Assembly (NCBI GenBank): GCA_013306675.1
Contig: JABLUY010000052.1
Coordinates: 1-64,000, forward strand
DNA: 64,000 bases
Origin: Thraustochytrium sp. TN22
Lineage: Eukaryota; Sar; Bigyra; Thraustochytrida; Thraustochytriidae
Direction: 5' to 3'
Below the pieces are notes generated by a model that did no database searches, was not told the DNA's origin, and saw nothing but the letters and a program-made list of their open reading frames with translations. A program made the position numbers and the translations under genes. This document shows, piece by piece, positions 1 to 64,000 of the stretch (positions are counted from its first letter, which is position 1; each line of letters opens with the position of its first letter).

Positions 1-50
<50 letters not shown>

Positions 51-73
51 GCAACAGCAACAGCAGCAGCAGC
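1..73 (+). repeat. (CAG)n/(CAA) microsatellite at the left edge
   Basis: A nearly pure CAG repeat with scattered CAA units reaches the first base of the window. In the frame of the downstream receptor it reads as polyserine broken by asparagines, with no stop. It is either N-terminal coding sequence or 5' UTR. Confidence 0.9.
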
Positions 74-2743
74 ATGGTGGCGCAGCAGCGCGTAGCGGTC
101 TTCTCGCGGCTGCGCACCGAGTCGGGAGAGGAGGTGGACGACTCGTGGAGAGCGCAGGCGGTCGCGAGCCTGCTGGGTGTGCGCGACTTTTGCGTTGCGG
201 CGGAGGTGAACGTGGAGCTTCTCGACACGGGTAGCACACCCGGGACGGCCGTGGAGGCCTTCTTGGATAGCGAGCTGCTGGGCGAGGGCATCGACGTCAT
301 CGTGGGCCCGTCGCTATCAGCCGTAGCCGTGCCGCTGTCGACGCTGGCCAGCGTGCGCGGTGTGCCGCTCGTGTCGTCGAGCGCGACGTCACAGGACCTG
401 GGGCCGGACGAGCTTGCGGCGCGCGTTCTGCCGACGGACGGCGAGACGACTACGGTCCTGTGCTCGCTCCTGTCGACCCTCGAAGTGGCCAACGTGGCGC
501 TCATATTCGTCGATGACGACTACGGCACAGCGTACCGGGACGCGCTCACCAAGGCGTGCGCGGCCATCGAGGTGGACGTGCACGCGACGAGCTTCCAGAC
601 AGACGCGAACCAGTCGATTCGCTTCGCCATGGACTTTGTCGCCTCGCGCCGCCTCAACATTGTCGTCGTCGTAGCCTTTGACCAGTCGCTGGCAGAGATC
701 TTTGAGAACGCCGGTGAGGAGACTGTCTTTATCGTCAGCGACGGCATCACGCTCAACGTTCTCAGCGCGTACGTCGAGGAGTATCCGGACAAGCGCGACT
801 TCGTGCGCGAGCGCCTACTTCGCGTGCGGCCCACGGCCGAAAACGATGGCCAGCTCTATGCGGACTTTGTGGCGCGCTGGCCGCAGCTCGGCGCCGACGA
901 GGAGGTCCTCACCTACGTCAACACATTTCTCGACGCCAATAATGCCACGCGTATCGACCCTGAGTTCTTCAACCGCACCACCAGCTCACTTACAGAGTTC
1001 ACGCCCTTCGCTTACGACGCGGGCCGCGCCGTCTGCGAAGCCCTGCACAACCAGACCGGCGTGGAGTCGCTGCCCAAGGTCACGCGCGGCGAAAGCATAT
1101 GGTCCGCACTCTTGGCCAACACCTTCGCGGGCGTCACGGGCCTTGTTCGCCTTGACGCAGACACGGGCGCGCGCGACGTCGCCTCGTCCAACTTCGTGCT
1201 GGAGCGCGTGCTGGTTTCCGATGACGACGCGGTTAGCGTCCAGCGCATTGCCCGCTGGGCCACGAGCAACTGGACCGAGATCGACTATGACTTCCTCGAC
1301 CTCCCGCCCGACGTTTCGGTCGACCTGCAGGCCAATTACATCTCGACTTCCTCCAAGGTTGCCATTATCGTCATTACGGTCCTGCTCATTCTCTGGTCGC
1401 TCGGGCTCATCGTCTTCACCTGGAAGAAGCGCAAGACGCGCATCGTGTCGCGCGCCCAGCCCACGATCCTCATCCTGTTCTTGGTTGGCATCATGATCTC
1501 TTCGGCCAGCCTCTTCTTCGTCGGAGTCGACGACCTTGATGCCGGCATCTCCCAGGAGCTGCAGGACTTCTCCTGCATGGCCTTCTTTTGGTTCTGGAGT
1601 GTGGGCACCGTCCTCACCTTTGGCGCACTCACTGCCAAGCTGTACAGAATCTATCGCATCTTCCACAACAAGCAGCTGCGCAGGATACGCATCACCAACT
1701 CGCACCTGCACCTTTTCCTCTGCGGCCTGGTGGCCGTCGCCGTCCTCATTCTCACCATTTGGTCCTCGACCTCGCCGCTGCGCTGGAGCCGCGCCATCGA
1801 GCAGACGGACGTATTCGGCAACCCCACCATCACCTACGGCCAGTGCACCTCGGACAAGGAGACTGTCTTCACCGCGCTCCTGCTCACCTACACCTTTGCC
1901 CTCTTTATTGCCGGTGGCGTCTTCTCCTTTATGGTGCGCAACACGCCCTCCGAATTCCAGGAGAGCACGCACATCGTCATCAGCCTCGTCTCACAGGTGC
2001 AGCTCTATTGCCTCGGCTTTCTTGTGCTCTTCATCTTCCCGCAGTACAACTCCGAGGCGCGCTTCAGCGTCACCTCCCTCGTCATCTTTTTCAACAATCT
2101 CCTTCTCACCATCGTCATCTACGTCCCCAAGTTCATTGCCATGTACAACAACGTCGACCGCGCCAACTCCCTCAACTCCTTCACTCGGCCCTCGCAACCG
2201 CGCGTCGGTCCCCTTCAGCACCAGCCCTCCGCCACCACCGACTACGCGCGCTCCGAGGCCGGCACCTCCTTCCCGCTGCTCGAGTTGCGCACCTACCCGT
2301 CGAGCCTCGAGGGCACCAACCGCCGCGACGCCTGCGTGCAGGTCACCTTCTTTGGCGACTCCACCGCAGTCCCGCCTGGCCGCACGCTCTACCCGGCCAA
2401 CGTCACGCCGCACGCTGTGCTCGAGGAGGACGACGGCTCTGCCTACAGCTCTGGGCACGACCCTGCTGCCTCAGCCTCCACGCACCTTCAGCTGCCGCCG
2501 CCGCTTCACATCCGCGTGCCTGCTGGCACCAATGCCAACAACGCCGAGCCGGAGCCCGCCTCCAGAGATCACACCTTTGAGCATTCCGCCGCCACCTATC
2601 TCGACGACTCTGGCTCCGAGGATGGCAACCAGGGCAACAGCGATGACGATGACGATTCGTCCAGCCCGGCTCCGCCTCCGCCCGACGATGACTCATCCGA
2701 GTCCGCCGACTCCAATAATGGCACGACTCTCGCCGTCACTTGA
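2..2743 (+). CDS. GABA-B-like class C G-protein-coupled receptor, 5' partial
   Basis: Predicted plasma-membrane receptor that binds a small ligand outside the cell and signals through heterotrimeric G proteins. Counting from the ATG at 74, residues 1-400 form a periplasmic-binding-protein-like (ANF receptor / Venus flytrap) ectodomain, with the typical stretches GPSLSAVAVPLSTLA and VALIFVDDDYGTAY. Seven hydrophobic segments follow at about 429-690. They include TAKLYRIYRIF after helix 3 and VPKFIAMY after helix 7, both GABA-B hallmarks. Residues 691-889 are a Ser/Pro/Asp-rich cytoplasmic tail. The ATG at 74 is followed directly by the ectodomain with no signal peptide. The frame stays open upstream to the window edge as a Ser/Asn run encoded by AGC/AAC. 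The true start and signal peptide therefore probably lie to the left. The family call is strong; the ligand is unknown, and no glutamate or GABA pocket was verified. Confidence 0.88.
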
Positions 2744-2759
2744 GGTCACTTGAGGTCAC
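2737..2759 (+). repeat. 10-bp direct repeat spanning the GPCR stop codon
   Basis: CACTTGAGGT occurs twice head to tail, followed by CAC. The TGA stop of the receptor gene (2741-2743) lies in the first copy, so the duplication only repeats the stop region. Confidence 0.8.
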
Positions 2760-4127
2760 ACTGCACCGTTTGCGCGTGGGCCGGAGCGGGCCAGGGACCG
2801 CAGCAGAGCGTGTGCGTGCGTCCACGAAAATGGCCAATCGAGGGCGACCGTCGCGCGATACGCCAGCAAGCAAGTGAGCAAGCGTGAGAGATAATGAGAG
2901 CTGCGTTTCTCGGCGTGCATCCAAGTGGCAGCAACCGACAGCTCATCGCTGGGAGCGGTGGCACACACATTCATCTGAACATCATCAAGATTGTCTCCGC
3001 GCACGAAATGCATTCTCGCGCCGCGGCCGACCTGTAACTTCTCTCATCAATACACGCATTTTTCTAAATTCGTCACGCCGCGTCACGCCGCACAAAGGCC
3101 CCTGTGCTTTGCCTTGATTTTGAACACGCATTCTGTTCTTGATGACGTGACTGGAACCATGAGCTGAGCCGGTCCGCCTGCTCAAAAGCAAATTTCGAAT
3201 GATTACGCTCTTTGGTCTCATGCTACCCGTACCCGGTTGTCGAGTGAATTTCTGTACTTGAAAGCAACAGCGCGGGCGCGCACGCAGCGCTCCGTGGCCC
3301 CTGTATCGTGATTCAAGCAGGAAGCTCTCGTCAGTAAACTTCGGACGGGAGCGAGCTGGCACAATCTTTGGGGTTGCGAATTGCTTTCCTCTGAGCCGAT
3401 CGCAACATGCATGATGGACGCCGCGTGCCTCGAGGCGAGCGGGCTGCGGGCTTGTGCAGGCAGCTCCGGGCTTGCACAGGCGGCTCGGAGCCCGAGAAGA
3501 TGTGTTCAAAACTCCACCATGCCGCAGCTCCGAGCCTGATAAGAGATTCGTGACTCCACCACTAACTCATGCCGCGATTCATAACAACGAACACGTGGCC
3601 GATGACTATCTTACGCCGGCAGGCATCACGCAGCGCAGGCCATGCTCGTGAGGATCAGTGCGCACGTGCCCGTGCTTCGTCTCGCCTTTGAATCAAGTTC
3701 CCCACATGGCGTGCGGTGGCCTGCACGATCCAGCTTTCAGTCTCTTCGTGCACCATTGCTGAGTTCGAAGACAAGGCAGGCTACTTTCATACTCAACCCT
3801 TTCAGAACTGCTTCAACGAGAGCAACGTGCGTCGTGGCCTGACAAACGTGAAATGAGATTCTGGAAACTGGGAAAAGAATGCTGTTCTCGTATGCGTGCG
3901 CGCACGCTAACTCGCTACGTCCACGATGGCCGCGTCGCCAGCTCGCTTGCATGCTTACTTGCGTGTAGAAGATAGAACACGGCGCGCGGAGCCCGTGAGG
4001 GGCACCAGGCGGTCACCGGGCTCGGATGCCAACACTACGCGGGCAACAGAACTACTACAACAGGCGCGCCGTGGCGGTCGCACGTGTAGCGTGGCCCTGG
4101 TCCGCTCTCCAAGCAATGCGACGCGAT
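2744..4127. other. Intergenic, 1.4 kb, between GPCR and eIF5A 3' ends
   Basis: This is the convergent 3' region of the receptor gene and eIF5A. It is lower in GC than its flanks. The small open frames here match no family I recognise, and several begin with non-ATG codons. An imperfect 20-bp tandem duplication lies at 3447-3486. No RNA gene was seen. Confidence 0.6.
3447..3486. repeat. Imperfect 20-bp tandem duplication
   Basis: Two adjacent 20-bp units, 3447-3466 and 3467-3486, differ at three positions. They lie in non-coding DNA downstream of the GPCR gene. Confidence 0.75.
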
Positions 4128-4610
4128 TTACGCGGCGTCGACCTCCTTGTAATCGGTGATGACCTCCGAGTCCATGGCCTTGGTCACGGTCACAGTCACG
4201 TCCTTGCCGGCGTCGAGGGCAGCGCGGATCTTGTCGCCAAGCTCCGGGTCCGGGGAGTTGGCGTCCGGGCACTTGAGGTCCTCGCGGGTCTCGCCGGCCT
4301 CGTCCATCAGGGAGCAGAAGCCATCCTCGGACACGTCAAGGAGGGTGAGGTTGGTCACGGTCACAAAGGGGGCGGTCATGTTGTGGGAGGTCGGGGAGAT
4401 ATCCACCTTCTTGGCGCCCGTGAAGATGTCGAGGCCGGTGATGTTGGCCTTGGCGTGGCCGTGCTTGCCGGTCTTGGAGGTGGTCACCTCAATAACCTTG
4501 CACGGGAAGCCCTTGAGCATGACGATCATGCCCTTCTTCACCTCACCGGCGCGGATGGGGTACGTCTTCTCCGCCACATCGCCGGTGGCCGCGAAGTCCT
4601 CGTCAGCCAT
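4128..4610 (-). CDS. EIF5A: Translation initiation factor 5A (eIF5A)
   Basis: eIF5A binds the ribosome E site and promotes peptide-bond formation at difficult sequences and at termination. It works only after one lysine is converted to hypusine. The 160-residue length is normal. The hypusine loop reads TSKTGKHGHAK, with the modified lysine predicted as Lys49 (codon 4466-4464). The N-terminal SH3-like part (about 15-85) and the C-terminal OB fold (about 86-156) are both complete and uninterrupted. The ATG at 4610 is the first Met and gives the usual short acidic N-terminus, MADEDF. The gene is read away from a 1.5 kb GC-rich upstream region that should carry its promoter. I see nothing odd in the protein. 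Confidence 0.97.
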   Translation of the reverse strand: MADEDFAATGDVAEKTYPIRAGEVKKGMIVMLKGFPCKVIEVTTSKTGKHGHAKANITGLDIFTGAKKVDISPTSHNMTAPFVTVTNLTLLDVSEDGFCSLMDEAGETREDLKCPDANSPDPELGDKIRAALDAGKDVTVTVTKAMDSEVITDYKEVDAA

Positions 4611-4756
4611 GGTGCCGAAAGGAGGAGTTTGGTCTGGGTGAAGCTGTTGGTCCTGTTGGCCCCAAGCGATATACGTCAGTCCCTGCTGGTACTACCTCCG
4701 CTGCCAGCCGCGCGCTTGCTCGCGCGGCCGAGCGGCTCTGCGCGACGCCTCTCGCT

Positions 4757-4785
4757 GCCCTCCCTCCCTCCCTCCCTCCCTCCCT
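4757..4785. repeat. (CCCT)n tetranucleotide run
   Basis: About seven CCCT units lie 150 bp upstream of the eIF5A ATG. On the eIF5A sense strand it is an AGGG purine tract. Confidence 0.9.
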
Positions 4786-5014
4786 TCCGTCTCAGACCTC
4801 TTGCGGCTCGTTCGTCGCCGTGACGCTGCGCGTGCGCCGCCCGTTCCAGGTCAGCGCCTCGCGGGCCCCGCGCGACCCCGCGCGCGCGCGCGCACGCACG
4901 AAGGAGAGCGAGAGCGAGAGCGAGAGTGGAACGGGCGGTCGTCGCGCTGCGCGCGCGCGCCCGCCCCGCGCGCGCGCGGAGCAGAGTCGCGCCGCCGCGC
5001 GCGAGCGAAGTCAA

Positions 5015-5038
5015 GGAGAGAGAGAGAGAGAGAGAGAG
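5015..5038. repeat. (GA)n dinucleotide run
   Basis: About twelve uninterrupted GA units in the GC-rich region upstream of eIF5A. Confidence 0.9.
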
Positions 5039-5806
5039 GATGAGTGGGGGGAGAGAGAGGCGCAGGCCGAGGCGGCCGGCCGGTTGCCGGGAGCCCGCGC
5101 TCATGCCTGGCGTCGCACCGCGCACGGTGCTGCAAGGCGCGCGTAGAGGGGCGCTCGCGCGCGAGCGCTCGCGCGCGCGCCGCCGCCCGCCGCGCTGCCG
5201 CGCGCACGTACCTGTCGGGGAGGGGAAGGAGTGGAGTGGAGCGAGAGAAGGCTGTCTGCTGCCAAGCTGCGATGTGTGGCCGCGAACTCTGGCCTTACGG
5301 GCGCGCCCTCCCCTCCTCAGGCGCGCCTGCGCCGCGGCCGGTGCTCGCGCCTTTAAGGTGGCCCCCGCGCACGCCGTCGTGCGCGGCGCGCACGCGATAC
5401 CGACTTGCGCAGCTCCGCGCAAGGGCTTTGGAGCCCTTGCGCCAATCGAGGCATCTTCTTTCTGCCTGTGGCTGGCTGGCCAGGGCGGCCGTGAGGCGCC
5501 ACGCGGCCACTGCGCTGGCGGGCATCGATTCGATTCAACTTGCCGCCAAGGGGCTGGCAAAGGAGCCCGCCTTCTTTCACTCAACTTGCGACTTCAGAGA
5601 GCCTGAGCCACCAACCGCCAGCCGCCGCGGCGCCCGGGCCCTGCAGTACCAGTGGCGCCAACTGGCAGGCCCGCCTCATCTTTGGCAACTCCGATGGCCA
5701 CTCGCTTCTGTGGTTGTGCCGGCACTGGCACAGCTGCGTGCTGCCAGGTGCCGGTTGTCTCGGCGCCTGGCTCCGAGGCTAGAAGAAGCTGTGCCCCCAA
5801 CGCCTG

Positions 5807-5846
5807 GCTGCAGGAGTTGGATGTAGGCTGCAGGAGTTGAATGTAG
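5807..5846. repeat. 20-bp tandem duplication
   Basis: Two copies of a 20-bp unit beginning GCTGCAGGAGTTG, at 5807-5826 and 5827-5846, differ at a single base. Non-coding. Confidence 0.85.
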
Positions 5847-6083
5847 GCCTCGTGCAAGGCAGTGACGCGGCCGCGTTGGTTGGTGTGCACTGGAAAGGAA
5901 AGCAACGTGAACATCGTGGACAAATCAAACACAGACCGCTACAGACCTGGTATCAGAACAAAAGCAAGGTCGCCGCATCGCATGTGAGGATAGAAAGGCC
6001 GCTCCCCAGCGGCCAGGTCCTTCCCAGAGAATGCACGCCATGAAGCAAGAATAACTCGACCATGGCTCGAATGGCGCGCGGAA

Positions 6084-7874
6084 TCAAGGCTTCGCCACGG
6101 GACCGGGATAGTGGATGGTGAGCTGGTGAATGGTCTCGTCGCGGTCGCGCACCTGGGCCTGGAGAGCAGCAATCTGCGGCTCGAGGAGACGAGCCTGGCG
6201 TAGAGCTGCAAGAGCGCGCTCCGAGGTGCGCTCGGCACGGTCGCGATCGTCGCGCAGCGCGGCGTTGGCCTCGACAAGGCGAGCGACCTGGCGCTGCAGC
6301 GCAAAGGCGTCGGCGGGCGGCTCGCCCGTCTTGGTCTGAAGGAGTTGCTCGCGCAGACCGGTCACCTCGAGGACGGCGTCCTGGCGCAGGGCCTCGGTGC
6401 GCGAGAGCTTGGCGCGCAGATCCGCGAGCTGCTCCGCGCACTGCGTGCGCACGGCGTCGGCCTCGGCATGCACGCGGGCCACGGCCTGCTCGGCCGTAAA
6501 AGCGCGGTTCTCGGCCTGTTGCAGCTTGGAGCGCAGCGAGCCCGTGGCGTGCCGCAGCGTGTCTTCGGCGTCCTCCACGCTGCGGTCCTTCTCCCGCAGT
6601 GCGGTCTCGCGCGCACCCACCTGGCGCTGCAGGAGCTCCAGCTGCAGCTTGCACTGGTGCCAGCCCTCACGCGCGGTGCGGTGCGCTTCGCGCTCGCGCT
6701 CCAAATTGGCCGCCAGCTCGCGCGTCTGCTCGCGCTGCGACCGCGTCGCGGCGTGCGCCTGCTCCGCGAGCTGGATCTCCGCCTGCTCCTTGGCGCGCCG
6801 CAGCTGCACGTTTTCCTCCTCCAACAGCCGCCGGAGCCGCTCCGCGTCCTGCGCCACAGCCTGGCTGCGGTCCAGCTGTCGCCGCACGTGCTCTGCGCCG
6901 GCGCGCAGCTCGTCCACGCGCTCCTGCAACGCGCGGCACCGTTTCGCGAGGTGCTCCTCGCGCTCCTTGCGTTGCTCGAGTCCGCGCACTGTGAGCCCGA
7001 ACTTGCGGTTCTGCGACTCCAGCGCGCGGATCTCGCGCAAGAGGCCCTCGCGCTCCGCCTCAAAGCACCGCTGCACCGCCTTGGTCGCCTCGCCCAGCCG
7101 CAGCCGTCGCTGTGCGCGCTGGTTGGGTCCGCCGCTGCGCGCGAGTCGGTTTCCACCGACGCGCCCGCCAGCCCGCGCTGTTGCGCCGCCGGCCGGCGCG
7201 GACCGTGCCATTCCGTCGCGCACCTGCGAGCCCCACATCGCCGAGAAGCGCGCGGCTGCCATCTGCAGCTCCATGCTCACGTCTACGCTCCTGCGCAGAA
7301 GCAGGTTCACGTCACGGTCGCCTTCCGGCCCGCTCTCGCGCATCAGGGACTTGGACAGCGTCGCGCATGCCTGCACGCGGCCCAAAATCTCCTCCAGCTC
7401 ATCATCTGCGGCATCCATGTCCTCCGGGAAGGCCAGCTCCGTCATGCTCACGGCCTCGTCAAGCAGTTCCGAGCCGCTCAGTCGTGCTTGCTCCTTGTGC
7501 GCGTTCTGCTGCTCGTGTCGCTGTGGCGGGAGCGGCAGCAACGCCTGCTTCGACTCGGACAGCAGCAGCGACGAAGAAGTCTCGTCTTCCTCCTCTGGCG
7601 TACCCGGTCCTTGCTTGTCCCCTTGCGCGCGCTCCTCGAGCTTGGTCGCGGCGCTCGTGGTCGGCGCCTCGCGCACCTCGGTCAGTTCCAGCGGCGGCTC
7701 CTCCACCATGGCCGTGTCCGGCGGTTTGGCCTTGGTTTCAGGCTCCCTCGGCAATGCGCTTGGTGGCGCGCTCAGCGGCCTGCTCCCTTCCACCTCCTCC
7801 AGCTCCTCCAGCAACCCGAGGCCCACGAGCTCCGAGTCCTCCTCGAGCACCTCGCCGGCCTGCGCCGGCGCCAT
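6084..7874 (-). CDS. Long coiled-coil protein, function unknown
   Basis: I do not recognise this protein. From the Met at 7874 it has 596 residues. The first 250 or so are acidic, Pro/Ser-rich and probably disordered. Residues about 260-590 are a nearly continuous heptad coiled coil rich in Arg, Glu, Leu and Gln, for example LLREIRALESQNRKFGL. The frame stays open upstream to an ATG at 8489, but those extra 205 residues are Arg/Ala/Pro runs translated from the GC-rich promoter shared with the Pumilio gene. The protein-like sequence begins at MAPAQAGEVLEEDSELVG, so I chose 7874. Such proteins are often structural, cytoskeletal or centrosomal, but nothing here picks one role. It is divergent from the Pumilio gene. 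Confidence 0.7.
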   Translation of the reverse strand: MAPAQAGEVLEEDSELVGLGLLEELEEVEGSRPLSAPPSALPREPETKAKPPDTAMVEEPPLELTEVREAPTTSAATKLEERAQGDKQGPGTPEEEDETSSSLLLSESKQALLPLPPQRHEQQNAHKEQARLSGSELLDEAVSMTELAFPEDMDAADDELEEILGRVQACATLSKSLMRESGPEGDRDVNLLLRRSVDVSMELQMAAARFSAMWGSQVRDGMARSAPAGGATARAGGRVGGNRLARSGGPNQRAQRRLRLGEATKAVQRCFEAEREGLLREIRALESQNRKFGLTVRGLEQRKEREEHLAKRCRALQERVDELRAGAEHVRRQLDRSQAVAQDAERLRRLLEEENVQLRRAKEQAEIQLAEQAHAATRSQREQTRELAANLEREREAHRTAREGWHQCKLQLELLQRQVGARETALREKDRSVEDAEDTLRHATGSLRSKLQQAENRAFTAEQAVARVHAEADAVRTQCAEQLADLRAKLSRTEALRQDAVLEVTGLREQLLQTKTGEPPADAFALQRQVARLVEANAALRDDRDRAERTSERALAALRQARLLEPQIAALQAQVRDRDETIHQLTIHYPGPVAKP

Positions 7875-8427
7875 GCCCGCGGGCGGCCGGCCGGCCAGCC
7901 GCCAGCCCGCGCCCGGGGCCTGGATTCCGCGGCCTCCAGCTCCAGGTCCTCCTCCGCCGAGCTCCGCAAGCTCCAGCCAGCTCCAGCTCCGCCGGGATGC
8001 GGTGCCTTCCTCGTGCCCGTGCTCGTGGCGCAGTCCCGGCCCGAGTCCGAGTCCGAGTCCGCAGGGCCGAGTCGAGGTAACCGGCGAAACGGCCGCGAAA
8101 CAGCGGCGCTCGCAACGGCGGCAGCGACGTTGGGCCGCCCGACGCGCCGGATCGCGCGCGGCCGCGGCGCGGCGCGCGCGGGCGGCCCCGGTGGATGGCG
8201 GGCCACGGGGGGGCACGCCGCAGGGGCAGCGCGCGAGTCCGCGCGCGCGAGACGAGAGGGGCGGGAGGAGAGGAGAGGAGACGAGAGGAGAGGAGACGAG
8301 AGGCGGGAGGCGCGCGCGGCAGAGCGGAGCGCAGCGGCGCGGCGGCGCGCGGCGGCGAGCGGCGGGCAGCGGCGCGGGCGCCGGAGGCCCCGGCCCCGCG
8401 CGCGGCCAGGCAGAAGGCCTGGCGGGT

Positions 8428-8466
<39 letters not shown>

Positions 8467-8689
8467 TGGCCGGCGGGCGAGCTTGGCATTTCAAAAAAAC
8501 GCGGCAGCGGGCGCGGCGCGGCGCGGCGCGCGCGCGAGCGAGCGGGCGCGGCCGGCGGGCGGGCTAACGGGCGAGCGGGACGGTGACGGCGGCGGAAGCG
8601 TAGGAGGCAGGAGCAGCAGCCGCAGTGGCAAGAGCAGCAGAAGAAGGAGGAGAAGAAGAAGCGTCGCGCGGAAAGGGCAGCGCGACGCG
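7875..8689. promoter_or_regulatory. Divergent promoter region, coiled-coil gene / Pumilio gene
   Basis: This 815-bp interval between the preferred start codons of two head-to-head genes is extremely GC-rich. It carries a CCGAGT hexamer run (8041-8060), repeated GAGGAGAGGAGAC-type purine tracts (8259-8305) and a long CGG run (8428-8466). Both genes have open frames reaching into it, but only with low-complexity sequence. Its role as a promoter is inferred from layout. Confidence 0.55.
8428..8466. repeat. (CGG)n trinucleotide run
   Basis: About thirteen CGG units lie between the two divergent genes, roughly 220 bp upstream of the preferred Pumilio ATG. This position would be 5' UTR or promoter. 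Confidence 0.9.
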
Positions 8690-8991
8690 ATGGACGATAT
8701 CGAAGACGAGCTGGCGCGCTTCGCCGCCGAGACGCAGCGACTTGGTGATGAGGCGCAGCGCAAGGCCGGCGAGGACGAGGACGAGGACGGTCCGGAACGG
8801 CCGACCTCGGCGCCGCCCACCCTGGATATCGCGAACGGCGGCCTCTTCGCGTGGATGCAGCAGCAGAGCCCGTCGGATGTCCCGACCGGCAGCTCGCCGC
8901 AGGAATCCGCGGCGTCCACGGCGTCGGCGTTGGGCGATCACTCCTATCTGTCGCCCTCGCAAACAGCGCAGCAACCTCCGCCGCCGCCGCC

Positions 8992-9026
<35 letters not shown>

Positions 9027-10230
9027 GCGAGACCGGCGTTGGCAGTGCCGGCAGCCACGAGGCGGAGGATACTTTCGAGGTGGCGTCGCCCACGTCAGGC
9101 GGCTCGCTAGGCGGCGCCTTCGCGCCGGCCACCACGGGCACGTCGAGTTTTGCGCCTTCGAGCTTCGATGCTGCCACCCACGACGCTAGCTCCGCGGCCG
9201 GCGAGCGCGACGCGCGGCGACGCACTCAGAGCATCGAGAAATTTTTGGCGCAGAGCCCCGGAAGCATTTTGGCACCGCGCAAGAAGTTCGTTGAGAACGC
9301 GAGCGGCGTGCCGCGCTCCGGTGCGCACATCGGCAGCAGCAGCGGTGGCGGCGGCGGCGGCGGTAGCAGCGTCGGTGACGGCAGCGGCGGTGACGCCGGC
9401 GCCCACGGCGCCAGTGACGCCGGGCCCGGGGCCGGGGCGGGCGCGCGCGGTGCCCCGCTTAGTGCCAGCGATGATGCCATGCAGTTCATCAACATGGAGA
9501 GTCCCGGGCACGCGCTGAAGGGCCTGCGCAAGCGCATCGACGAGCTCGATCTCAACACGGATTATCAGGAGCAGCATCGGCTCTCGCTCGAGCAGGAGGC
9601 CCAGGAACAGCAGCGCCATGCGCACGTCGCGAGCCTTTTCGCGCCCATCAGCGACCCGCTGTCGGCCACCTCGCCCGTGTCACCGGCCTCGGCTGGCGTG
9701 CAGGTCTCCTCGTCTGGTGCCCCGCCCCAGCTCTCGCTCCCGGCCGCTAGCCAGGATGTGTACTCGGCTGGGGCGTCCGGGCCGACCACCTCTGGCGCCG
9801 GCGGCACCGCCAGCGCCTACGAGGCATCTGGGCATGCCCCGTCCTCGGGCTCCTCCGCGATGGACCCGGGTGCCGACCTCCATGCGCACCACGCACCGCA
9901 CGACCTGTATGCGGCCTACGACCAGCAGAACCACCACCACCTCGGCCATCATCACCTGGCTTCGCAGCACCAGGCAAACATCTACATGGACCCCAACTCG
10001 TACCAGGGCTACGGCAGCTCAATGCAGCCCGCGTCCATGTACGCGTCCTATTACGGTGGCCCGCAGCAGAAGATGGTGCTTGCCAACGGCGTGGAGACCA
10101 CCGTGATGATGCCTGTCATGTCGCATGGCGGCGCGCACTGGGCTCCTGTCGGTGGCATTCCGCCCCCGCCTCCCGGTCCTCCGCCGTCCTCGTCCTCGTC
10201 CGGGAATGGGGGGATGTCCGGTCAGCTCTC

Positions 10231-10263
<33 letters not shown>

Positions 10264-11911
10264 CATGGGCATGCCGTCGTCTGGGGCGACGCAGCAGCAC
10301 GAGACGTCGCTGCACCACCTGCACTCGCATCAGCAGCAACATAGCCAGAACCACCACCATCACCTCCAGAACCACCACCACCATCACCACCTCCAGCAGT
10401 CCCAAGGCATGATGCCGCACGAGCTCATGCACCAACACCTTGCGGATGTGCACCATGGCGTCCACTCCCAGCACCTGCACATGGACCCACATCACCTGCA
10501 CATGGGCGCGACGCCGCAGCAGCACGAGCTGGCCATGATGTCGGCCAGCGTCATGCACCCGCACGCGCACACGCACGGCGACATGGGCGCCTTCGTCCCG
10601 AACGGCCACGGCAAGTATGACGCCGGCCGCGGCCGTGGAGGCCGTAAGGGTGGCGCAGGTGCCGGGGGCATGGGCGGCGTGGGCATGGGTGGGGGGGCGG
10701 GCGGCCAGCACGGGCGGCGCGGCGGCGGCATGCTGGGTGGCGGCAACGGCAATGGCGGTCTCGGTGGCAAGCGCGGTGGTCGCGGCGGCCACGGCGGCCA
10801 TGGCGGACCGTCGGGCGCCGGCGGCATGAACGGCCGCATGGATGCCATGCCCACGCCCAGCATGCAGACGCCGCTCGAGGACATTCGCGAGTCCATCTTC
10901 CAGCTCTCCAAGGAACAGCAGGGGTGCCGGTTCCTGCAGGATCGTGTGGGCGCCGAGGGCGACCACGCGTGCCAAATCATCCTGGACCAGGTGCGCAGCC
11001 GCCTCGTGCTGCTCATGCTCGACACCTTCGGCAACTATCTATTCCAGAAGCTCCTCGAGAAGGCCACCGTCGATCAGCGCGCGCTCATGCTGCACGAGGT
11101 CGAGGCGCACCTCATCGAGGCCTCCTTCAACATTCACGGCACGCGTTCCGTGCAAAAGTTCATCGAGGTCACGGGCGGCAACAACCCCACCTACGAGCAG
11201 CTCGACGCCATCGTGCAGGCCCTACGCCCGCATGTCACGCGCCTCTCCATGGACACCAACGGCAACCACGTCATTCAGCGCTGCCTCCAGTACATCCCGC
11301 ACGACCGCGTCGCCTTCATCTACGAGACCGTCATCGAGGACGTCCTTGTCATCACGCGCCATCGCCACGGCTGTTGCGTCTTTCAGCGCTGCCTCGACGC
11401 CGCCGACGAGCTTCAGCGCGCCGCGCTCGTGGACAAGGTTGTCGAGCACGCCATCGACCTCATGCAGGACCCCTTCTCCAACTATGTCGTGCAGTACGTG
11501 CTCGAGCACGCGCGCGCTGACGAGGGGGACCGCATCATCTCGCAGCTGCGGGGCCGCCTCGTCGAGCTCTCCACCCAGAAGTTCTCCTCCAACGTCGTCG
11601 AGAAGTGCCTCGCGCATGCCTCTCCCGGCCTCCTCGAGCCCCTCATCGACGAGCTCTGCGAGCGCAACGTCACCCGCGAGCTTCTCAACGACTCCTTCGG
11701 CAACTACGTCGCCCAGCGCGCGCTCCAGGTCGCCAGTGATCAGCAGGGCCTGCGCCTCGTCGCCGCTTTTCGCCCGCACATGCCCAGCCTCGCCACCTCC
11801 AACGCTTCCTGCGCGCGCCGCGTCTCCTCGCGCGTCGTCAAGCGCTTTCCCAACCTCGCCGGCGACGCCCTCTTCAGCTCCTTTCTCCAACGGGAGAAAC
11901 CTGTGCCCTAG
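8690..11911 (+). CDS. Pumilio-family (PUF) RNA-binding protein
   Basis: PUF proteins bind 3' UTRs of specific mRNAs and usually repress or localise them. From the Met at 8690 the protein has 1,073 residues. A long low-complexity N-terminus holds polyGln (8992-9025), a His/Gln-rich block (about 10300-10560) and a Gly/Arg-rich RGG-like block (10610-10830). The C-terminal PUF domain starts near residue 727 with TPLEDIRESIFQLSKEQQG and has eight repeats. Base-reading motifs in order are CRFLQ, NYLFQ, TRSVQ, NHVIQ, CCVFQ, NYVVQ, SNVVE and NYVAQ. The SN/E of repeat 7 (G) and NY/Q of repeats 2, 6 and 8 (U) match the classic Pumilio code, so a UGUA-type target is predicted. Repeat 5 has Cys where the stacking Arg is usual. 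An in-frame ATG at 8195 adds only Arg/Ala/Gly-rich sequence, so I rejected it. Confidence 0.93.
8992..9025 (+). repeat. (CAG)n run coding polyglutamine
   Basis: Eleven CAG codons in the disordered N-terminus of the Pumilio-family protein, immediately after a proline run. Confidence 0.9.
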
Positions 11912-12416
11912 CCTGGCCTTGAGATATTCCCTACCACCCTGAGTTCGTACCATCCGAAAAAAAAACAATGTGCCAACTAGGATTGCCACGTGGTGTACGG
12001 GCTTCCGAGTCCGCGCGCTCTCCTCGTGAAGATGATGTGACCTGCTGGTCATGCATGTGAGACCGAGCACATTTTTGCACGTGACGCCGTAGGTCTGTGC
12101 GCTCTTGCCCTTCATCGTGTGTCGAAGAGGAGGGACCTCAGGTTCAACAATGAAATGAACTCGCATCATGTTTTGTTTTCTCAGAAAGGTTTTGTTTGCG
12201 GGATGTCATGCATCCTTCGCGCTGCTGAGCAGCATTCTTCGCACCGCATTCTTCGCACCGGACCGAGGAGAGCGGTGCGGCCTCGTGAATTTCTTTTGGT
12301 TTTCTTTCCTTCGTTTGCACGCGCGCGAGCATCGATGCTGGGACTTCGTGTACCTCGCGCCTTGCACCGCATGCTTGGACTCGCGAATCGTGTTGCGCCT
12401 CGCATGCTCGCCTCAA
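11912..12416. other. Convergent 3' gap, Pumilio / ketohexokinase
   Basis: 505 bp between two convergent stop codons, lower in GC than the genes and with an A-run just past 11956. Small open frames here have no recognisable product. It presumably holds both 3' UTRs and polyadenylation sites. Confidence 0.6.
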
Positions 12417-13943
12417 TCAGAAATCGCCAAAGCGCGCCACGCTGCCAATGCCCTGCTGGGTGAGCTTGTTGCCAGCGACGGTGCAGGCGAGGACCATGGC
12501 GGAACGCAGGTCGCTGCCGCGGAGGAGCGCGACAATTAGCGTGCCAATAAAGGTATCGCCGGCGCCAACGGAGTCGACAATGGGGTCGCGAAGGCTGATG
12601 GCCGGGACGTGGATGATCTCAGGCTTGCGAGAGGCCTCCTCCTCCTCCTCGGCACCAAACGCCATGGCGTAGGCGCCCTCGTCTCCCCAGGGCACGACGA
12701 GCTTGAGATGATCCTTGAGCCCGAGCTCGGAACGGCGCGCCCAAATCGAGAGGAGAAAGTCCGAGGCGGATGAGCGCTTCTGGGAACGCACGTAGTCCTT
12801 GCCGATGACCACAACGTCGCAGTAGCGCAGGAGCTGGAGCATGTCGTGCGGCGCGCGGGGCTTCTCGATCTCTAGCGAGACCGTGCAGCCGCTCTCGACG
12901 AGCTCGAGCATCTGTGCCATGGAGTCGCCGGTGCGGCCCTCAAAGTGGACCCAGGTGTAGGTGCCCGGGATATACATGCCCTGAAAGTCGCCGGCGCTAA
13001 GCTCAGGCAGGTTGCGGTGGTGAATGATGGTGCGCGAGCCGGTGGCGCGCGACTGCAGGATGAAGGAAGCAGGCAGCTGCCCGTTGCTGCCAGCGGTGTA
13101 GATGGGGACGGTCTCGATGCCCTCCTTCTCGAGCGTCTCGCGCGCAAAGACCGCGTTGGGATCCGCCTCGTCCGGTGCGCTTGCGTGCATGAGGCCGCAG
13201 TTGAGTTTGTCGAACTGGCGCGCCACGCGCACGAGGTTGGCGCCGTTGCCGCCCAGGCGGCGTATCCTGCCAAGGCTGCGCTGCTCCGAGTCTTCGCTCG
13301 GGAAGCAGGCCACCTCGTCCACCGTGTCTACGCAGGCGTTGCCTACGCACAGCAGGCGCTCCCAGCGCGGCACGACGCCACGCGGGGCGCGCTCGCGCGT
13401 CGCCGTGCGCTCCAGCTTGAGCACGGGTCTCTCCTCGGCGCCCTCTTGCGCGGCGGCCTCGGCCGCCTCCGCGGCGGCGCGCGCAGCCGCGCTGCGCCTC
13501 ATCGCCGCGGCAAGCCCGCACCGCTCGTCACCACCGCCCAGCTTGCTGGCGTAGCCCAGTGCGCGCGGCAGCCCGAGCTCCTGGCTCAGATCAAGATCCA
13601 GGTCCACGCCGAAGCTGCCGCCCAGGCCAAAGTCGAGCTCCACCCCAAAGTCCTCGCTGTCCTTGCACTCCTCCTGGTCCTCCAGGGGCACGCGTCGCGC
13701 GTCGCCGCACCGCACGTCCTCCTCCTCGTCCACCTCGGGCGTCAGCTCCAGGTCCTCGTCCTCGTCCTCCAGCGCCGGGTCCTCACCGAAGGCCGCCTTG
13801 GCCGCCGCGCGCGCGCGCTGCAGGTCCACCGCGCGCCGCAGCCGCCGCCCGCCGCTCGGCGCCGCCGCGCGCCGCCGCCGCTCGCGCCGCTCGCGCTCGC
13901 GCAGCCCGCGCCGCTCCAGCAGCGCCTCGTACGAGCGGAACAT
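12417..13943 (-). CDS. Ketohexokinase-like pfkB-family sugar kinase
   Basis: Predicted to phosphorylate a ketose such as fructose with ATP in the cytosol. The core (from about residue 193) aligns by eye with animal ketohexokinase: LLCVGNACVDTVDEV, then PSEDSEQR, a glycine-rich LGGNGANLVRVA, WVHFEGR, SLEIEKPR and the C-terminal pfkB signature DSVGAGDTFIG. Asp463 of GAGD is the expected catalytic base. Human KHK is about 298 residues; this protein is 508 because of a 190-residue N-terminal extension rich in Arg, Ala and acidic runs. An internal Met at 13502 (residue 148) would give a 361-residue enzyme and could be the real start. The family call is firm, but ketohexokinase versus a related ribokinase-type specificity is inferred. 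It converges with the Pumilio gene and has a 2.4 kb GC-rich upstream region. Confidence 0.88.
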   Translation of the reverse strand: MFRSYEALLERRGLRERERRERRRRAAAPSGGRRLRRAVDLQRARAAAKAAFGEDPALEDEDEDLELTPEVDEEEDVRCGDARRVPLEDQEECKDSEDFGVELDFGLGGSFGVDLDLDLSQELGLPRALGYASKLGGGDERCGLAAAMRRSAAARAAAEAAEAAAQEGAEERPVLKLERTATRERAPRGVVPRWERLLCVGNACVDTVDEVACFPSEDSEQRSLGRIRRLGGNGANLVRVARQFDKLNCGLMHASAPDEADPNAVFARETLEKEGIETVPIYTAGSNGQLPASFILQSRATGSRTIIHHRNLPELSAGDFQGMYIPGTYTWVHFEGRTGDSMAQMLELVESGCTVSLEIEKPRAPHDMLQLLRYCDVVVIGKDYVRSQKRSSASDFLLSIWARRSELGLKDHLKLVVPWGDEGAYAMAFGAEEEEEASRKPEIIHVPAISLRDPIVDSVGAGDTFIGTLIVALLRGSDLRSAMVLACTVAGNKLTQQGIGSVARFGDF

Positions 13944-13985
13944 GGGTTTGCCGCTGCGCTGCTGCTCCGCGAAAGGCAGAAAACC

Positions 13986-14008
13986 AGAGAGAGAGAGAGA
14001 GAGAGAGC
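13986..14008. repeat. (GA)n dinucleotide run
   Basis: About eleven GA units, 45 bp upstream of the ketohexokinase-like start codon. On that gene's sense strand it is a CT tract. Confidence 0.85.
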
Positions 14009-14339
14009 CTGAGAGGCCGGCCCAGGCCTGCCGCCGCGCTTGCTCGCCCGCCGCGCGCCTGGCCTCGCCTGGCCTCGCCTAGCCTGGCCTGCTGCTGCTG
14101 CTCCGCCGCGCCGCGCCTCTCTTCGCTCGCGCGCGCCCCGCTCGGCCTCCCCCCCCGCTCGCTCGCGCTCGCGTCTTGTGCCGCCGGATGGCGTCGCGCG
14201 ATGCGCGATGGCTGGAGCGAGCCGCGCGTGCTCTGCTCCCCGCCGCGCCGCCCGCCGCCGCGCCGCGCCGCGCGCACGTCGCCGCCGCCGCCGCGAGGCC
14301 GCGCTGCCGCTGCCGCCGCCCGCGCCGCCGCCGCCGCCC

Positions 14340-14340
<1 letters not shown>

Positions 14341-14370
<30 letters not shown>
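14341..14370. repeat. (CCG)n trinucleotide run
   Basis: About ten CCG units in the GC-rich upstream region of the kinase gene, flanked by less regular CCG/CGC sequence from 14320. Confidence 0.85.
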
Positions 14371-16328
14371 GCGCGCAAGGTTCGGGGGCGCGCGCGATGC
14401 GGTTCTGCTGGAGCGGCGGCTCGCTCTGCTCATTCCCAGTCGTCCTCTCGTCTCCTCTCGTCTCGTCTCGGCCACGGCTCAGCTCACACGCGCCACCGCG
14501 CGGGCGGCGGGCGGAGACCAGGCAGGCGCCACGGGCGCGCCGCGGCATGCCTGCTGCGCGCGCGCGGGCAGAGGCTCGACGCCCGGCAGGCCCGGCCTCG
14601 ATGGCATGCCGCGGCGCGGCTGGTGGCTCGGACCTCGTCTCGCCTCGCCTCGCCCGCGAATGAGCTCGCGCTCGGCCTCTCCGAGTCAGGCTGCGGCTTC
14701 TCTCGTGGTCGCACCTCTCGCACGCGGGGCCCGCACGCACGTGCGTCAGCGAGCAGCTTGGATTGAAGCGCCTTGCGCGGCTTCGCGCGGCCTCGACTCG
14801 GAGGGGCGCAGGACTCGGGCTGGGCTTGTTGCTTCGGCGCACCGCGGCGGCGGCTGCACTGGCATCGGACGTAGCGGCGCGTGGTCAGTCCGTGGGTTGG
14901 GGGGGGCACGGCGGTGCGTCAGGAGGCAAGCATAGCAAGCCTGTGAGCGACAAGGCAAGGCACTGTTGCCAGCCAGCCAGGAGGGACGTGGCAGATCCGT
15001 CACATAACTGACTTATACTAAGCGCCGGCCGGCTCTGGCTGGCGCTAATGCACAAGGTTCGCGTGATTCGCGGGCCGCTGTGCGCGCCAGCGCGAGCTGC
15101 AGGCTGCACCACTGAGCATCTCGCAAGCTGGCCGCAGCTTGAGGGGAGCGCGCCGCGCTGCTGCCGTTGTGACCATCTTCGTGCTCAGCTTTGCGCTGAG
15201 AGAGGCACCTTCCGAGTCACAGGCACGTTTCACGCCACCACCACAGAAGGTGAGCCGCTCAGGCTGGGCTTCGACAGGAACATCATCGCCATGGCTTGCT
15301 GGCTGAGGGTAGAAAACGTACTGGAATCGAATCATCGATCGACGCGCAAGGGCAGTGCAGTTATCGAATCGCCGCAGCAGGGGCAGTTCAATTCCTAGGC
15401 GGTGGCTGTGCAATGACGGGGCTCTTTGCGACAAGAATGCCCTCCCACAAAGCCAACTGACTTCATGCCACAGCTGTGGCCATCGACGCGGTCTGGGGAG
15501 CGTGAAACAGGAGACCAAAAAGAGACCGGCTGGCTGGCGCCTTTGTATCTCTTTCTTCCAAGTGATTCGGAAAGCCACTTGCCGGCGTCACCTCTTCGAG
15601 CGAAAACTGTCAAGAGCTGGCCGTCAGCGAGTGATCGTCCCACCTGCCAGGGTTGCAAGGCACCTACGACTCAGCAGATTGAGGAGGGGTTAGCGGTGAG
15701 TTTACAAGTCCATCTACGAGAGCTTTGAGTCTCAGCTACTAGCTAGAAGACGCCATCATGGTCGCTCCGCACTGGCCTGTGTTCCTGCCGAGTATTCCAT
15801 GAGCGCGAGCCGGGTCATGGGGAGTCTCTCGCTCCTCGACCGACCGACCTTCTGTCGGCCTGCCCCACTGCCCAACTTGCAGCCCAAGCACCGACATCGA
15901 ACCGACCGACCCTCCCCCGCCCCCGCGCGGAGTTGTGTGCTGACAGGCTTCTGTGTAACTCGTCGATCGACGGACTTGTGCAAGCAAGCGATCTTATTCC
16001 TCACTGTCAGTCAGACACGACACTTGCCCAATCAAGACAGAGCTTTCACCCGGCCGTCACGGTCGCAGTGAGCCTGAGGCTGACAGTGAGCTAGCTGGCT
16101 CGGAATTCGGAGCCTCCAAGTCGACGACGGCGGCGGCCGCGCCGCGCCGCGTCATAAGAACCGTTGGGCCTCTTCCTCCTGGGTAATTGCGCCACTAACA
16201 TAAGCAGGACGCTCAATGGGACACCTCGGCGCAGTCAACAAGTCAGCCAGCCCGGAGCAGCAGGAGATGAGGCCAGCGGCAGGCTGGCGAGCAGAAGAAA
16301 GCAAAGCAAAGCCCCTCCAGCAGATGGG

Positions 16329-19300
16329 ATGAGCCGCGAGGCCTCAGCATCGGCGGGCGCCGTCGTGAACGCCGTGCGACGCACGCTCGTTGGCGAGGAG
16401 GATGGGGCCCTCGCGGAGGGCGAGGCTGGCGCGCCCGAGAGCAGCGGTCGCGGCCGAATCGACGGCAGCACGGGCGTCGGCGGCCGCGCGGCTGGCGCGA
16501 GCGCGGCGCGACGACGCTCGCGCGGGAGGCAGCACTTTATGCCGGCCATGTTCGTCTGCTCGGCGCATCTCGTGCTGGTGCCCGCACGCCTAGCCTTTGT
16601 GGCGCCGAAGGCTGAGACGTACCCCGCGGGGGCGCTAGCTGCCTGGATGGTCCTTGAGCTGCTCGTGCTTGACGCCGTGACAGCCAGGGACCTTTGGGTG
16701 CGGTACCGTGACAGCTGGGTCGGCGCTCGACGTCACCGCCTCGCGATCGCGGTGAACTGCGTAGCTAGCCTCCCTCTGCTCGAGTTCACTTGTGCTCTCG
16801 CTGGTCTTGCTCGGGGCGCGGGCGAGGGGCACGTAGTTGCGACCGTCTTCCAGATGTGGTCCCTGAGCCGGGCCGCGAAGGCGCTGCAGCTCATGCGTCT
16901 GCGCACTTTTCGGGCTGCGATCCGCGCGTGGACACCTGCCGAATCCAGGGCACGAAATCGCTGCATTCAGCTCGTGCTCGTCGGCGTCCTTAGCGCACAC
17001 ATTCTGGCCTGCGCATGGCAAGGCTTTGGGCCCTTCCTCTCGTGTGGCACATCCGGTGCCTCATGGAAAGCCGTCGAGGAGCGTGTGCCGTACTGCACAG
17101 CCGCAACTTGTCCACAGTGCCCGACTGTCGCGCGCCAGTACGTGCGCAGCCTCTACTGGGCCATCACCACCATCTCTACGGTTGGATACGGCGACATCGT
17201 TCCCATCAGCGCCGCAGAGACCGCCTTCGCGCTGTTCGCGCAGGTCACCGGTATTGCGCTCTACGTACTGCTGCTCTCCAGTGTGACCTCCTACCTCAGC
17301 AACATGGACGCAGCGCGCCTTGCGCACAATCGCAAGACGCGCCAGCTCACCAAGTTCTTTCACGCCTTTGGCGTCGCGGAACAGGTCGAAGCGCACGCAT
17401 TACGCTACTTTGACCTGGTTTGGCAGCAGTCCGACGGCTTCGAGGAAGGCGTGCTCTTGGAGCAGCTACCGCCCAAGCTGCGCTCCAACGTACTCTTTTC
17501 CCTGTACGGGAGCAGCATCCTGGACTGCCCGGTCTTCCGTGACGCGGACCTCTTCATGGTGCGCCTGCTCTTCCAGGAGGCTAGCATACTCACTTTCACG
17601 GCCGGCGAGCAGATCTTCCGCCGTGGTCAGGTCGCCGATGCCTTCTACGGTGTTTGCCACGGTCTTGTTTGGATGGATCACGATGATGTCACCAGCGCGG
17701 AGCGCATATTTCTCGAGGCCAAGCCCGGGCTCTTGCTCGGCCACAACGAGCTGCTCGCCCACCAAGCTTTCGTGGCGACGGCCGTTGTGCAGAGCCCTGG
17801 CCTGAGCGAGATCTTCAGGGTTCCTGGCGACCACTTTGAGCGCGTCGCGCAATTCTTCGTTCCTCTTGATCTCCTACACGATGCCTGCCAACTCGCCCTG
17901 GAGATGGGCGACTGGCGCTCGGCCTATCACATGAGGGGCAAGGCACGCCTCAGCCCGGAGGATGTCGACCGTATTCGGCTGCGCCTTGAGTTTGAGGCCA
18001 AGGAAGCCAGTCTCAAGCAAGAAGCCAGCTCCACGCCCGCCCAGCAATTGGCCACAGGTCAAGCGTGGGATGAAGTACCCCTCGGCGTGGAGGCTGCGAC
18101 GGCGCCAATAACGGTCGGAGCAGCAGCAGGAGCACGGACAACAGCAACACTGGCATCAACTACTTCCACAAACGCAACCCTAGCGGCATCCGCAGCGGCA
18201 GCAGAAGAAGATGGAGCAGCAGATGCAGATGCAGATGCAGATGTAAATGCAAATGTAGATGCAAGTGCAGATGCAGACGCAAATGCAATTGCGGATGCAG
18301 ATGCCTCGATCGCTGCAGGCCCATTTCTGATTTCACCGGTGTCGTTGCCAGCTCCGGGCTCAGGGCCTGCCGTGCAACACAAGTCAAGCGGTTCCTCCTC
18401 CTCCTCCTTCAACAACAACAACAACAACATCGACAACAACAACAACATCAACAACAACAACCCGCAGCTGCCGCCTCTGCTCACGTCCGCCCAATACGTC
18501 AACCCACTGGGCTCAAATGGCACGCACATCATGGCACAGCAGAACTCTTTCAAATTCAGCCGCGCACGGCCTGCGAGCCGGTCGAGGAGCAGCCCCAACA
18601 GCGCAGGGAGCCACTCACTGTCCATGGAGCCCACAGTACGCAGCCAACGAAGCCGCAATGCATCCTTGGCCATCGACGCGGTCGTGACAAGGACGCTCAC
18701 GCAGACCACCTATGCCGAGGCGGCTGAAGCGCAAGCTTTCGGGTCGCGCACGCAATTTAACTTCGCCTGGTCCATCCTCCGCTCTGTTGGTCTACTGTGG
18801 TACCTGCTCGACTACCCCATTGGACTGGGCTTCTACGATGCCGGATCCATTGCGCACATTCAGCGCATGCTCACGACAGCCTACACGGTGGATGGCTTCT
18901 TTTTCATTGATTGGCTCTTTCAGGCCGTGCACTTCTACCGCACGGCGGGCACGATGGCCCCGCGCACCTATTTCCTTGCGCGCCGATATCTGATCGTCGA
19001 CGGCCTCTGCCTGCTGCCACTGGACCTGTTTGTTATTGTCTTCGCCGGTCGATCCATTTCGTGGGCAGCCTGGTCGCAGGCTCGCGCCATCCGATGCTGC
19101 AAGCTCCTCCGCTCGGCGTCTTACGAGCGAAACATCTTCGGCCATCTGCGTCATCATGGTATCCGCGTGGACCCTGGCAAGCGAGGCTCCATCCGGCTGG
19201 CCCTAGTCACCGTCCTTGTCTGCGTCTGGCTCGCGGCTTTTTGGGCCATCTTCACCAAACCGCGCATGGAGAGCTCCGGCATGGGTGCTTGGGCCGCGAA

Positions 19301-22300
19301 CGCTTCCCTTGCCGCCACGGCCGATGTGGCCATGCGCAGTCTGTACTGGGCCGTCATGACACTCACAACCATTGGCTATGGCGACGTGACCGCGTACACC
19401 ACAGCGGAGAGCCTTTTCTCCATCTTTGCCGTGATCCTCGCGTCCCTCGTCGTCTACCCAATTATCGTTGCCTTCATCTCCGTCATGGAGGGCGAGCCGT
19501 GCGAGGCGGGCAAAGTCGCGCGGCCCTCTGTCACGACACTGCCGCCGCGAGCCATGCTTTTGGAGCGCGCCAGGGCCAGCAAGCTGCTCGCCGGCGTTGA
19601 CTGTATTCAGGGAAACCTGCGCGCCTACTTCAACCACGTGGAGGAGCAGGACTTCGACCCGAGCGAGATCCTCGCGGATCTGCCACCTTGGCTCGCTCGC
19701 AAGGTTGCCTATGATCTCTACGGCGCAGTCTTGCGCGGCACCGCCAACTGTGAGCCGGTCGCAGCACAGAAGCGCCGCGCGCGCGTCGCGCCGCAGAAGT
19801 CGGCGCCGGCGGTTGGTGGAAACAAGCTCTTCAAAACCACCAACCCTGCGCTTCTTGCAGAGATCTGCGTGCGTCTTCGCGTCGAGTTCGGAACCGAGAG
19901 GACGACGCTCTTCAGCGCGGGTCAGGAGGCCGTTGCTGCCTACTTCCTCATGGACGGCCTCGTGCAGGCCTCTGATCCCAGCGGTTCGGGTCTTGGCGGA
20001 CCAGGCTCATACTTTGGCTTCGAGGACATTGTCATCCGCAGACCAACCACCGGCATCGTTACGGTGCTGGAGCCGTCCATCTTCCTCGTGATCTCTGCAA
20101 CCGACCTGCGCGCCGCGCTCGCCTTGTTCCCAGAAGACGCCGCAACGCTCGAGGCAACGTGCAGGCCACGCAGACTCTCGCGCAAGGCGAGCGATCTCTC
20201 CCGTGCCTTTACGAGCTCCTTGGGCGGGTCCACCAATGCGGGCACCGGTGCGTCCTCTCAGCTTGGGCCAGACGGCAAGAAGATAGCCCGTCAGGCGCAT
20301 GAGGCACCGCCCATGCCCGCCGGGACGCAGCATCGCCGCTGCAGCGCAGCCAGCATCAACTTTCAAGCCAGCATCTTCGCGCACTATTCACGGCGCGAGC
20401 GCGAGCGCGTCATACTGCCTCTTACGCCGGCGCGGCGCGCGCTAGACCTCGCGTCCACCATCGTCGCGGCGATTGTGCACCTGCTCATCCCTCTTGGCGT
20501 CGCCACCGTAGCCGAAGCGCACTGCTCGCTGCACGACTCGCAAGGCTGGATTGTCACGCTTCTCGTCCTGAATGGGCTCGGTGACCTTTATGCGCTCTTT
20601 GACATGATCATGCATGCCTTCTTCTATGCGTTGCGCGAAGACAACGTGCTCATCATCGACGCCTGGGCCATCTGCCGCCGCTATGTGGGCAGCCACAAGA
20701 TGATAATTGACGCCGCTGCGACGTTCCCACTGGACTGGCTCTACATGCTCTTTGCCGGGCCCTCGCGTCGTCTGGATGTGGCCGTTCTGCTGCGCCTTGT
20801 CAAGCTCGTTCGCGTTCTCGAAGGAAACCGACGTCTGCAACACATCGACCAACTCATGAACTACCTCCAACTCAAGCAAGCGCACATTCAGCTCGGCCGC
20901 CTCCTGCTCATTCTCGCGCTCTTCGCGCACTGGCTCACCTGCGTGTGGATGCGCTTCGCCAACGCCTCTTTGCGCGGAGACAGCTGGGCCGACGCGGACT
21001 GTGTGCTCACGGGCACCTGCTTTACGGGCGCGGGCATGGCCGCCCCTGCCGCATCCGGCTCGGTCTCTGCGGTCTGCGGCCGCTTCCCGGCAGGTCGCCT
21101 TTACCTGCGCTCCCTCTACTGGGCACTCGTCACACTTAATACGGTGGGCTTTGGCGATATCGTGGCGCGGACGCGCAGCGAGACGGCCTTTGTCGTCCTC
21201 GTCATGCTGCTCGGCGCCGCCATGTATGCGCTTCTCATTGCGATTCTGGCGAGCATCGTGGCGAGCCTCGACCAGACAGCCACCACCTTCAAGCTGTGGC
21301 GCGAGAATCTCCAGCGCTTCGTTTCGGCGCGCAACCTGTCGCGCGGCATGCGCGACAAGATCCTCTCCTACGCCGACCAGATGTGGCGCACGCAGCGCGG
21401 GGGCAGCCTGCATGAGGTCGTCAATTTCTTGCCACGCTACGTGCAAGGCGACCTGCTGCGCGCATTGGACAACGGTCAGCTCGGCAAGGCGCCGATCTTT
21501 GCGGACGTCCCCCCGCCGTTCTTGGATGCCCTCCTCATGCGCCTGCGTCCCGTCATGGTTCCGCCCGGAGACTTCATCTACCGCGCTGAGCAGCCCTCCA
21601 CTACGCTGTATGTGCTCTGCTCTGGCGAAGTGGCGCTGCTCGCGGAAGACGGCAAGACCGTGGTGTCCAAGAGCACGGACCATGGCGTCTTCGGCTACGA
21701 TGAGTTCCTCGACCGCATCCGCATGCGCACATCGCTGGTCGCGCAGACCTTTGTGACCACGCTCGAGCTGCGACATGAGGACTTGTGCTCCGCGCTAGGG
21801 CACTTCCCCAACGCCGAGGCCTCACTCTGGCGCAACATGGAGGCAATCAGGTCCACGTCCACAACGCTCAAGCTGGCCAACAATCTCAAGAGTCGCAAGG
21901 TTACCAAAATGATGACGGCGGAGGCCTGGACGCCGCCCAAGGCCGTGCGTCCCGCCGTCGCTCCAGACGTCAAGTGGCGCGTCGCATGGGAGATCGCGAT
22001 GCTTGCCCTTTCCATCTACGTTCTCTTCGCTGTGCCCTTTCGCATTGGAATCCTCGCCAGCCCCACCACCTTCACCTTTTCTGGCTCGCTGCTGGGCTGG
22101 GCGGTTGTTGATTCGCTTCTGGTCAACGGCTTGAGTCTCATGGATATGCGCCTGCACGCGATGCGTTTCGCCTTCTTCAGGGAGGGCTTTGTTGTCAGCG
22201 AGCACGCCGAAATCTGGGCGCACTACCGGTCAACCTGGCTCATCATTGACCTCATTGCCTCTTTGCCGTGGGACTGGCTCGTGGTGATTCTGGCGGCTGC

Positions 22301-23564
22301 GATCGGCGTCGAGAATGCTTTTCAGTGGTGGAGCCTCTCGCGCCTGCCCAACGTTCTGCGTCTTCAGCGCGTGCGAACCTACTACTACCCGCTGATCGAC
22401 TTTTACCTGCACAGCATCAAGGTCAAGGTCAGCGCAGCCGTGCTGCGCCTCGCCTTTAAGCTCGCTGGGGTCATTCTGCTCGCGCACTGGGTCGCCTGCG
22501 CCTGGTATGCGCTCGCGTCGGCGGAAGGCATTACGGTCTCCTGGGCGCATGCAGAGCCTGCCAGTCTTGACCAGAGCGCGCCCGACGGCAGTGTTGGCAT
22601 GGCCTATCTGCGTGCGCTGTACTGGTCCTCGACGGTCATCACTACGGTCGGCTACGGCGACATTGTGCCCAAAACAATCCCGGAGACCTTCTTCGCGATT
22701 CTCGTGTTGGTCATCAGTCTGTACATGTACGTCGACATTGTCGCCAACGTTACCACGCTCATCTCCAACACGGACTCAGCCGACGCTCGCCAAAAGACTG
22801 TGCGCGAGGTCGTGCGTCGCAATCTGCGCGCCAAGAACACGCCGCTTCCCGTGCTTCGCACCGTAGACGAGTTCCTTGACTCTAGCACGCTTCTCGCGCG
22901 CCACGGTATCTCAGAGCCGGACCTCTTGCGCACGCTGCCGCGATCTCTTCAGGCCGAGATTCTTACACGCATGCTGCGCGAGCCGCTCAGCACTGCACCC
23001 TGCTTCAAGGGCCTTCCGTCCTCTCTGCATGTTGAGATCGCCTGCGCGATGCGCCATCGCACCCTGGTGACCGGAGATACTCTCGGCCATGAGGCGTCCA
23101 TCCCGATGGAGCTCGGCCTTCACATGGCAGGCACACTTAAGCTTATCGCCCTCGGGGCCGACCCCGTTCTAGAGCCGCTCGGTGGCGCCGTTTCAAGGGC
23201 AGCGTCTAGCACCACGATTCTCGAGGAGATGCCCTGCAAGTCGAAGTCCGAGGACGACCTCATGGCTGAAGCTCCTGCCTTGGCACTCAACAGTCAGAAC
23301 GCCCTAGACGAGTGCGTCTTCAAGCTCGTCGCGCCGGGCCACCTCGTTGGTGTCGAGCTCATCGTGAATGCCTCGCTGGCGGCTACCCCGATTGCCTTTG
23401 GTGTTGTGGAGCTGTATGCTCTTGCGCGACATGAGTTTGAGGCCATCCAGCATGCCCTTGCGGACGCCGTGCGGACCCAACTGCAGCAGCAGGCCTTTGA
23501 GCAAGTGCTTGCGCTCCAGTGCCGTGAAGGCTTTCAGAGCTTTCTCCAGAATGCAATGCAGTGA
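16329..23564 (+). CDS. Four-unit concatenated CNG/EAG-type potassium channel
   Basis: One chain of 2,411 residues carrying four complete channel units, predicted to fold as a pseudotetramer in a membrane. Unit order, numbered from the ATG at 16329: I about 65-590, II 790-1310, III 1355-1860, IV 1870-2411. Each has S1-S6, a K+ filter, a C-linker and a cyclic-nucleotide-binding-like fold. The filters are TVGYGD (G286), TIGYGD (G1016), TVGFGD (G1607) and TVGYGD (G2108), so the pore should be K+ selective. Units I and IV have S4-like segments with spaced Arg, for example WSLSRAAKALQLMRLRTF. C-linkers such as KLTKFFHAFG-like RQLTKFFHAFGVAEQVEAH are typical. The I-II linker holds an Ala/Asp dipeptide repeat and an Asn run. 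The frame is open upstream to 16164, but only through a TTG codon; the first in-frame ATG is 16329. The closest known architecture is the animal sperm CNGK channel. Ligand gating is doubtful because all four binding cassettes look degenerate. Confidence 0.92.
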   Translation: MSREASASAGAVVNAVRRTLVGEEDGALAEGEAGAPESSGRGRIDGSTGVGGRAAGASAARRRSRGRQHFMPAMFVCSAHLVLVPARLAFVAPKAETYPAGALAAWMVLELLVLDAVTARDLWVRYRDSWVGARRHRLAIAVNCVASLPLLEFTCALAGLARGAGEGHVVATVFQMWSLSRAAKALQLMRLRTFRAAIRAWTPAESRARNRCIQLVLVGVLSAHILACAWQGFGPFLSCGTSGASWKAVEERVPYCTAATCPQCPTVARQYVRSLYWAITTISTVGYGDIVPISAAETAFALFAQVTGIALYVLLLSSVTSYLSNMDAARLAHNRKTRQLTKFFHAFGVAEQVEAHALRYFDLVWQQSDGFEEGVLLEQLPPKLRSNVLFSLYGSSILDCPVFRDADLFMVRLLFQEASILTFTAGEQIFRRGQVADAFYGVCHGLVWMDHDDVTSAERIFLEAKPGLLLGHNELLAHQAFVATAVVQSPGLSEIFRVPGDHFERVAQFFVPLDLLHDACQLALEMGDWRSAYHMRGKARLSPEDVDRIRLRLEFEAKEASLKQEASSTPAQQLATGQAWDEVPLGVEAATAPITVGAAAGARTTATLASTTSTNATLAASAAAAEEDGAADADADADVNANVDASADADANAIADADASIAAGPFLISPVSLPAPGSGPAVQHKSSGSSSSSFNNNNNNIDNNNNINNNNPQLPPLLTSAQYVNPLGSNGTHIMAQQNSFKFSRARPASRSRSSPNSAGSHSLSMEPTVRSQRSRNASLAIDAVVTRTLTQTTYAEAAEAQAFGSRTQFNFAWSILRSVGLLWYLLDYPIGLGFYDAGSIAHIQRMLTTAYTVDGFFFIDWLFQAVHFYRTAGTMAPRTYFLARRYLIVDGLCLLPLDLFVIVFAGRSISWAAWSQARAIRCCKLLRSASYERNIFGHLRHHGIRVDPGKRGSIRLALVTVLVCVWLAAFWAIFTKPRMESSGMGAWAANASLAATADVAMRSLYWAVMTLTTIGYGDVTAYTTAESLFSIFAVILASLVVYPIIVAFISVMEGEPCEAGKVARPSVTTLPPRAMLLERARASKLLAGVDCIQGNLRAYFNHVEEQDFDPSEILADLPPWLARKVAYDLYGAVLRGTANCEPVAAQKRRARVAPQKSAPAVGGNKLFKTTNPALLAEICVRLRVEFGTERTTLFSAGQEAVAAYFLMDGLVQASDPSGSGLGGPGSYFGFEDIVIRRPTTGIVTVLEPSIFLVISATDLRAALALFPEDAATLEATCRPRRLSRKASDLSRAFTSSLGGSTNAGTGASSQLGPDGKKIARQAHEAPPMPAGTQHRRCSAASINFQASIFAHYSRRERERVILPLTPARRALDLASTIVAAIVHLLIPLGVATVAEAHCSLHDSQGWIVTLLVLNGLGDLYALFDMIMHAFFYALREDNVLIIDAWAICRRYVGSHKMIIDAAATFPLDWLYMLFAGPSRRLDVAVLLRLVKLVRVLEGNRRLQHIDQLMNYLQLKQAHIQLGRLLLILALFAHWLTCVWMRFANASLRGDSWADADCVLTGTCFTGAGMAAPAASGSVSAVCGRFPAGRLYLRSLYWALVTLNTVGFGDIVARTRSETAFVVLVMLLGAAMYALLIAILASIVASLDQTATTFKLWRENLQRFVSARNLSRGMRDKILSYADQMWRTQRGGSLHEVVNFLPRYVQGDLLRALDNGQLGKAPIFADVPPPFLDALLMRLRPVMVPPGDFIYRAEQPSTTLYVLCSGEVALLAEDGKTVVSKSTDHGVFGYDEFLDRIRMRTSLVAQTFVTTLELRHEDLCSALGHFPNAEASLWRNMEAIRSTSTTLKLANNLKSRKVTKMMTAEAWTPPKAVRPAVAPDVKWRVAWEIAMLALSIYVLFAVPFRIGILASPTTFTFSGSLLGWAVVDSLLVNGLSLMDMRLHAMRFAFFREGFVVSEHAEIWAHYRSTWLIIDLIASLPWDWLVVILAAAIGVENAFQWWSLSRLPNVLRLQRVRTYYYPLIDFYLHSIKVKVSAAVLRLAFKLAGVILLAHWVACAWYALASAEGITVSWAHAEPASLDQSAPDGSVGMAYLRALYWSSTVITTVGYGDIVPKTIPETFFAILVLVISLYMYVDIVANVTTLISNTDSADARQKTVREVVRRNLRAKNTPLPVLRTVDEFLDSSTLLARHGISEPDLLRTLPRSLQAEILTRMLREPLSTAPCFKGLPSSLHVEIACAMRHRTLVTGDTLGHEASIPMELGLHMAGTLKLIALGADPVLEPLGGAVSRAASSTTILEEMPCKSKSEDDLMAEAPALALNSQNALDECVFKLVAPGHLVGVELIVNASLAATPIAFGVVELYALARHEFEAIQHALADAVRTQLQQQAFEQVLALQCREGFQSFLQNAMQ
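18217..18305 (+). repeat. Hexanucleotide repeat (GCAGAT/GCAAAT) coding Ala-Asp/Ala-Asn
   Basis: A degenerate six-base repeat within the linker between channel units I and II, read as alternating Ala with Asp or Asn. The frame is preserved throughout, so it is translated. Confidence 0.9.
18409..18462 (+). repeat. (CAA/AAC)n run coding polyasparagine
   Basis: Asn-rich run in the linker of the four-unit channel, interrupted by two Ile-containing units. It is AT-rich compared with its surroundings. Confidence 0.9.
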
Positions 23565-23570
23565 GGACAG

Positions 23571-23626
<56 letters not shown>

Positions 23627-23627
23627 C
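23571..23627. repeat. (CAGG)n tetranucleotide microsatellite
   Basis: About fourteen CAGG units begin six bases after the TGA of the channel gene. They occupy much of the 208-bp convergent gap with the SET-domain gene and so lie in the 3' UTR of the channel transcript. Confidence 0.95.
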
Positions 23628-23772
23628 GCTGCGCGTTGATTGAGTTCATAATAGTCAATTTATTGCTTTGTTTCCCTTTTCTGGTGGTACCCACCACCAT
23701 CCATCAAGCTACTCTGTTTGCATGTATGGCTGGTTGGTGGGTTGGTGGTTGGTCTTCAATTGGGCGTGCCAG

Positions 23773-25440
23773 TCATGGACGACTAGCAGCTTCAAGCCAG
23801 GCAGTGGTCGTGGAGATGGAGGCCGGCCCAAAGGCCCCCTGCGAGAGGCCCGCAGCTTCGGCAAAGACCGCGCGGGCAGCGTCACCGCGGCTCCATTGGC
23901 GTAATCGGAGACCCAGCTGGACCCGGAGGTCAACCCGCGCGTCCATGGCGCACGGGGCGACCATGTCGACGCCCTCGATGACGCCAGTCCAGAGCTGGCG
24001 GAAGAGCTCGACGCGGTCCGCGTCATAAGCGTCGTCTTCGTCGTAGTCATCCTCGTCCTCATCATGCATCCCCCCTCGCTTCTCAAGCTCCGCAGCGAGC
24101 TTGAGCGCGAGGCAGTGGTAGGCTGCCACAATAACGTAGTGCTCCTTGCGGATAAAGCAGCGGCGCAACACATCGTCCGCGCGCTCCAGGCCCTCTTCGC
24201 GCGTCATGTTCTTTTGAAGCAGGCCGCCCTTGCGAAGTTCATATTCTAGCATGATGCACTTGCCCCAGTCACGCTCATCGAGCTGCAGCCCGCACGCGAT
24301 GCATGCCCACATGTCGAGGTGCGAGCCGTCCCCGGTCGGGCAGATGGCATGCACCGGGCCGGCATCTGGCGCCCGCATGCCCTCTTTGACAGCGGTCATG
24401 AGTGTGGCAGCCGTCTGAGTCGCCTTGTCGCCCGGCCTGTAGGCTGCGAGACGGGGCGTGAGCGCCTCGGTCTCCCTCGGGCACACAAAGGCGCGACACC
24501 GGTCAGGCAGTTTCGTGCAGAGACGACACCTGCACCGGAAGCCAAAAGCCAGCTCGAGCGCCGCGGCGCGCTCGGAGGTGGGGCGGAGCCCCGCGTTGCC
24601 ACACTGGTCGATCGCAATCACCTGGCCCGCCTCGATGCGCTCCAGCGCTACGAGGATGGCCTGGCCGTTCTGAAATGAGAGGCAGGCGTTCGGCATGCAG
24701 CTGTGCCTGCAGAAGCTTGCGAGCCCGAACACAGCGTACTGAAGCGTCTGGTCCGTCCCGGCGCCTGGCAGCCGCTCTCGGACCTCGAGCAGCTGCAGCA
24801 CGTACAACAGGCGCGCCAAGACCACCTCGTCGCGCAGTTCCGCCGGCATCACGCGTCGCAGGAGATCATGTGCCAGGATGGCGTGCGCGCCCTTGCACAG
24901 CGGTTCGGCCTCCCCAAAGACCTCCATCAGGCCCTGCATGGCCTCCCAACGGCGCCGCGACGCCTCTGGGTTCTTGTCCAGCAGCTGCACGACGCAGTGC
25001 AGCAGCAACCTCGCCAGGCGCGCAGCCTCCTCGCCGCCTCCGGCCACCGGCGCCAGGCAGCTCGCCATCTCCTGTGCCATGCAGTCGGCCTGCTCCGTGG
25101 CGGGCGACGGGACGGCCTGCGTCGGCACGCCGCACTGCGGCGCCTCGTGCGTGCTGTCGCCGCACCACGTGCACGCGACGCCCTCGTCGGCGCTGCTCAC
25201 CTGCGCCATGCGCGCCACGGGCTCGCGTTCCACCAGCACCACCTCGCCGCGCTCCACGCCGCGCGTCGCCACCAGGCAGACCGCCTGCCAGCCCTCGCGC
25301 CGCGCCACCTGCGACCCGCGCGCGGCCGGGTCCCGCCCCTCGTCCTCCGCCGCCACCTCGCCCAGCGCGGCGCCGCCGCCCGCCGCGCCCGCCGCCGCCG
25401 CCGCGTCCGCCGCCGCCAGCGACGGCCACGCGCGCCACAT
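23773..25440 (-). CDS. SMYD-like SET-domain protein
   Basis: Resembles SMYD-type lysine methyltransferases, which use S-adenosylmethionine. From the ATG at 25440 it has 555 residues. The SET hallmark SFCRHSCMPNA (His246, Cys248, Asn251) matches the family NHSCxPN, and a post-SET cysteine cluster FRCRCRLC follows near residue 300. A CTWCG...C segment near residue 100 may be a reduced MYND finger but lacks the full zinc set. The C-terminal half is helical with an Asp/Glu run near residue 455, resembling the SMYD C-terminal region. The segment GQVIAIDQCGN stands where SMYD enzymes have GEE...SYID, so the usual catalytic Tyr appears to be Ala. The open frame extends upstream to a GTG at 25572; I chose the first ATG. 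It is divergent from VPS13. Target and activity are unknown. Confidence 0.78.
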   Translation of the reverse strand: MWRAWPSLAAADAAAAAGAAGGGAALGEVAAEDEGRDPAARGSQVARREGWQAVCLVATRGVERGEVVLVEREPVARMAQVSSADEGVACTWCGDSTHEAPQCGVPTQAVPSPATEQADCMAQEMASCLAPVAGGGEEAARLARLLLHCVVQLLDKNPEASRRRWEAMQGLMEVFGEAEPLCKGAHAILAHDLLRRVMPAELRDEVVLARLLYVLQLLEVRERLPGAGTDQTLQYAVFGLASFCRHSCMPNACLSFQNGQAILVALERIEAGQVIAIDQCGNAGLRPTSERAAALELAFGFRCRCRLCTKLPDRCRAFVCPRETEALTPRLAAYRPGDKATQTAATLMTAVKEGMRAPDAGPVHAICPTGDGSHLDMWACIACGLQLDERDWGKCIMLEYELRKGGLLQKNMTREEGLERADDVLRRCFIRKEHYVIVAAYHCLALKLAAELEKRGGMHDEDEDDYDEDDAYDADRVELFRQLWTGVIEGVDMVAPCAMDARVDLRVQLGLRLRQWSRGDAARAVFAEAAGLSQGAFGPASISTTTAWLEAASRP

Positions 25441-25710
25441 CGCCGCCGCGCGCCGCCGCCGCCCTTCCGCGTCTGCCGCGCGCGCCTCCCCGCGCTGCCG
25501 GCCTCGCGCCTTCGCGGCCGCCGCCGGCTGCCCGCGCCGCCTGCAACTTGAGCCTGGTGAGCCTGCAGACACTGCACTAAGTTATAGCTCGAGCTCCAAG
25601 TCAGACAAGTCTGGACTCTGACTCCTCCGTTCTCTCTTGCCAATGCCGCAATGCGTCACATTATGCGTGTCCTGCGGAGACTGAGAGACTGCACTGCACG
25701 CGCCGCGCTC

Positions 25711-25749
25711 CGACTCGGACTCGGACCCGGACCCGGACTCGGACTCGGG
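25711..25749. repeat. (GGACTC/GGACCC)n hexanucleotide run
   Basis: About six hexamers in non-coding DNA upstream of the SET-domain gene. The same hexamer, on one strand or the other, recurs at 8041-8060 and 48531-48552. Confidence 0.85.
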
Positions 25750-25796
25750 CCGCCCGGGCCTGGTGCAGGCCGCAGCCAGGCCTGTGGGCGGCCTGG

Positions 25797-25850
25797 CCTG
25801 GCGCTCGCCGGGGCGTGGCGTGGCCTGGCGCTCGCCGGGGCGTGGCGTGG
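25797..25850. repeat. Perfect 27-bp tandem duplication
   Basis: Two identical 27-bp units (25797-25823 and 25824-25850), each beginning CCTGGCGCTCGCC, sit between the SET-domain and VPS13 genes. Exact identity suggests a recent duplication. Confidence 0.85.
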
Positions 25851-26698
25851 CGTGAAGCGAAGCGAAGTGAAGTGAAGCTTGACCGCGGCTCCGTGGCCGG
25901 CGTGATCCGGCTTGCGTTATTTTCCTTGTGTGGGTGGAGTGCAGTGGGAGGACCCGGAGTCGTGGCCGGGACAGGCGCGGTGACGAGGACGATCGTCGAA
26001 GAGGTTTCCGAACGGTTCAGGGGGGGGGGCAAGCAGCTGAGAACAGCAGATGAGGAGGAGAGCGGATGCTTGATGACCTGTGCGGGCGGAGCTGAGCACG
26101 CCGGCGTAGAGGCCATCTGCGACCAATACGGCTTGCACAGATTGGCATGGGCGAGTGCATCATCCTCGATCGAGCAGTGCTCCATCTTCACGTGGTGCGC
26201 CGCCTTGCAGCTGTCTCATGTCTTCTTTCTGATGTGAGATCCAGGCGATGTCGTTTGATGATCTCGTGCCTGCCAGTGGGGCCGGGCCCGGCCACGTGCT
26301 TGCAGGCACTCACGTTTGACCGACGTCTCATCGCAGCCGCGGCAGCTTGCCAAGCTTGAGCCTGCCAGTGGTGCCGCTGGGCCGTGGCCATGGCGTGGCG
26401 TAAGTTATCTCGCTCACTCAGCCTCACTGTGGCACAGTCACCTACCTGTCTGTGCCAGCCATCATGATGATCACGAGCTTTTGCCCTCCCGGGCCGCGGC
26501 CGCAGCCAAAACACGAGGCGCCAGACCAGGCCGCTCGCGCGCGCGCGCGCGGGGCGGCAGCGGCGGCCGGGGGCGGGCGCGGCAGCCCGCTCGCCGGAGC
26601 GCGGTTGGCCCGCTCGCCGGAGCGCGGTCGGCCCGGCGGCCGGGGCGGCGCAGGCGCAGGCGCAGGCGCAGCGCACCAGCCAGCCTTACTCAAGGAGG

Positions 26699-29600
26699 AT
26701 GCTCTCTGGCGTCGTCAAGTCGCTCGTGAACAGGTTCTTGAACGAGTACGTGGAGGGCGAGTTCGACGTGGGGATCAGCCTGTTCGGCAAGCATGCCGTG
26801 GACCTGGAGCACCTGGAGCTCAAGTGCAAGACGCTGAATGAACTGATCTTCCGCGAGAACCTGCCGCTGCGGCTGCAGCGCGTCTACGTGGGCCACGTCC
26901 TCGTGGACATCCCGTTCTCGCACCTGGGCTCGCGACCCGTGCGCGTCTCCGTGAAGAATGTGCTGGCTGTAGTCAACATGCACCTGGAGGGCGCGTGGGA
27001 TGCGCCTGCGGCGGAGGCCGACCTCCGGGAGGCCGTGCGCCAGGCCATTCTCTCGCTGCTGGACCAACGGCACCCGGGCACCAAAGAGTCCTCGCTCGCG
27101 GAGAGCCCTGGGCTATACTTCTCCAGCGAGGGTATGCTCAACCGGACCATTACGCGCATCGTGGACAACCTCGAGGTGAACCTCGAGAACATCTCCGTCC
27201 GCGTCGAGGCGCCCTGCGTGGAGGATCAGGACCTCCAGCTTAACGCACCGACGCACGGGCCGGCCACGCCGCTCTACCACGGCGGCTTTTCGCCGACCTG
27301 GGACCCGCGCGTACAGGACGTGTCGGTGCTCGACCTGACCATCGCGGCGGCGCGACTCTTCACCACGGACGCCAACTGGGAGCGGCACTTCGACGACGAC
27401 TGCGACTACATCGTGTACAAGGTGCTCCAGATCGGTGCCCTTGAGCTCACCTTCACCGCGCGTTGCCGCGCCATGCAGGCCCTTGCCGGCGCGCAGGACT
27501 CGGCACGCACGTACTATGAACGCTACAGGGAGCTCCGTGCCGGTGCCGGGGAGGTGCGCCCGCTGCTCAGCCCAGCCAATATCGAGTTGCGCGCCAAGCT
27601 CAATACCGCCTTCATGGTGGGCGCCTCCGAGCCGCACCGCGCCGACGTCTACATCAAGGCCACGCCGCTCGTCCTCGCTGTTGGTGAGGACGAGCTTGTC
27701 TTCCTCACACAGCTCCTCGCGCACCTCAGCCGCCACGGGGAGTGGCTGGAGCGCCTCCAGACGCGCCAGGCGCGCCAGGACGCTGCTTGGGTGAGCGCGC
27801 GCCATGACGAGACCGAGATCGACCCCATCGAGGAGTATCGCGCACTCTGCGCCAAGCGCGCCCGCATTTTGACGCGCGTCGACGCGGCCGAGGAGCGTGC
27901 GCGCCGCCTGCAGGGCCTGCAGGCCTCCGATGCGCTCGTGCATCTGGAGACGCACCTTCCACTGGAGCAAGTGCAGGCCGCCATTGACGATGCTGCGGAG
28001 CAGGCGCATGAGACGCGCGACTTCCGCATCCAGCCCTTCCGCTCTGACGAGTCGTCCTCGCTTGAGGCGTACCAGCACCGACAGCACCACGAGGCCGTAG
28101 TCTCCGGGAGCGGCTGGCAGCACGAGCTCGCGAGCTCGCTGGAGAGCGAGCTCGCCGGCGAGGAGACGTCTCGCGGCCGCCTGGTCAAACCGACGCTGGA
28201 CGCCGATGAGATCGAAATCACCTTCGCGGAGGGCAGTCTTGGCCTCGTTCTGGACCACAACTTCCAAAACGACTCCGTCGTTGTGGCCGGTTGCGTCGCA
28301 GGCTCGCAAGCCGCCCGTACGCGCCTCATTGAACAGGGCATGATCATCACCGCCATCGCCAACTATGACATCTCCGGCCTCACCGTGGAGGAGACGCTGG
28401 AACGCCTGCGAACCGGGCGGCGCCCTCTCCGCGTGCGCTTCAAGGGTTCGCTCAAGGCCGCGCGCGCCGCGGCTAACTTCGTTCGAGGCAGCGTTGTCAA
28501 CTTCGTGAGGGCTGCCGTGGCCCTCGACGCAATCGACCTGACGCTCTTCTCCGGTGCAGAGGACAGCACGCTCTGCATTGCGCGTCTGATCGGCGTGGCG
28601 CTCTCCGTCGATGCCAGGTCCGCCGGCTCTGCCGTCGGTCCGCTGGAGCGCCTCGCCCACATCGTCACGCTCGACGCCGGACTCGGCGTCGTGCACGCCG
28701 ACCTCATCTCCGCCTTGCCCTCATCCGTGGCGGGCGACGCGACCTCCCCCATCCACCTCTTTAGCAGCGCGGGCGAGTTCGACGCCTCGGGCGTGCGCGT
28801 GACGGCACTTCGCGACGCGCAGGCGCCTGAGGACCTTCGCTTTGATGTCAACTGGAACCCTTTTGACCGCAAACCTGCAGCCGCTCCCTCGTTGGAGCCC
28901 ACAGGGGAGACCGCGCGGCCAAGGAGCCCAGTACAGAGCCCTCCCACAACTACGGAGGACCCGGCGGCGATCTCCGTTGCAGCGCTCCTCGACAACGAGC
29001 GCTGGGTGTTTCACTGCTTCGCCGCCTCAATGCTCCTTTGGGACCGCCGACGCTTGCGGTTCCGTAAGGGAGCGGCGGCCGTGCCAGACTCCTCCTCGTC
29101 CTCCTCGTCGTTGTCGGACTCCTTTGATACTCTCTTTCGGGCCATGCACCTCGCAGAGGACTGGTCAGCGCATGCTTCAAGCGCCTGGACGCAGCTCATT
29201 TCCTTTGCCGACGTGGGCCACCTCGAGCTCGTGGCCACAGATGCAGTCCTCCCCTTGCTTGAGCACAAGATGCGCCTGTCTCGCCTGGCGCACCTCGTGC
29301 GCACAGGGCTCAAGACCCCATTTGTCCGCATTCCGCGCCTCCGCATCACAATGCCAGACCCAAACGATGCCGACGACAATGGCCCGGTCGGCATGGCCAG
29401 TACAGCGCGCCCACTTACGCATGGGCAAGCGCAAGCGCAAGCGCAAGCACAGGCACATGCACAGGCACAAGCACCACAGGCACAAGCACCACAGGCACAA
29501 GTGCAAGCGCAAGCTTCGCCGTCGCCCGAGCCGCAATCGGCTGGCCCCTCGGGCGAGGACACGGTCCCTGTGCCGGAGCCAAAGGACCGCGTCCGGGAGC

Positions 29601-32600
29601 CCACGGATGAGCCACACACCAGGCGTCAGTGCCAGACCGATGTCGCACTCACCACCATCGTGGTGGACGGGACCATTGGCGGCCTCGAGGTTTGTTTGCA
29701 GGAAAACGTGGTGCGCAAGCTGATGCAATTGGGTGCGTCCCTTTCCATCAAGACGACTCCGATGCAAGGCCATCCGGTTAGCACCGCCCAGGCAGCGCCG
29801 GTTGATTCCACCTCCGCCGCCGCCGCCGCTTCTGCCTCCTCAGATGCGCCCGGCTGGACGCGCTTTGAGGTGAACCTAGAGATGGGCACGGTCCGGGCCA
29901 TCTTACCTGCCGATGCCATCGCAGGCGCCAGCGATACGCTTTACCGTGCCGCGCTCGTCGTAGGTCCCACCTCGATCATGACCCGAGACCGCCTCGCCAG
30001 CGTTTACGACGCAGGGAGCGTCCGTAGCGCCGCTTTCGAGGGCGACCGGCCGCCACCGGTCGCGCGACACCACCTCGCGCATCTGCGCGAGGACCTCGAC
30101 GAGCGGGACTCTGTATTCGTTCGCGTCAAACGCATCCGGGCAGTGGTGTTCAAGCATTCAACGCCGCGCAGTGTCGAACCCCGCGTTGTGGCGCCGCTTG
30201 GGCGGGCGTTCGCATCGAGTTCCTCGGACGAGAACATTGAGGAGGGCGACGAGGAGGATGACGAAGAGCGCGGCTACTTTGACGCACAGCAGTCGCTGCG
30301 TCACCTGACGGCGGCATCTGAAGACTCCGTCAGAGACCCCGCCGGTTCGGTGTCCAGTCTGGACGAAGACGACTACCAGGACGCCGAGACCGCCGAGGAG
30401 GGCGACCCGCCACCAGAGCTGCCTGCGACAAGCAATGCGCTTAGGGCGGTGGCGGCCGGCACCCTGCCCCGTCGCCAAGTCAGCTGGACCTCGACGTCTC
30501 AAGGCGGGACCGGCGGCTCCATCTCAAGTGGCCTCTCCGCCGCTGCAAATCCGCTGGCGGGCATGGAGCTCCTGGAGGCGAGCGTTGATGCGCTGCGCAT
30601 CAATTTCTCCGGGGCGCCCTACAGTCTCTACCCACTTGAGGTCGGCCTTGTGGCCAGCCTCGGCAATCGCGGCCGCAGCCCGGCCACCCTGCACGTCACG
30701 GAAGCACATGCCAGCGTCCTGCTCGAGCTCCTCGCCGTGGTGGGTCGCTGCGTGGAGAACCTCACGGATGCCGAGGCAAAGGGCGCCGCGGGCGGGGGCG
30801 TGCCGCCGACGCAGCCGGCCCCAGCCAGCAAGACAAGCATCGACGTTGACGCAGAACGCGATGCGGAGCTGGACAAGCTCACAGGATGCTTTGAGGGCGC
30901 GCGTAACGAGGAGGAGGCCATGGGCAAGATGCACCGCGGTCTGTACGATGTCCTGCACGTGGTCCTGGGCACGATCGACTCGGAAGGCCTCGAGGTCGGG
31001 CCGCTCGAGGCCCGCGCCCTGTTTGAGTGCATCTGCGACTTCCTCGGGCCGCGTCTCGCGCAGGCGCTCGCGGAGCATGTTGGCCCAGACTGGGTGCTCC
31101 GCTTCGGGCCGACCGAGACCGTGCGCCGATGCCTGCGCTTCCTCTTTGGAGACACGGAGGAGGTGCGCAGGCTGCTTGAGGCTCCCCCTTTCTTTGGAGG
31201 GGACACCTCCTTCGGGCGTGGGCGCAGCTCCTCTCGGCAGCGGTCCTCAAGCCACGCCTCCTCGCGCCGGCACCTGAGCCCGGTGCTGCGTGCCGACACC
31301 GCGGGTCGTGACGCTCAAGCACAGCTCCCTGCCGATCCCAAGACGTGGATCACGCTTCGCCTAGACGTGCATGTGCCAGAGTTCACGGTGGAGCTTTTTT
31401 CCGCGCTGCGCCTCTCCTTGACCAAGGTCGTGACTAGCTGCGTCACGAGCACGAGTGACAGCGTCTCGCGGATCGCCCTGCACGTGGGCACGGTCCAGCT
31501 CGAAAACCTCTGGAGCCGGGAGACTATAATCAAGCCGGTGCGCGAACTGGACGTGGGAGGCGCGGGTGCCGTCGGGGACTACTGCGTGTCAGTCGAGCTA
31601 GTGTACATCTCGGAGGAGCTCTCCCGCAGCCTGCTTCGAAGGGGTCAAGGGCGGGCCGCGGATCCGGACAACGACGAGCTCGACAGCGTGGTCGGGGACG
31701 TTGGTTTCTATGACGGCATGTTTTCGGAGGACGGCTCGGTGAGCGAGATGCACGACGGCGGCTCACTGTCGTCCTCGGAGGAATCGGACGGGTCTGAGGT
31801 GATGCAGCACCACGGCCGCATCGACCCGCGCGAGGCGGAAGTCAACGAGGAGGGCGGCGACGAGGACGTGGACGCCGCCCATGCGCGCCGACTAAAGCCT
31901 CTGCATGAGCGGACGCTCGCACGTACTGACCTGGCAGAGGCCTCGCTCCGAAGCGTCATGGATGCCAGCTTCCGCGCCGGTGACCGCGTGCAGCGCGTGG
32001 AGGAGCACCTCATCACCGAGTGGGAGGCGGCAAACCACTTGCGGCACGACCCGGATGCGGATCGCCTTCTGGGTTGCGGCGGGAGGCTGTGGACCGCCAA
32101 GGACCATGTGGGCCCGTTGCGCGAGCGAGTTGACATCATGCTCCGCAAGGCGCACACCATGCTGCCGGACGCCGGTCGCCTCGGCCAGGAGCGCAGCGGG
32201 CGCCGGCTGCGGCGCCAGCCCGAGCACCTCACCAGCCCGTGGCGTGCCGCCCGCGCGAAGACGCTCCGCATCTCACTCCGGGTACCGGAGCTGGACGAAA
32301 TCGGGAGCCCTTTCACACAGCTGGACGAGGACCAGCAGGAGCGCCTGTATGCGGACCTGAAGTCTGTCTTTGGCGTGCTCGTGGCCGCCTCCGACGCACG
32401 GGAGGATGCGCTGCCCAGCATCTCGGCATCCGTTGTGCTCCGTAACCTGTCGGTGGAGCTCTCCGAGCGTCTGGCGCTCACCGGCCTTGCTCTCAAGGAC
32501 AAGCTGCAGCACCTTCTTGGCGAGGATGCTGTTCCTGGCACGGAGCTGGACACGGACGGCGCCGGCGCACCGGGCGACCGAAGCTCGCCGACTGGGTCGG

Positions 32601-35600
32601 CGACCGCCGAGCCGGCGGCTGCTGCGACGCTCCTCCGAAGCGTGGAGGTGGCGGCGGAGCTTCAGCACTTCGTGGTGCGTGTCAAGGCAAGCCGGGACCG
32701 GGCCAACGTGGCGCGCGACGACGGGCCGCCTGGCTTGCGCCCGCTCGATTCCTATGCTCCCTCTCGTACGGGCAGCCTCACAGAGCTGGGGTCCGTGCAG
32801 GGCCGTATGTCCATGCTGGATCAGGACAGCGTCATCTCCGGCAATGAGGTGGCGAAGAAATCCTTCAAGGAGATCTTCATCGTGCTCATCGTGAACGCAA
32901 CAACGGTCTACGTGGCTCGCCAGTTCGTCGAGACTTGCGAGGTGAAGATCTCACGCACCACCGTCTCGGTCACGTACGATCGTTTGACCACATTGCTGAA
33001 GCGGCGTCGTGATGAGCGCAGGTGGGCTGCGCAGGACTCCACGCCTACCTCTACTGTAACCCACGCCATCGTCAAGCCGTGGAACGCCTCCCTTGAATAC
33101 ACGCTGCGTCGTAGTATGACGACCTCGTCGAACATCTCTCGCGTTGTTTCCGGGTCCGTCGGCAGTCTGCAAGTCTCGCTCTGGACCATCGATGTGAGCG
33201 TCCTGCAAAAGATTGCCACCAACCTCGGCGAGATTGGGGAGTCGCTCGCGCGCGCCGCCGGCGCCGACTCGGACGGCGGGGTGATCGACGATGAAGAAGA
33301 TGACAAGAAGACGAGCGCCAGCAGGAGGCGCTCCGACGATAAGGGTCGCGCGGGCGAGCCGGCTGCAAGAGCGGATCCCGCCCTGTCCTCCCCGGCGCCC
33401 GCAGCGGACCTGCAGGACGACGACGAGGATCTGGAGGACCATCGACGCTTTGGCCTCGGCAGCCCGGTCATCCGCGCAGCCCTGCGGTGCCAGGTGCTCA
33501 CGAACGCGTCCGTGCTGCAGATGGCGCTCGACAAGTCGATCATTGTCACCGACACCACGGCCTTTGGCCGAGTGCTGGAAGCGAGTTTGCTCGCGGCGCA
33601 GGCGTTGCAGCGCGATGGTGACACCTATGCGCAGGCGGGCGGGTCCGTGCTGGCCACCTATGACGCGCTGGCGGTCACCGTCGCGCACTCGGGTGCCCAC
33701 TTCATTACCGAGCAGATCCCGCTCGAGATGTACGGCAATCGCACCAGCGAGGACCCTCTTGCACGCGAGGAGGACAAGGGGGATTGCGAGGACCGAAAGT
33801 ATGAGGCGGGGGACGGGAACGAGGACTTCGACCCAGAAGAGATCCGCGATGGGCTCGGCTTTCTGGCCGTCCCGCCTGCTCGTGCCGGCGTCAAGGATCG
33901 GCTCCACGACCGCGTGCGGCTCAACATGGGCGGCTTCGGCGTGGAGGTCGTCCAGGAGGTGCGCCGCACGGCAACCCAGGTGGAGACCTTTCTGCCGGTG
34001 CTGAGATTCGGTGCAGACAAGATCGAGCTCCGCGGCGAGTCTTTCTCGCAGTACGCCAAGGACATCGTCCTGGCCACCTTTATCGATATGGAGGCGCGAT
34101 TCTACAACAGGCGCATTGGCTCCTGGGAGTACATCATGGAGCCTTGGCTCCGCACCAAGGCGAGCGTGTGCATCTCGGAGCGAGACCAAAGCATGACGGC
34201 TGAGGTGGACGCCCTGAACAGGCTCAACGTGAACATCTCCGAGGACCTTCTGGCGCTGCTGCTGCGTCTGCAGATGGATTTGGACCAGGCGCTCAAGACC
34301 GTGAGCCGAGACACGGAAGCGGCACAGCAGGCTCTGGCGGGCGCTGCTGCGGCCGGTCGCGACTCCGATGACGAGATGCGCAGTGTCTCCACTCTTGGCC
34401 CCTCGTCAATGGCCACCGGCAAGACCTCGGCGCGGCGCCCCTGGGGTCGCGTCCTGGCCGGCTCGCGTGCAATTTCCCGTTCGCGGCGGCCCATGCGCCG
34501 CATCAAACAGCGCGTCTCGCGCGAGGTCGACCACTGGCTGGTGAACAACACCGGCGTCAGCATCACGTTGCACGACCTGTACCAGATCGGCTACGACTAC
34601 CGCGGGACGCTTACGGTCTCTTACCGCGACGGATGGTATCTGCCCTCGCACGAGCGCTGGCAGGGTCGGCCGGCGCTGCGGCTGACGCTTCTGCCGCTGC
34701 GCAACGGCGGTAGCGTGGGCAACCTGGATGCCACAGAGCAGGACCTCGGCCGCTCTCGAGCGGCTGGCCACACTGGCGCGAGCGTGGCGCGCAAGCGCGA
34801 CGCATATCAGGAGGGCGACCAGTACATCCTTCCATACGAAGGCAACAAAACCGTGGATGTGCCGCAGCTCCTGGTGGAGGTCAAGGACGAGAACGGTGCA
34901 TACTACCAGACCACCATCGACCTCGTGGCCTACATTCTCTTCCCCAGCCGGGGTTCCTCGGAGTGGTTCCCGCTGCACACGGACAGTGCCAAATTTGAGC
35001 AGGCGCGTGGCGCCGAGGTGATGCTCTCCATCGGCTTTGACTTGCTGGAGGACGATGACCACATGGCAGGCCGGCGCGGGACGCGGGACCCCTGGGCAAA
35101 GGAAGGCCACCTCAACGACGGCGCACCGACCGCCGCGGGGCGTGAGTCCGCCATTGAGCCTTTCCGCGTTGCCACAGGCGGTCTGGTGCCGATGCGCTTT
35201 CACAGTCTACCCAAAAAGCACTGGTACAAGAACATCAACCGGCACGAGATCAACAAGAGCATCTCCAACAAACAGTTCACCAAGCTACGGGCCGTGGCGG
35301 TGGATTTCTCCCAGGGTGTCGATTTCGCCGCGCCGGAGAAGCCGCTCCTGATGATCTTCCCGGTGGACGAATCCGGCGAGACGATGCTGACGACGCGCGC
35401 CGTATCGCATGCGCGGAGCGGACCGAAGCGCGAGGTGACACCCCTCGCGACGCCCCTGTACGAGGCCGTGGAGGAGGCCAAGGCGAGCGATTTATCGCAG
35501 AGGGACGCGGATCGCAGCATTCACGGGGAGGTTTTTGGGACCAACGGGAATCTGACCCTCTTTCGCAAATCGCGCAAGGCGCAGGGCGAAGACCTGGCCT

Positions 35601-37458
35601 CGCGCAACGCCGACCAGAGCTTTGCCTTCAATGTGCTCGCCGTCAACGCCATGCGCGACCGCGGGCGCCGCGTTGTCTTCCTCGAGTCGCCGCTGAAGCT
35701 GGTGAATTCGATCGACATCGCCCTTGAGGTGATGATCTGCGAGAGGTCCGCGGTGGCAGACCAAGTGGAGCGCAAGGACATTCAACCTTCGCTGCAGCCC
35801 ATCACCATGGAGCACGCTGACGTGCGCTCCAGCGGCAACGAGCTGCGGACCTTCGGCTTGGGCTGGTCGTCCCTCTTCGACCGCAGAAACGCCACAAAGT
35901 GGGTTGACGGCGGTCACAGCGCGGACTCCCCGGCGAGCACGTCCTTTCTCGAGTGGCGCTTCCCCAGCGGTATCGAGGTGTGCTCGTACCGCATCACGCC
36001 GGCCATGCTGCAGGTGACGCGCACCGCGCACGCATCCTCGGAAGAAGTTGGCGAGGTCAACGCAGCGCGTCTCGGCCTGGACCCGGTCAGCTGCAGATTC
36101 TACGGGCGCAGCTCAGGCAAGCCTCAGCGCCAGGCCGCAGCAGGAGACGGGCTCGGCACCGACGGCGCCGCAGGCCCTGCCGGTTTCGAGGCAGGCACGC
36201 AGGCAGGTGCAGAGGGGGGCCAGGAGCCCGGAAGCCCGCTCCCCGAGCCACCGGCGGCCGCGTATGCCGGGGCGCAAGCGGTGGACAGAGAAGAAGGCCC
36301 CGAGCCAGAGTGGATCGAGCTCGACGCGCGCGAGCAGATTGACTTCGGCGCGGACCGCGGCCCGCGCGACTTCTTCCTCGCACAGATGGCCAAGTTCGAC
36401 CAGTACCGCCTTGAGCTGGACACCGAGACTCCATTTACAGATCTTGGCACGCCCGTGGAGGAAAGCGGTGGCAGCCGGAGAGGGGTTGGCCCGAGCAGGT
36501 CGTCTGGCAGCAGCCCGCGGCGACTCATGCAGCGTCGCGCAGAGCGGGGCAGTCTCGCGTGGGCGAGCCGAGGCCCGAACGGCAAGGCGCCCGTGGCTGT
36601 CTCTGGCGTTGAGCTCTTTTGTGAAAAGCCGCACTACGAGTCAGCACGGGAAAGCAGTCAATCCGAGGTGCCGGCCACCCCGAACTCCGAGCCGTGGAAG
36701 TGCGAGGTGTGCGAGGAGATCAACGACGCCGGGGTTCTCCGTTGTGGCCTGTGCAACGGGACTCGTCCCGTCCCGCGCAACGACTCGTCCGATGACGAGA
36801 GCCAGGCTGATGATGACCAGGGTCCAAGCCTCCTCGGAAAGGACCCGGAGGCGGAGACGGGCCGTAGAAGGCGTGCTCGCGAGGTTCGCGATCGGGCGCG
36901 CCGAAGTGAGCAAATTCGGTCGAAAGGAGGTGGCACCGGCGGCTCCGTCGGCAGCAGCATGGGCACCTTGGCCGGTAGCAGCGGCAGCATGAGCAACAAG
37001 CGCCAGGCCAATGCATCCGCGAACGAGGACAACGACTTTGCACGGAGCATGCGGCTCGAGGCCCTCGCCACTCGTCTCCGTGTCGCCAGCGCTTCGGTGC
37101 AGCAAACAGGCGGCGGTAGTGGTGGCGGTGGCGGCGGTGGTGGTGGTGGTGGTGGTGGTGGCGGCGGCGGCGGCGCAACGACTCGCTTTCGCTCGTACGA
37201 CGTGGAGATCACGCCTTCGGAGCTCGTGCTACGCGGTACGCAGCGGGGGTTGGAGCGCGGTACAAGCATGCTGCGGCGCAATTTCAACACAAGCAAGGCC
37301 CGGATGTCGCGCCGGCGCACTAGCAGTTCTAACAGCAGCGAGGGTCTCACGAATACGGCGCGCGTCGCTTCTTCTGAGACCATTCACAGCGGCCCGCAGC
37401 GCAGACCCGCATCTGATCAGTCGCGGCAGCAACAGCAACAGCGGGACCAGCGGAATTT

Positions 37459-37518
<60 letters not shown>

Positions 37519-40500
37519 ACAGCAGCAGCAGCAAGTCATTCGGCTGGCCCTGACAAGGTACTGTACAGTCGAAAAGGTCCCGCAGGCAAGGGGCAACAGG
37601 GCACCCAGGCAGCTCAAGATTGTGGCGCGCAACGCGAGTCGCGCGCAGCGACAGCGGGAGGGACTGAGCCTGGGGCGCGGCATCTTGCTGCAGTTCTCCA
37701 ATGCCAACACGATGGAGACCTGGCTAGAAGCGCTCAAGACCGTGCTCCGGCGGTTACAGCAGCGCACCGACCAGGGCGGCAACGCCTTCACCGGCATGCG
37801 CTGCTTGCTGCAGCCGGGCGAGGACTTCTTCGTGCCGCTCAACTACCTGTACTCGACCAAGGCGTGGTCACTTCTGGTGCGTCCTGTCACGAGCGAGCCC
37901 AAGATCCCGGTCAAGTGGGCGCAAGTGCTGAAACACATTTCGGCGCAGGCGCTTCGCTTCGAGGATGGCATGGACAACGTCATCTCGAATCTGCTGTGCC
38001 AGCCGCCGAACGTCTCCGAGGCGACTCTACGGCGCCGGCGCCTCAAGGCAACGCCTTACAGCCTCAGCGCGGCATTCTCCAAGCGCTACCTGCGCGGACA
38101 CCGCGCGGGCGAAGACGAGGCATCGCTGACGGACTCGTCATCGGATCTCCTACCGCGCGTGGAGATCGCCATTCGAGCGTGGGTGCGCATTGTAAACGCG
38201 CTGCCCTACACGGTGGAGGTGCGATTCGAGGCGTCTGCGGATGCCGAGGTGCACCCAATCGCGTCGGGCCAGGAGATCAACCTTTGCGAGATCAGCCACG
38301 AAGCGCAGGCGCAGTTCCGCATTCCTGCGCTAGATTCGGACTGGACGGACCGGCAAATGCTCGAGGCGCTCTCCATCTTCGAAGCTTCGACGCGGAAGGG
38401 CTTCACCGGGGGGGAGCCGTCGCACGAGCGGCGCAACAAGCTGCTGAGTGGCACGCCGGTGCAGTTCTGGCGCGACAAGGGCAACCGGCAGTACCTGAAG
38501 AATGTGGTGGCGGAGGCCAAGATCGACCGCTCGCGGGATCCAACGGGCCCGCTTTACGTGGTGCTCTACGCGCCATACTGGTTCTACAACTACAGTGACG
38601 TGAACATCGTCATGCAGCCGCAGGAGTCGCTCCTGTCGCCGCGCGGGGAAGAATCCAAGGACGTTTTCCTGGAGCCGAACTTCGAGCGCAACACATCGGC
38701 AGACACCAAGGGCAGGCACATTCTGCCGCACCTGCGCAACATGGAGGGCAAGTCCAAGTTCCTCTGCGCTGTAGCGCTGACGCAGGAAGTCATTCAGGGC
38801 GGCGGCATTCCAGAGGACGCATCCGTGACAGGGTCTGTGGACGAAGACGAGGACGACAGCGAGGACGTGGGGCTGCCGCGCTTGCAAAAGGCGCGCAACA
38901 ACTGGTCCACGGACTACGAGGATGAACGCAACCAGAGCTACGTGGTGAGCAACTGGTCCAAGCCCATCAAGGTGGAATCAACATCCACCAGTGTGGTGTG
39001 GCGGTCATTTCGCTTTGTGGTGAACGCACTGACAATCCTGCGCCGCGAGATTGGTATCGAGATTGTCACGGGAGGCGTAAACACATTCACGCGGTCCGTG
39101 CAGGTCGTCTTCCGCAGCAAGTACCTGCTGGTGAACCGCATTCCAGACACCGTGCTGCACTTCACGCAGAGCACGCTGCGTCAGGAGACGCAGCAGTCGA
39201 GCATGCTGCAGGAGTACTATGCAGATCAGCGGCAGCGCAATCAGAAGAGCGAGTACATTAAGCTCAAGCGAGAGGAGAGTGTCGAGGCGTCGCAGGCAGA
39301 TCGGGTGCAGGACGACGCGCAGGCCGCACTGCGCCACGGGGACGACATCGCGGACGAGGAGGAGGAGGAAGGTGGGGACGAGGTGACGACAGGGGTCCAC
39401 GCGCCCGGTGCCTCGCCGCGCAAGCTGGGCAAGACAAGCAAGGACATCTACCTCGACCCGCGGCCGCACCACTGCCAACCGTATCACTTCAGCGGCTTCC
39501 AGAAGGAATTCGTGGGCAACGAGTCCGGGTTTCGCGTGTGCATCGTGGACGACGATCGGAGAGAGGCCACGATGGAGAGTGCCGTCATCGCGGCAGACCA
39601 TGAGACCGAGATGAGCCTGATGCTGCGGTCCAGGGGGGGCAGTGCGCGCTCGGACTTTGGCGCGCGCCGCGTCCGCGTGGCCATCCGCAAGGAGCAGGGC
39701 ACCACCTTCATCATATTCTCCGAGGACCGCAGCCTGGGATCGAACCCGCTGCCGTTCTACATGCTGCGCAACGAAACGCCCTTTCCGGTCGAGCTGTGGC
39801 AGGATCGCTTGCGGCGCTCGCAGTACAACCTCGTGCTCGATGCGGAGTCAGAGATGGCCTTCGCCTGGGACAACCCGAACGTCTCGCAGGACATCCGGGC
39901 GCGCATCGTGTGGCCTGTGCGCTCTGGCGAGGACGCGGCGGACGTGAGCCACGAGGATCTCGTCTTCGAGAGTGGCCGCGCCATGGGCCCGGAGCCAAGC
40001 GCCAGCGGCCCGGGTCGCGTGACGACCGGGTCGCTGTGGACGCGGGCGCGCAGCGACTCCGCCTTGCGCCGGCAGACCCGCTGGCGCAACGCGCAGCACG
40101 CGTCCTACTCAGAGCCCGCTCCGGTCGCGTATCGGCCCCTCTCGGCCGATGGCGTCTTCGCTCTGGACTCCATCAAGCAGTTCGACGATTTACGCGTCGC
40201 GGGCAGCGACGCAGACTACGGGCGCCTTTTCCGCAACGACATCTTTGTCTCGGTGGAAGGATTTATCGACGAGAGCACCAAGACGCTCTGCTTTCGCGTG
40301 GACCTGGACGAGGTGCGCAAGGTGGCCATGGGTCAGGCGCTGAGAGAGCTCCGAGCCATCACCCGTCTGCCCGCGCTGAGCGCCAGTCAACGCACCCTGT
40401 TGGTCGGCGACAGCGGCGACAGTGACGAGGAGGACAACAACGAGAACGAGGGCGCCGGTGACGAGGCGACGAATGAGGATGATGAGAGGACCATCCTGGA

Positions 40501-43177
40501 CGAGGAAGAGGAGGACGAGGTCCGCGCGCACATGGAGTCGCGCAGCAGCAGCGAGAGCCGCGCGCGCGTGGCTCCCAAACGCATTCAGGCGAGTGCACGG
40601 AGTGCGTCGCGCAAGTACCGCATCGCGTTGCGGCTCGTGCTTGCAGCTGATGCGGTCTTCCACGATACGATCAACACTACGGCAAACCGCGGCCGGTACA
40701 AGGTCGTTGTGCGCGTAGGCGGCAAGAGCCGCGAGTTTAGCGGCGTTGTCTCGAACCTCGCCAATGCGAGCACGACTGATCTGATCGGCATCGCCGCAGA
40801 CTTGCACTTCGATCTGGAGACCAAGCCGACGCAGGTCTTCATCCTGGTCTATGACACGGGCCATGGCAACAAGCGGCGGCTGGTGCGCTCCGGGACAGTG
40901 TCGCTGATCCGACATCTGTGGCTTCCTACCGAGCAGGCCGGCCAATGGCTTGCTGTCAACGGCAGCGTTTGGCAGACCTGCGAGGAGGCGGACGCGAAGC
41001 TTGAGCGGGAGCGCAGGCGGCGTGTGCAGTCCCTCCTGAACGAGCACGGCCAGGGCGCTGGTGCGAGCCGTGGCCCGATTGGCAGCGGCGCAGCCAACGT
41101 CGGCGCGGCTGCGGATTTGGACTCGCAGCTCGATGGGAACGCGGAGGACGGTCGAGGGGATAACCTTGACGGCCCAGGACCCCAGGCTCTGGAGACCACG
41201 CGCAGTCTCGTGTCCCACGAGTCGTCCTCTGCGGCGGGCCCGACGATGGTGCAGAGCGCCCACATCTCGAGCGTGTACACAAGCCAGTCTTCGGCGGACT
41301 CGGCCTTGCTCGGCCTTCGGCGGTCCCAGAGCGCGCAGCAACCAGCGCGGGAGGTGTCAATGTCGGCGCAGCTCGCGCCTCGTGGCATTCTCAAGGAAGC
41401 CTTGCAGAACGTCATCTCGGTGCCGCTCCTGGAGCTGCGCGATCCGGGATCCAAGCAAGGGTCTCTCGCCAAGATCGTGGCGCCTCTCAAGACTGCGGGT
41501 GCGGGGGCGCTAGAAAACCGAGGTGACGCGCGGTCCTTGTCCAAGGCATGGATGCAGGTACGGTGCGATCTGCTGAACACCGCCAAGCAGGGCGAGCCAG
41601 GCCAAGGGGGCAGGCGAGCAGACGATGATGGTGGAGACGTGGTTGCTGAGACGTTGGGCGAAGCCGCGACGGTCCGCGTGCACGTCTTTTTGACGTCCGT
41701 GGGCCTGTCGGTGGTTCATGCGTCGCAGCGACTAGAAATTTGCTACATGATCGCGCAGCGATTGCGCGTTTCTGCCGAGATGACGCCTGGCAGCCTTCAA
41801 GTGGGTATGCGCCTGGGCCATTTCCAGGTGGACAACCACGACCCTGCCGCACTGTACGAGGTGATTGTGGTGCCAGAGAAGCGGCGGCCTGTGCGGCCCG
41901 AGTCGCGCTATCCTTATCCTCTGGAGGACTTTCTGTCGCTGGACGCCATCGTGCGTCAGAGCGAAGACCCGTACCTGGAGCTGGAGACCTTTGTGTTTGA
42001 GGTGTCGACGCTGCTGGTGAGCTTCGAAGAGTCCTTCGTGGGCAACCTGCTCTCTCTGTGGGCCAAGGTGCTGGAGGGCGCGGACCAAGGGTCTCTGGAC
42101 CTCGACGCGCGCAAGATCGAGCACCCGCCAGCGTCCAAGGCGCACTTCATCCTCCAGGTGCAGGCGCTGGCGGACTTTATGTACGTGTACTGGTTCCAGG
42201 TGGGCACGATCCAGCTACTCTTGCAGTGCCACCTGGATGGCGGGCGCAAAATCACAGCGGAGGACCAGATCTCGATGTCCATCAAACCGTACGTGCCGAC
42301 GCTGACCATCCAGGACCTGTCCTTGCGCCTGAACGAGTTCACGCGCGCGAACGAATTCAACTCCATCGAGGAGTTCCAGCGCGTGCTCACCATGCACTAC
42401 ATCCAGGAGGCGGTTTCGCGCAACCTGCAGACGGCACTCACTCAGACGAACTTCTCGCTCAATCCGTTTCCCGCGTGCAAGACGATCGCCATTGGCGCCT
42501 ACGAGATGGTGCGCCGGCCATACATGCACCGTCACGCCGGCTGCGGCGGTGTGTGCAACGGGTGCCAGATCGGCCTAGCTGCCTTCATCTCGAGTCTCGC
42601 GGCGGGCATCACGGACCTGATTCACTCGTACACGGACTTTGTGGTGATTGGCGTGGACACCGTGGCGCAGACCAACCAGTTTGACATCGTGACGCGCCCG
42701 GTCGCCATCACGGCCATGGCCTTTCGCGACGTGACCTATGCGATCTCGTTCTCTTCGCACAAGATCGCGAGCGAGCTGCTCAAGCCGCCGTCCAAGATCA
42801 CGCAGGTGCGCTCGCCGCGCCTCTTCACGCGCTCCGGTGAGATGGTCCTCTACGGACCGGGCAACCGCCCCTACCAACAGGACGTGGCCATGCAGCGCGC
42901 CGCAGCTGCCGTCTTTCGCTTCATGTACGAGACCTGGCAGCTGCGGCGCTCCCTGCGCGCGGAGCGCCAGCTCTCTGCGCTCGACGACTTCGACCCGCGC
43001 CAGTACATGGAGCACGCGCGCAACAACGAGAACCACGGTATGGTGGGCCGCTGGATCGAGTACTTTGGCGACATGGTCTCCTCGCTCCGGCAGGAGTTTC
43101 GCAACGCGCGCGATGACGACAACGACGACGCGAACGCCGATGCCGGCGAGAATGAGCGTCTGCTCCGGGCGCGATGA
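26699..43177 (+). CDS. VPS13: Giant VPS13-family bridge-like lipid-transfer protein with PDZ, zinc-finger and PH-like insertions
   Basis: VPS13 proteins span membrane contact sites and move phospholipids along a hydrophobic groove. This one has 5,492 residues in one 16.5 kb frame; yeast Vps13 has about 3,144. The start MLSGVVKSLVNRFLNEYV is a typical chorein N-terminus. A PDZ-like domain lies at about 503-583, with GSLGLVL as carboxylate loop and LIEQGMIITAI downstream. A helical insertion lies at about 1395-1500. VPS13-adaptor-binding-type segments (WLVNNTGVSITLH near 34530; RNETPFPVELW near 39770) run through the middle. A RanBP2-type zinc finger, WKCEVCEEINDAGVLRCGLC, starts at residue 3333. 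Poly-Gly and poly-Gln runs split a likely PH domain ending FSNANTMETWLEALK. APYWFYNYSDVNI near residue 3955 fits the SHR-BD region. The C-terminus carries an ATG2-C/VPS13-C-like part. The ATG at 26699 is the first Met in frame. It converges on the next gene with only 40 bp between stops. Confidence 0.94.
29424..29514 (+). repeat. Hexanucleotide repeat coding (Gln-Ala)n in VPS13
   Basis: A degenerate CAAGCG/CAGGCA/CACAAG repeat is read as Gln-Ala dipeptides with some Pro and His. It lies in an apparently disordered linker of the VPS13 protein. Confidence 0.9.
37110..37176 (+). repeat. (GGT/GGC)n run coding polyglycine in VPS13
   Basis: About twenty glycine codons, interrupted by one Ser, located between the zinc finger and the PH-like region. 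Confidence 0.9.
37460..37534 (+). repeat. (CAG/CAA)n run coding polyglutamine in VPS13
   Basis: About 25 consecutive Gln codons (mixed CAG and CAA) precede VIRLALTRYCTVEKV. They appear to sit in an inter-strand loop of the PH-like domain. Confidence 0.92.
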
Positions 43178-43217
43178 GTGAAGCTTTTGTACTTTATATG
43201 TTACAGCAATGAGCAAT

Positions 43218-45767
43218 TCAATGCAGGCTTTGCGACGCACGTCGCAGGAAAGCGCGCAGCTCCGCCTGCGCCGCGCGCTCCAAATGCGGGTGTCCAGACA
43301 GAGCTGACCTGGCCTCTTCTGCGGACGCCCACTCACGGGTCAGGGAGCGAACATACGATTGGAAGCGAGCAAACGAGGCGCTCCCGTCGGCGGCCCCCGC
43401 GGCCGGCTCCGCATCGGCCTCGATGGCCGCAGCTGCGGGCAGCGAGGCTAGCGCCTGCTGCAGACGCTTGGTGGCGACCTGCACCAAGTCGTCTGGCCGA
43501 CCCACGCGTTTCGAAGAGGGCCCTTTGCTGCAGCTCGCGGCACGCATGTCGAGCATCGTGGCTTCTGCGAGCCAGCTCTCGGCTAAGGGCGGCATCTCGG
43601 CCTCCACAAGCGCGCGCTTGCGCTTCAGGTGACTGCCGAAGGCCCCGCGGTGAGTCGGTGGAAGAAAGCTGGGCAGGAGAGCGGCACAAGCCTCTGGGAG
43701 CGACTTCACGAAAATCTCAAAGGCGATCAGCGCCAGCGCACGGAGAACCGCGTCACCCGCACAGGCGGCGAGCGCGGTGTCGCAGGCCTCGCGGAGGTGG
43801 GCGATGGCCTCGTCCGTTTGGATAGCCTGCGCCGGAAGGCGGGCGAAACGCGGGACGAGCGAGAGCGTGGCCACGCAAGCGACCGCCGAGCCCGCGCTGG
43901 TTTGGGCGAGGCGCTCCACGGAGGCGGCAATCGCGACAGCCTGCGCTGACGACGCGCTGCGGGCAGAGGCGATTTGCAAGAAGCAATCGCTGGCCTCGAG
44001 CGCGAGATGCCAGAGCGCAGAGCCGCGCGGTGGCGGGACGCCGGTCTGCGTTGCCTTCAGGCAGTCCCAGCAGGCTTGTGCGAGACGCTGCTGCCCCCTG
44101 GTGGCCACCTCCTCAAAGAAGCGCAAGCCACGGAGCATGGCTAGAGTCCCGTACTGCGCCATCAGGATCTCCGCCTGAGCACTCGCATCGGCCGCGAGAC
44201 GCGGCACCAGGCGGTCAAGCATGACCGCGCATGCATCTGCGGCGCTCGACGAGGCGCCGACGTCGATGGGTGGCAGGCTGGCCAATACGTGAGCACAGGC
44301 GATGTCCTTTGTCGTGGGCGCGCAAGTCGGCTCGCGACCGCGGAGCGCAGCGCCGAAAAATGTCTCGTCCGGGTCGAGGTCTCTGGCGAGCTGCGCGAGC
44401 ACGCCCTCGCAGACGGCGCGCGGGATGTGGAGGCGCATGGGAAGGTTGACGCATAGAGAAGCAGCACCTGCATTTGCATTTGCATTTGCATTTGCATTTG
44501 CTGCGGCATGGCGGGCCGTGAGCTCGTCGACAAGAGCATCTTGCAACGCCTCGAGCGCGAGCTGCAGTGCCCGCGAAGCGAGTGCGGCTCCCGTCCGCGA
44601 GGCCGCGACCTGCGCGGCGCCGCGGGCCGCCGCGCTGTTGCTGGGCGAGGCGCAGAGGGCGTCAAGTGAGCGCACGGCCCATTCGCGCGCGGTCGGCCGT
44701 GCATCCATGAGAGCGTCGACGACCACGTCGCGCACGTCGCCGTGGCCCTGGGAAACGAAGGAAGCGACGCCGGCTGCGACGGTCTCGAAGCTGCGATCGG
44801 CCCCAAAGAGCGACACGTAGGCGTCCGGAGAGGCAGGCCGGGCCGCCGCGCGCGTCAGAGCCCGTAGCACGGGCGCGGCGAGCGAGTCCGACGCAGGCCC
44901 CGCGCCGGCAGCCACCTCGGCCCAGAGCATGGAGAGGCCGAGCGGGTCGTGGGCGTCAGCAAGTGCGTCGGCGAGCGTGGCGCTCACCTCCATGTCGGGG
45001 CCGCTGACCGCCACGACCGCGCGGCAGACATTCTGTAGTGACTCCCGGAGCAGTTCACCGGCCTGTCGGGCGGCGGGCCGGTGCTGCTCGTCCAGCACGC
45101 CTGGTGTGGCGAGCAAGGGGTGCGGCTTGCCCTCTGCGGCCGCGAGGCACGCTCCACAGAGCGCAGCGCCGGCGGAGATCACGAGGGTCATCTCTGTGCA
45201 CCTCGGATCCGCGCGAAAGGCAATGCCTGACGCGTTTGCCTTTGCCTTCGCGGCTCGCAGCCCGTGCAGCTTCTTGCCGAGGCGGAGCACCATGACGAGG
45301 CGGCTGGCATTGGCCTTGGCGATCTTCGCAGAGCGCACGAGCGTCCGCTCGCGCGGGCCAAGTCCGGCCGCGTTGTCGAGGCCGGCCTGGAGCGTGGCGA
45401 GTGCATCCTGCATCGCGTGCGCTGCCGCGCCCAGCAGTGCTGCCTCATCCAGGTCATCGCAGAGGCGCTCGTACTCCTTGGTGAGAAGCTTGGTGACGGC
45501 CTTCCAGACGCGCGCGTCCACCTCCAGGTTGTCCACCTGCAGCGCGACGAGCCTCTCGCCCAGGCCCACAGCCAGCTTGCACGCCTCGGCCGCCTCCGCG
45601 GGCGGCCGCGCGCGCCAGACGTCGTGCTGCGCCAGCACGCCCTCCAGCGCGGCCAGCTCACCCTTGAGCTCGCCGGACCGCGCCTCCTCTTCGGCCGACC
45701 CCGCCTCCGCCGCCTCCGCCCACCGCTCCAGCGCGCGCTCCACGCGCTCCGCCGCCGCGCGCGCCAT
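43218..45767 (-). CDS. Alanine-rich helical protein, unrecognised
   Basis: I cannot assign this 849-residue protein with confidence. It is Ala-rich and appears helical throughout, in the manner of HEAT/ARM-type solenoids. It has no signal peptide, membrane segment or catalytic motif that I can see. A short (Ala-Asn)n run, from GCAAAT hexamers at 44469-44502, breaks the fold near residue 425. The C-terminal part contains FEIFVKSLPEACAALLPSFL followed by a basic SHLKRKRALVEAE. The overall layout loosely recalls the FIRRM/FLIP (C1orf112, DUF4487) family of FIGNL1 partners in DNA repair, but that is a weak guess from memory of the family. The ATG at 45767 is the first in frame and gives a plausible amphipathic start. 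The frame is clean over 2.55 kb with low-complexity content only locally, so I consider it a real gene. Confidence 0.7.
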   Translation of the reverse strand: MARAAAERVERALERWAEAAEAGSAEEEARSGELKGELAALEGVLAQHDVWRARPPAEAAEACKLAVGLGERLVALQVDNLEVDARVWKAVTKLLTKEYERLCDDLDEAALLGAAAHAMQDALATLQAGLDNAAGLGPRERTLVRSAKIAKANASRLVMVLRLGKKLHGLRAAKAKANASGIAFRADPRCTEMTLVISAGAALCGACLAAAEGKPHPLLATPGVLDEQHRPAARQAGELLRESLQNVCRAVVAVSGPDMEVSATLADALADAHDPLGLSMLWAEVAAGAGPASDSLAAPVLRALTRAAARPASPDAYVSLFGADRSFETVAAGVASFVSQGHGDVRDVVVDALMDARPTAREWAVRSLDALCASPSNSAAARGAAQVAASRTGAALASRALQLALEALQDALVDELTARHAAANANANANANAGAASLCVNLPMRLHIPRAVCEGVLAQLARDLDPDETFFGAALRGREPTCAPTTKDIACAHVLASLPPIDVGASSSAADACAVMLDRLVPRLAADASAQAEILMAQYGTLAMLRGLRFFEEVATRGQQRLAQACWDCLKATQTGVPPPRGSALWHLALEASDCFLQIASARSASSAQAVAIAASVERLAQTSAGSAVACVATLSLVPRFARLPAQAIQTDEAIAHLREACDTALAACAGDAVLRALALIAFEIFVKSLPEACAALLPSFLPPTHRGAFGSHLKRKRALVEAEMPPLAESWLAEATMLDMRAASCSKGPSSKRVGRPDDLVQVATKRLQQALASLPAAAAIEADAEPAAGAADGSASFARFQSYVRSLTREWASAEEARSALSGHPHLERAAQAELRAFLRRASQSLH
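44469..44502 (-). repeat. (GCAAAT)n hexanucleotide run coding (Ala-Asn)n
   Basis: Five to six hexamers inside the unrecognised helical protein gene, read on the minus strand as Ala-Asn dipeptides. The same hexamer type occurs in the channel linker. Confidence 0.9.
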
Positions 45768-46032
45768 CCTGCCCGCCCGGCGCCGTTCCGTGTCTGCCTT
45801 TCCGTCGAGGTTCTGTTCTCAGCTCGCTCGCGCCGCGCCGGTCGTTAGGTTCGCCGCGAGGTTCCGCGGTCGGCGGCCGCGGCGGCGCGCGGCGGCGCAG
45901 GACGGGCGGCGCGGCGACACGACAATGCATCACCAGCGCATCGTCGTCGAGGCAAAGTCGCGAGGCGACCAAAAAGACTTCGGTTCCATGGCAGCCTGAG
46001 TGATTGATACCAAACAAAAAGGAACGAGAAGG

Positions 46033-47553
46033 TTACGTCACGGTCTGAAAGAGGCTGTTGGTGTTCAAGCAGAGGTAGTCGCTGCTGCTGCTAATGCTGC
46101 TGCTGCTGCTAATGCCGGAGGCGCCAATGCCTTGCACGACGCCGCCCGTGCCGGTTTGGCCCTTGCGCACTTTGCCGACGCAGGTGACCTTGCGCAGGCC
46201 GGTTGCTTGCACCTCGAGGAGCACGCACGTAAAGCTGTCGCCGGTGGAGACCTGGAGCGGCGTGTGAGCGTCGGGCAGGTTGAAAGCCTTCAAGTTGTCA
46301 CCCATGTCTTCGGCGGGTCGGGCGCCGACGTCCTCGGCCGCGCCGTTGCCGAGCTGGCCGGACTCGCCATTGCCCCAGCAATAGACCCTGCGCGTGTTGT
46401 TCTGGAAGTGGCCAAGCGCGCAGCGAAAGCCGTACGAGGCCGAGAGCTGGTCCGGCATGAAGCCGGACGGGAACTCAACCCCAGTCTTGCGGCTAGATTT
46501 GGAACCAACATGACCGTTGTCGGTACCCACGTTGTCGATGTCGCCAGAGTTATAGCCGCGCACGCCCAAAATGTACTGTGCGTTCTCAGCGTCCTCGAAG
46601 TTGGAATTCGACCCGAAGCAAAGCACCATGCGCTGCTCCGAGGTGCTGCCCTTCGGCTCGGCGAGCAGCACGCAGGAGTGCGCAAAGCCGAACACGGCCT
46701 GGCGCAGCTCGAGATGGCTCTCGCCAAAGTCGATGAAGTCTTGCTCGCCTAAGTTGTTACTCTTGTCGCCGATGCTGGTTTTGGATGTGCCTAGCGGGAT
46801 CTTGCCTTTGGTTGCGTCGCCCCACATGCGCGCGCGGCCGTTCTTGTCCACGATGGCGCAGGTACCGAAGCTACATTGGAGCGACTGCACGCCCGCATAA
46901 GCCATGCCGTGGTCGACCACGGGCCGCAGGGTGGCATCGTCGAGGCGAAAGCGCGAGTTATCCGAGTCCATGCCCAGAGCTCCGCGGCGATTGCGGCCGA
47001 AGCAGCGCACGTCCGAGTTGCTCAGCAGCACGCAGGTAAACTGCCGACCACAGGTGACCTTGTCCACGACGGCGTCATCCTCTTGAAAGTAAAGGCCGTC
47101 AAAGTTGGTGAAGTGCTCGGCCAGCACGTCAGGCTGGGTGAAGTCTAGCTTCCGTCCGTTCAGACCAAGCTCGCCATCCTCATTGCGGCCCAGGCACTTG
47201 ACAGACCCGTCCGCGAAGTGGAAGCACGTGTGGTCGAAGCCAAGCACCACCTCGCGCAGGTCCTCCCCGGTGCCCAGGTCGATGCGTCGACTGGCGTCAA
47301 ACGCCTCGTTTCCCGGGTCGAAGTCCTCCTCGCCGCCGACGCCCAGCTTGCCAGCGTCGTTGCTGCCCCAGCACCACACCCCCGCTGGCGACTTGGTGTA
47401 CACGCACGCGTGGTTCCAGCCCACGGCCAGCTCCAGGCCCTCGACGCCCTCTAGCTCGCTGCACCTCGGCGCTGCGGCGCTCGTCGGCCTCGCCTCGCCG
47501 CTGAGCGCTGCCACCGCCACAGCCGCCGCCGCTACCGCTCTCCGTCGTACCAT
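46033..47553 (-). CDS. Secreted RCC1-like beta-propeller protein
   Basis: A 506-residue protein with a probable signal peptide (MVRRRAVAAAAVAVAAL..., cleavage near residue 27). About seven RCC1-like repeats follow, each with a Cys in the HxCxxx strand and usually a second one in the CWG/CFG strand. Examples are HACVYTKSPAGVWCWGSND, HTCFHFADGSVKCLGRNED and FTCVLLSNSDVRCFGRN. The repeat number suits a seven-bladed propeller. The regular Cys pairs suggest each blade is held by a disulfide, as expected outside the cell. Ran guanine-exchange activity is therefore unlikely; binding or adhesion is a better guess. The C-terminus is a Ser-rich run followed by DYLCLNTNSLFQTVT. The ATG at 47553 is the first Met and gives the signal peptide. 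It is divergent from the LRR receptor gene, and its 3' end lies 265 bp from the start of the preceding same-strand gene. Confidence 0.83.
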   Translation of the reverse strand: MVRRRAVAAAAVAVAALSGEARPTSAAAPRCSELEGVEGLELAVGWNHACVYTKSPAGVWCWGSNDAGKLGVGGEEDFDPGNEAFDASRRIDLGTGEDLREVVLGFDHTCFHFADGSVKCLGRNEDGELGLNGRKLDFTQPDVLAEHFTNFDGLYFQEDDAVVDKVTCGRQFTCVLLSNSDVRCFGRNRRGALGMDSDNSRFRLDDATLRPVVDHGMAYAGVQSLQCSFGTCAIVDKNGRARMWGDATKGKIPLGTSKTSIGDKSNNLGEQDFIDFGESHLELRQAVFGFAHSCVLLAEPKGSTSEQRMVLCFGSNSNFEDAENAQYILGVRGYNSGDIDNVGTDNGHVGSKSSRKTGVEFPSGFMPDQLSASYGFRCALGHFQNNTRRVYCWGNGESGQLGNGAAEDVGARPAEDMGDNLKAFNLPDAHTPLQVSTGDSFTCVLLEVQATGLRKVTCVGKVRKGQTGTGGVVQGIGASGISSSSSISSSSDYLCLNTNSLFQTVT

Positions 47554-49043
47554 GGTCGGTCTTCGGCTGTGCGAGCGAGCCGCCGCGCGCGATCTTTACG
47601 AAGACGCCCGGGTCGAACGTAAAGACGTCCTGGATGACTGGATGAGAGCAGCTTTGGTTCTGTCAGTGGTGAGCGCCTCCGCGGCGTGCGCGCGACTGGA
47701 GTGCTAGGCCTAGTACGGGTACGGGTACCAGTACAAGAACTAGTAATAAGTCAATCCGGCTCAGCAGATTGACAGTAACAGGTAACACCAGCAGGTAAGA
47801 GCTAGCTTTGTAGCCTGAGTTCGGAGGCCAAGGTTCTCAGTCTGGACGCGGCGCGAGTGGACTCCACGAGTCGCCACGCCTCTCGCTCTCTGTCGTGCGC
47901 GTCGTCGCGGCACACGCCTTCGAGTTCGAGTCGGACTTGCTGCCGCTCTGCCGACCGCAAGTGAAGCCTCCGACAGACGCGCTTCGAAGATTGAAGCCTT
48001 GCCGCCACTGGCTGCGGCAGAGAAAGGAAGGAAGGAAGTAGCTTGGAGGAGCTGAGCGAGCGAAGATGATCAACGCAGTCCCCGCGCAGGTCCCACCTTG
48101 GCAACCTCTCCGCGCGCTGCTGGCGGACGAGTACCCTCTGATCATGTGCAGTGAGCCTGGAAACCAACCTCAAGTTGGACTCGAAGCAGCCGCGCTCGCG
48201 CGCTCAGCGCGCTCAGCACTCAGGGCAGGCCGGAGCGAGCGCCGTGCTCCTGCACTGGCAGAGGCCTCCAGGCTCGTCTCCGCCGTGACGGCCGCGGCCG
48301 CGCGCGCCGGCCCGGTCTTTCGACTCGAACAGGCTCTTCTTCGAGGCGCTCTTGAGGCTCTTCGAGACGCTCTTCAAGTTGGCTCAGATGACTCTGAGAT
48401 AAGGCCAGGCTGCCGAGGGCGGGCGCACGCGGCAGAACTACCCTCCTCGCCAGCGTCGGCCAGCGTCGGCAGCGTCGTCGAAGCCACCGGCGATCGCCGC
48501 AAGAACTGCGACAACTTGACTGCGAGCCCGAGTCGGACTCGGACTCGGACTCTCTTCCCTTCAAGTTCAAGAGGCGTGCCGCACGCGGATCACAACGTTA
48601 GCTGCGTGGCGACGGCGTGGCGCGCCGCGGCCGCGTTGAGGACTCGGACTCCGCTGGATCTTCCCGGCGGCTGCGCGACTGGCACGGCAACCGTGACACT
48701 GCAGCCTGGAGTGGAGGATCCCGATCACGCCTGACCGCAAGACGAAGCCGTGGTGCAGCTAACTTACTCAGGCTACTAGCTAGTAACTAACGTAAGTTAG
48801 TACTGCAGTGGCACGCGACCGCCGAGGCGGCCTTGCAGTGCCAAGTGCTGGCCGGCCGGCCCTGCCAGTGGAGTGGTCTGGAGTCTCTCTCGGTTCAAGT
48901 TGTATACCGCCAGCGGCAGCCTGAGGCTGCCCAGCGAGTGCAATTAACGTCAGCGCGACTCGGGCTGCGTCGTGGCCGCGGCGGTAAATTGCATTCGCTC
49001 GACTCGCAGCAGTCTTCACCCACTGGCTCCAACTTGAAGAATC
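47554..49043. promoter_or_regulatory. Divergent upstream region, RCC1-like / LRR receptor genes
   Basis: 1.5 kb between two head-to-head genes that both encode secreted or surface proteins. It contains a GGACTC hexamer run (48531-48552). An ATG-initiated open frame of 222 codons at 48066-48734 (+) has no recognisable domain and Arg/Ala/Ser-rich composition, so I do not call it a gene. Confidence 0.5.
48531..48552. repeat. (GGACTC)n hexanucleotide run
   Basis: Three to four hexamers upstream of the LRR receptor gene. It is the third occurrence of this hexamer in the window. Confidence 0.8.
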
Positions 49044-52000
49044 ATGACGGTGGTGGTGGCGATGGCGATGATGATGGTGGCGGCGGCCGTCGCGCTGGTG
49101 ATGCCGGCTGCGGCGCAGGGTACACAGACGTGGCGCGCCTCGTGGGAGTGCCCAGACAAGATCAACACGACGCGGATCGTTGGCGCAAGGCAGCTCTTCA
49201 AGTGCCTTGGCATGGACGAAAGCAGGAAGATCCCAGCCGAGGTGGCGCAGCTGTCACTGCTCACCGCGCTGGACCTGAGCGAGGGCGAGCAGGTCAATTT
49301 CAGGAATAGCATCCCGGCGGAGCTAGGCGCGCTCACAGCGCTCACGTACCTGGATCTGAGCGGGAACCAGCTGTCTGGGCGCATCCCAGCGGAGCTTGGC
49401 AAGCTGTCGCGCCTTGAGGTGCTGAATTTGGGCAACAACAGGCTCGAGGGCTTGGTTCCGGAGGAGGTTTTTACGAGCATGAGCCGGCTGCGCGTCTTTG
49501 ATGCGCAGTACAACAACCTGACGGGCGTGCCTTCGTCGCTGGCGCGGGCTACGGCGCTCGAGTATTTGACGCTGCGCAACAATCTCTACCTGGAGGGGAC
49601 AGTGGACATTCGCGAGATGCAGAACCTGCGCGAGCTGGTCCTGCGCGAGTGCATGCTGGATGAGCTGCTCTCGCAGGGGCCGCTCTCAGACCTCCGCGTG
49701 GTCTTTGCCAACTACAACCGCTTGCGGAGTCCGCCGCCTCTGTACGCAGGCACGACGAGCTTGCGGCGCTTCAGCGTAGGGCACGTGCAGCAGCAGGGCC
49801 AGTTCTCCATCCCATCGAGTCTGTCTGCACTCAACTACCTCACGTACCTCGGGCTGGATGACTCCGGGATCGCGGGCGACCTGGCGTTCCTGCCCAGCAT
49901 GACGCGCCTCACAGACCTGCGCATCAGTACAAACTTTCTCAGCGGCGTCTTTCCACCGCCAAACAACTTTCCACTGCTCGAGTACGCCCGGCTGGAGAAG
50001 AACAACATCACGGCCGTTACGGAAGCCATCTCCAACATGCGCTCCCTGACGCGCCTTGAAATTTACAGCAACCAAGTGGAGAGCCTCCCGCTGGGCAGCT
50101 TCGATCAGTCGATTCGGACCATCCTCGCTGGTGACAACCACATCGGTGAGCTGGACGCGAGCTTCACGCGGCTCACACAGCTGCGCGTGTTTGAGGCCCA
50201 GGCTAATGGCATGACCGGCTCGCTGCCGGATGAGTTGAGCGAGCTGTCAAACCTGGTCAAGCTCAACCTGGCCGGCAATGCGCTCACGGGGATCTTGCCG
50301 CTGGGATTTACGAAGCTCTCGGATCTCTCCGACTGTGATTTGTCGCGCAACCGCCTGCAGGGCGCGATGCCGGAGGGCCTCAGTGACCTGAAATCGCTGC
50401 GCTTCCTGTACCTCGGGGCCAACGAGCTCAATGGCACGATGCCATGGTCTGTGGGCCGCCTCAACGCGCTGCGCATTCTCAGCGTCAGCAACAACCCCGA
50501 CCTGGAGGGCATCTTTCCCTTTGGCGAGTCGGAGGACGCCACCAGCTTCCTCATGCCGCCGCGCCTGCGCATGCTGGATGCCGTTGGTACGCAGTTCGCC
50601 TTGGATTTGACGCGCGTCAACGTCAGTGAACGCGTCGTACAGGCCGACGCCTTCGCCAACGACGCGCGCAAGGTGCTCTTGCTTGGCGTGGACGAGACCG
50701 AGGACGTGCCGTTCCCGCTCTACGCGACGGTGGACGAGAAGCTTCCTGCGGCGCCGTCCTCGGTCCGCGTCGCCCAGCGCAACCAGGCCAGCCTGCGCAT
50801 CAGCTGGGACCTGCCCAGCCCGCAGGGCGGTGCCATCATGGAGTATGAGGTGCTCCTGCACTACTCGTTGAAAAACCCAGATGGCGGAGCCTCACACGTG
50901 GCATCCTCGTCGACGCTCACGACCGGGCGGACGATCCTGCTCGAGGGCATTCCGAGCGCCAGTGAGTACTCGCTCGAGGTCCGTGCGCGCACGTCGGCCG
51001 GCTGGGGACCGTGGTCCCCCACCGTAGTGACCTCCACTTTGCAGCCGTGCCCGACGAGCTACGAGCGGCTTACGTGCTTTGGCACGGGCTGCCCAACCAC
51101 GTACATTCTGCACGATGATCAGACCACCTACCCGAACTGCGCCATCTGGTGCGTGACCAGTGAGGGCGCCCTGATCCCGGGCATTGTGTGCAACAAGAGC
51201 ACAGTGGAGACCGTCGAGCTCAAGGCCGAGTACTGGCGCGCGTGGACGAGCGCACTCGACGTGGAGCGTTGCCCGGCGCCCTCGTACTGCCAACCAGGGG
51301 CTGGCACCGCCACCGCCAAGGATGGCGCAAGGGGGAATAGCACTAGCGAAACCGCGGCTGGGCTGCAGACTGACGTGTACTGCAGCCCGCACCACACGGA
51401 CGTTTTCTGCTCAGGCTGCGCCGAGGGCTACGGCCTAACTTCAACCGGCTGCGAGGTCTGCACGACCGAGCGCATAGCGTACGAGTCTCGCTGGGTCTGG
51501 GCTCTCTTTAGTGTCTTCGTTGTGGCGAACTGCATCGGCATCGCGATTGTAGTGCGCCGGGGCGTCTCTGCGCACAAGAAGGCGTACAGGCGCGAGGACC
51601 CAAACGATGGCGATGACGAGGAGGAGGAGGAGGAGGAGGAGGTGGGCACGCTCAGTGCGGTACTCCGCCAAATGCCGGCTTTTTTGCCGATAGACCGCAA
51701 CATGGTGGGCTTCTTTCAGGTCATGTTGCCGTTCGCAAGGACATACGGGATCTTGGGCGGAGCATCCGCTGGCGGCGCAAATGCCGTGAACGGCTCCGTG
51801 GAGGCGGTGAGCGGGACAGCGCGCTTCGTGCACGCTTCGGCCCAGGTCGTCTTCAACATGGACATCTCAGTGTTGTGGGCGGCCTCGCACGTCGAGTGCG
51901 CCTTTCCGACGTGGGAGCCTCTCTTCGCGAGGATTATGCTCATCACGCTGCTCCCGATCGTCTTCGTCGCCTCGCTCTGGCTCTTCGGCGCCGGCCTGGT

Positions 52001-52982
52001 CGGCTGTGCGTGGCCGCGCGGCCGCGGCAAGGCCCGCGTTCTGGCCGCTCAGATCACCATCCTCGTCTTCTTCTTCGTCTATCCGAGTGTTTGCGCCGCC
52101 CTGACCCAGGCATTCCTGTACAAAACCTTTCAGGTGGACGCGGACAATGCGGTGAGTCGCCTCAAGGCCGACTACCGCGTAGCCTTTGGGGAGGGCTCGC
52201 TGCATTGGTACAGCGTGCTTTTTGTCATCTTATACGCTGCCGGAGTTCCCTTTCTCTTCTATTGGGCGACCAGAACTCGCCAGCGCGCCGATGGCCTCTA
52301 CAGCGAGGAGGCTGCACCCGACGCACTGGCGGAGGAGGGCATCTCAGACGCCTTTGGGCGCGCCATCGGTGGCATGGTCAAGCCGTACCGCGCGGATATG
52401 CCGTACTGGGAGGTGGTGGAGCTGGTCCGCAAGCTTTGTATGACGTCCATCTTCCTACTCATCGCGCAGGTGGCCCCATTGCTCGCACCGGTCGTCTTTC
52501 TCGTGCTGGCCGTCCTCTGGTTCCACCTGCTCCAGTCGAATGACCCCTACTTGAGCGGATCCTCCATGTACTGGGGGAGCAAGCGGACTGCGCAGACGGC
52601 CGCCTTACTCCTCTTCTTCGCGTCGCTCCTGCCCATCGTGTCTTCCCTGGACGATGGCGTGAGCTACAATGACCTTCGGGATGCCGCCATCGTCGCCTGC
52701 GTCTTTATGCTCTTGGTCTGGCTCGTGTGCCGGCTCGTAACGTCGGTGCGCAGCACCAAAGCTCCGGCCAAGGACGCGGTGAAAACGCCGCCAAGTGACG
52801 AGCGCAGCGATGAGACCAAGTCGCTGTCCAGGCAAGGGTCGCTGACTCGGGCTGCTACGCCGCCGCCTGGTCCACCGCCAAGCCCAGTCCCGGTGGCCTC
52901 CTTTGCGAAGCACGAGGATCCTACAGACTCCTCCTCCCAGGCCGGTGCCACGTCCCAGGTGGCTCAAGTGACCATGGTGTAG
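49044..52982 (+). CDS. LRR / fibronectin-III / multipass membrane receptor-like protein
   Basis: Predicted cell-surface protein of 1,312 residues. A hydrophobic signal peptide covers about residues 1-25 (MTVVVAMAMMMVAAAVAL...). Plant-type leucine-rich repeats run from about 60 to 510, for example LTYLDLSGNQLSGRIPAELG. A fibronectin type III domain follows (about 569-668; LRISWDLPSPQGG to YSLEVRARTSAGWGPW), then a Cys-rich segment (about 669-810) ending CSGCAEGYGLTSTGCEVC. From about 813 to 1235 there are roughly eight hydrophobic segments, interrupted by an acidic Glu run near 855 and including the motif PYWEVVELVRKL. The tail is Ser/Pro-rich. This membrane region resembles the polytopic C-termini of protist GCC2/GCC3-like and TRP-like proteins. 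Whether it is a channel is uncertain. There is no kinase domain. The ATG at 49044 is chosen because it directly starts the signal peptide. Confidence 0.85.
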   Translation: MTVVVAMAMMMVAAAVALVMPAAAQGTQTWRASWECPDKINTTRIVGARQLFKCLGMDESRKIPAEVAQLSLLTALDLSEGEQVNFRNSIPAELGALTALTYLDLSGNQLSGRIPAELGKLSRLEVLNLGNNRLEGLVPEEVFTSMSRLRVFDAQYNNLTGVPSSLARATALEYLTLRNNLYLEGTVDIREMQNLRELVLRECMLDELLSQGPLSDLRVVFANYNRLRSPPPLYAGTTSLRRFSVGHVQQQGQFSIPSSLSALNYLTYLGLDDSGIAGDLAFLPSMTRLTDLRISTNFLSGVFPPPNNFPLLEYARLEKNNITAVTEAISNMRSLTRLEIYSNQVESLPLGSFDQSIRTILAGDNHIGELDASFTRLTQLRVFEAQANGMTGSLPDELSELSNLVKLNLAGNALTGILPLGFTKLSDLSDCDLSRNRLQGAMPEGLSDLKSLRFLYLGANELNGTMPWSVGRLNALRILSVSNNPDLEGIFPFGESEDATSFLMPPRLRMLDAVGTQFALDLTRVNVSERVVQADAFANDARKVLLLGVDETEDVPFPLYATVDEKLPAAPSSVRVAQRNQASLRISWDLPSPQGGAIMEYEVLLHYSLKNPDGGASHVASSSTLTTGRTILLEGIPSASEYSLEVRARTSAGWGPWSPTVVTSTLQPCPTSYERLTCFGTGCPTTYILHDDQTTYPNCAIWCVTSEGALIPGIVCNKSTVETVELKAEYWRAWTSALDVERCPAPSYCQPGAGTATAKDGARGNSTSETAAGLQTDVYCSPHHTDVFCSGCAEGYGLTSTGCEVCTTERIAYESRWVWALFSVFVVANCIGIAIVVRRGVSAHKKAYRREDPNDGDDEEEEEEEEVGTLSAVLRQMPAFLPIDRNMVGFFQVMLPFARTYGILGGASAGGANAVNGSVEAVSGTARFVHASAQVVFNMDISVLWAASHVECAFPTWEPLFARIMLITLLPIVFVASLWLFGAGLVGCAWPRGRGKARVLAAQITILVFFFVYPSVCAALTQAFLYKTFQVDADNAVSRLKADYRVAFGEGSLHWYSVLFVILYAAGVPFLFYWATRTRQRADGLYSEEAAPDALAEEGISDAFGRAIGGMVKPYRADMPYWEVVELVRKLCMTSIFLLIAQVAPLLAPVVFLVLAVLWFHLLQSNDPYLSGSSMYWGSKRTAQTAALLLFFASLLPIVSSLDDGVSYNDLRDAAIVACVFMLLVWLVCRLVTSVRSTKAPAKDAVKTPPSDERSDETKSLSRQGSLTRAATPPPGPPPSPVPVASFAKHEDPTDSSSQAGATSQVAQVTMV

Positions 52983-53131
52983 CGTAGCGAAAGACTCGGA
53001 AGGAATGGCCTTGACGCCCGTGGCCAAGCGACACACGTGTGACAAACACATGATCACTCCTCCTGGTTTCCCAGGTTAGGCCTAGGCCTAGGAGGAATCA
53101 TTCACAAATAAAGGCACATGTTGACATAAGT
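52983..53131. terminator. Convergent 3' gap with AATAAA and a 14-bp palindrome
   Basis: 149 bp between the stops of the LRR receptor and the Esf2-like gene. A perfect palindrome, TAGGCCTAGGCCTA, lies at 53077-53090. A canonical AATAAA at 53107-53112 (+) could serve the LRR receptor transcript. Function is inferred from position only. Confidence 0.45.
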
Positions 53132-54130
53132 TCACGTAAAGATCTGATCCAGAAAAGAGTCGGCAGCGGGCTTGCCGCCTGCAGCTGCGGCCTTGCGACG
53201 CTTCTCCGCGCGGTACTCGTCGCGGGAGTCGAGCTGTTTAAAGGCACGGCGCCGCTCGCGGTCCGAAGTAGCCGCGCCCTTGTCCTCGCCATCGCCGTTC
53301 TTTTTGTGCTTGATCGCCGTCTGAATGCGATGCTCCTGCGCCGCCTTCTCCAGGTACCGCTCGTTCTCGCGCTTGGCCTGGGAGATCTCCGCGCGCAGTC
53401 GGGCGCTGCGGGACCGGCGCTCGTACACCTGCTTCTCTTTGAGGTGCGTCCACTTGAAGCCGGACAGGTACTTGAGCGACCAGAGCGCATCGTAGTGAAA
53501 GTTGCGCCGCTTGCCGCCCACCGGCTTGCCGTTCAGGACCAGCGCCGCGAGCTTGGCGGCCTTGCGATCCTCAAACTCTACCCAGCCCTCTTTGTACTTC
53601 AACTTATCCCGCCCACCGCCTCGCGCGCGCCGATTGCGCGCCGCCGGATCCTCCGGCTCCAAGTACAGCCGCTTCACCTTGCCCACCTTTTCCAGGAGGA
53701 ACTTGACCTTGACAGGCTTCATGAACGCCGGCGGGTGCGCGAGGTACACCACGCCTGGGCGCGGCTTCTTCTTGTCCGCGACGGAATTTACGCCTGCGGC
53801 GGCCAGGTCTTCGTCGTCTTCGTCGTCTTCCTCCTCGTCTTCCTCCTCGTCTTCGTCATCTTCGTCGTCTTTCTCGGCCTTCTCGTCCTCCTCTTCCTCC
53901 TCCTCCTCCTCCTCGTCGTCCTCCAGCTCGTCCTTGTCCTCTGACAGCTGGACGTCCTCCTCCTGGTCCTCCTGGTCTTTTCCGGACAGCTGGTCGCCCT
54001 CCTCCGCCTCCCGCCGCGCGGGCTTGAGCTCGTTCGCCTTCCGGCCAGCCTTGGTTTGCGAGCGGGCGCTGCGAGGCGCGGCGGCCTTCTCCGCCCGCGC
54101 CGCTGCGCTCTCCCGCGCGCGCTTCGCCAT
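53132..54130 (-). CDS. ESF2: Esf2/ABT1-family nucleolar RNA-binding protein
   Basis: Esf2 (yeast) and ABT1 (animals) act in the nucleolus in early 18S rRNA processing as part of the small-subunit processome. From the Met at 54130 the protein has 332 residues. The N-terminal half is basic, then very acidic (long Asp/Glu runs). It is followed by the family RRM: GVVYLAHPPAFMKPVKVKFL, VKRLYLEPED, a glycine-rich RGGGRDKLKYKEGWVEF and LNGKPVGGKRRNFHYDALW. Then come KYLSGFKWTHLKEK and a long helical C-terminus, ISQAKRENERYLEKA. These blocks match Esf2 closely. An upstream in-frame ATG at 54355 adds 75 residues of Gly/Arg-rich sequence unlike the family, so I prefer 54130. The gene converges with the LRR receptor and is divergent from pyruvate kinase. 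Confidence 0.93.
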   Translation of the reverse strand: MAKRARESAAARAEKAAAPRSARSQTKAGRKANELKPARREAEEGDQLSGKDQEDQEEDVQLSEDKDELEDDEEEEEEEEEDEKAEKDDEDDEDEEEDEEEDDEDDEDLAAAGVNSVADKKKPRPGVVYLAHPPAFMKPVKVKFLLEKVGKVKRLYLEPEDPAARNRRARGGGRDKLKYKEGWVEFEDRKAAKLAALVLNGKPVGGKRRNFHYDALWSLKYLSGFKWTHLKEKQVYERRSRSARLRAEISQAKRENERYLEKAAQEHRIQTAIKHKKNGDGEDKGAATSDRERRRAFKQLDSRDEYRAEKRRKAAAAGGKPAADSFLDQIFT

Positions 54131-54922
54131 CGCTCCTGCGCCTAGCCAGCCAGCACTTGCGGTTCTTGCTCGCCCCCTGCGCCACCGACCACCGCTCTCT
54201 CCTCTCCTCCCATCCCGCCCATCCCGCCCATCCCGCCCCATCCCTGAGATGTCCTCGTTCCCACGTTCCTGTCTAAATGCACACCTAAGATGAGAGTGAC
54301 CCGGCAAGTGAGTCATGCCATGATGTCTCTTGCTGCCAGTGATGGTGACTGACATGAATGAGAGGCTGCACTGGCAGTGCCAGTGGTGGGCGGTCGACCG
54401 GGCGACTCGAAGCCAAAGGTAAAGTCTCTTTCAGAAACTGGCAGCCTCTGCAGAGGCCCGCCCGCCAAAGCCTTCGTCGTGGTCGGCGGGTTACCGGGCG
54501 GCGGCGCGCGCGGGCGCAGCCCGAGCCCTCCGCGGAGGGGCGTCGTCGGCGGCGCCAGGCGCTGACGTGCCACCGATTAGTGGGACGCAGCCGACAAAGG
54601 TCCGTCGGAGGCCAGGGCGCCCGACGGCAAACCGCGGCGCCCGAACAAGGCCCGCGCGCCGTGCACCAGCCTGGCCAGGCTGCTCGGCCGGAGGAGACGA
54701 CGCCGCTGCCGTGGCAGCTCACGCCGTCACGGGCTTGAGGTCGTGGAGGTGGTGCTCCTGCTTGGCTGGATGGCCGCTGGGAGCTGGGCTTAGCCGTGGT
54801 CGGCGGCACGAATGATGATGCGATCACCGAGTCATCATCGTCCATAACCGGACCGTCGCAGCGACTCGCAGGTGTCCCATCATCAGCCAGGCAGCCCAGC
54901 TGCGATGAGTTGGGAGAAGGTA

Positions 54923-54948
54923 GGTCGTCGTCGTCGTCGTCGTCGTCA
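54923..54948. repeat. (TCG)n trinucleotide run
   Basis: About eight TCG units in the non-coding interval between the Esf2-like and pyruvate kinase genes. Confidence 0.85.
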
Positions 54949-55642
54949 TCACAAGACGAGCATGGCGGGCCAGCCTGAGTGCAGCGGCGTCACCGTCTCA
55001 CCGTCACGATTGGGTGGGTTCCTGATTCCGTCGAGTCGTCGCGAAGGCGACGTGGAGCCAACCTTCTGACTCATCATAGTAGTTGCATCGGCGGCCAGCG
55101 TGCCCAAGTCAGCACCGGCTGGTCCAGTCCGGACTTGCGCGCGCGCGCACAAGTGGAGAACCGCGGGTCCGCGGCCTTGCGGCGCCTTGCGGCGCCTTAC
55201 GCGCGAGTGTCGCAAACAGCGATTCCCCGGGATACACGATCTTCCACGCCTCATACGCCCTTGGGCCTCGACCTGGAGGCGGCCGCCATCGCGGCGCGCG
55301 CCCGTGCCGACCGCGCAGCTCGCCCGCACGTTCTCGCCGGTCGCCTGGCCACCGGCCAGCGCGCGGAGCGCTGGCCGCCGGCGAGGCCGGCGAGGCCGGC
55401 GGGCCCCGGCGGGGCGTCAGCGGCGCCGGCGCGGCGACGGGGCGGGCCTGGTGCCGGTGAGTCGCCGCCAAGGCACAAAAGGCCGGCACAACCGCGCTCT
55501 CCTCGCGCGCGTTTGGCCTCCGCGCCGCCCGCCCGCCCGCCCGCGTGCGTGCGTGCATGCATGCGATCGTGCGTGCCTGTCCGTGCCCGGCCTGCCCAGC
55601 CGCCACCGGCGGGCGGCGCCGACTTTGACTTCGGATGTGGGT

Positions 55643-55732
55643 TTGCTTTCGAATTTGGGTTTGAGCTTGGGTTTGAATTTGAATTCGAATTTGAATTTGA
55701 ATTTGAATTGGACTTTGAATTCGACGTCGCTC
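55643..55732. repeat. (TTTGAA)n hexanucleotide region
   Basis: An AT-rich degenerate hexamer (TTTGAA with TTCGAA and TTTGGG variants) in an otherwise GC-rich upstream region of pyruvate kinase. On the plus strand it would read as Phe-Glu dipeptides, but no real gene uses it here. Confidence 0.85.
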
Positions 55733-56135
55733 CAACTGCCAGCAAGCAGGATCAGGCCGGCGCCAGCGAGCGCTGGTCTGGCCAGCCAGCCAGCCAGGTC
55801 AGCGGCAGCGCAGCCGGCTCCGGGGAGCGCCGCGTCGCAGGACTGTCTTGTGTCCTTGTGTCCATCGACGGCCCATTGACGCTCGCCGAGCGAATCCTCC
55901 CCGCGGCGCGCCGACTCGACCCGGAGCTGAGCGGGTCGAGTCGGGTCGGGTCGAGTCAAGCCGGGGTGCCCCGGCGGCGACGCGAGGCGAGCAAACCCGA
56001 ATCCTCGGCGCGACGCAGACGCAGCAGAGCTAGACGAGGCGCAGCGCGCAGGCAGGTAGGTGGCGCGGCGGCGGGGGGGGCGGCGCGGCGCGACGCGGCG
56101 CGACGCGACACGGCGAGGCGCGGCACCGCACGGCG

Positions 56136-56170
56136 CGGCACGGCACGGCACGGCACGGCACGGCACGGCA
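56136..56170. repeat. (CGGCA)n pentanucleotide run
   Basis: Seven exact CGGCA units ending 63 bp before the pyruvate kinase start codon, probably transcribed in the 5' leader. Confidence 0.9.
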
Positions 56171-56233
56171 CGCGGCGACTGACCCGGCGAGCGAGCAGCA
56201 GAAGGCAGGGAGGGAAGCAAGCAGACAGGCAAG

Positions 56234-57814
56234 ATGATGGGGGCGGACGCGTCCAACACGCTGCGCAACAGCGGCATCACGCTGGACAAGATCCTGACGC
56301 CGGCGGAGGGCGAGCGGCGCACGAAGATCGTGTGCACCATCGGCCCGGCGAGCTGGAGCAAGGAGATGCTGGTGCAGATGATCGACGCCGGCATGAACGT
56401 GTGCCGGCTGAACTTCTCGCACGGCGACCACGCCACGCACGCCAACACGCTGGCCAACATTCGCGCCGCGGCGGCGGAGCGGCCGGACCGCCAGGTGGCC
56501 GTCCTGCTGGACACCAAGGGCCCGGAGGTGCGCACCGGCTTCCTCGAGAACGGCGATTCGGTGATGCTGGAGAAGGGCTCGCACGTGGAGATCACCACGG
56601 ACTACGAGTTCAAGGGCAACGCCAAGAAGTTTGCGTGCTCGTACAAGGGTCTCTGCAAGTCCGTGCAGGTTGGCGGCACCATCCTGGCGGCCGACGGCTC
56701 CCTCACCATGAAGGTTGTGGAGATCAAGGATGACTCCATCATCGTCGAGATGCTCAACTCGGGCAAGCTGTCGGAGCGCAAGAACATGAACCTGCCCGGC
56801 GTCGAGGTGGACCTGCCCACCATCGGCGAGAAGGATGAGCGCGACCTGGTCGACTTTGGTGTTGTGCACAACGTCGACTTCATCGCTGCCTCCTTCGTGC
56901 AGCGCGCTGCCGACGTGCACAAGGTGCGCGAGGTGCTCGGCGCCCGCGGCCGCCACATCAAGATCATCAGTAAGATCGAGAACGAGGCCGGCCTGCACAA
57001 CTTCCAGGAGATCCTCGAGGCCTCGGACGGCATCATGGTGGCTCGCGGCGACCTCGGCATGGAGATCCGCTCCCAGGCCGTCTTCCTCGCACAGAAGTAC
57101 ATGATCCGCCGCTGCAACGTCGTCGGCAAGCCCGTCATTACGGCCACGCAGATGCTCGAGTCCATGATCAACGCGCCGCGCCCTACGCGCGCCGAGTGCA
57201 CGGACGTCGCCAACGCCGTCATTGATGGCTCCGACGCCGTCATGCTCAGCGGCGAGTCTGCCGGCGGCGCCTACCCGCTCGAGGCCGTCACCATCATGGC
57301 CTCCATCTGCCGTGAGGCGGAGTCCGCCATCAACCACCCCAAGCTGTACAATGCCACGCGCACCACCGTCAACATTATGCGCAACGGTGCCCCGCTCGAC
57401 ACCCCGGAGGCTGTCGCCAGCTCCGCCGTCAAGACCGCCGTCGACATGGACGCCAAGGTCATCGTCGTGCTCACCGAGACCGGCACCACGGCGCGCCTCG
57501 TGGCCAAGTACCGCCCGGTCGTGCCCATTCTCGTGCTCACCGCCGACCCGGAGGCCGCCCGCCAGTCTGAGGGCCTTCTGCGCGGCGTGCGCGCCCGCGT
57601 CATGGGCTCCATGATCGGCACGCACTCCATCCTCCTCCGCGCCGCTGAGATCGCCGCGGAGCTCGGCTGGCTTCAGCCCGGCGAGCAGATCGTCGCCGTG
57701 CATGGCATGCGCGACGCCGTCTCGGGCCAGTCCAACATGATCAAGGTTCTCACCTACGAGAAGCAGCAGGACGGCGTCGAGGACGACGAGGACCTCAAGG
57801 ACCTCGTGGAGTAA
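56234..57814 (+). CDS. PYK: Pyruvate kinase
   Basis: Converts phosphoenolpyruvate and ADP to pyruvate and ATP, the last step of glycolysis. The 526-residue length is normal for the cytosolic eukaryotic enzyme. Substrate-site motifs are present: RRTKIVCTIGPAS, CRLNFSHGDH, DTKGPEVRTG, IISKIENEAG with catalytic Lys247, MVARGDLGMEI, and ITATQMLESMI. The Glu in GPEVRTG is the residue found in K+-dependent pyruvate kinases (Lys in independent ones), so K+ dependence is expected. The C-terminal loop TETGTTARLVAKYRP corresponds to the effector-phosphate-binding region. Whether fructose 1,6-bisphosphate regulates it cannot be read from sequence alone. The tail is acidic (EDDEDLKDLVE). No targeting peptide is evident, so it is probably cytosolic. 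The first of two adjacent ATGs is used. Confidence 0.98.
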   Translation: MMGADASNTLRNSGITLDKILTPAEGERRTKIVCTIGPASWSKEMLVQMIDAGMNVCRLNFSHGDHATHANTLANIRAAAAERPDRQVAVLLDTKGPEVRTGFLENGDSVMLEKGSHVEITTDYEFKGNAKKFACSYKGLCKSVQVGGTILAADGSLTMKVVEIKDDSIIVEMLNSGKLSERKNMNLPGVEVDLPTIGEKDERDLVDFGVVHNVDFIAASFVQRAADVHKVREVLGARGRHIKIISKIENEAGLHNFQEILEASDGIMVARGDLGMEIRSQAVFLAQKYMIRRCNVVGKPVITATQMLESMINAPRPTRAECTDVANAVIDGSDAVMLSGESAGGAYPLEAVTIMASICREAESAINHPKLYNATRTTVNIMRNGAPLDTPEAVASSAVKTAVDMDAKVIVVLTETGTTARLVAKYRPVVPILVLTADPEAARQSEGLLRGVRARVMGSMIGTHSILLRAAEIAAELGWLQPGEQIVAVHGMRDAVSGQSNMIKVLTYEKQQDGVEDDEDLKDLVE

Positions 57815-57890
57815 AAATACTTGGGCCTTCGTTTATGTTGATAATGACGATAATTTGCCATTTGCACTTTGCCATTGCACCATGGATGTT

Positions 57891-57932
57891 TCGTGAGATC
57901 CGTGTCGTGAGATCCGTGTCGTGAGATCCGCG
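57891..57932. repeat. 14-bp tandem repeat, three copies
   Basis: TCGTGAGATCCGTG occurs three times head to tail (the last copy ends CG instead of TG). It lies in the 200-bp convergent gap between pyruvate kinase and the lipase-like gene, so it is probably in one or both 3' UTRs. Confidence 0.9.
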
Positions 57933-58014
57933 TCGAGATCGACGAAATTTGCAGAAATTATTGGCCAGACAGACTGCCGAGATCGAGATTGCCCGGACGT
58001 TATTACCGCTCCCT

Positions 58015-59115
58015 TCACGGCTCGTCTGAGCACTCCGGCACGCGCTCCATCTCGTCCAAAAAGCGCTGGTAGTTGGCGAACCGATGCGCCTTGTCAAAGC
58101 AAACGCGGCAGCAGAGACTCATGTCGCCGTTCGGTTCTTCCTCCTCCTTTCCCTCCGACTCTTCCTCCTGCAGCTGCTGCTGTTGCAGCGACATCAGGCG
58201 GCGCGCTGAAGCCGTCGCCTCTCGCTCAGCCAGAATTGACTTGCAGCATCGGCACAAGAGCGGTTCGAGAGTGTCTCGAAACAGGCAGAGCCGACCCACC
58301 TCGGTGCGCTCAGTCGACGTGTACACTGGGTCGTATGGGTTCACGAGGACAGCGGCTGCGGCCGAGGCGTTCACCGTCGGAAAGCCATCACGCTGCGCAA
58401 CCTCGCGTACGCCGGCCGCCGCAAAGGCGATGGCGCAGAAGCGCGCGTCCTGCACCTCCTTGCTTGCCTCGCCGGACCGGAAGTCCAGGGCCATGAGCTG
58501 CGCCAGAGAGGCACCCAAGCTGTGACCGGTGAAGGCGACGTCGAGCTCCGGCCCGCCGCTTCGCTCGCCGCTCTGACCGTGGCCAGAGCGCGCGGCTTCC
58601 AGCGCGCCGTGCACAAAGTCACGCGCGCGCGCCACGTAGTCCAGCGTCTCGTCGGCAAACCCCTTGCACTTGTCCGGCAGCGGCTTGTCCGGCGTGAAGA
58701 GCAGCACATCCGCGCACTCGTCCGTGGTGGACGTCGTGCCTCGAAAGACCACCAGCACGCGCGCGTCCGGCCCGCGGTACGCGAGCGCATTCACTCCCTC
58801 CTCTGGCAGCTCGTGCGCCACGAGCGCGAAGCCCTGACCCACGTCCGCCTCCACGTCGCCGTCATACGACGCCTTGGCCGCTGCCGCTAGCGGCCGCAGC
58901 GCCTCGCGCAGCTCGTCCACGTCCGCCTCCCCGCTCGCCAGCAGGGCGCTTACCTCGGCCCACGGCCTCGAGCTTGGGCCAGGCCCTGTCGCGCTCGCCT
59001 TGGGCGGCCTCCACGACCTGGCGAGCGTCGGCGTCAACGTCGTCGTCCACAGCACCAGCAGCACGAGCACCAGCACCGGCGGCGACGGCGACGCCAGCGC
59101 ACGCGGGACGGCCAT
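58015..59115 (-). CDS. Secreted class 3 lipase-like protein
   Basis: Predicted alpha/beta-hydrolase of the fungal lipase (class 3) type, acting on acylglycerol or related esters outside the cell or in the secretory system. It has 366 residues with an N-terminal hydrophobic signal segment ([19 protein letters not shown]). The oxyanion-side motif [10 protein letters not shown] is followed by the nucleophile elbow [10 protein letters not shown] with Ser199. The expected acid is Asp262 in NPYDPVY and the expected base is His344 in [11 protein letters not shown], giving a complete Ser-Asp-His triad in the right order. A Glu-rich low-complexity loop lies before the His. Paired cysteines (LCRCCK, LCCRVC) also support a secreted form. 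The ATG at 59115 is the first Met and opens the signal peptide. It is divergent from PPWD1 with 191 bp between start codons. The substrate is not predictable. Confidence 0.86.
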
Positions 59116-59306
59116 GGGGCCCTCTGCGCAGGCCTGGCCGACGGCTCCGGCGTGGCGCCGGCGTCGGCGTGCTCGCTAGCGCGTCTGCTTCCGCTCCGCG
59201 CCCGGCTCGGAGTCGAGCCGTGGCGTGCCACGATGGCTGCGCCAGAACAGCTTCGCTCTGCCTGCCGGGCCCTGCCGGCCTGCCTCTGCGGCGCGTCACG
59301 GCGGCC
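59116..59306. promoter_or_regulatory. Short divergent promoter, lipase-like / PPWD1
   Basis: Only 191 bp separate the two start codons, so both transcripts must begin within or very near this interval unless a leader overlaps the other gene. No core element could be assigned. An open frame from a TTG at 58974 crosses it but is not a plausible start. Confidence 0.55.
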
Positions 59307-59469
59307 ATGAGCGCCAGCAGCGACGAGGACGAGGACGAGGGCCCGCGGCCGCTGCCCGCCGCTCCCGCCGCTCCCGCCGCTGCCGCCGCTGCCGCCGCTG
59401 CCGCCGCTGCCGCCGCTGCCGCGGCTGCTGCGCCGAGGGCGCCGCCAGCGGCTGCGGTGGCCACCGCCA

Positions 59470-59504
<35 letters not shown>

Positions 59505-61469
59505 AAGGACGAGCATGGCGCTGCTCAAGGTGGTGCCGCTGAAGTGACGGCGGCGGCGAAGCGGACCCGCGCCGCGCCGCCCGGTGATACGACCAGGCGC
59601 AAGCGACGGCGCGACGAGCAGCAGGAGGAGCTGCACGCAGAGCGGCTGCCCAGCGCCGAGCTCTACGAGCGGTCCTTCATGCACAGGTCCGTGGTGACGC
59701 ATACCGCCGTGTCCACGGCGTGCGGCTTCATCATGACGGGCAGCGACGACGGCCAGGTGCGGTTCTGGAAGATCATGCCGCGCAAGGTGGAGTTCGTCAA
59801 GTCGTACCAGGCGCACGCCGCGCGGCTCACGGCGCTTTGCGCGAGCGCCGACGAGCGCTTGCTGTGCAGCGCTGGCGACGACTGTAAGCTCAAGGTCTTC
59901 GACATCGCTGGCTTCGACATGATCAACATTTTGGCTCTCGACTTTTCACCGGGCCAGGTTACGTGGCTGCGCAGCCACCCGGCGGCCGCCGGCACGAGCC
60001 GCCAGCTGCTGGCCGTGGCGGCCGCGGACGACGGCATTGTCCGTGTCTTCGACCACGAGGCCACCGAGGACCCGGCGGTGCCGCTCGCCTCGGTGAAGAT
60101 GCACCGCGCCCCGGTTACGTGCTTGACCTACGTGCCGGAGCACCACTGCGTCGTGAGTGCGGACCGCAAGGGCTTCATCGAGTACTGGACAAACGGCGCG
60201 GATGGCGACGTGAGTCGCTTTGCTGCGCCAGAGCGCGGAAGCGGGCCTGGCACCGTTCGCTTCGCGCGCAAGTTGGAGACGGACCTTTTCGAGCTCAACA
60301 AGCGCAAGACGCACGCCATTGGGCTCAGCGCGAGTCGCGACGGCAGGTCTCTCGCGATCACTTGCTCTGACGGCGCTGAAGTACTCATCTTTCGCCTCGC
60401 CTCTGGTAAGCTCAAGCGGTCCCTCACGGTGTCCGCCCCTGTTGATGCGGCTGCCGCCCCTGGTCTCGGCATCGACGCTGTCGACCTGGGCCGCCGCCTA
60501 GCGGTGGAGCAAAAGTACCAAGAGGCCGTGTCGGCGGGCGAAGCGCCAGCCTCGGTGGCGATCTTCGACGAGTCCGGGCTCTTCGTGGTGGTGCCCACGC
60601 TCGAGGGCGTCAAGATCTTCGCGGCAGACTCGGGCGTCATGCTACGCACGCTCGGCCGCCTCGAGAGCTCCGAGCGCTTCGCCGCCCTCGCGCTCTATCA
60701 GGGCACGCCCTCGCGCGATTATCAGATGCAGCGCGCGTTGCACGGCGCCGACCGCACCGCCTTGGGCAACAACACCAGTGGCCAGAGCGGCGCCGCATTG
60801 GAGCCCATCCTGGTGTGCAGCGCCTTCCAGAAACAACGCTTTTATCTCTTCACGTCCCGCGAACCAGCATCCGAGGACGACGGCGCAGCTGGACGTGACG
60901 TCTTCAACGAGAAGCCCATGGACGCCACCAGCGCCGCTGCCGGCGGAGAGGCGCAGGCCGTGACCCAGGTCCTGGCGCGCTCCGCGACGCTGCACACCAC
61001 CATGGGCGACGTTGTCGTGGAGCTCTTTCCGGACGAGGCCCCGCTCACCGTGGAGAACTTCTCCACACATGCCAAACGCGGCTACTACGACGGCCTCACC
61101 TTCCACCGTGTCATCAAGGACTTTATGATTCAGGGCGGCGACCCCAAGGGTACGGGCACGGGCGGCGAGAGCATCTGGGGTGGCACTTTCGCGGACGAGA
61201 TCGACACCAAGCGCCTGCGGCACGACCGCCCGTTCACTCTCTCCATGGCCAACGGCGGCCCAGACACGAACGGCAGCCAGTTTTTCATCACCACGGTCGA
61301 GACGCCCTGGCTCGATGGCAAGCACACCGTTTTCGGCCGCGCCGTCAAGGGCACCGACGTCGTTCGGCAGATTGAGAGCGTCAAGGTCGATGCGGAGGAC
61401 AAACCTCTCATTCCGGTCAAAATTCTCTCCATCTCAGTCGCACTCGCGCCGCCTGATCATGGCAAGTAG
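59307..61469 (+). CDS. PPWD1: PPWD1-type WD40 / cyclophilin peptidyl-prolyl isomerase
   Basis: Nuclear, spliceosome-associated cyclophilin that catalyses proline cis/trans isomerisation. From the ATG at 59307 it has 720 residues. The N-terminus holds an Ala run (about 59355-59440) and an Asp/Glu run. The WD40 part then starts with the PPWD1 hallmark [24 protein letters not shown] and [14 protein letters not shown]. The C-terminal cyclophilin domain (about 556-718) has the active-site set Arg601, Phe606, Met607, Gln609, Phe660, Trp668 and His673, matching CypA Arg55, Phe60, Met61, Gln63, Phe113, Trp121 and His126. It is therefore predicted to be active and cyclosporin-sensitive. The frame continues upstream only to a TTG at 58974, so I chose the first ATG, which begins [13 protein letters not shown]. 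Confidence 0.96.
59466..59512 (+). repeat. (GACGAG)n run coding (Asp-Glu)n in PPWD1
   Basis: About seven six-base units read as alternating Asp-Glu in the disordered N-terminus of the PPWD1 protein, after an Ala run encoded by GCC/GCT. Confidence 0.85.
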
Positions 61470-61989
61470 AAACAAGAAATCCTTCAACTTCTGGCGAACG
61501 CCTCGCGAATTCATAGTCTGGGGCGCGGGCGGGGCGGACCCCTCCGCGCAGGGAGCTCCAGTACAGACCACCTGCGTGCGCAGGGCAAAAACACACGTGG
61601 TTCGACGAGGACCGCCTCTCACATGATATCACGCAGCAAATCATTGCCGCCCCAGGAAAGCTCACGCAAGGCTGTTGTCTATATCGCTGACGACGCCAGG
61701 CAGCGCCAACCGCAAAGAAGAGTTCCACTACGCGGGAGCTACTTCGCGAGACGCAGAGAAGGAGATCCATGTGGTGATGGAGAGCGCCGTCCTGGAACAC
61801 ACAACCCAAAGGCGGGGCCCTCAGGCTCTGCAGCTTCTAAGCTCGGTTCCCACCTCTGCGCCAACGTCTCCACGTGCGTGGAGAGCGCGCGAAGACCACT
61901 TTGCGGGACTCCTCCAACGCATCGACCGCTGACCTTCGGCCATCAGAAAGAGACTTCCCAACATGTACATTGGTGTACATACCATAGTG
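61470..61989. other. Convergent 3' gap, PPWD1 / aminotransferase
   Basis: 520 bp between two convergent stops, with lower GC. Open frames crossing it have no recognisable product. It presumably holds both 3' UTRs; no repeat or RNA gene was seen. Confidence 0.55.
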
Positions 61990-64000
61990 TCATTCAGAGA
62001 CAGGCGGCAGGGTCGAGCGCTGCGACAGCGCGTGCGCCTTCCGGACCAGATCGTCCTCGGCAAGGGCCGCAGCATCATCCAGCGAGCGAGCTTCCGCGCC
62101 ATTCTCAAAGTCCTCTGAGAGAGCAGGGTCGCGGCCGCCCTCGGTGGAGCATTCGGAGGAGGTCTCGGACATGGAAGTGGTGCGCGGCTTGCTGCCCAGC
62201 TGGCGGGGCAGCTGGTCGGCCACGACGTCAAGCTTGGCCCGCTCGCCGCGCTCCGCACGAAGGCGGAAGCCGCGCGGGCTGAGAGGGCTGGTGACCTCCT
62301 CGATCGGCGAGCGCGCCTCCGGGCTGGCCAGGGCCGTCTTGACCTCGAGTGACGTCACGGTCCACCGCAGCGGCGCGGTCATGTCCGAAAAGACAGGCTC
62401 CTCACTGGCGGCTGGCTCCTGCGCGGCCTCAACGCCGGCAGCGTGCAGCTGCTGCAGGCCGTCACGGAGAAGTGAGGCAAAGTCGGGCTCCGCATGCGCA
62501 GCGGCCGCGGTCTCGAACTTGGGCACAGGGCCGAGCGGGTCCGCGTCGCGGATCCACAGCCGGTTCGGGAAGGCGCCTGCACGGGATTTGTGTTTCCACT
62601 CGCCCGTCTTCGAGTTGAAGCGGTACAGCGGCAACAGCTTCCACCCGTGGTCTGCGACGGCGCGCACGGCATCCAGGACGTAGTCGGCCTCCGCATCGTC
62701 GAGAAAGTAGGCCAGGCTGAAGCGCGAAAAGCCCGGGCGCAGGAGCTCGGCCACCTCGGGGTTGGCGACCATGGCGTCCTCGTAGTCCTGCACGGCTGTC
62801 TGGTCCATGTCGAAGAGGCGCTGCGTGTAGGGCCCCGCACACATGCAACCACCGCGCGTCTGCACGCCGAAGACGTCGTTCAGCACGGCGCACACGAAGT
62901 TGTATGGCAGGAAGCGCGCCTCATGGCGGATCAGAAACGAGACAATGGGTAGGCGCGCCACGCCGTCAGCGCGCGGCGGGCCGAGCAGCACGATGTTGGG
63001 ATGGCTTTCGAGGCGGTCTGCGATGAGGCGGTTCCACTTGGTCTCCTGCGCGTGGATGCGCTTGTGGCCTACGGCTTCCTTGAGCTGGAACGCGAGACCC
63101 GCGCGGATCGAGCCGACCACGTCCGGCGTGCCGCCCTCCTCGCGTTCCACGGCGTGCGTCAGGTACCGCTGCGCATCGTCGCGCACGTAGTAGACGGTGC
63201 CACCGCCGATGCTGCCTTCGCTTGGGGTGCCACTCGTAAAGAGTGACTCCTTGGCGATGAGCACGCCCGGCGTGTTGACGCCGCCCACAAACTTGTGCGG
63301 CGACACGAAGACTGCGTCCTTGTGCGCCAGCCCGTGGTCCGGGTGGTCCGCGCCCAGCTCCGGGTTCATGTCGATGTGCACGTACGGGCCGGCCGCGGCG
63401 TAATCCCAGCAGGCCAGCGCACCGTGGCGGTGCAGCACGGCCGAGACCGCGTCCACGTCCTCGAGGACGCCCGTGACATTGGACCCCGCCGAGAAGGCGC
63501 CCACACGCAACGGGCGGTCGCTGTGCATGCGGAGAAGCTCAGCAAGCACCTCGCGGTCCACCCCGAGGCCGTCCGGCCGCGCCGGCACGCTGACCACGTC
63601 CGCGCCGGACTCGCGCCACGGGAGCAAGTTGCTGTGGTGCTCAAATGCGCCGGTGAAAATCACGGGCCGCGTGCTGACGTCTTCCGTGGGCTCGCGCAGG
63701 CCGAGCACGCTGACCAGGCGATTGATGGCACCCGTGCTGCCGGAGCCCGTGAAGATGACGACGTCGCGCTGCGCGTTGACGGCGTGTTCGATGATCTGGC
63801 GCGCCTCGGCGCGGAAGCACGTGCTTTGCAGGCCGGTCGCAGACGTGAGTGTGTGCGTGTTGGCGTAGAGCGGGTACACGCGGTCGCGCACGAATGCGTC
63901 GACGCTATCAAAGGCACGGCCGCTGGCGGTCCAGTCCGCATACACGATGGGCTTCTGACCGAAGGGAGTGTCGACGGGCGTGTAGGCGCCCACAACACCC
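61990..64000 (-). CDS. Class V PLP-dependent aminotransferase / cysteine-desulfurase-like protein, 5' partial
   Basis: A fold-type I pyridoxal-phosphate enzyme of the cysteine desulfurase-like (class V) group. Visible motifs are YADWTASGRAFDSVD near the N-terminus, FTGSGSTGAINRLV (cofactor phosphate), ACWDYAAAGPYVHIDMN (Asp contacting the pyridine ring), and VFVSPHKFVGG with the Schiff-base Lys (codon 63294-63292). QTRGGCMCAGPYTQRLF stands where desulfurases carry their reactive Cys loop. The catalytic part spans about 450 residues. A Ser/Glu-rich, probably disordered tail of about 180 residues follows. The frame is open to the right edge with no ATG before it; the codon at 63993 is GTG. The N-terminus therefore lies outside the window. 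The substrate is unknown. It could be an aminotransferase, a lyase or a desulfurase, and the family level is as far as the sequence goes. Confidence 0.87.
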   Translation of the reverse strand, partial: GVVGAYTPVDTPFGQKPIVYADWTASGRAFDSVDAFVRDRVYPLYANTHTLTSATGLQSTCFRAEARQIIEHAVNAQRDVVIFTGSGSTGAINRLVSVLGLREPTEDVSTRPVIFTGAFEHHSNLLPWRESGADVVSVPARPDGLGVDREVLAELLRMHSDRPLRVGAFSAGSNVTGVLEDVDAVSAVLHRHGALACWDYAAAGPYVHIDMNPELGADHPDHGLAHKDAVFVSPHKFVGGVNTPGVLIAKESLFTSGTPSEGSIGGGTVYYVRDDAQRYLTHAVEREEGGTPDVVGSIRAGLAFQLKEAVGHKRIHAQETKWNRLIADRLESHPNIVLLGPPRADGVARLPIVSFLIRHEARFLPYNFVCAVLNDVFGVQTRGGCMCAGPYTQRLFDMDQTAVQDYEDAMVANPEVAELLRPGFSRFSLAYFLDDAEADYVLDAVRAVADHGWKLLPLYRFNSKTGEWKHKSRAGAFPNRLWIRDADPLGPVPKFETAAAAHAEPDFASLLRDGLQQLHAAGVEAAQEPAASEEPVFSDMTAPLRWTVTSLEVKTALASPEARSPIEEVTSPLSPRGFRLRAERGERAKLDVVADQLPRQLGSKPRTTSMSETSSECSTEGGRDPALSEDFENGAEARSLDDAAALAEDDLVRKAHALSQRSTLPPVSE

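Follow-up and report, generated by a model that had tools for sequence, protein, structure and literature searches.

Does a single thraustochytrid gene encode all four subunits of a potassium channel in one chain, and if so, how did such a gene arise? The window, by which we mean the whole 64,000-nucleotide stretch analysed here, contains an open reading frame at 16329..23564 on the forward strand, which we label C401. A preliminary description had read it as four 6TM/pore/C-linker/CNBD units fused in one polypeptide. We found that one frame of 2411 codons runs without interruption from the first in-frame ATG downstream of the previous stop, and that its four units are recognised by Pfam and by predicted fold (Table 1). 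Codon usage, modelled on a training set of seven neighbouring genes, favoured this frame in all 24 windows of 300 bp. The signal extended through the low-complexity linker that separates unit 1 from unit 2, with its GCAGAT and CAA arrays, and stopped where the frame stops. Pfam Ion_trans matched the whole protein with an E-value of 3.5e-44, and chance origin of the channel similarity is excluded. An Rfam scan of the window gave no match.

Ion_trans and Ion_trans_2 were found in all four units and cNMP_binding in three, with the limits of unit 1 set from hmmsearch envelopes. Unit 2, the most divergent of the four, had a cNMP_binding score slightly below the 27.5-bit cut-off, and unit 4, scanned separately, had no cNMP_binding match. 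Not every S1-S4 helix was resolved by hydropathy in each unit. Among the best 60 of 237 sequence matches in the PDB, unit 1 matched the prokaryotic CNG channel 5v4s and AKT1, unit 3 matched SthK and CNGA1, and unit 4 matched hERG; no CNGK chain was among these 60. AlphaFold models of units 2 and 4, biased towards the CNG fold because their input alignments included 11 bacterial CNG-type channels, both consisted of helices followed by a C-terminal beta-roll (mean pLDDT 68.1 and pTM 0.46 for unit 2; 73.8 and 0.52 for unit 4). Foldseek aligned the unit 4 model along its length with CNGA1, HCN, AKT1 and EAG subunits (best E-value 4e-22) and the unit 2 model with CNG, HCN and plant K+ channel subunits (best E-value 3e-16), over about 480-570 columns and with modest TM-scores of about 0.4-0.6. 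Judged by its predicted fold, unit 4 appears to carry a CNBD as well. A CNBD would then follow each repeat, three recognised by Pfam (one just under the cut-off) and the fourth by modelling.

Long divergence of the units had also been proposed, on the ground that their filters are unequally spaced. Unequal spacing alone does not speak for age, since the low-complexity linker accounts for some of the added length between filters 1 and 2. Low identity of the other units to unit 3 (22-26%) nevertheless supports long divergence.

Table 1. Features of C401 and of related loci in the genome (window positions unless a locus or contig is named).
Feature	Position	Strand	Basis or remark
Four-repeat CNBD-type K+ channel gene C401	16329..23564	+	2411 aa, stop included
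Unit 1, residues 60-530	16506..17918	+	Ion_trans, Ion_trans_2, cNMP_binding 40.0 bits
Filter GYGD unit 1, residues 286-289	17184..17195	+	sequence
CNBD unit 1, cassette LGHNELL, without Glu, without Arg	17592..17849	+	Pfam and cassette reading
Low-complexity linker, units 1-2	17919..18680	+	in frame, coding signal in frame
Unit 2, residues 785-1315	18681..20273	+	cNMP_binding 27.3 bits; modelled beta-roll
Filter GYGD unit 2, residues 1016-1019	19374..19385	+	sequence
CNBD unit 2, cassette FGFEDIV, without Glu, without Arg at usual place	19899..20120	+	
Unit 3, residues 1320-1862	20286..21914	+	cNMP_binding 42.2 bits; PDB SthK, CNGA1
Filter GFGD unit 3, residues 1607-1610	21147..21158	+	sequence
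CNBD unit 3, cassette Arg kept (MRTS), Tyr for Glu	21558..21785	+	
Inter-repeat junction motif LKLANNLKSRKVTKMMTAEA, residues 1847-1866	21867..21926	+	24.1 bits
Unit 4, residues 1863-2411	21915..23561	+	Ion_trans; PDB best hERG; CNBD in model only
Filter GYGD unit 4, residues 2108-2111	22650..22661	+	sequence
Unit 4 C-terminal part, predicted CNBD beta-roll and disordered insert	23019..23558	+	model residues 369-548
Candidate RGS-start remnant, residues 2388-2410	23490..23558	+	matrix of five RGS starts
C417 four-repeat channel	L009 527-8341	-	altered filters units 1, 3
C111 channel frame with terminal RGS	L013 945-6185; C111:352505-352849	-	Pfam E 3.1e-13
C310 two-repeat channel	L016 2132-7276	-	1714 aa
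CNBD-RGS frames	C453:143957-145471, C233:99463-100566, C409:132694-133671, C38:68170-69705		

The filters lie at the residues previously claimed for them, and all four K+ filters are kept (TVGYGD, TIGYGD, TVGFGD and TVGYGD in units 1 to 4). The earlier proposal of a four-in-one K+ channel with a CNGK-like layout thus stands on the units, the filters and the CNBDs alike. A single chain would fold its four 6TM-CNBD units about one pore, as in CNGK, with each unit supplying a T[VI]G[YF]GD filter. Since the filter is canonical in each unit, the channel should, on its sequence, be K+-selective.

The phosphate cassette of CNBDs normally has a Glu and an Arg, and these hold cAMP or cGMP. In C401, the Glu is kept in none of the four cassettes (H, F, Y and V stand in its place) and the Arg in unit 3 only. 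Read in this way, C401 is probably a pseudo-tetrameric K+ channel without cyclic-nucleotide gating, its CNBDs having lost the residues that hold the ligand, save the Arg of unit 3. Because of this loss, voltage or another cytosolic signal would be its likeliest gate. The best candidate seems to be control by the voltage sensors through a C-linker/CNBD ring with no nucleotide bound, as in KCNH; another cytosolic signal, as in pH-gated zebrafish CNGK, may be the alternative; and a residual one-site response could persist at CNBD3. In a report on CNGK (PMC4749565), the zebrafish channel has CNBDs yet is gated by pH, and cGMP opens the sea urchin channel at CNBD3. The architecture of C401, its filters, its paralogues and the loss of its site residues are observed; one-pore folding, K+ selectivity, gating and cell role are what we infer. 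We judge it fairly probable that C401 is a real, single pseudo-tetrameric K+ channel gene of a four-gene family, gated without cyclic nucleotide. Domain matches in the genome included 21 for guanylate/adenylate cyclase and 45 for RGS.

We searched the genome (37.9 Mb in 453 contigs) for pores and CNBDs, and then read the loci. There were three further four-repeat CNBD channel genes, C417, C445 and C111, and one two-repeat gene, C310. The C417 frame of 2604 aa holds four Ion_trans and five cNMP_binding stretches; that of C445, at 2823 aa, holds four Ion_trans_2 and two cNMP_binding matches. C111 occupies two overlapping frames of 943 and 1746 aa, with one and three pores, respectively, and its repeat 2 straddles both. 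From unit 1 to unit 4, the filters read TVGYGD, TVGYGD, TAGFGD and TVGFGN in C445, and TVGYGD, TTGFGD, AVGYGD and TAGFGN in C111. C417 has TVGLGD, TVGYGD, VVVIGD and SVGYGD, which are non-canonical in units 1 (GLGD) and 3 (VIGD), and keeps canonical cassettes with both Glu and Arg in units 2 and 3; its unit 2 is nearest in the PDB to SthK and CNGA3. Thus, C417 looks like a cyclic-nucleotide-binding member with altered filters in units 1 and 3, the reverse of C401.

The two-repeat gene has a different history. Its units resemble HCN1 in the PDB (E-value 5.2e-47 for unit 2) and are mutual sisters (100/98 in the 39-row tree described below) outside the four-repeat units, and C310 clearly arose separately from the four-repeat genes. 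As a step towards those genes it is unsupported, its sister units sitting among single-repeat channels.

Relations among the units were examined in two trees, one of 31 rows (the four-repeat units, 16 in all, the two of C310 and 13 single channels) and one of 39 rows, to which eight bacterial channels had been added. The bacterial rows came from 13 frames extracted from 80 of 311 relatives, each with one filter; 8 were used in trees and 11 in the structure alignments. Viral contigs supplied a further 20 listed loci. The trees were built without the Kv-like single channels C6, C353 and C33 and the split gene C158, and other channel loci also lay outside them (e.g., C440, C394, C45, C113, C385, C400, C70, C195, C396, C420, C126, C11, C448, C397 and C199). 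In the 39-row tree, the 16 four-repeat units formed one clade against the other 15 channel units of the genome and the bacterial channels (90/94, 88% of 200 bootstraps), on long branches, many with more than 1.5 changes per site, of which the tree program warns; it also gives this clade no star.

Within this clade, C445 and C111 paired unit by unit in both trees (90/87, 88/90, 99/97 and 96/94 for units 1 to 4 in the 39-row tree), and the two genes therefore had a common four-repeat ancestor. The units of C401 formed a weak clade, at 31/84 in the best 31-row tree and at 75/92 once the other four-repeat genes were removed. Unit-by-unit grouping of C401 with C445 and C111 did not appear in the trees and was not rejected (p-AU 0.24-0.36). 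A permutation test on similarity ranked the collinear order of C401 against C445 and C111 first of 24 in all five alignment settings, which are not independent, and this order was best in 188 of 300 bootstraps; against C445 alone it ranked third of 24. For C417, no unit-by-unit orthology with the other four-repeat genes was found, the best order being 1-4-3-2, and its units formed no clade once the others were removed (p-AU 0.24, 10% of bootstraps).

The sequence between repeats carries a further sign of kinship. C445 and C111 have a common motif, NL..xK[LV].K[MFL], between a CNBD and the next S1, and we trained a matrix on their four junctions between units 2 and 3 and units 3 and 4, holding out C401 and C417. 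The best place in C401 was its junction of units 3 and 4, at a score well above the maximum of 14.3 bits in 200 shuffles. The best place in C417 was its junction of units 1 and 2 (residues 499-518, 14.9 bits, shuffle maximum 14.7). Weaker matches lay at the junction of units 1 and 2 in C445 (953, 11.9 bits) and C111 (769, 8.8 bits). Among the controls, namely 16 single-channel frames and C310, C29 reached 12.9 bits outside a junction and the rest stayed below 9. The motif supports a likely descent of C401 with C445 and C111 from one four-repeat gene, and is a weak sign of kinship for C417.

A second shared feature lies behind unit 4. C111 has a Pfam RGS domain there in the same open frame, and C445 has a full-length RGS match below threshold (12.7 bits, E-value 0.18, cut-off 23.9). 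C401 had no Pfam match to RGS. A matrix of five RGS starts found its best place in C401 at the C-terminus, with a score reached by 52 of 500 shuffles of the whole protein and by 7 of 2000 shuffles of the last 60 residues. It is suggestive that C401 may end 23 residues into an RGS-like start.

Most likely, the four-repeat genes, or at least C401, C445 and C111, would go back to a single ancestral four-repeat gene within this lineage. As to how that ancestor arose, we lean slightly towards an independent fusion in thraustochytrids, in which a single-repeat CNBD gene was tandemly duplicated and fused and the four-repeat gene was then duplicated. The single clade of 16 units argues for this origin, as does C310, a two-repeat gene that arose on its own, and a survey describes other origins of two-repeat CNBD channels within SAR (PMC7576140). 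However, the tree sampled this genome and bacteria, and animal CNGK repeats might fall inside the 16-unit clade; these units may also be pulled together by long-branch attraction, and those of C417 form no clade when the other four-repeat genes are taken away.

Alternatively, C401 could be an orthologue of animal CNGK that predates the stramenopile-animal split (or was transferred) and was lost in other lineages, which we consider unlikely. The layouts are alike as two sources describe them (PMC7576140, PMC4749565), and the cassette Arg survives in CNBD3 of C401 only, the one site through which sea urchin CNGK works in the latter source. The canonical cassettes of C417 and the nearness of its unit 2 to SthK and CNGA3 agree with such descent as well. 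Yet the survey has four-repeat CNGK in Holozoa only (PMC7576140), and C401 was set beside CNGK by published description. Moreover, the published repeats pair 1-3 and 2-4, whereas between-protein pairs of units here split among 1-2/3-4, 1-3/2-4 and 1-4/2-3 in 168, 120 and 12 of 300 bootstraps.

Separate four-fold fusions giving rise to C401, to C417 and to C445/C111 are likewise doubtful. Units within C401 and within C417 are more alike than expected (mean residuals 0.15-0.21 and 0.13-0.18), the C401 units form a clade without the other four-repeat genes, and C417 is out of collinear order, all of which speaks for such fusions. Opposing this are the motif at the corresponding junction of C401, a gene kept out of the training, and its weaker match in C417, the collinear similarity of C401 with C445 and C111, and, suggestively, the RGS-like tail of C401. 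The weakest reading, that C401 is a pseudogene or several tandem genes read together, has next to no probability: long spurious frames are common in this GC-rich genome (53 ORFs of at least 250 aa), but the coding signal holds throughout, four canonical filters are kept, and an assembly join is very unlikely because three genes on other contigs share the layout; on these paralogues and the codon signal we reject a join of tandem genes as the source of C401.

Returning to independent fusion, a fuller version that we put forward tentatively is a thraustochytrid four-in-one K+ family with an RGS branch, in which the domain would be intact in C111, faded in C445 and cut in C401, and with C417 keeping its sites while two of its filters were altered. 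If true, the RGS-bearing channel would be a single protein that links K+ conductance to signalling by G-alpha.

The architecture of C401 is of a known kind, that of CNGK, now found in a lineage reported without it and in a family of four genes, one of which has an RGS domain. Like CNGK (tetraKCNG), as described in three sources (PMC4749565, PMC8835908, PMC7576140), C401 joins four 6TM units in one chain, has GYG/GFG filters and places a CNBD behind each unit. Unlike CNGK, compared by description rather than by sequence, its CNBDs are degenerate, it shares an inter-repeat motif within the family of its genome, its paralogue C111 has an RGS domain, and it belongs to a thraustochytrid. According to the survey (PMC7576140), metazoans and choanoflagellates have four-repeat CNGK, while oomycetes and dinoflagellates have CNBD channels of two repeats; it identified no tandem channels in labyrinthulomycetes, phaeophytes or diatoms. 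The survey data included a Hondaea sequence; it is plausible that thraustochytrid four-repeat channels were missed because the blastp queries were human and two-repeat channels. Three Ectocarpus genes have been likened to TetraKCNG, their repeat number unstated in the available text (PMC3879662). Our literature search, with most subscription journals and preprints outside it, found no other report of a four-repeat CNBD channel in stramenopiles and none in which a CNBD channel bears an RGS domain.

Other channels share parts of this plan. The two-repeat channels of SAR also have tandem 6TM-CNBD units but need two chains per pore, which is the layout of C310. KCNH (EAG/hERG), CNG, HCN and bacterial SthK/LliK-type channels have the architecture of a C401 unit but only one unit per chain. 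Four-domain Cav/Nav channels, of which the genome has similar frames (e.g., C87 and C432), likewise place four 6TM repeats in one chain. They differ in lacking CNBDs, in their Ca2+/Na+ filters and in belonging to a different branch (PMC7576140).

Four-repeat K+ channels have until now been regarded as a holozoan oddity linked to sperm signalling. A four-gene stramenopile family makes ancient origin versus repeated internal oligomerisation testable by a tree of units. It also provides tetramers that are asymmetric by nature, with filter decay and ligand-site decay falling on different units, and, in C111, a channel that carries its own RGS domain.

Several other loci were noted. Six bases past the C401 stop, a perfect GCAG array of 14.5 copies spans 23570-23627 of the window. 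Also on the forward strand of the window are a class C GPCR-like gene at 74-2743, with 7tm_3 and an ANF_receptor ligand region, and one open frame of 5492 aa at 26699-43177, which presumably encodes a VPS13-type protein. Elsewhere in the genome, the combination of CNBD and RGS recurs in frames with two or three CNBDs (Table 1), matched by their equal frame lengths in the searches for the two domains. On C37, two CNBD matches (7318-7608 and 92872-93162) that agree in score and in frame length but lie on opposite strands are possibly an inverted duplication. Finally, indirect support for the earlier view of the source as a stramenopile comes from C124:29160-32300 (reverse strand), where a single frame of 3044 codons holds ten PP-binding domains spaced 327 bp apart, nine of them scoring 41 bits, an array characteristic of the PUFA synthase of thraustochytrids.
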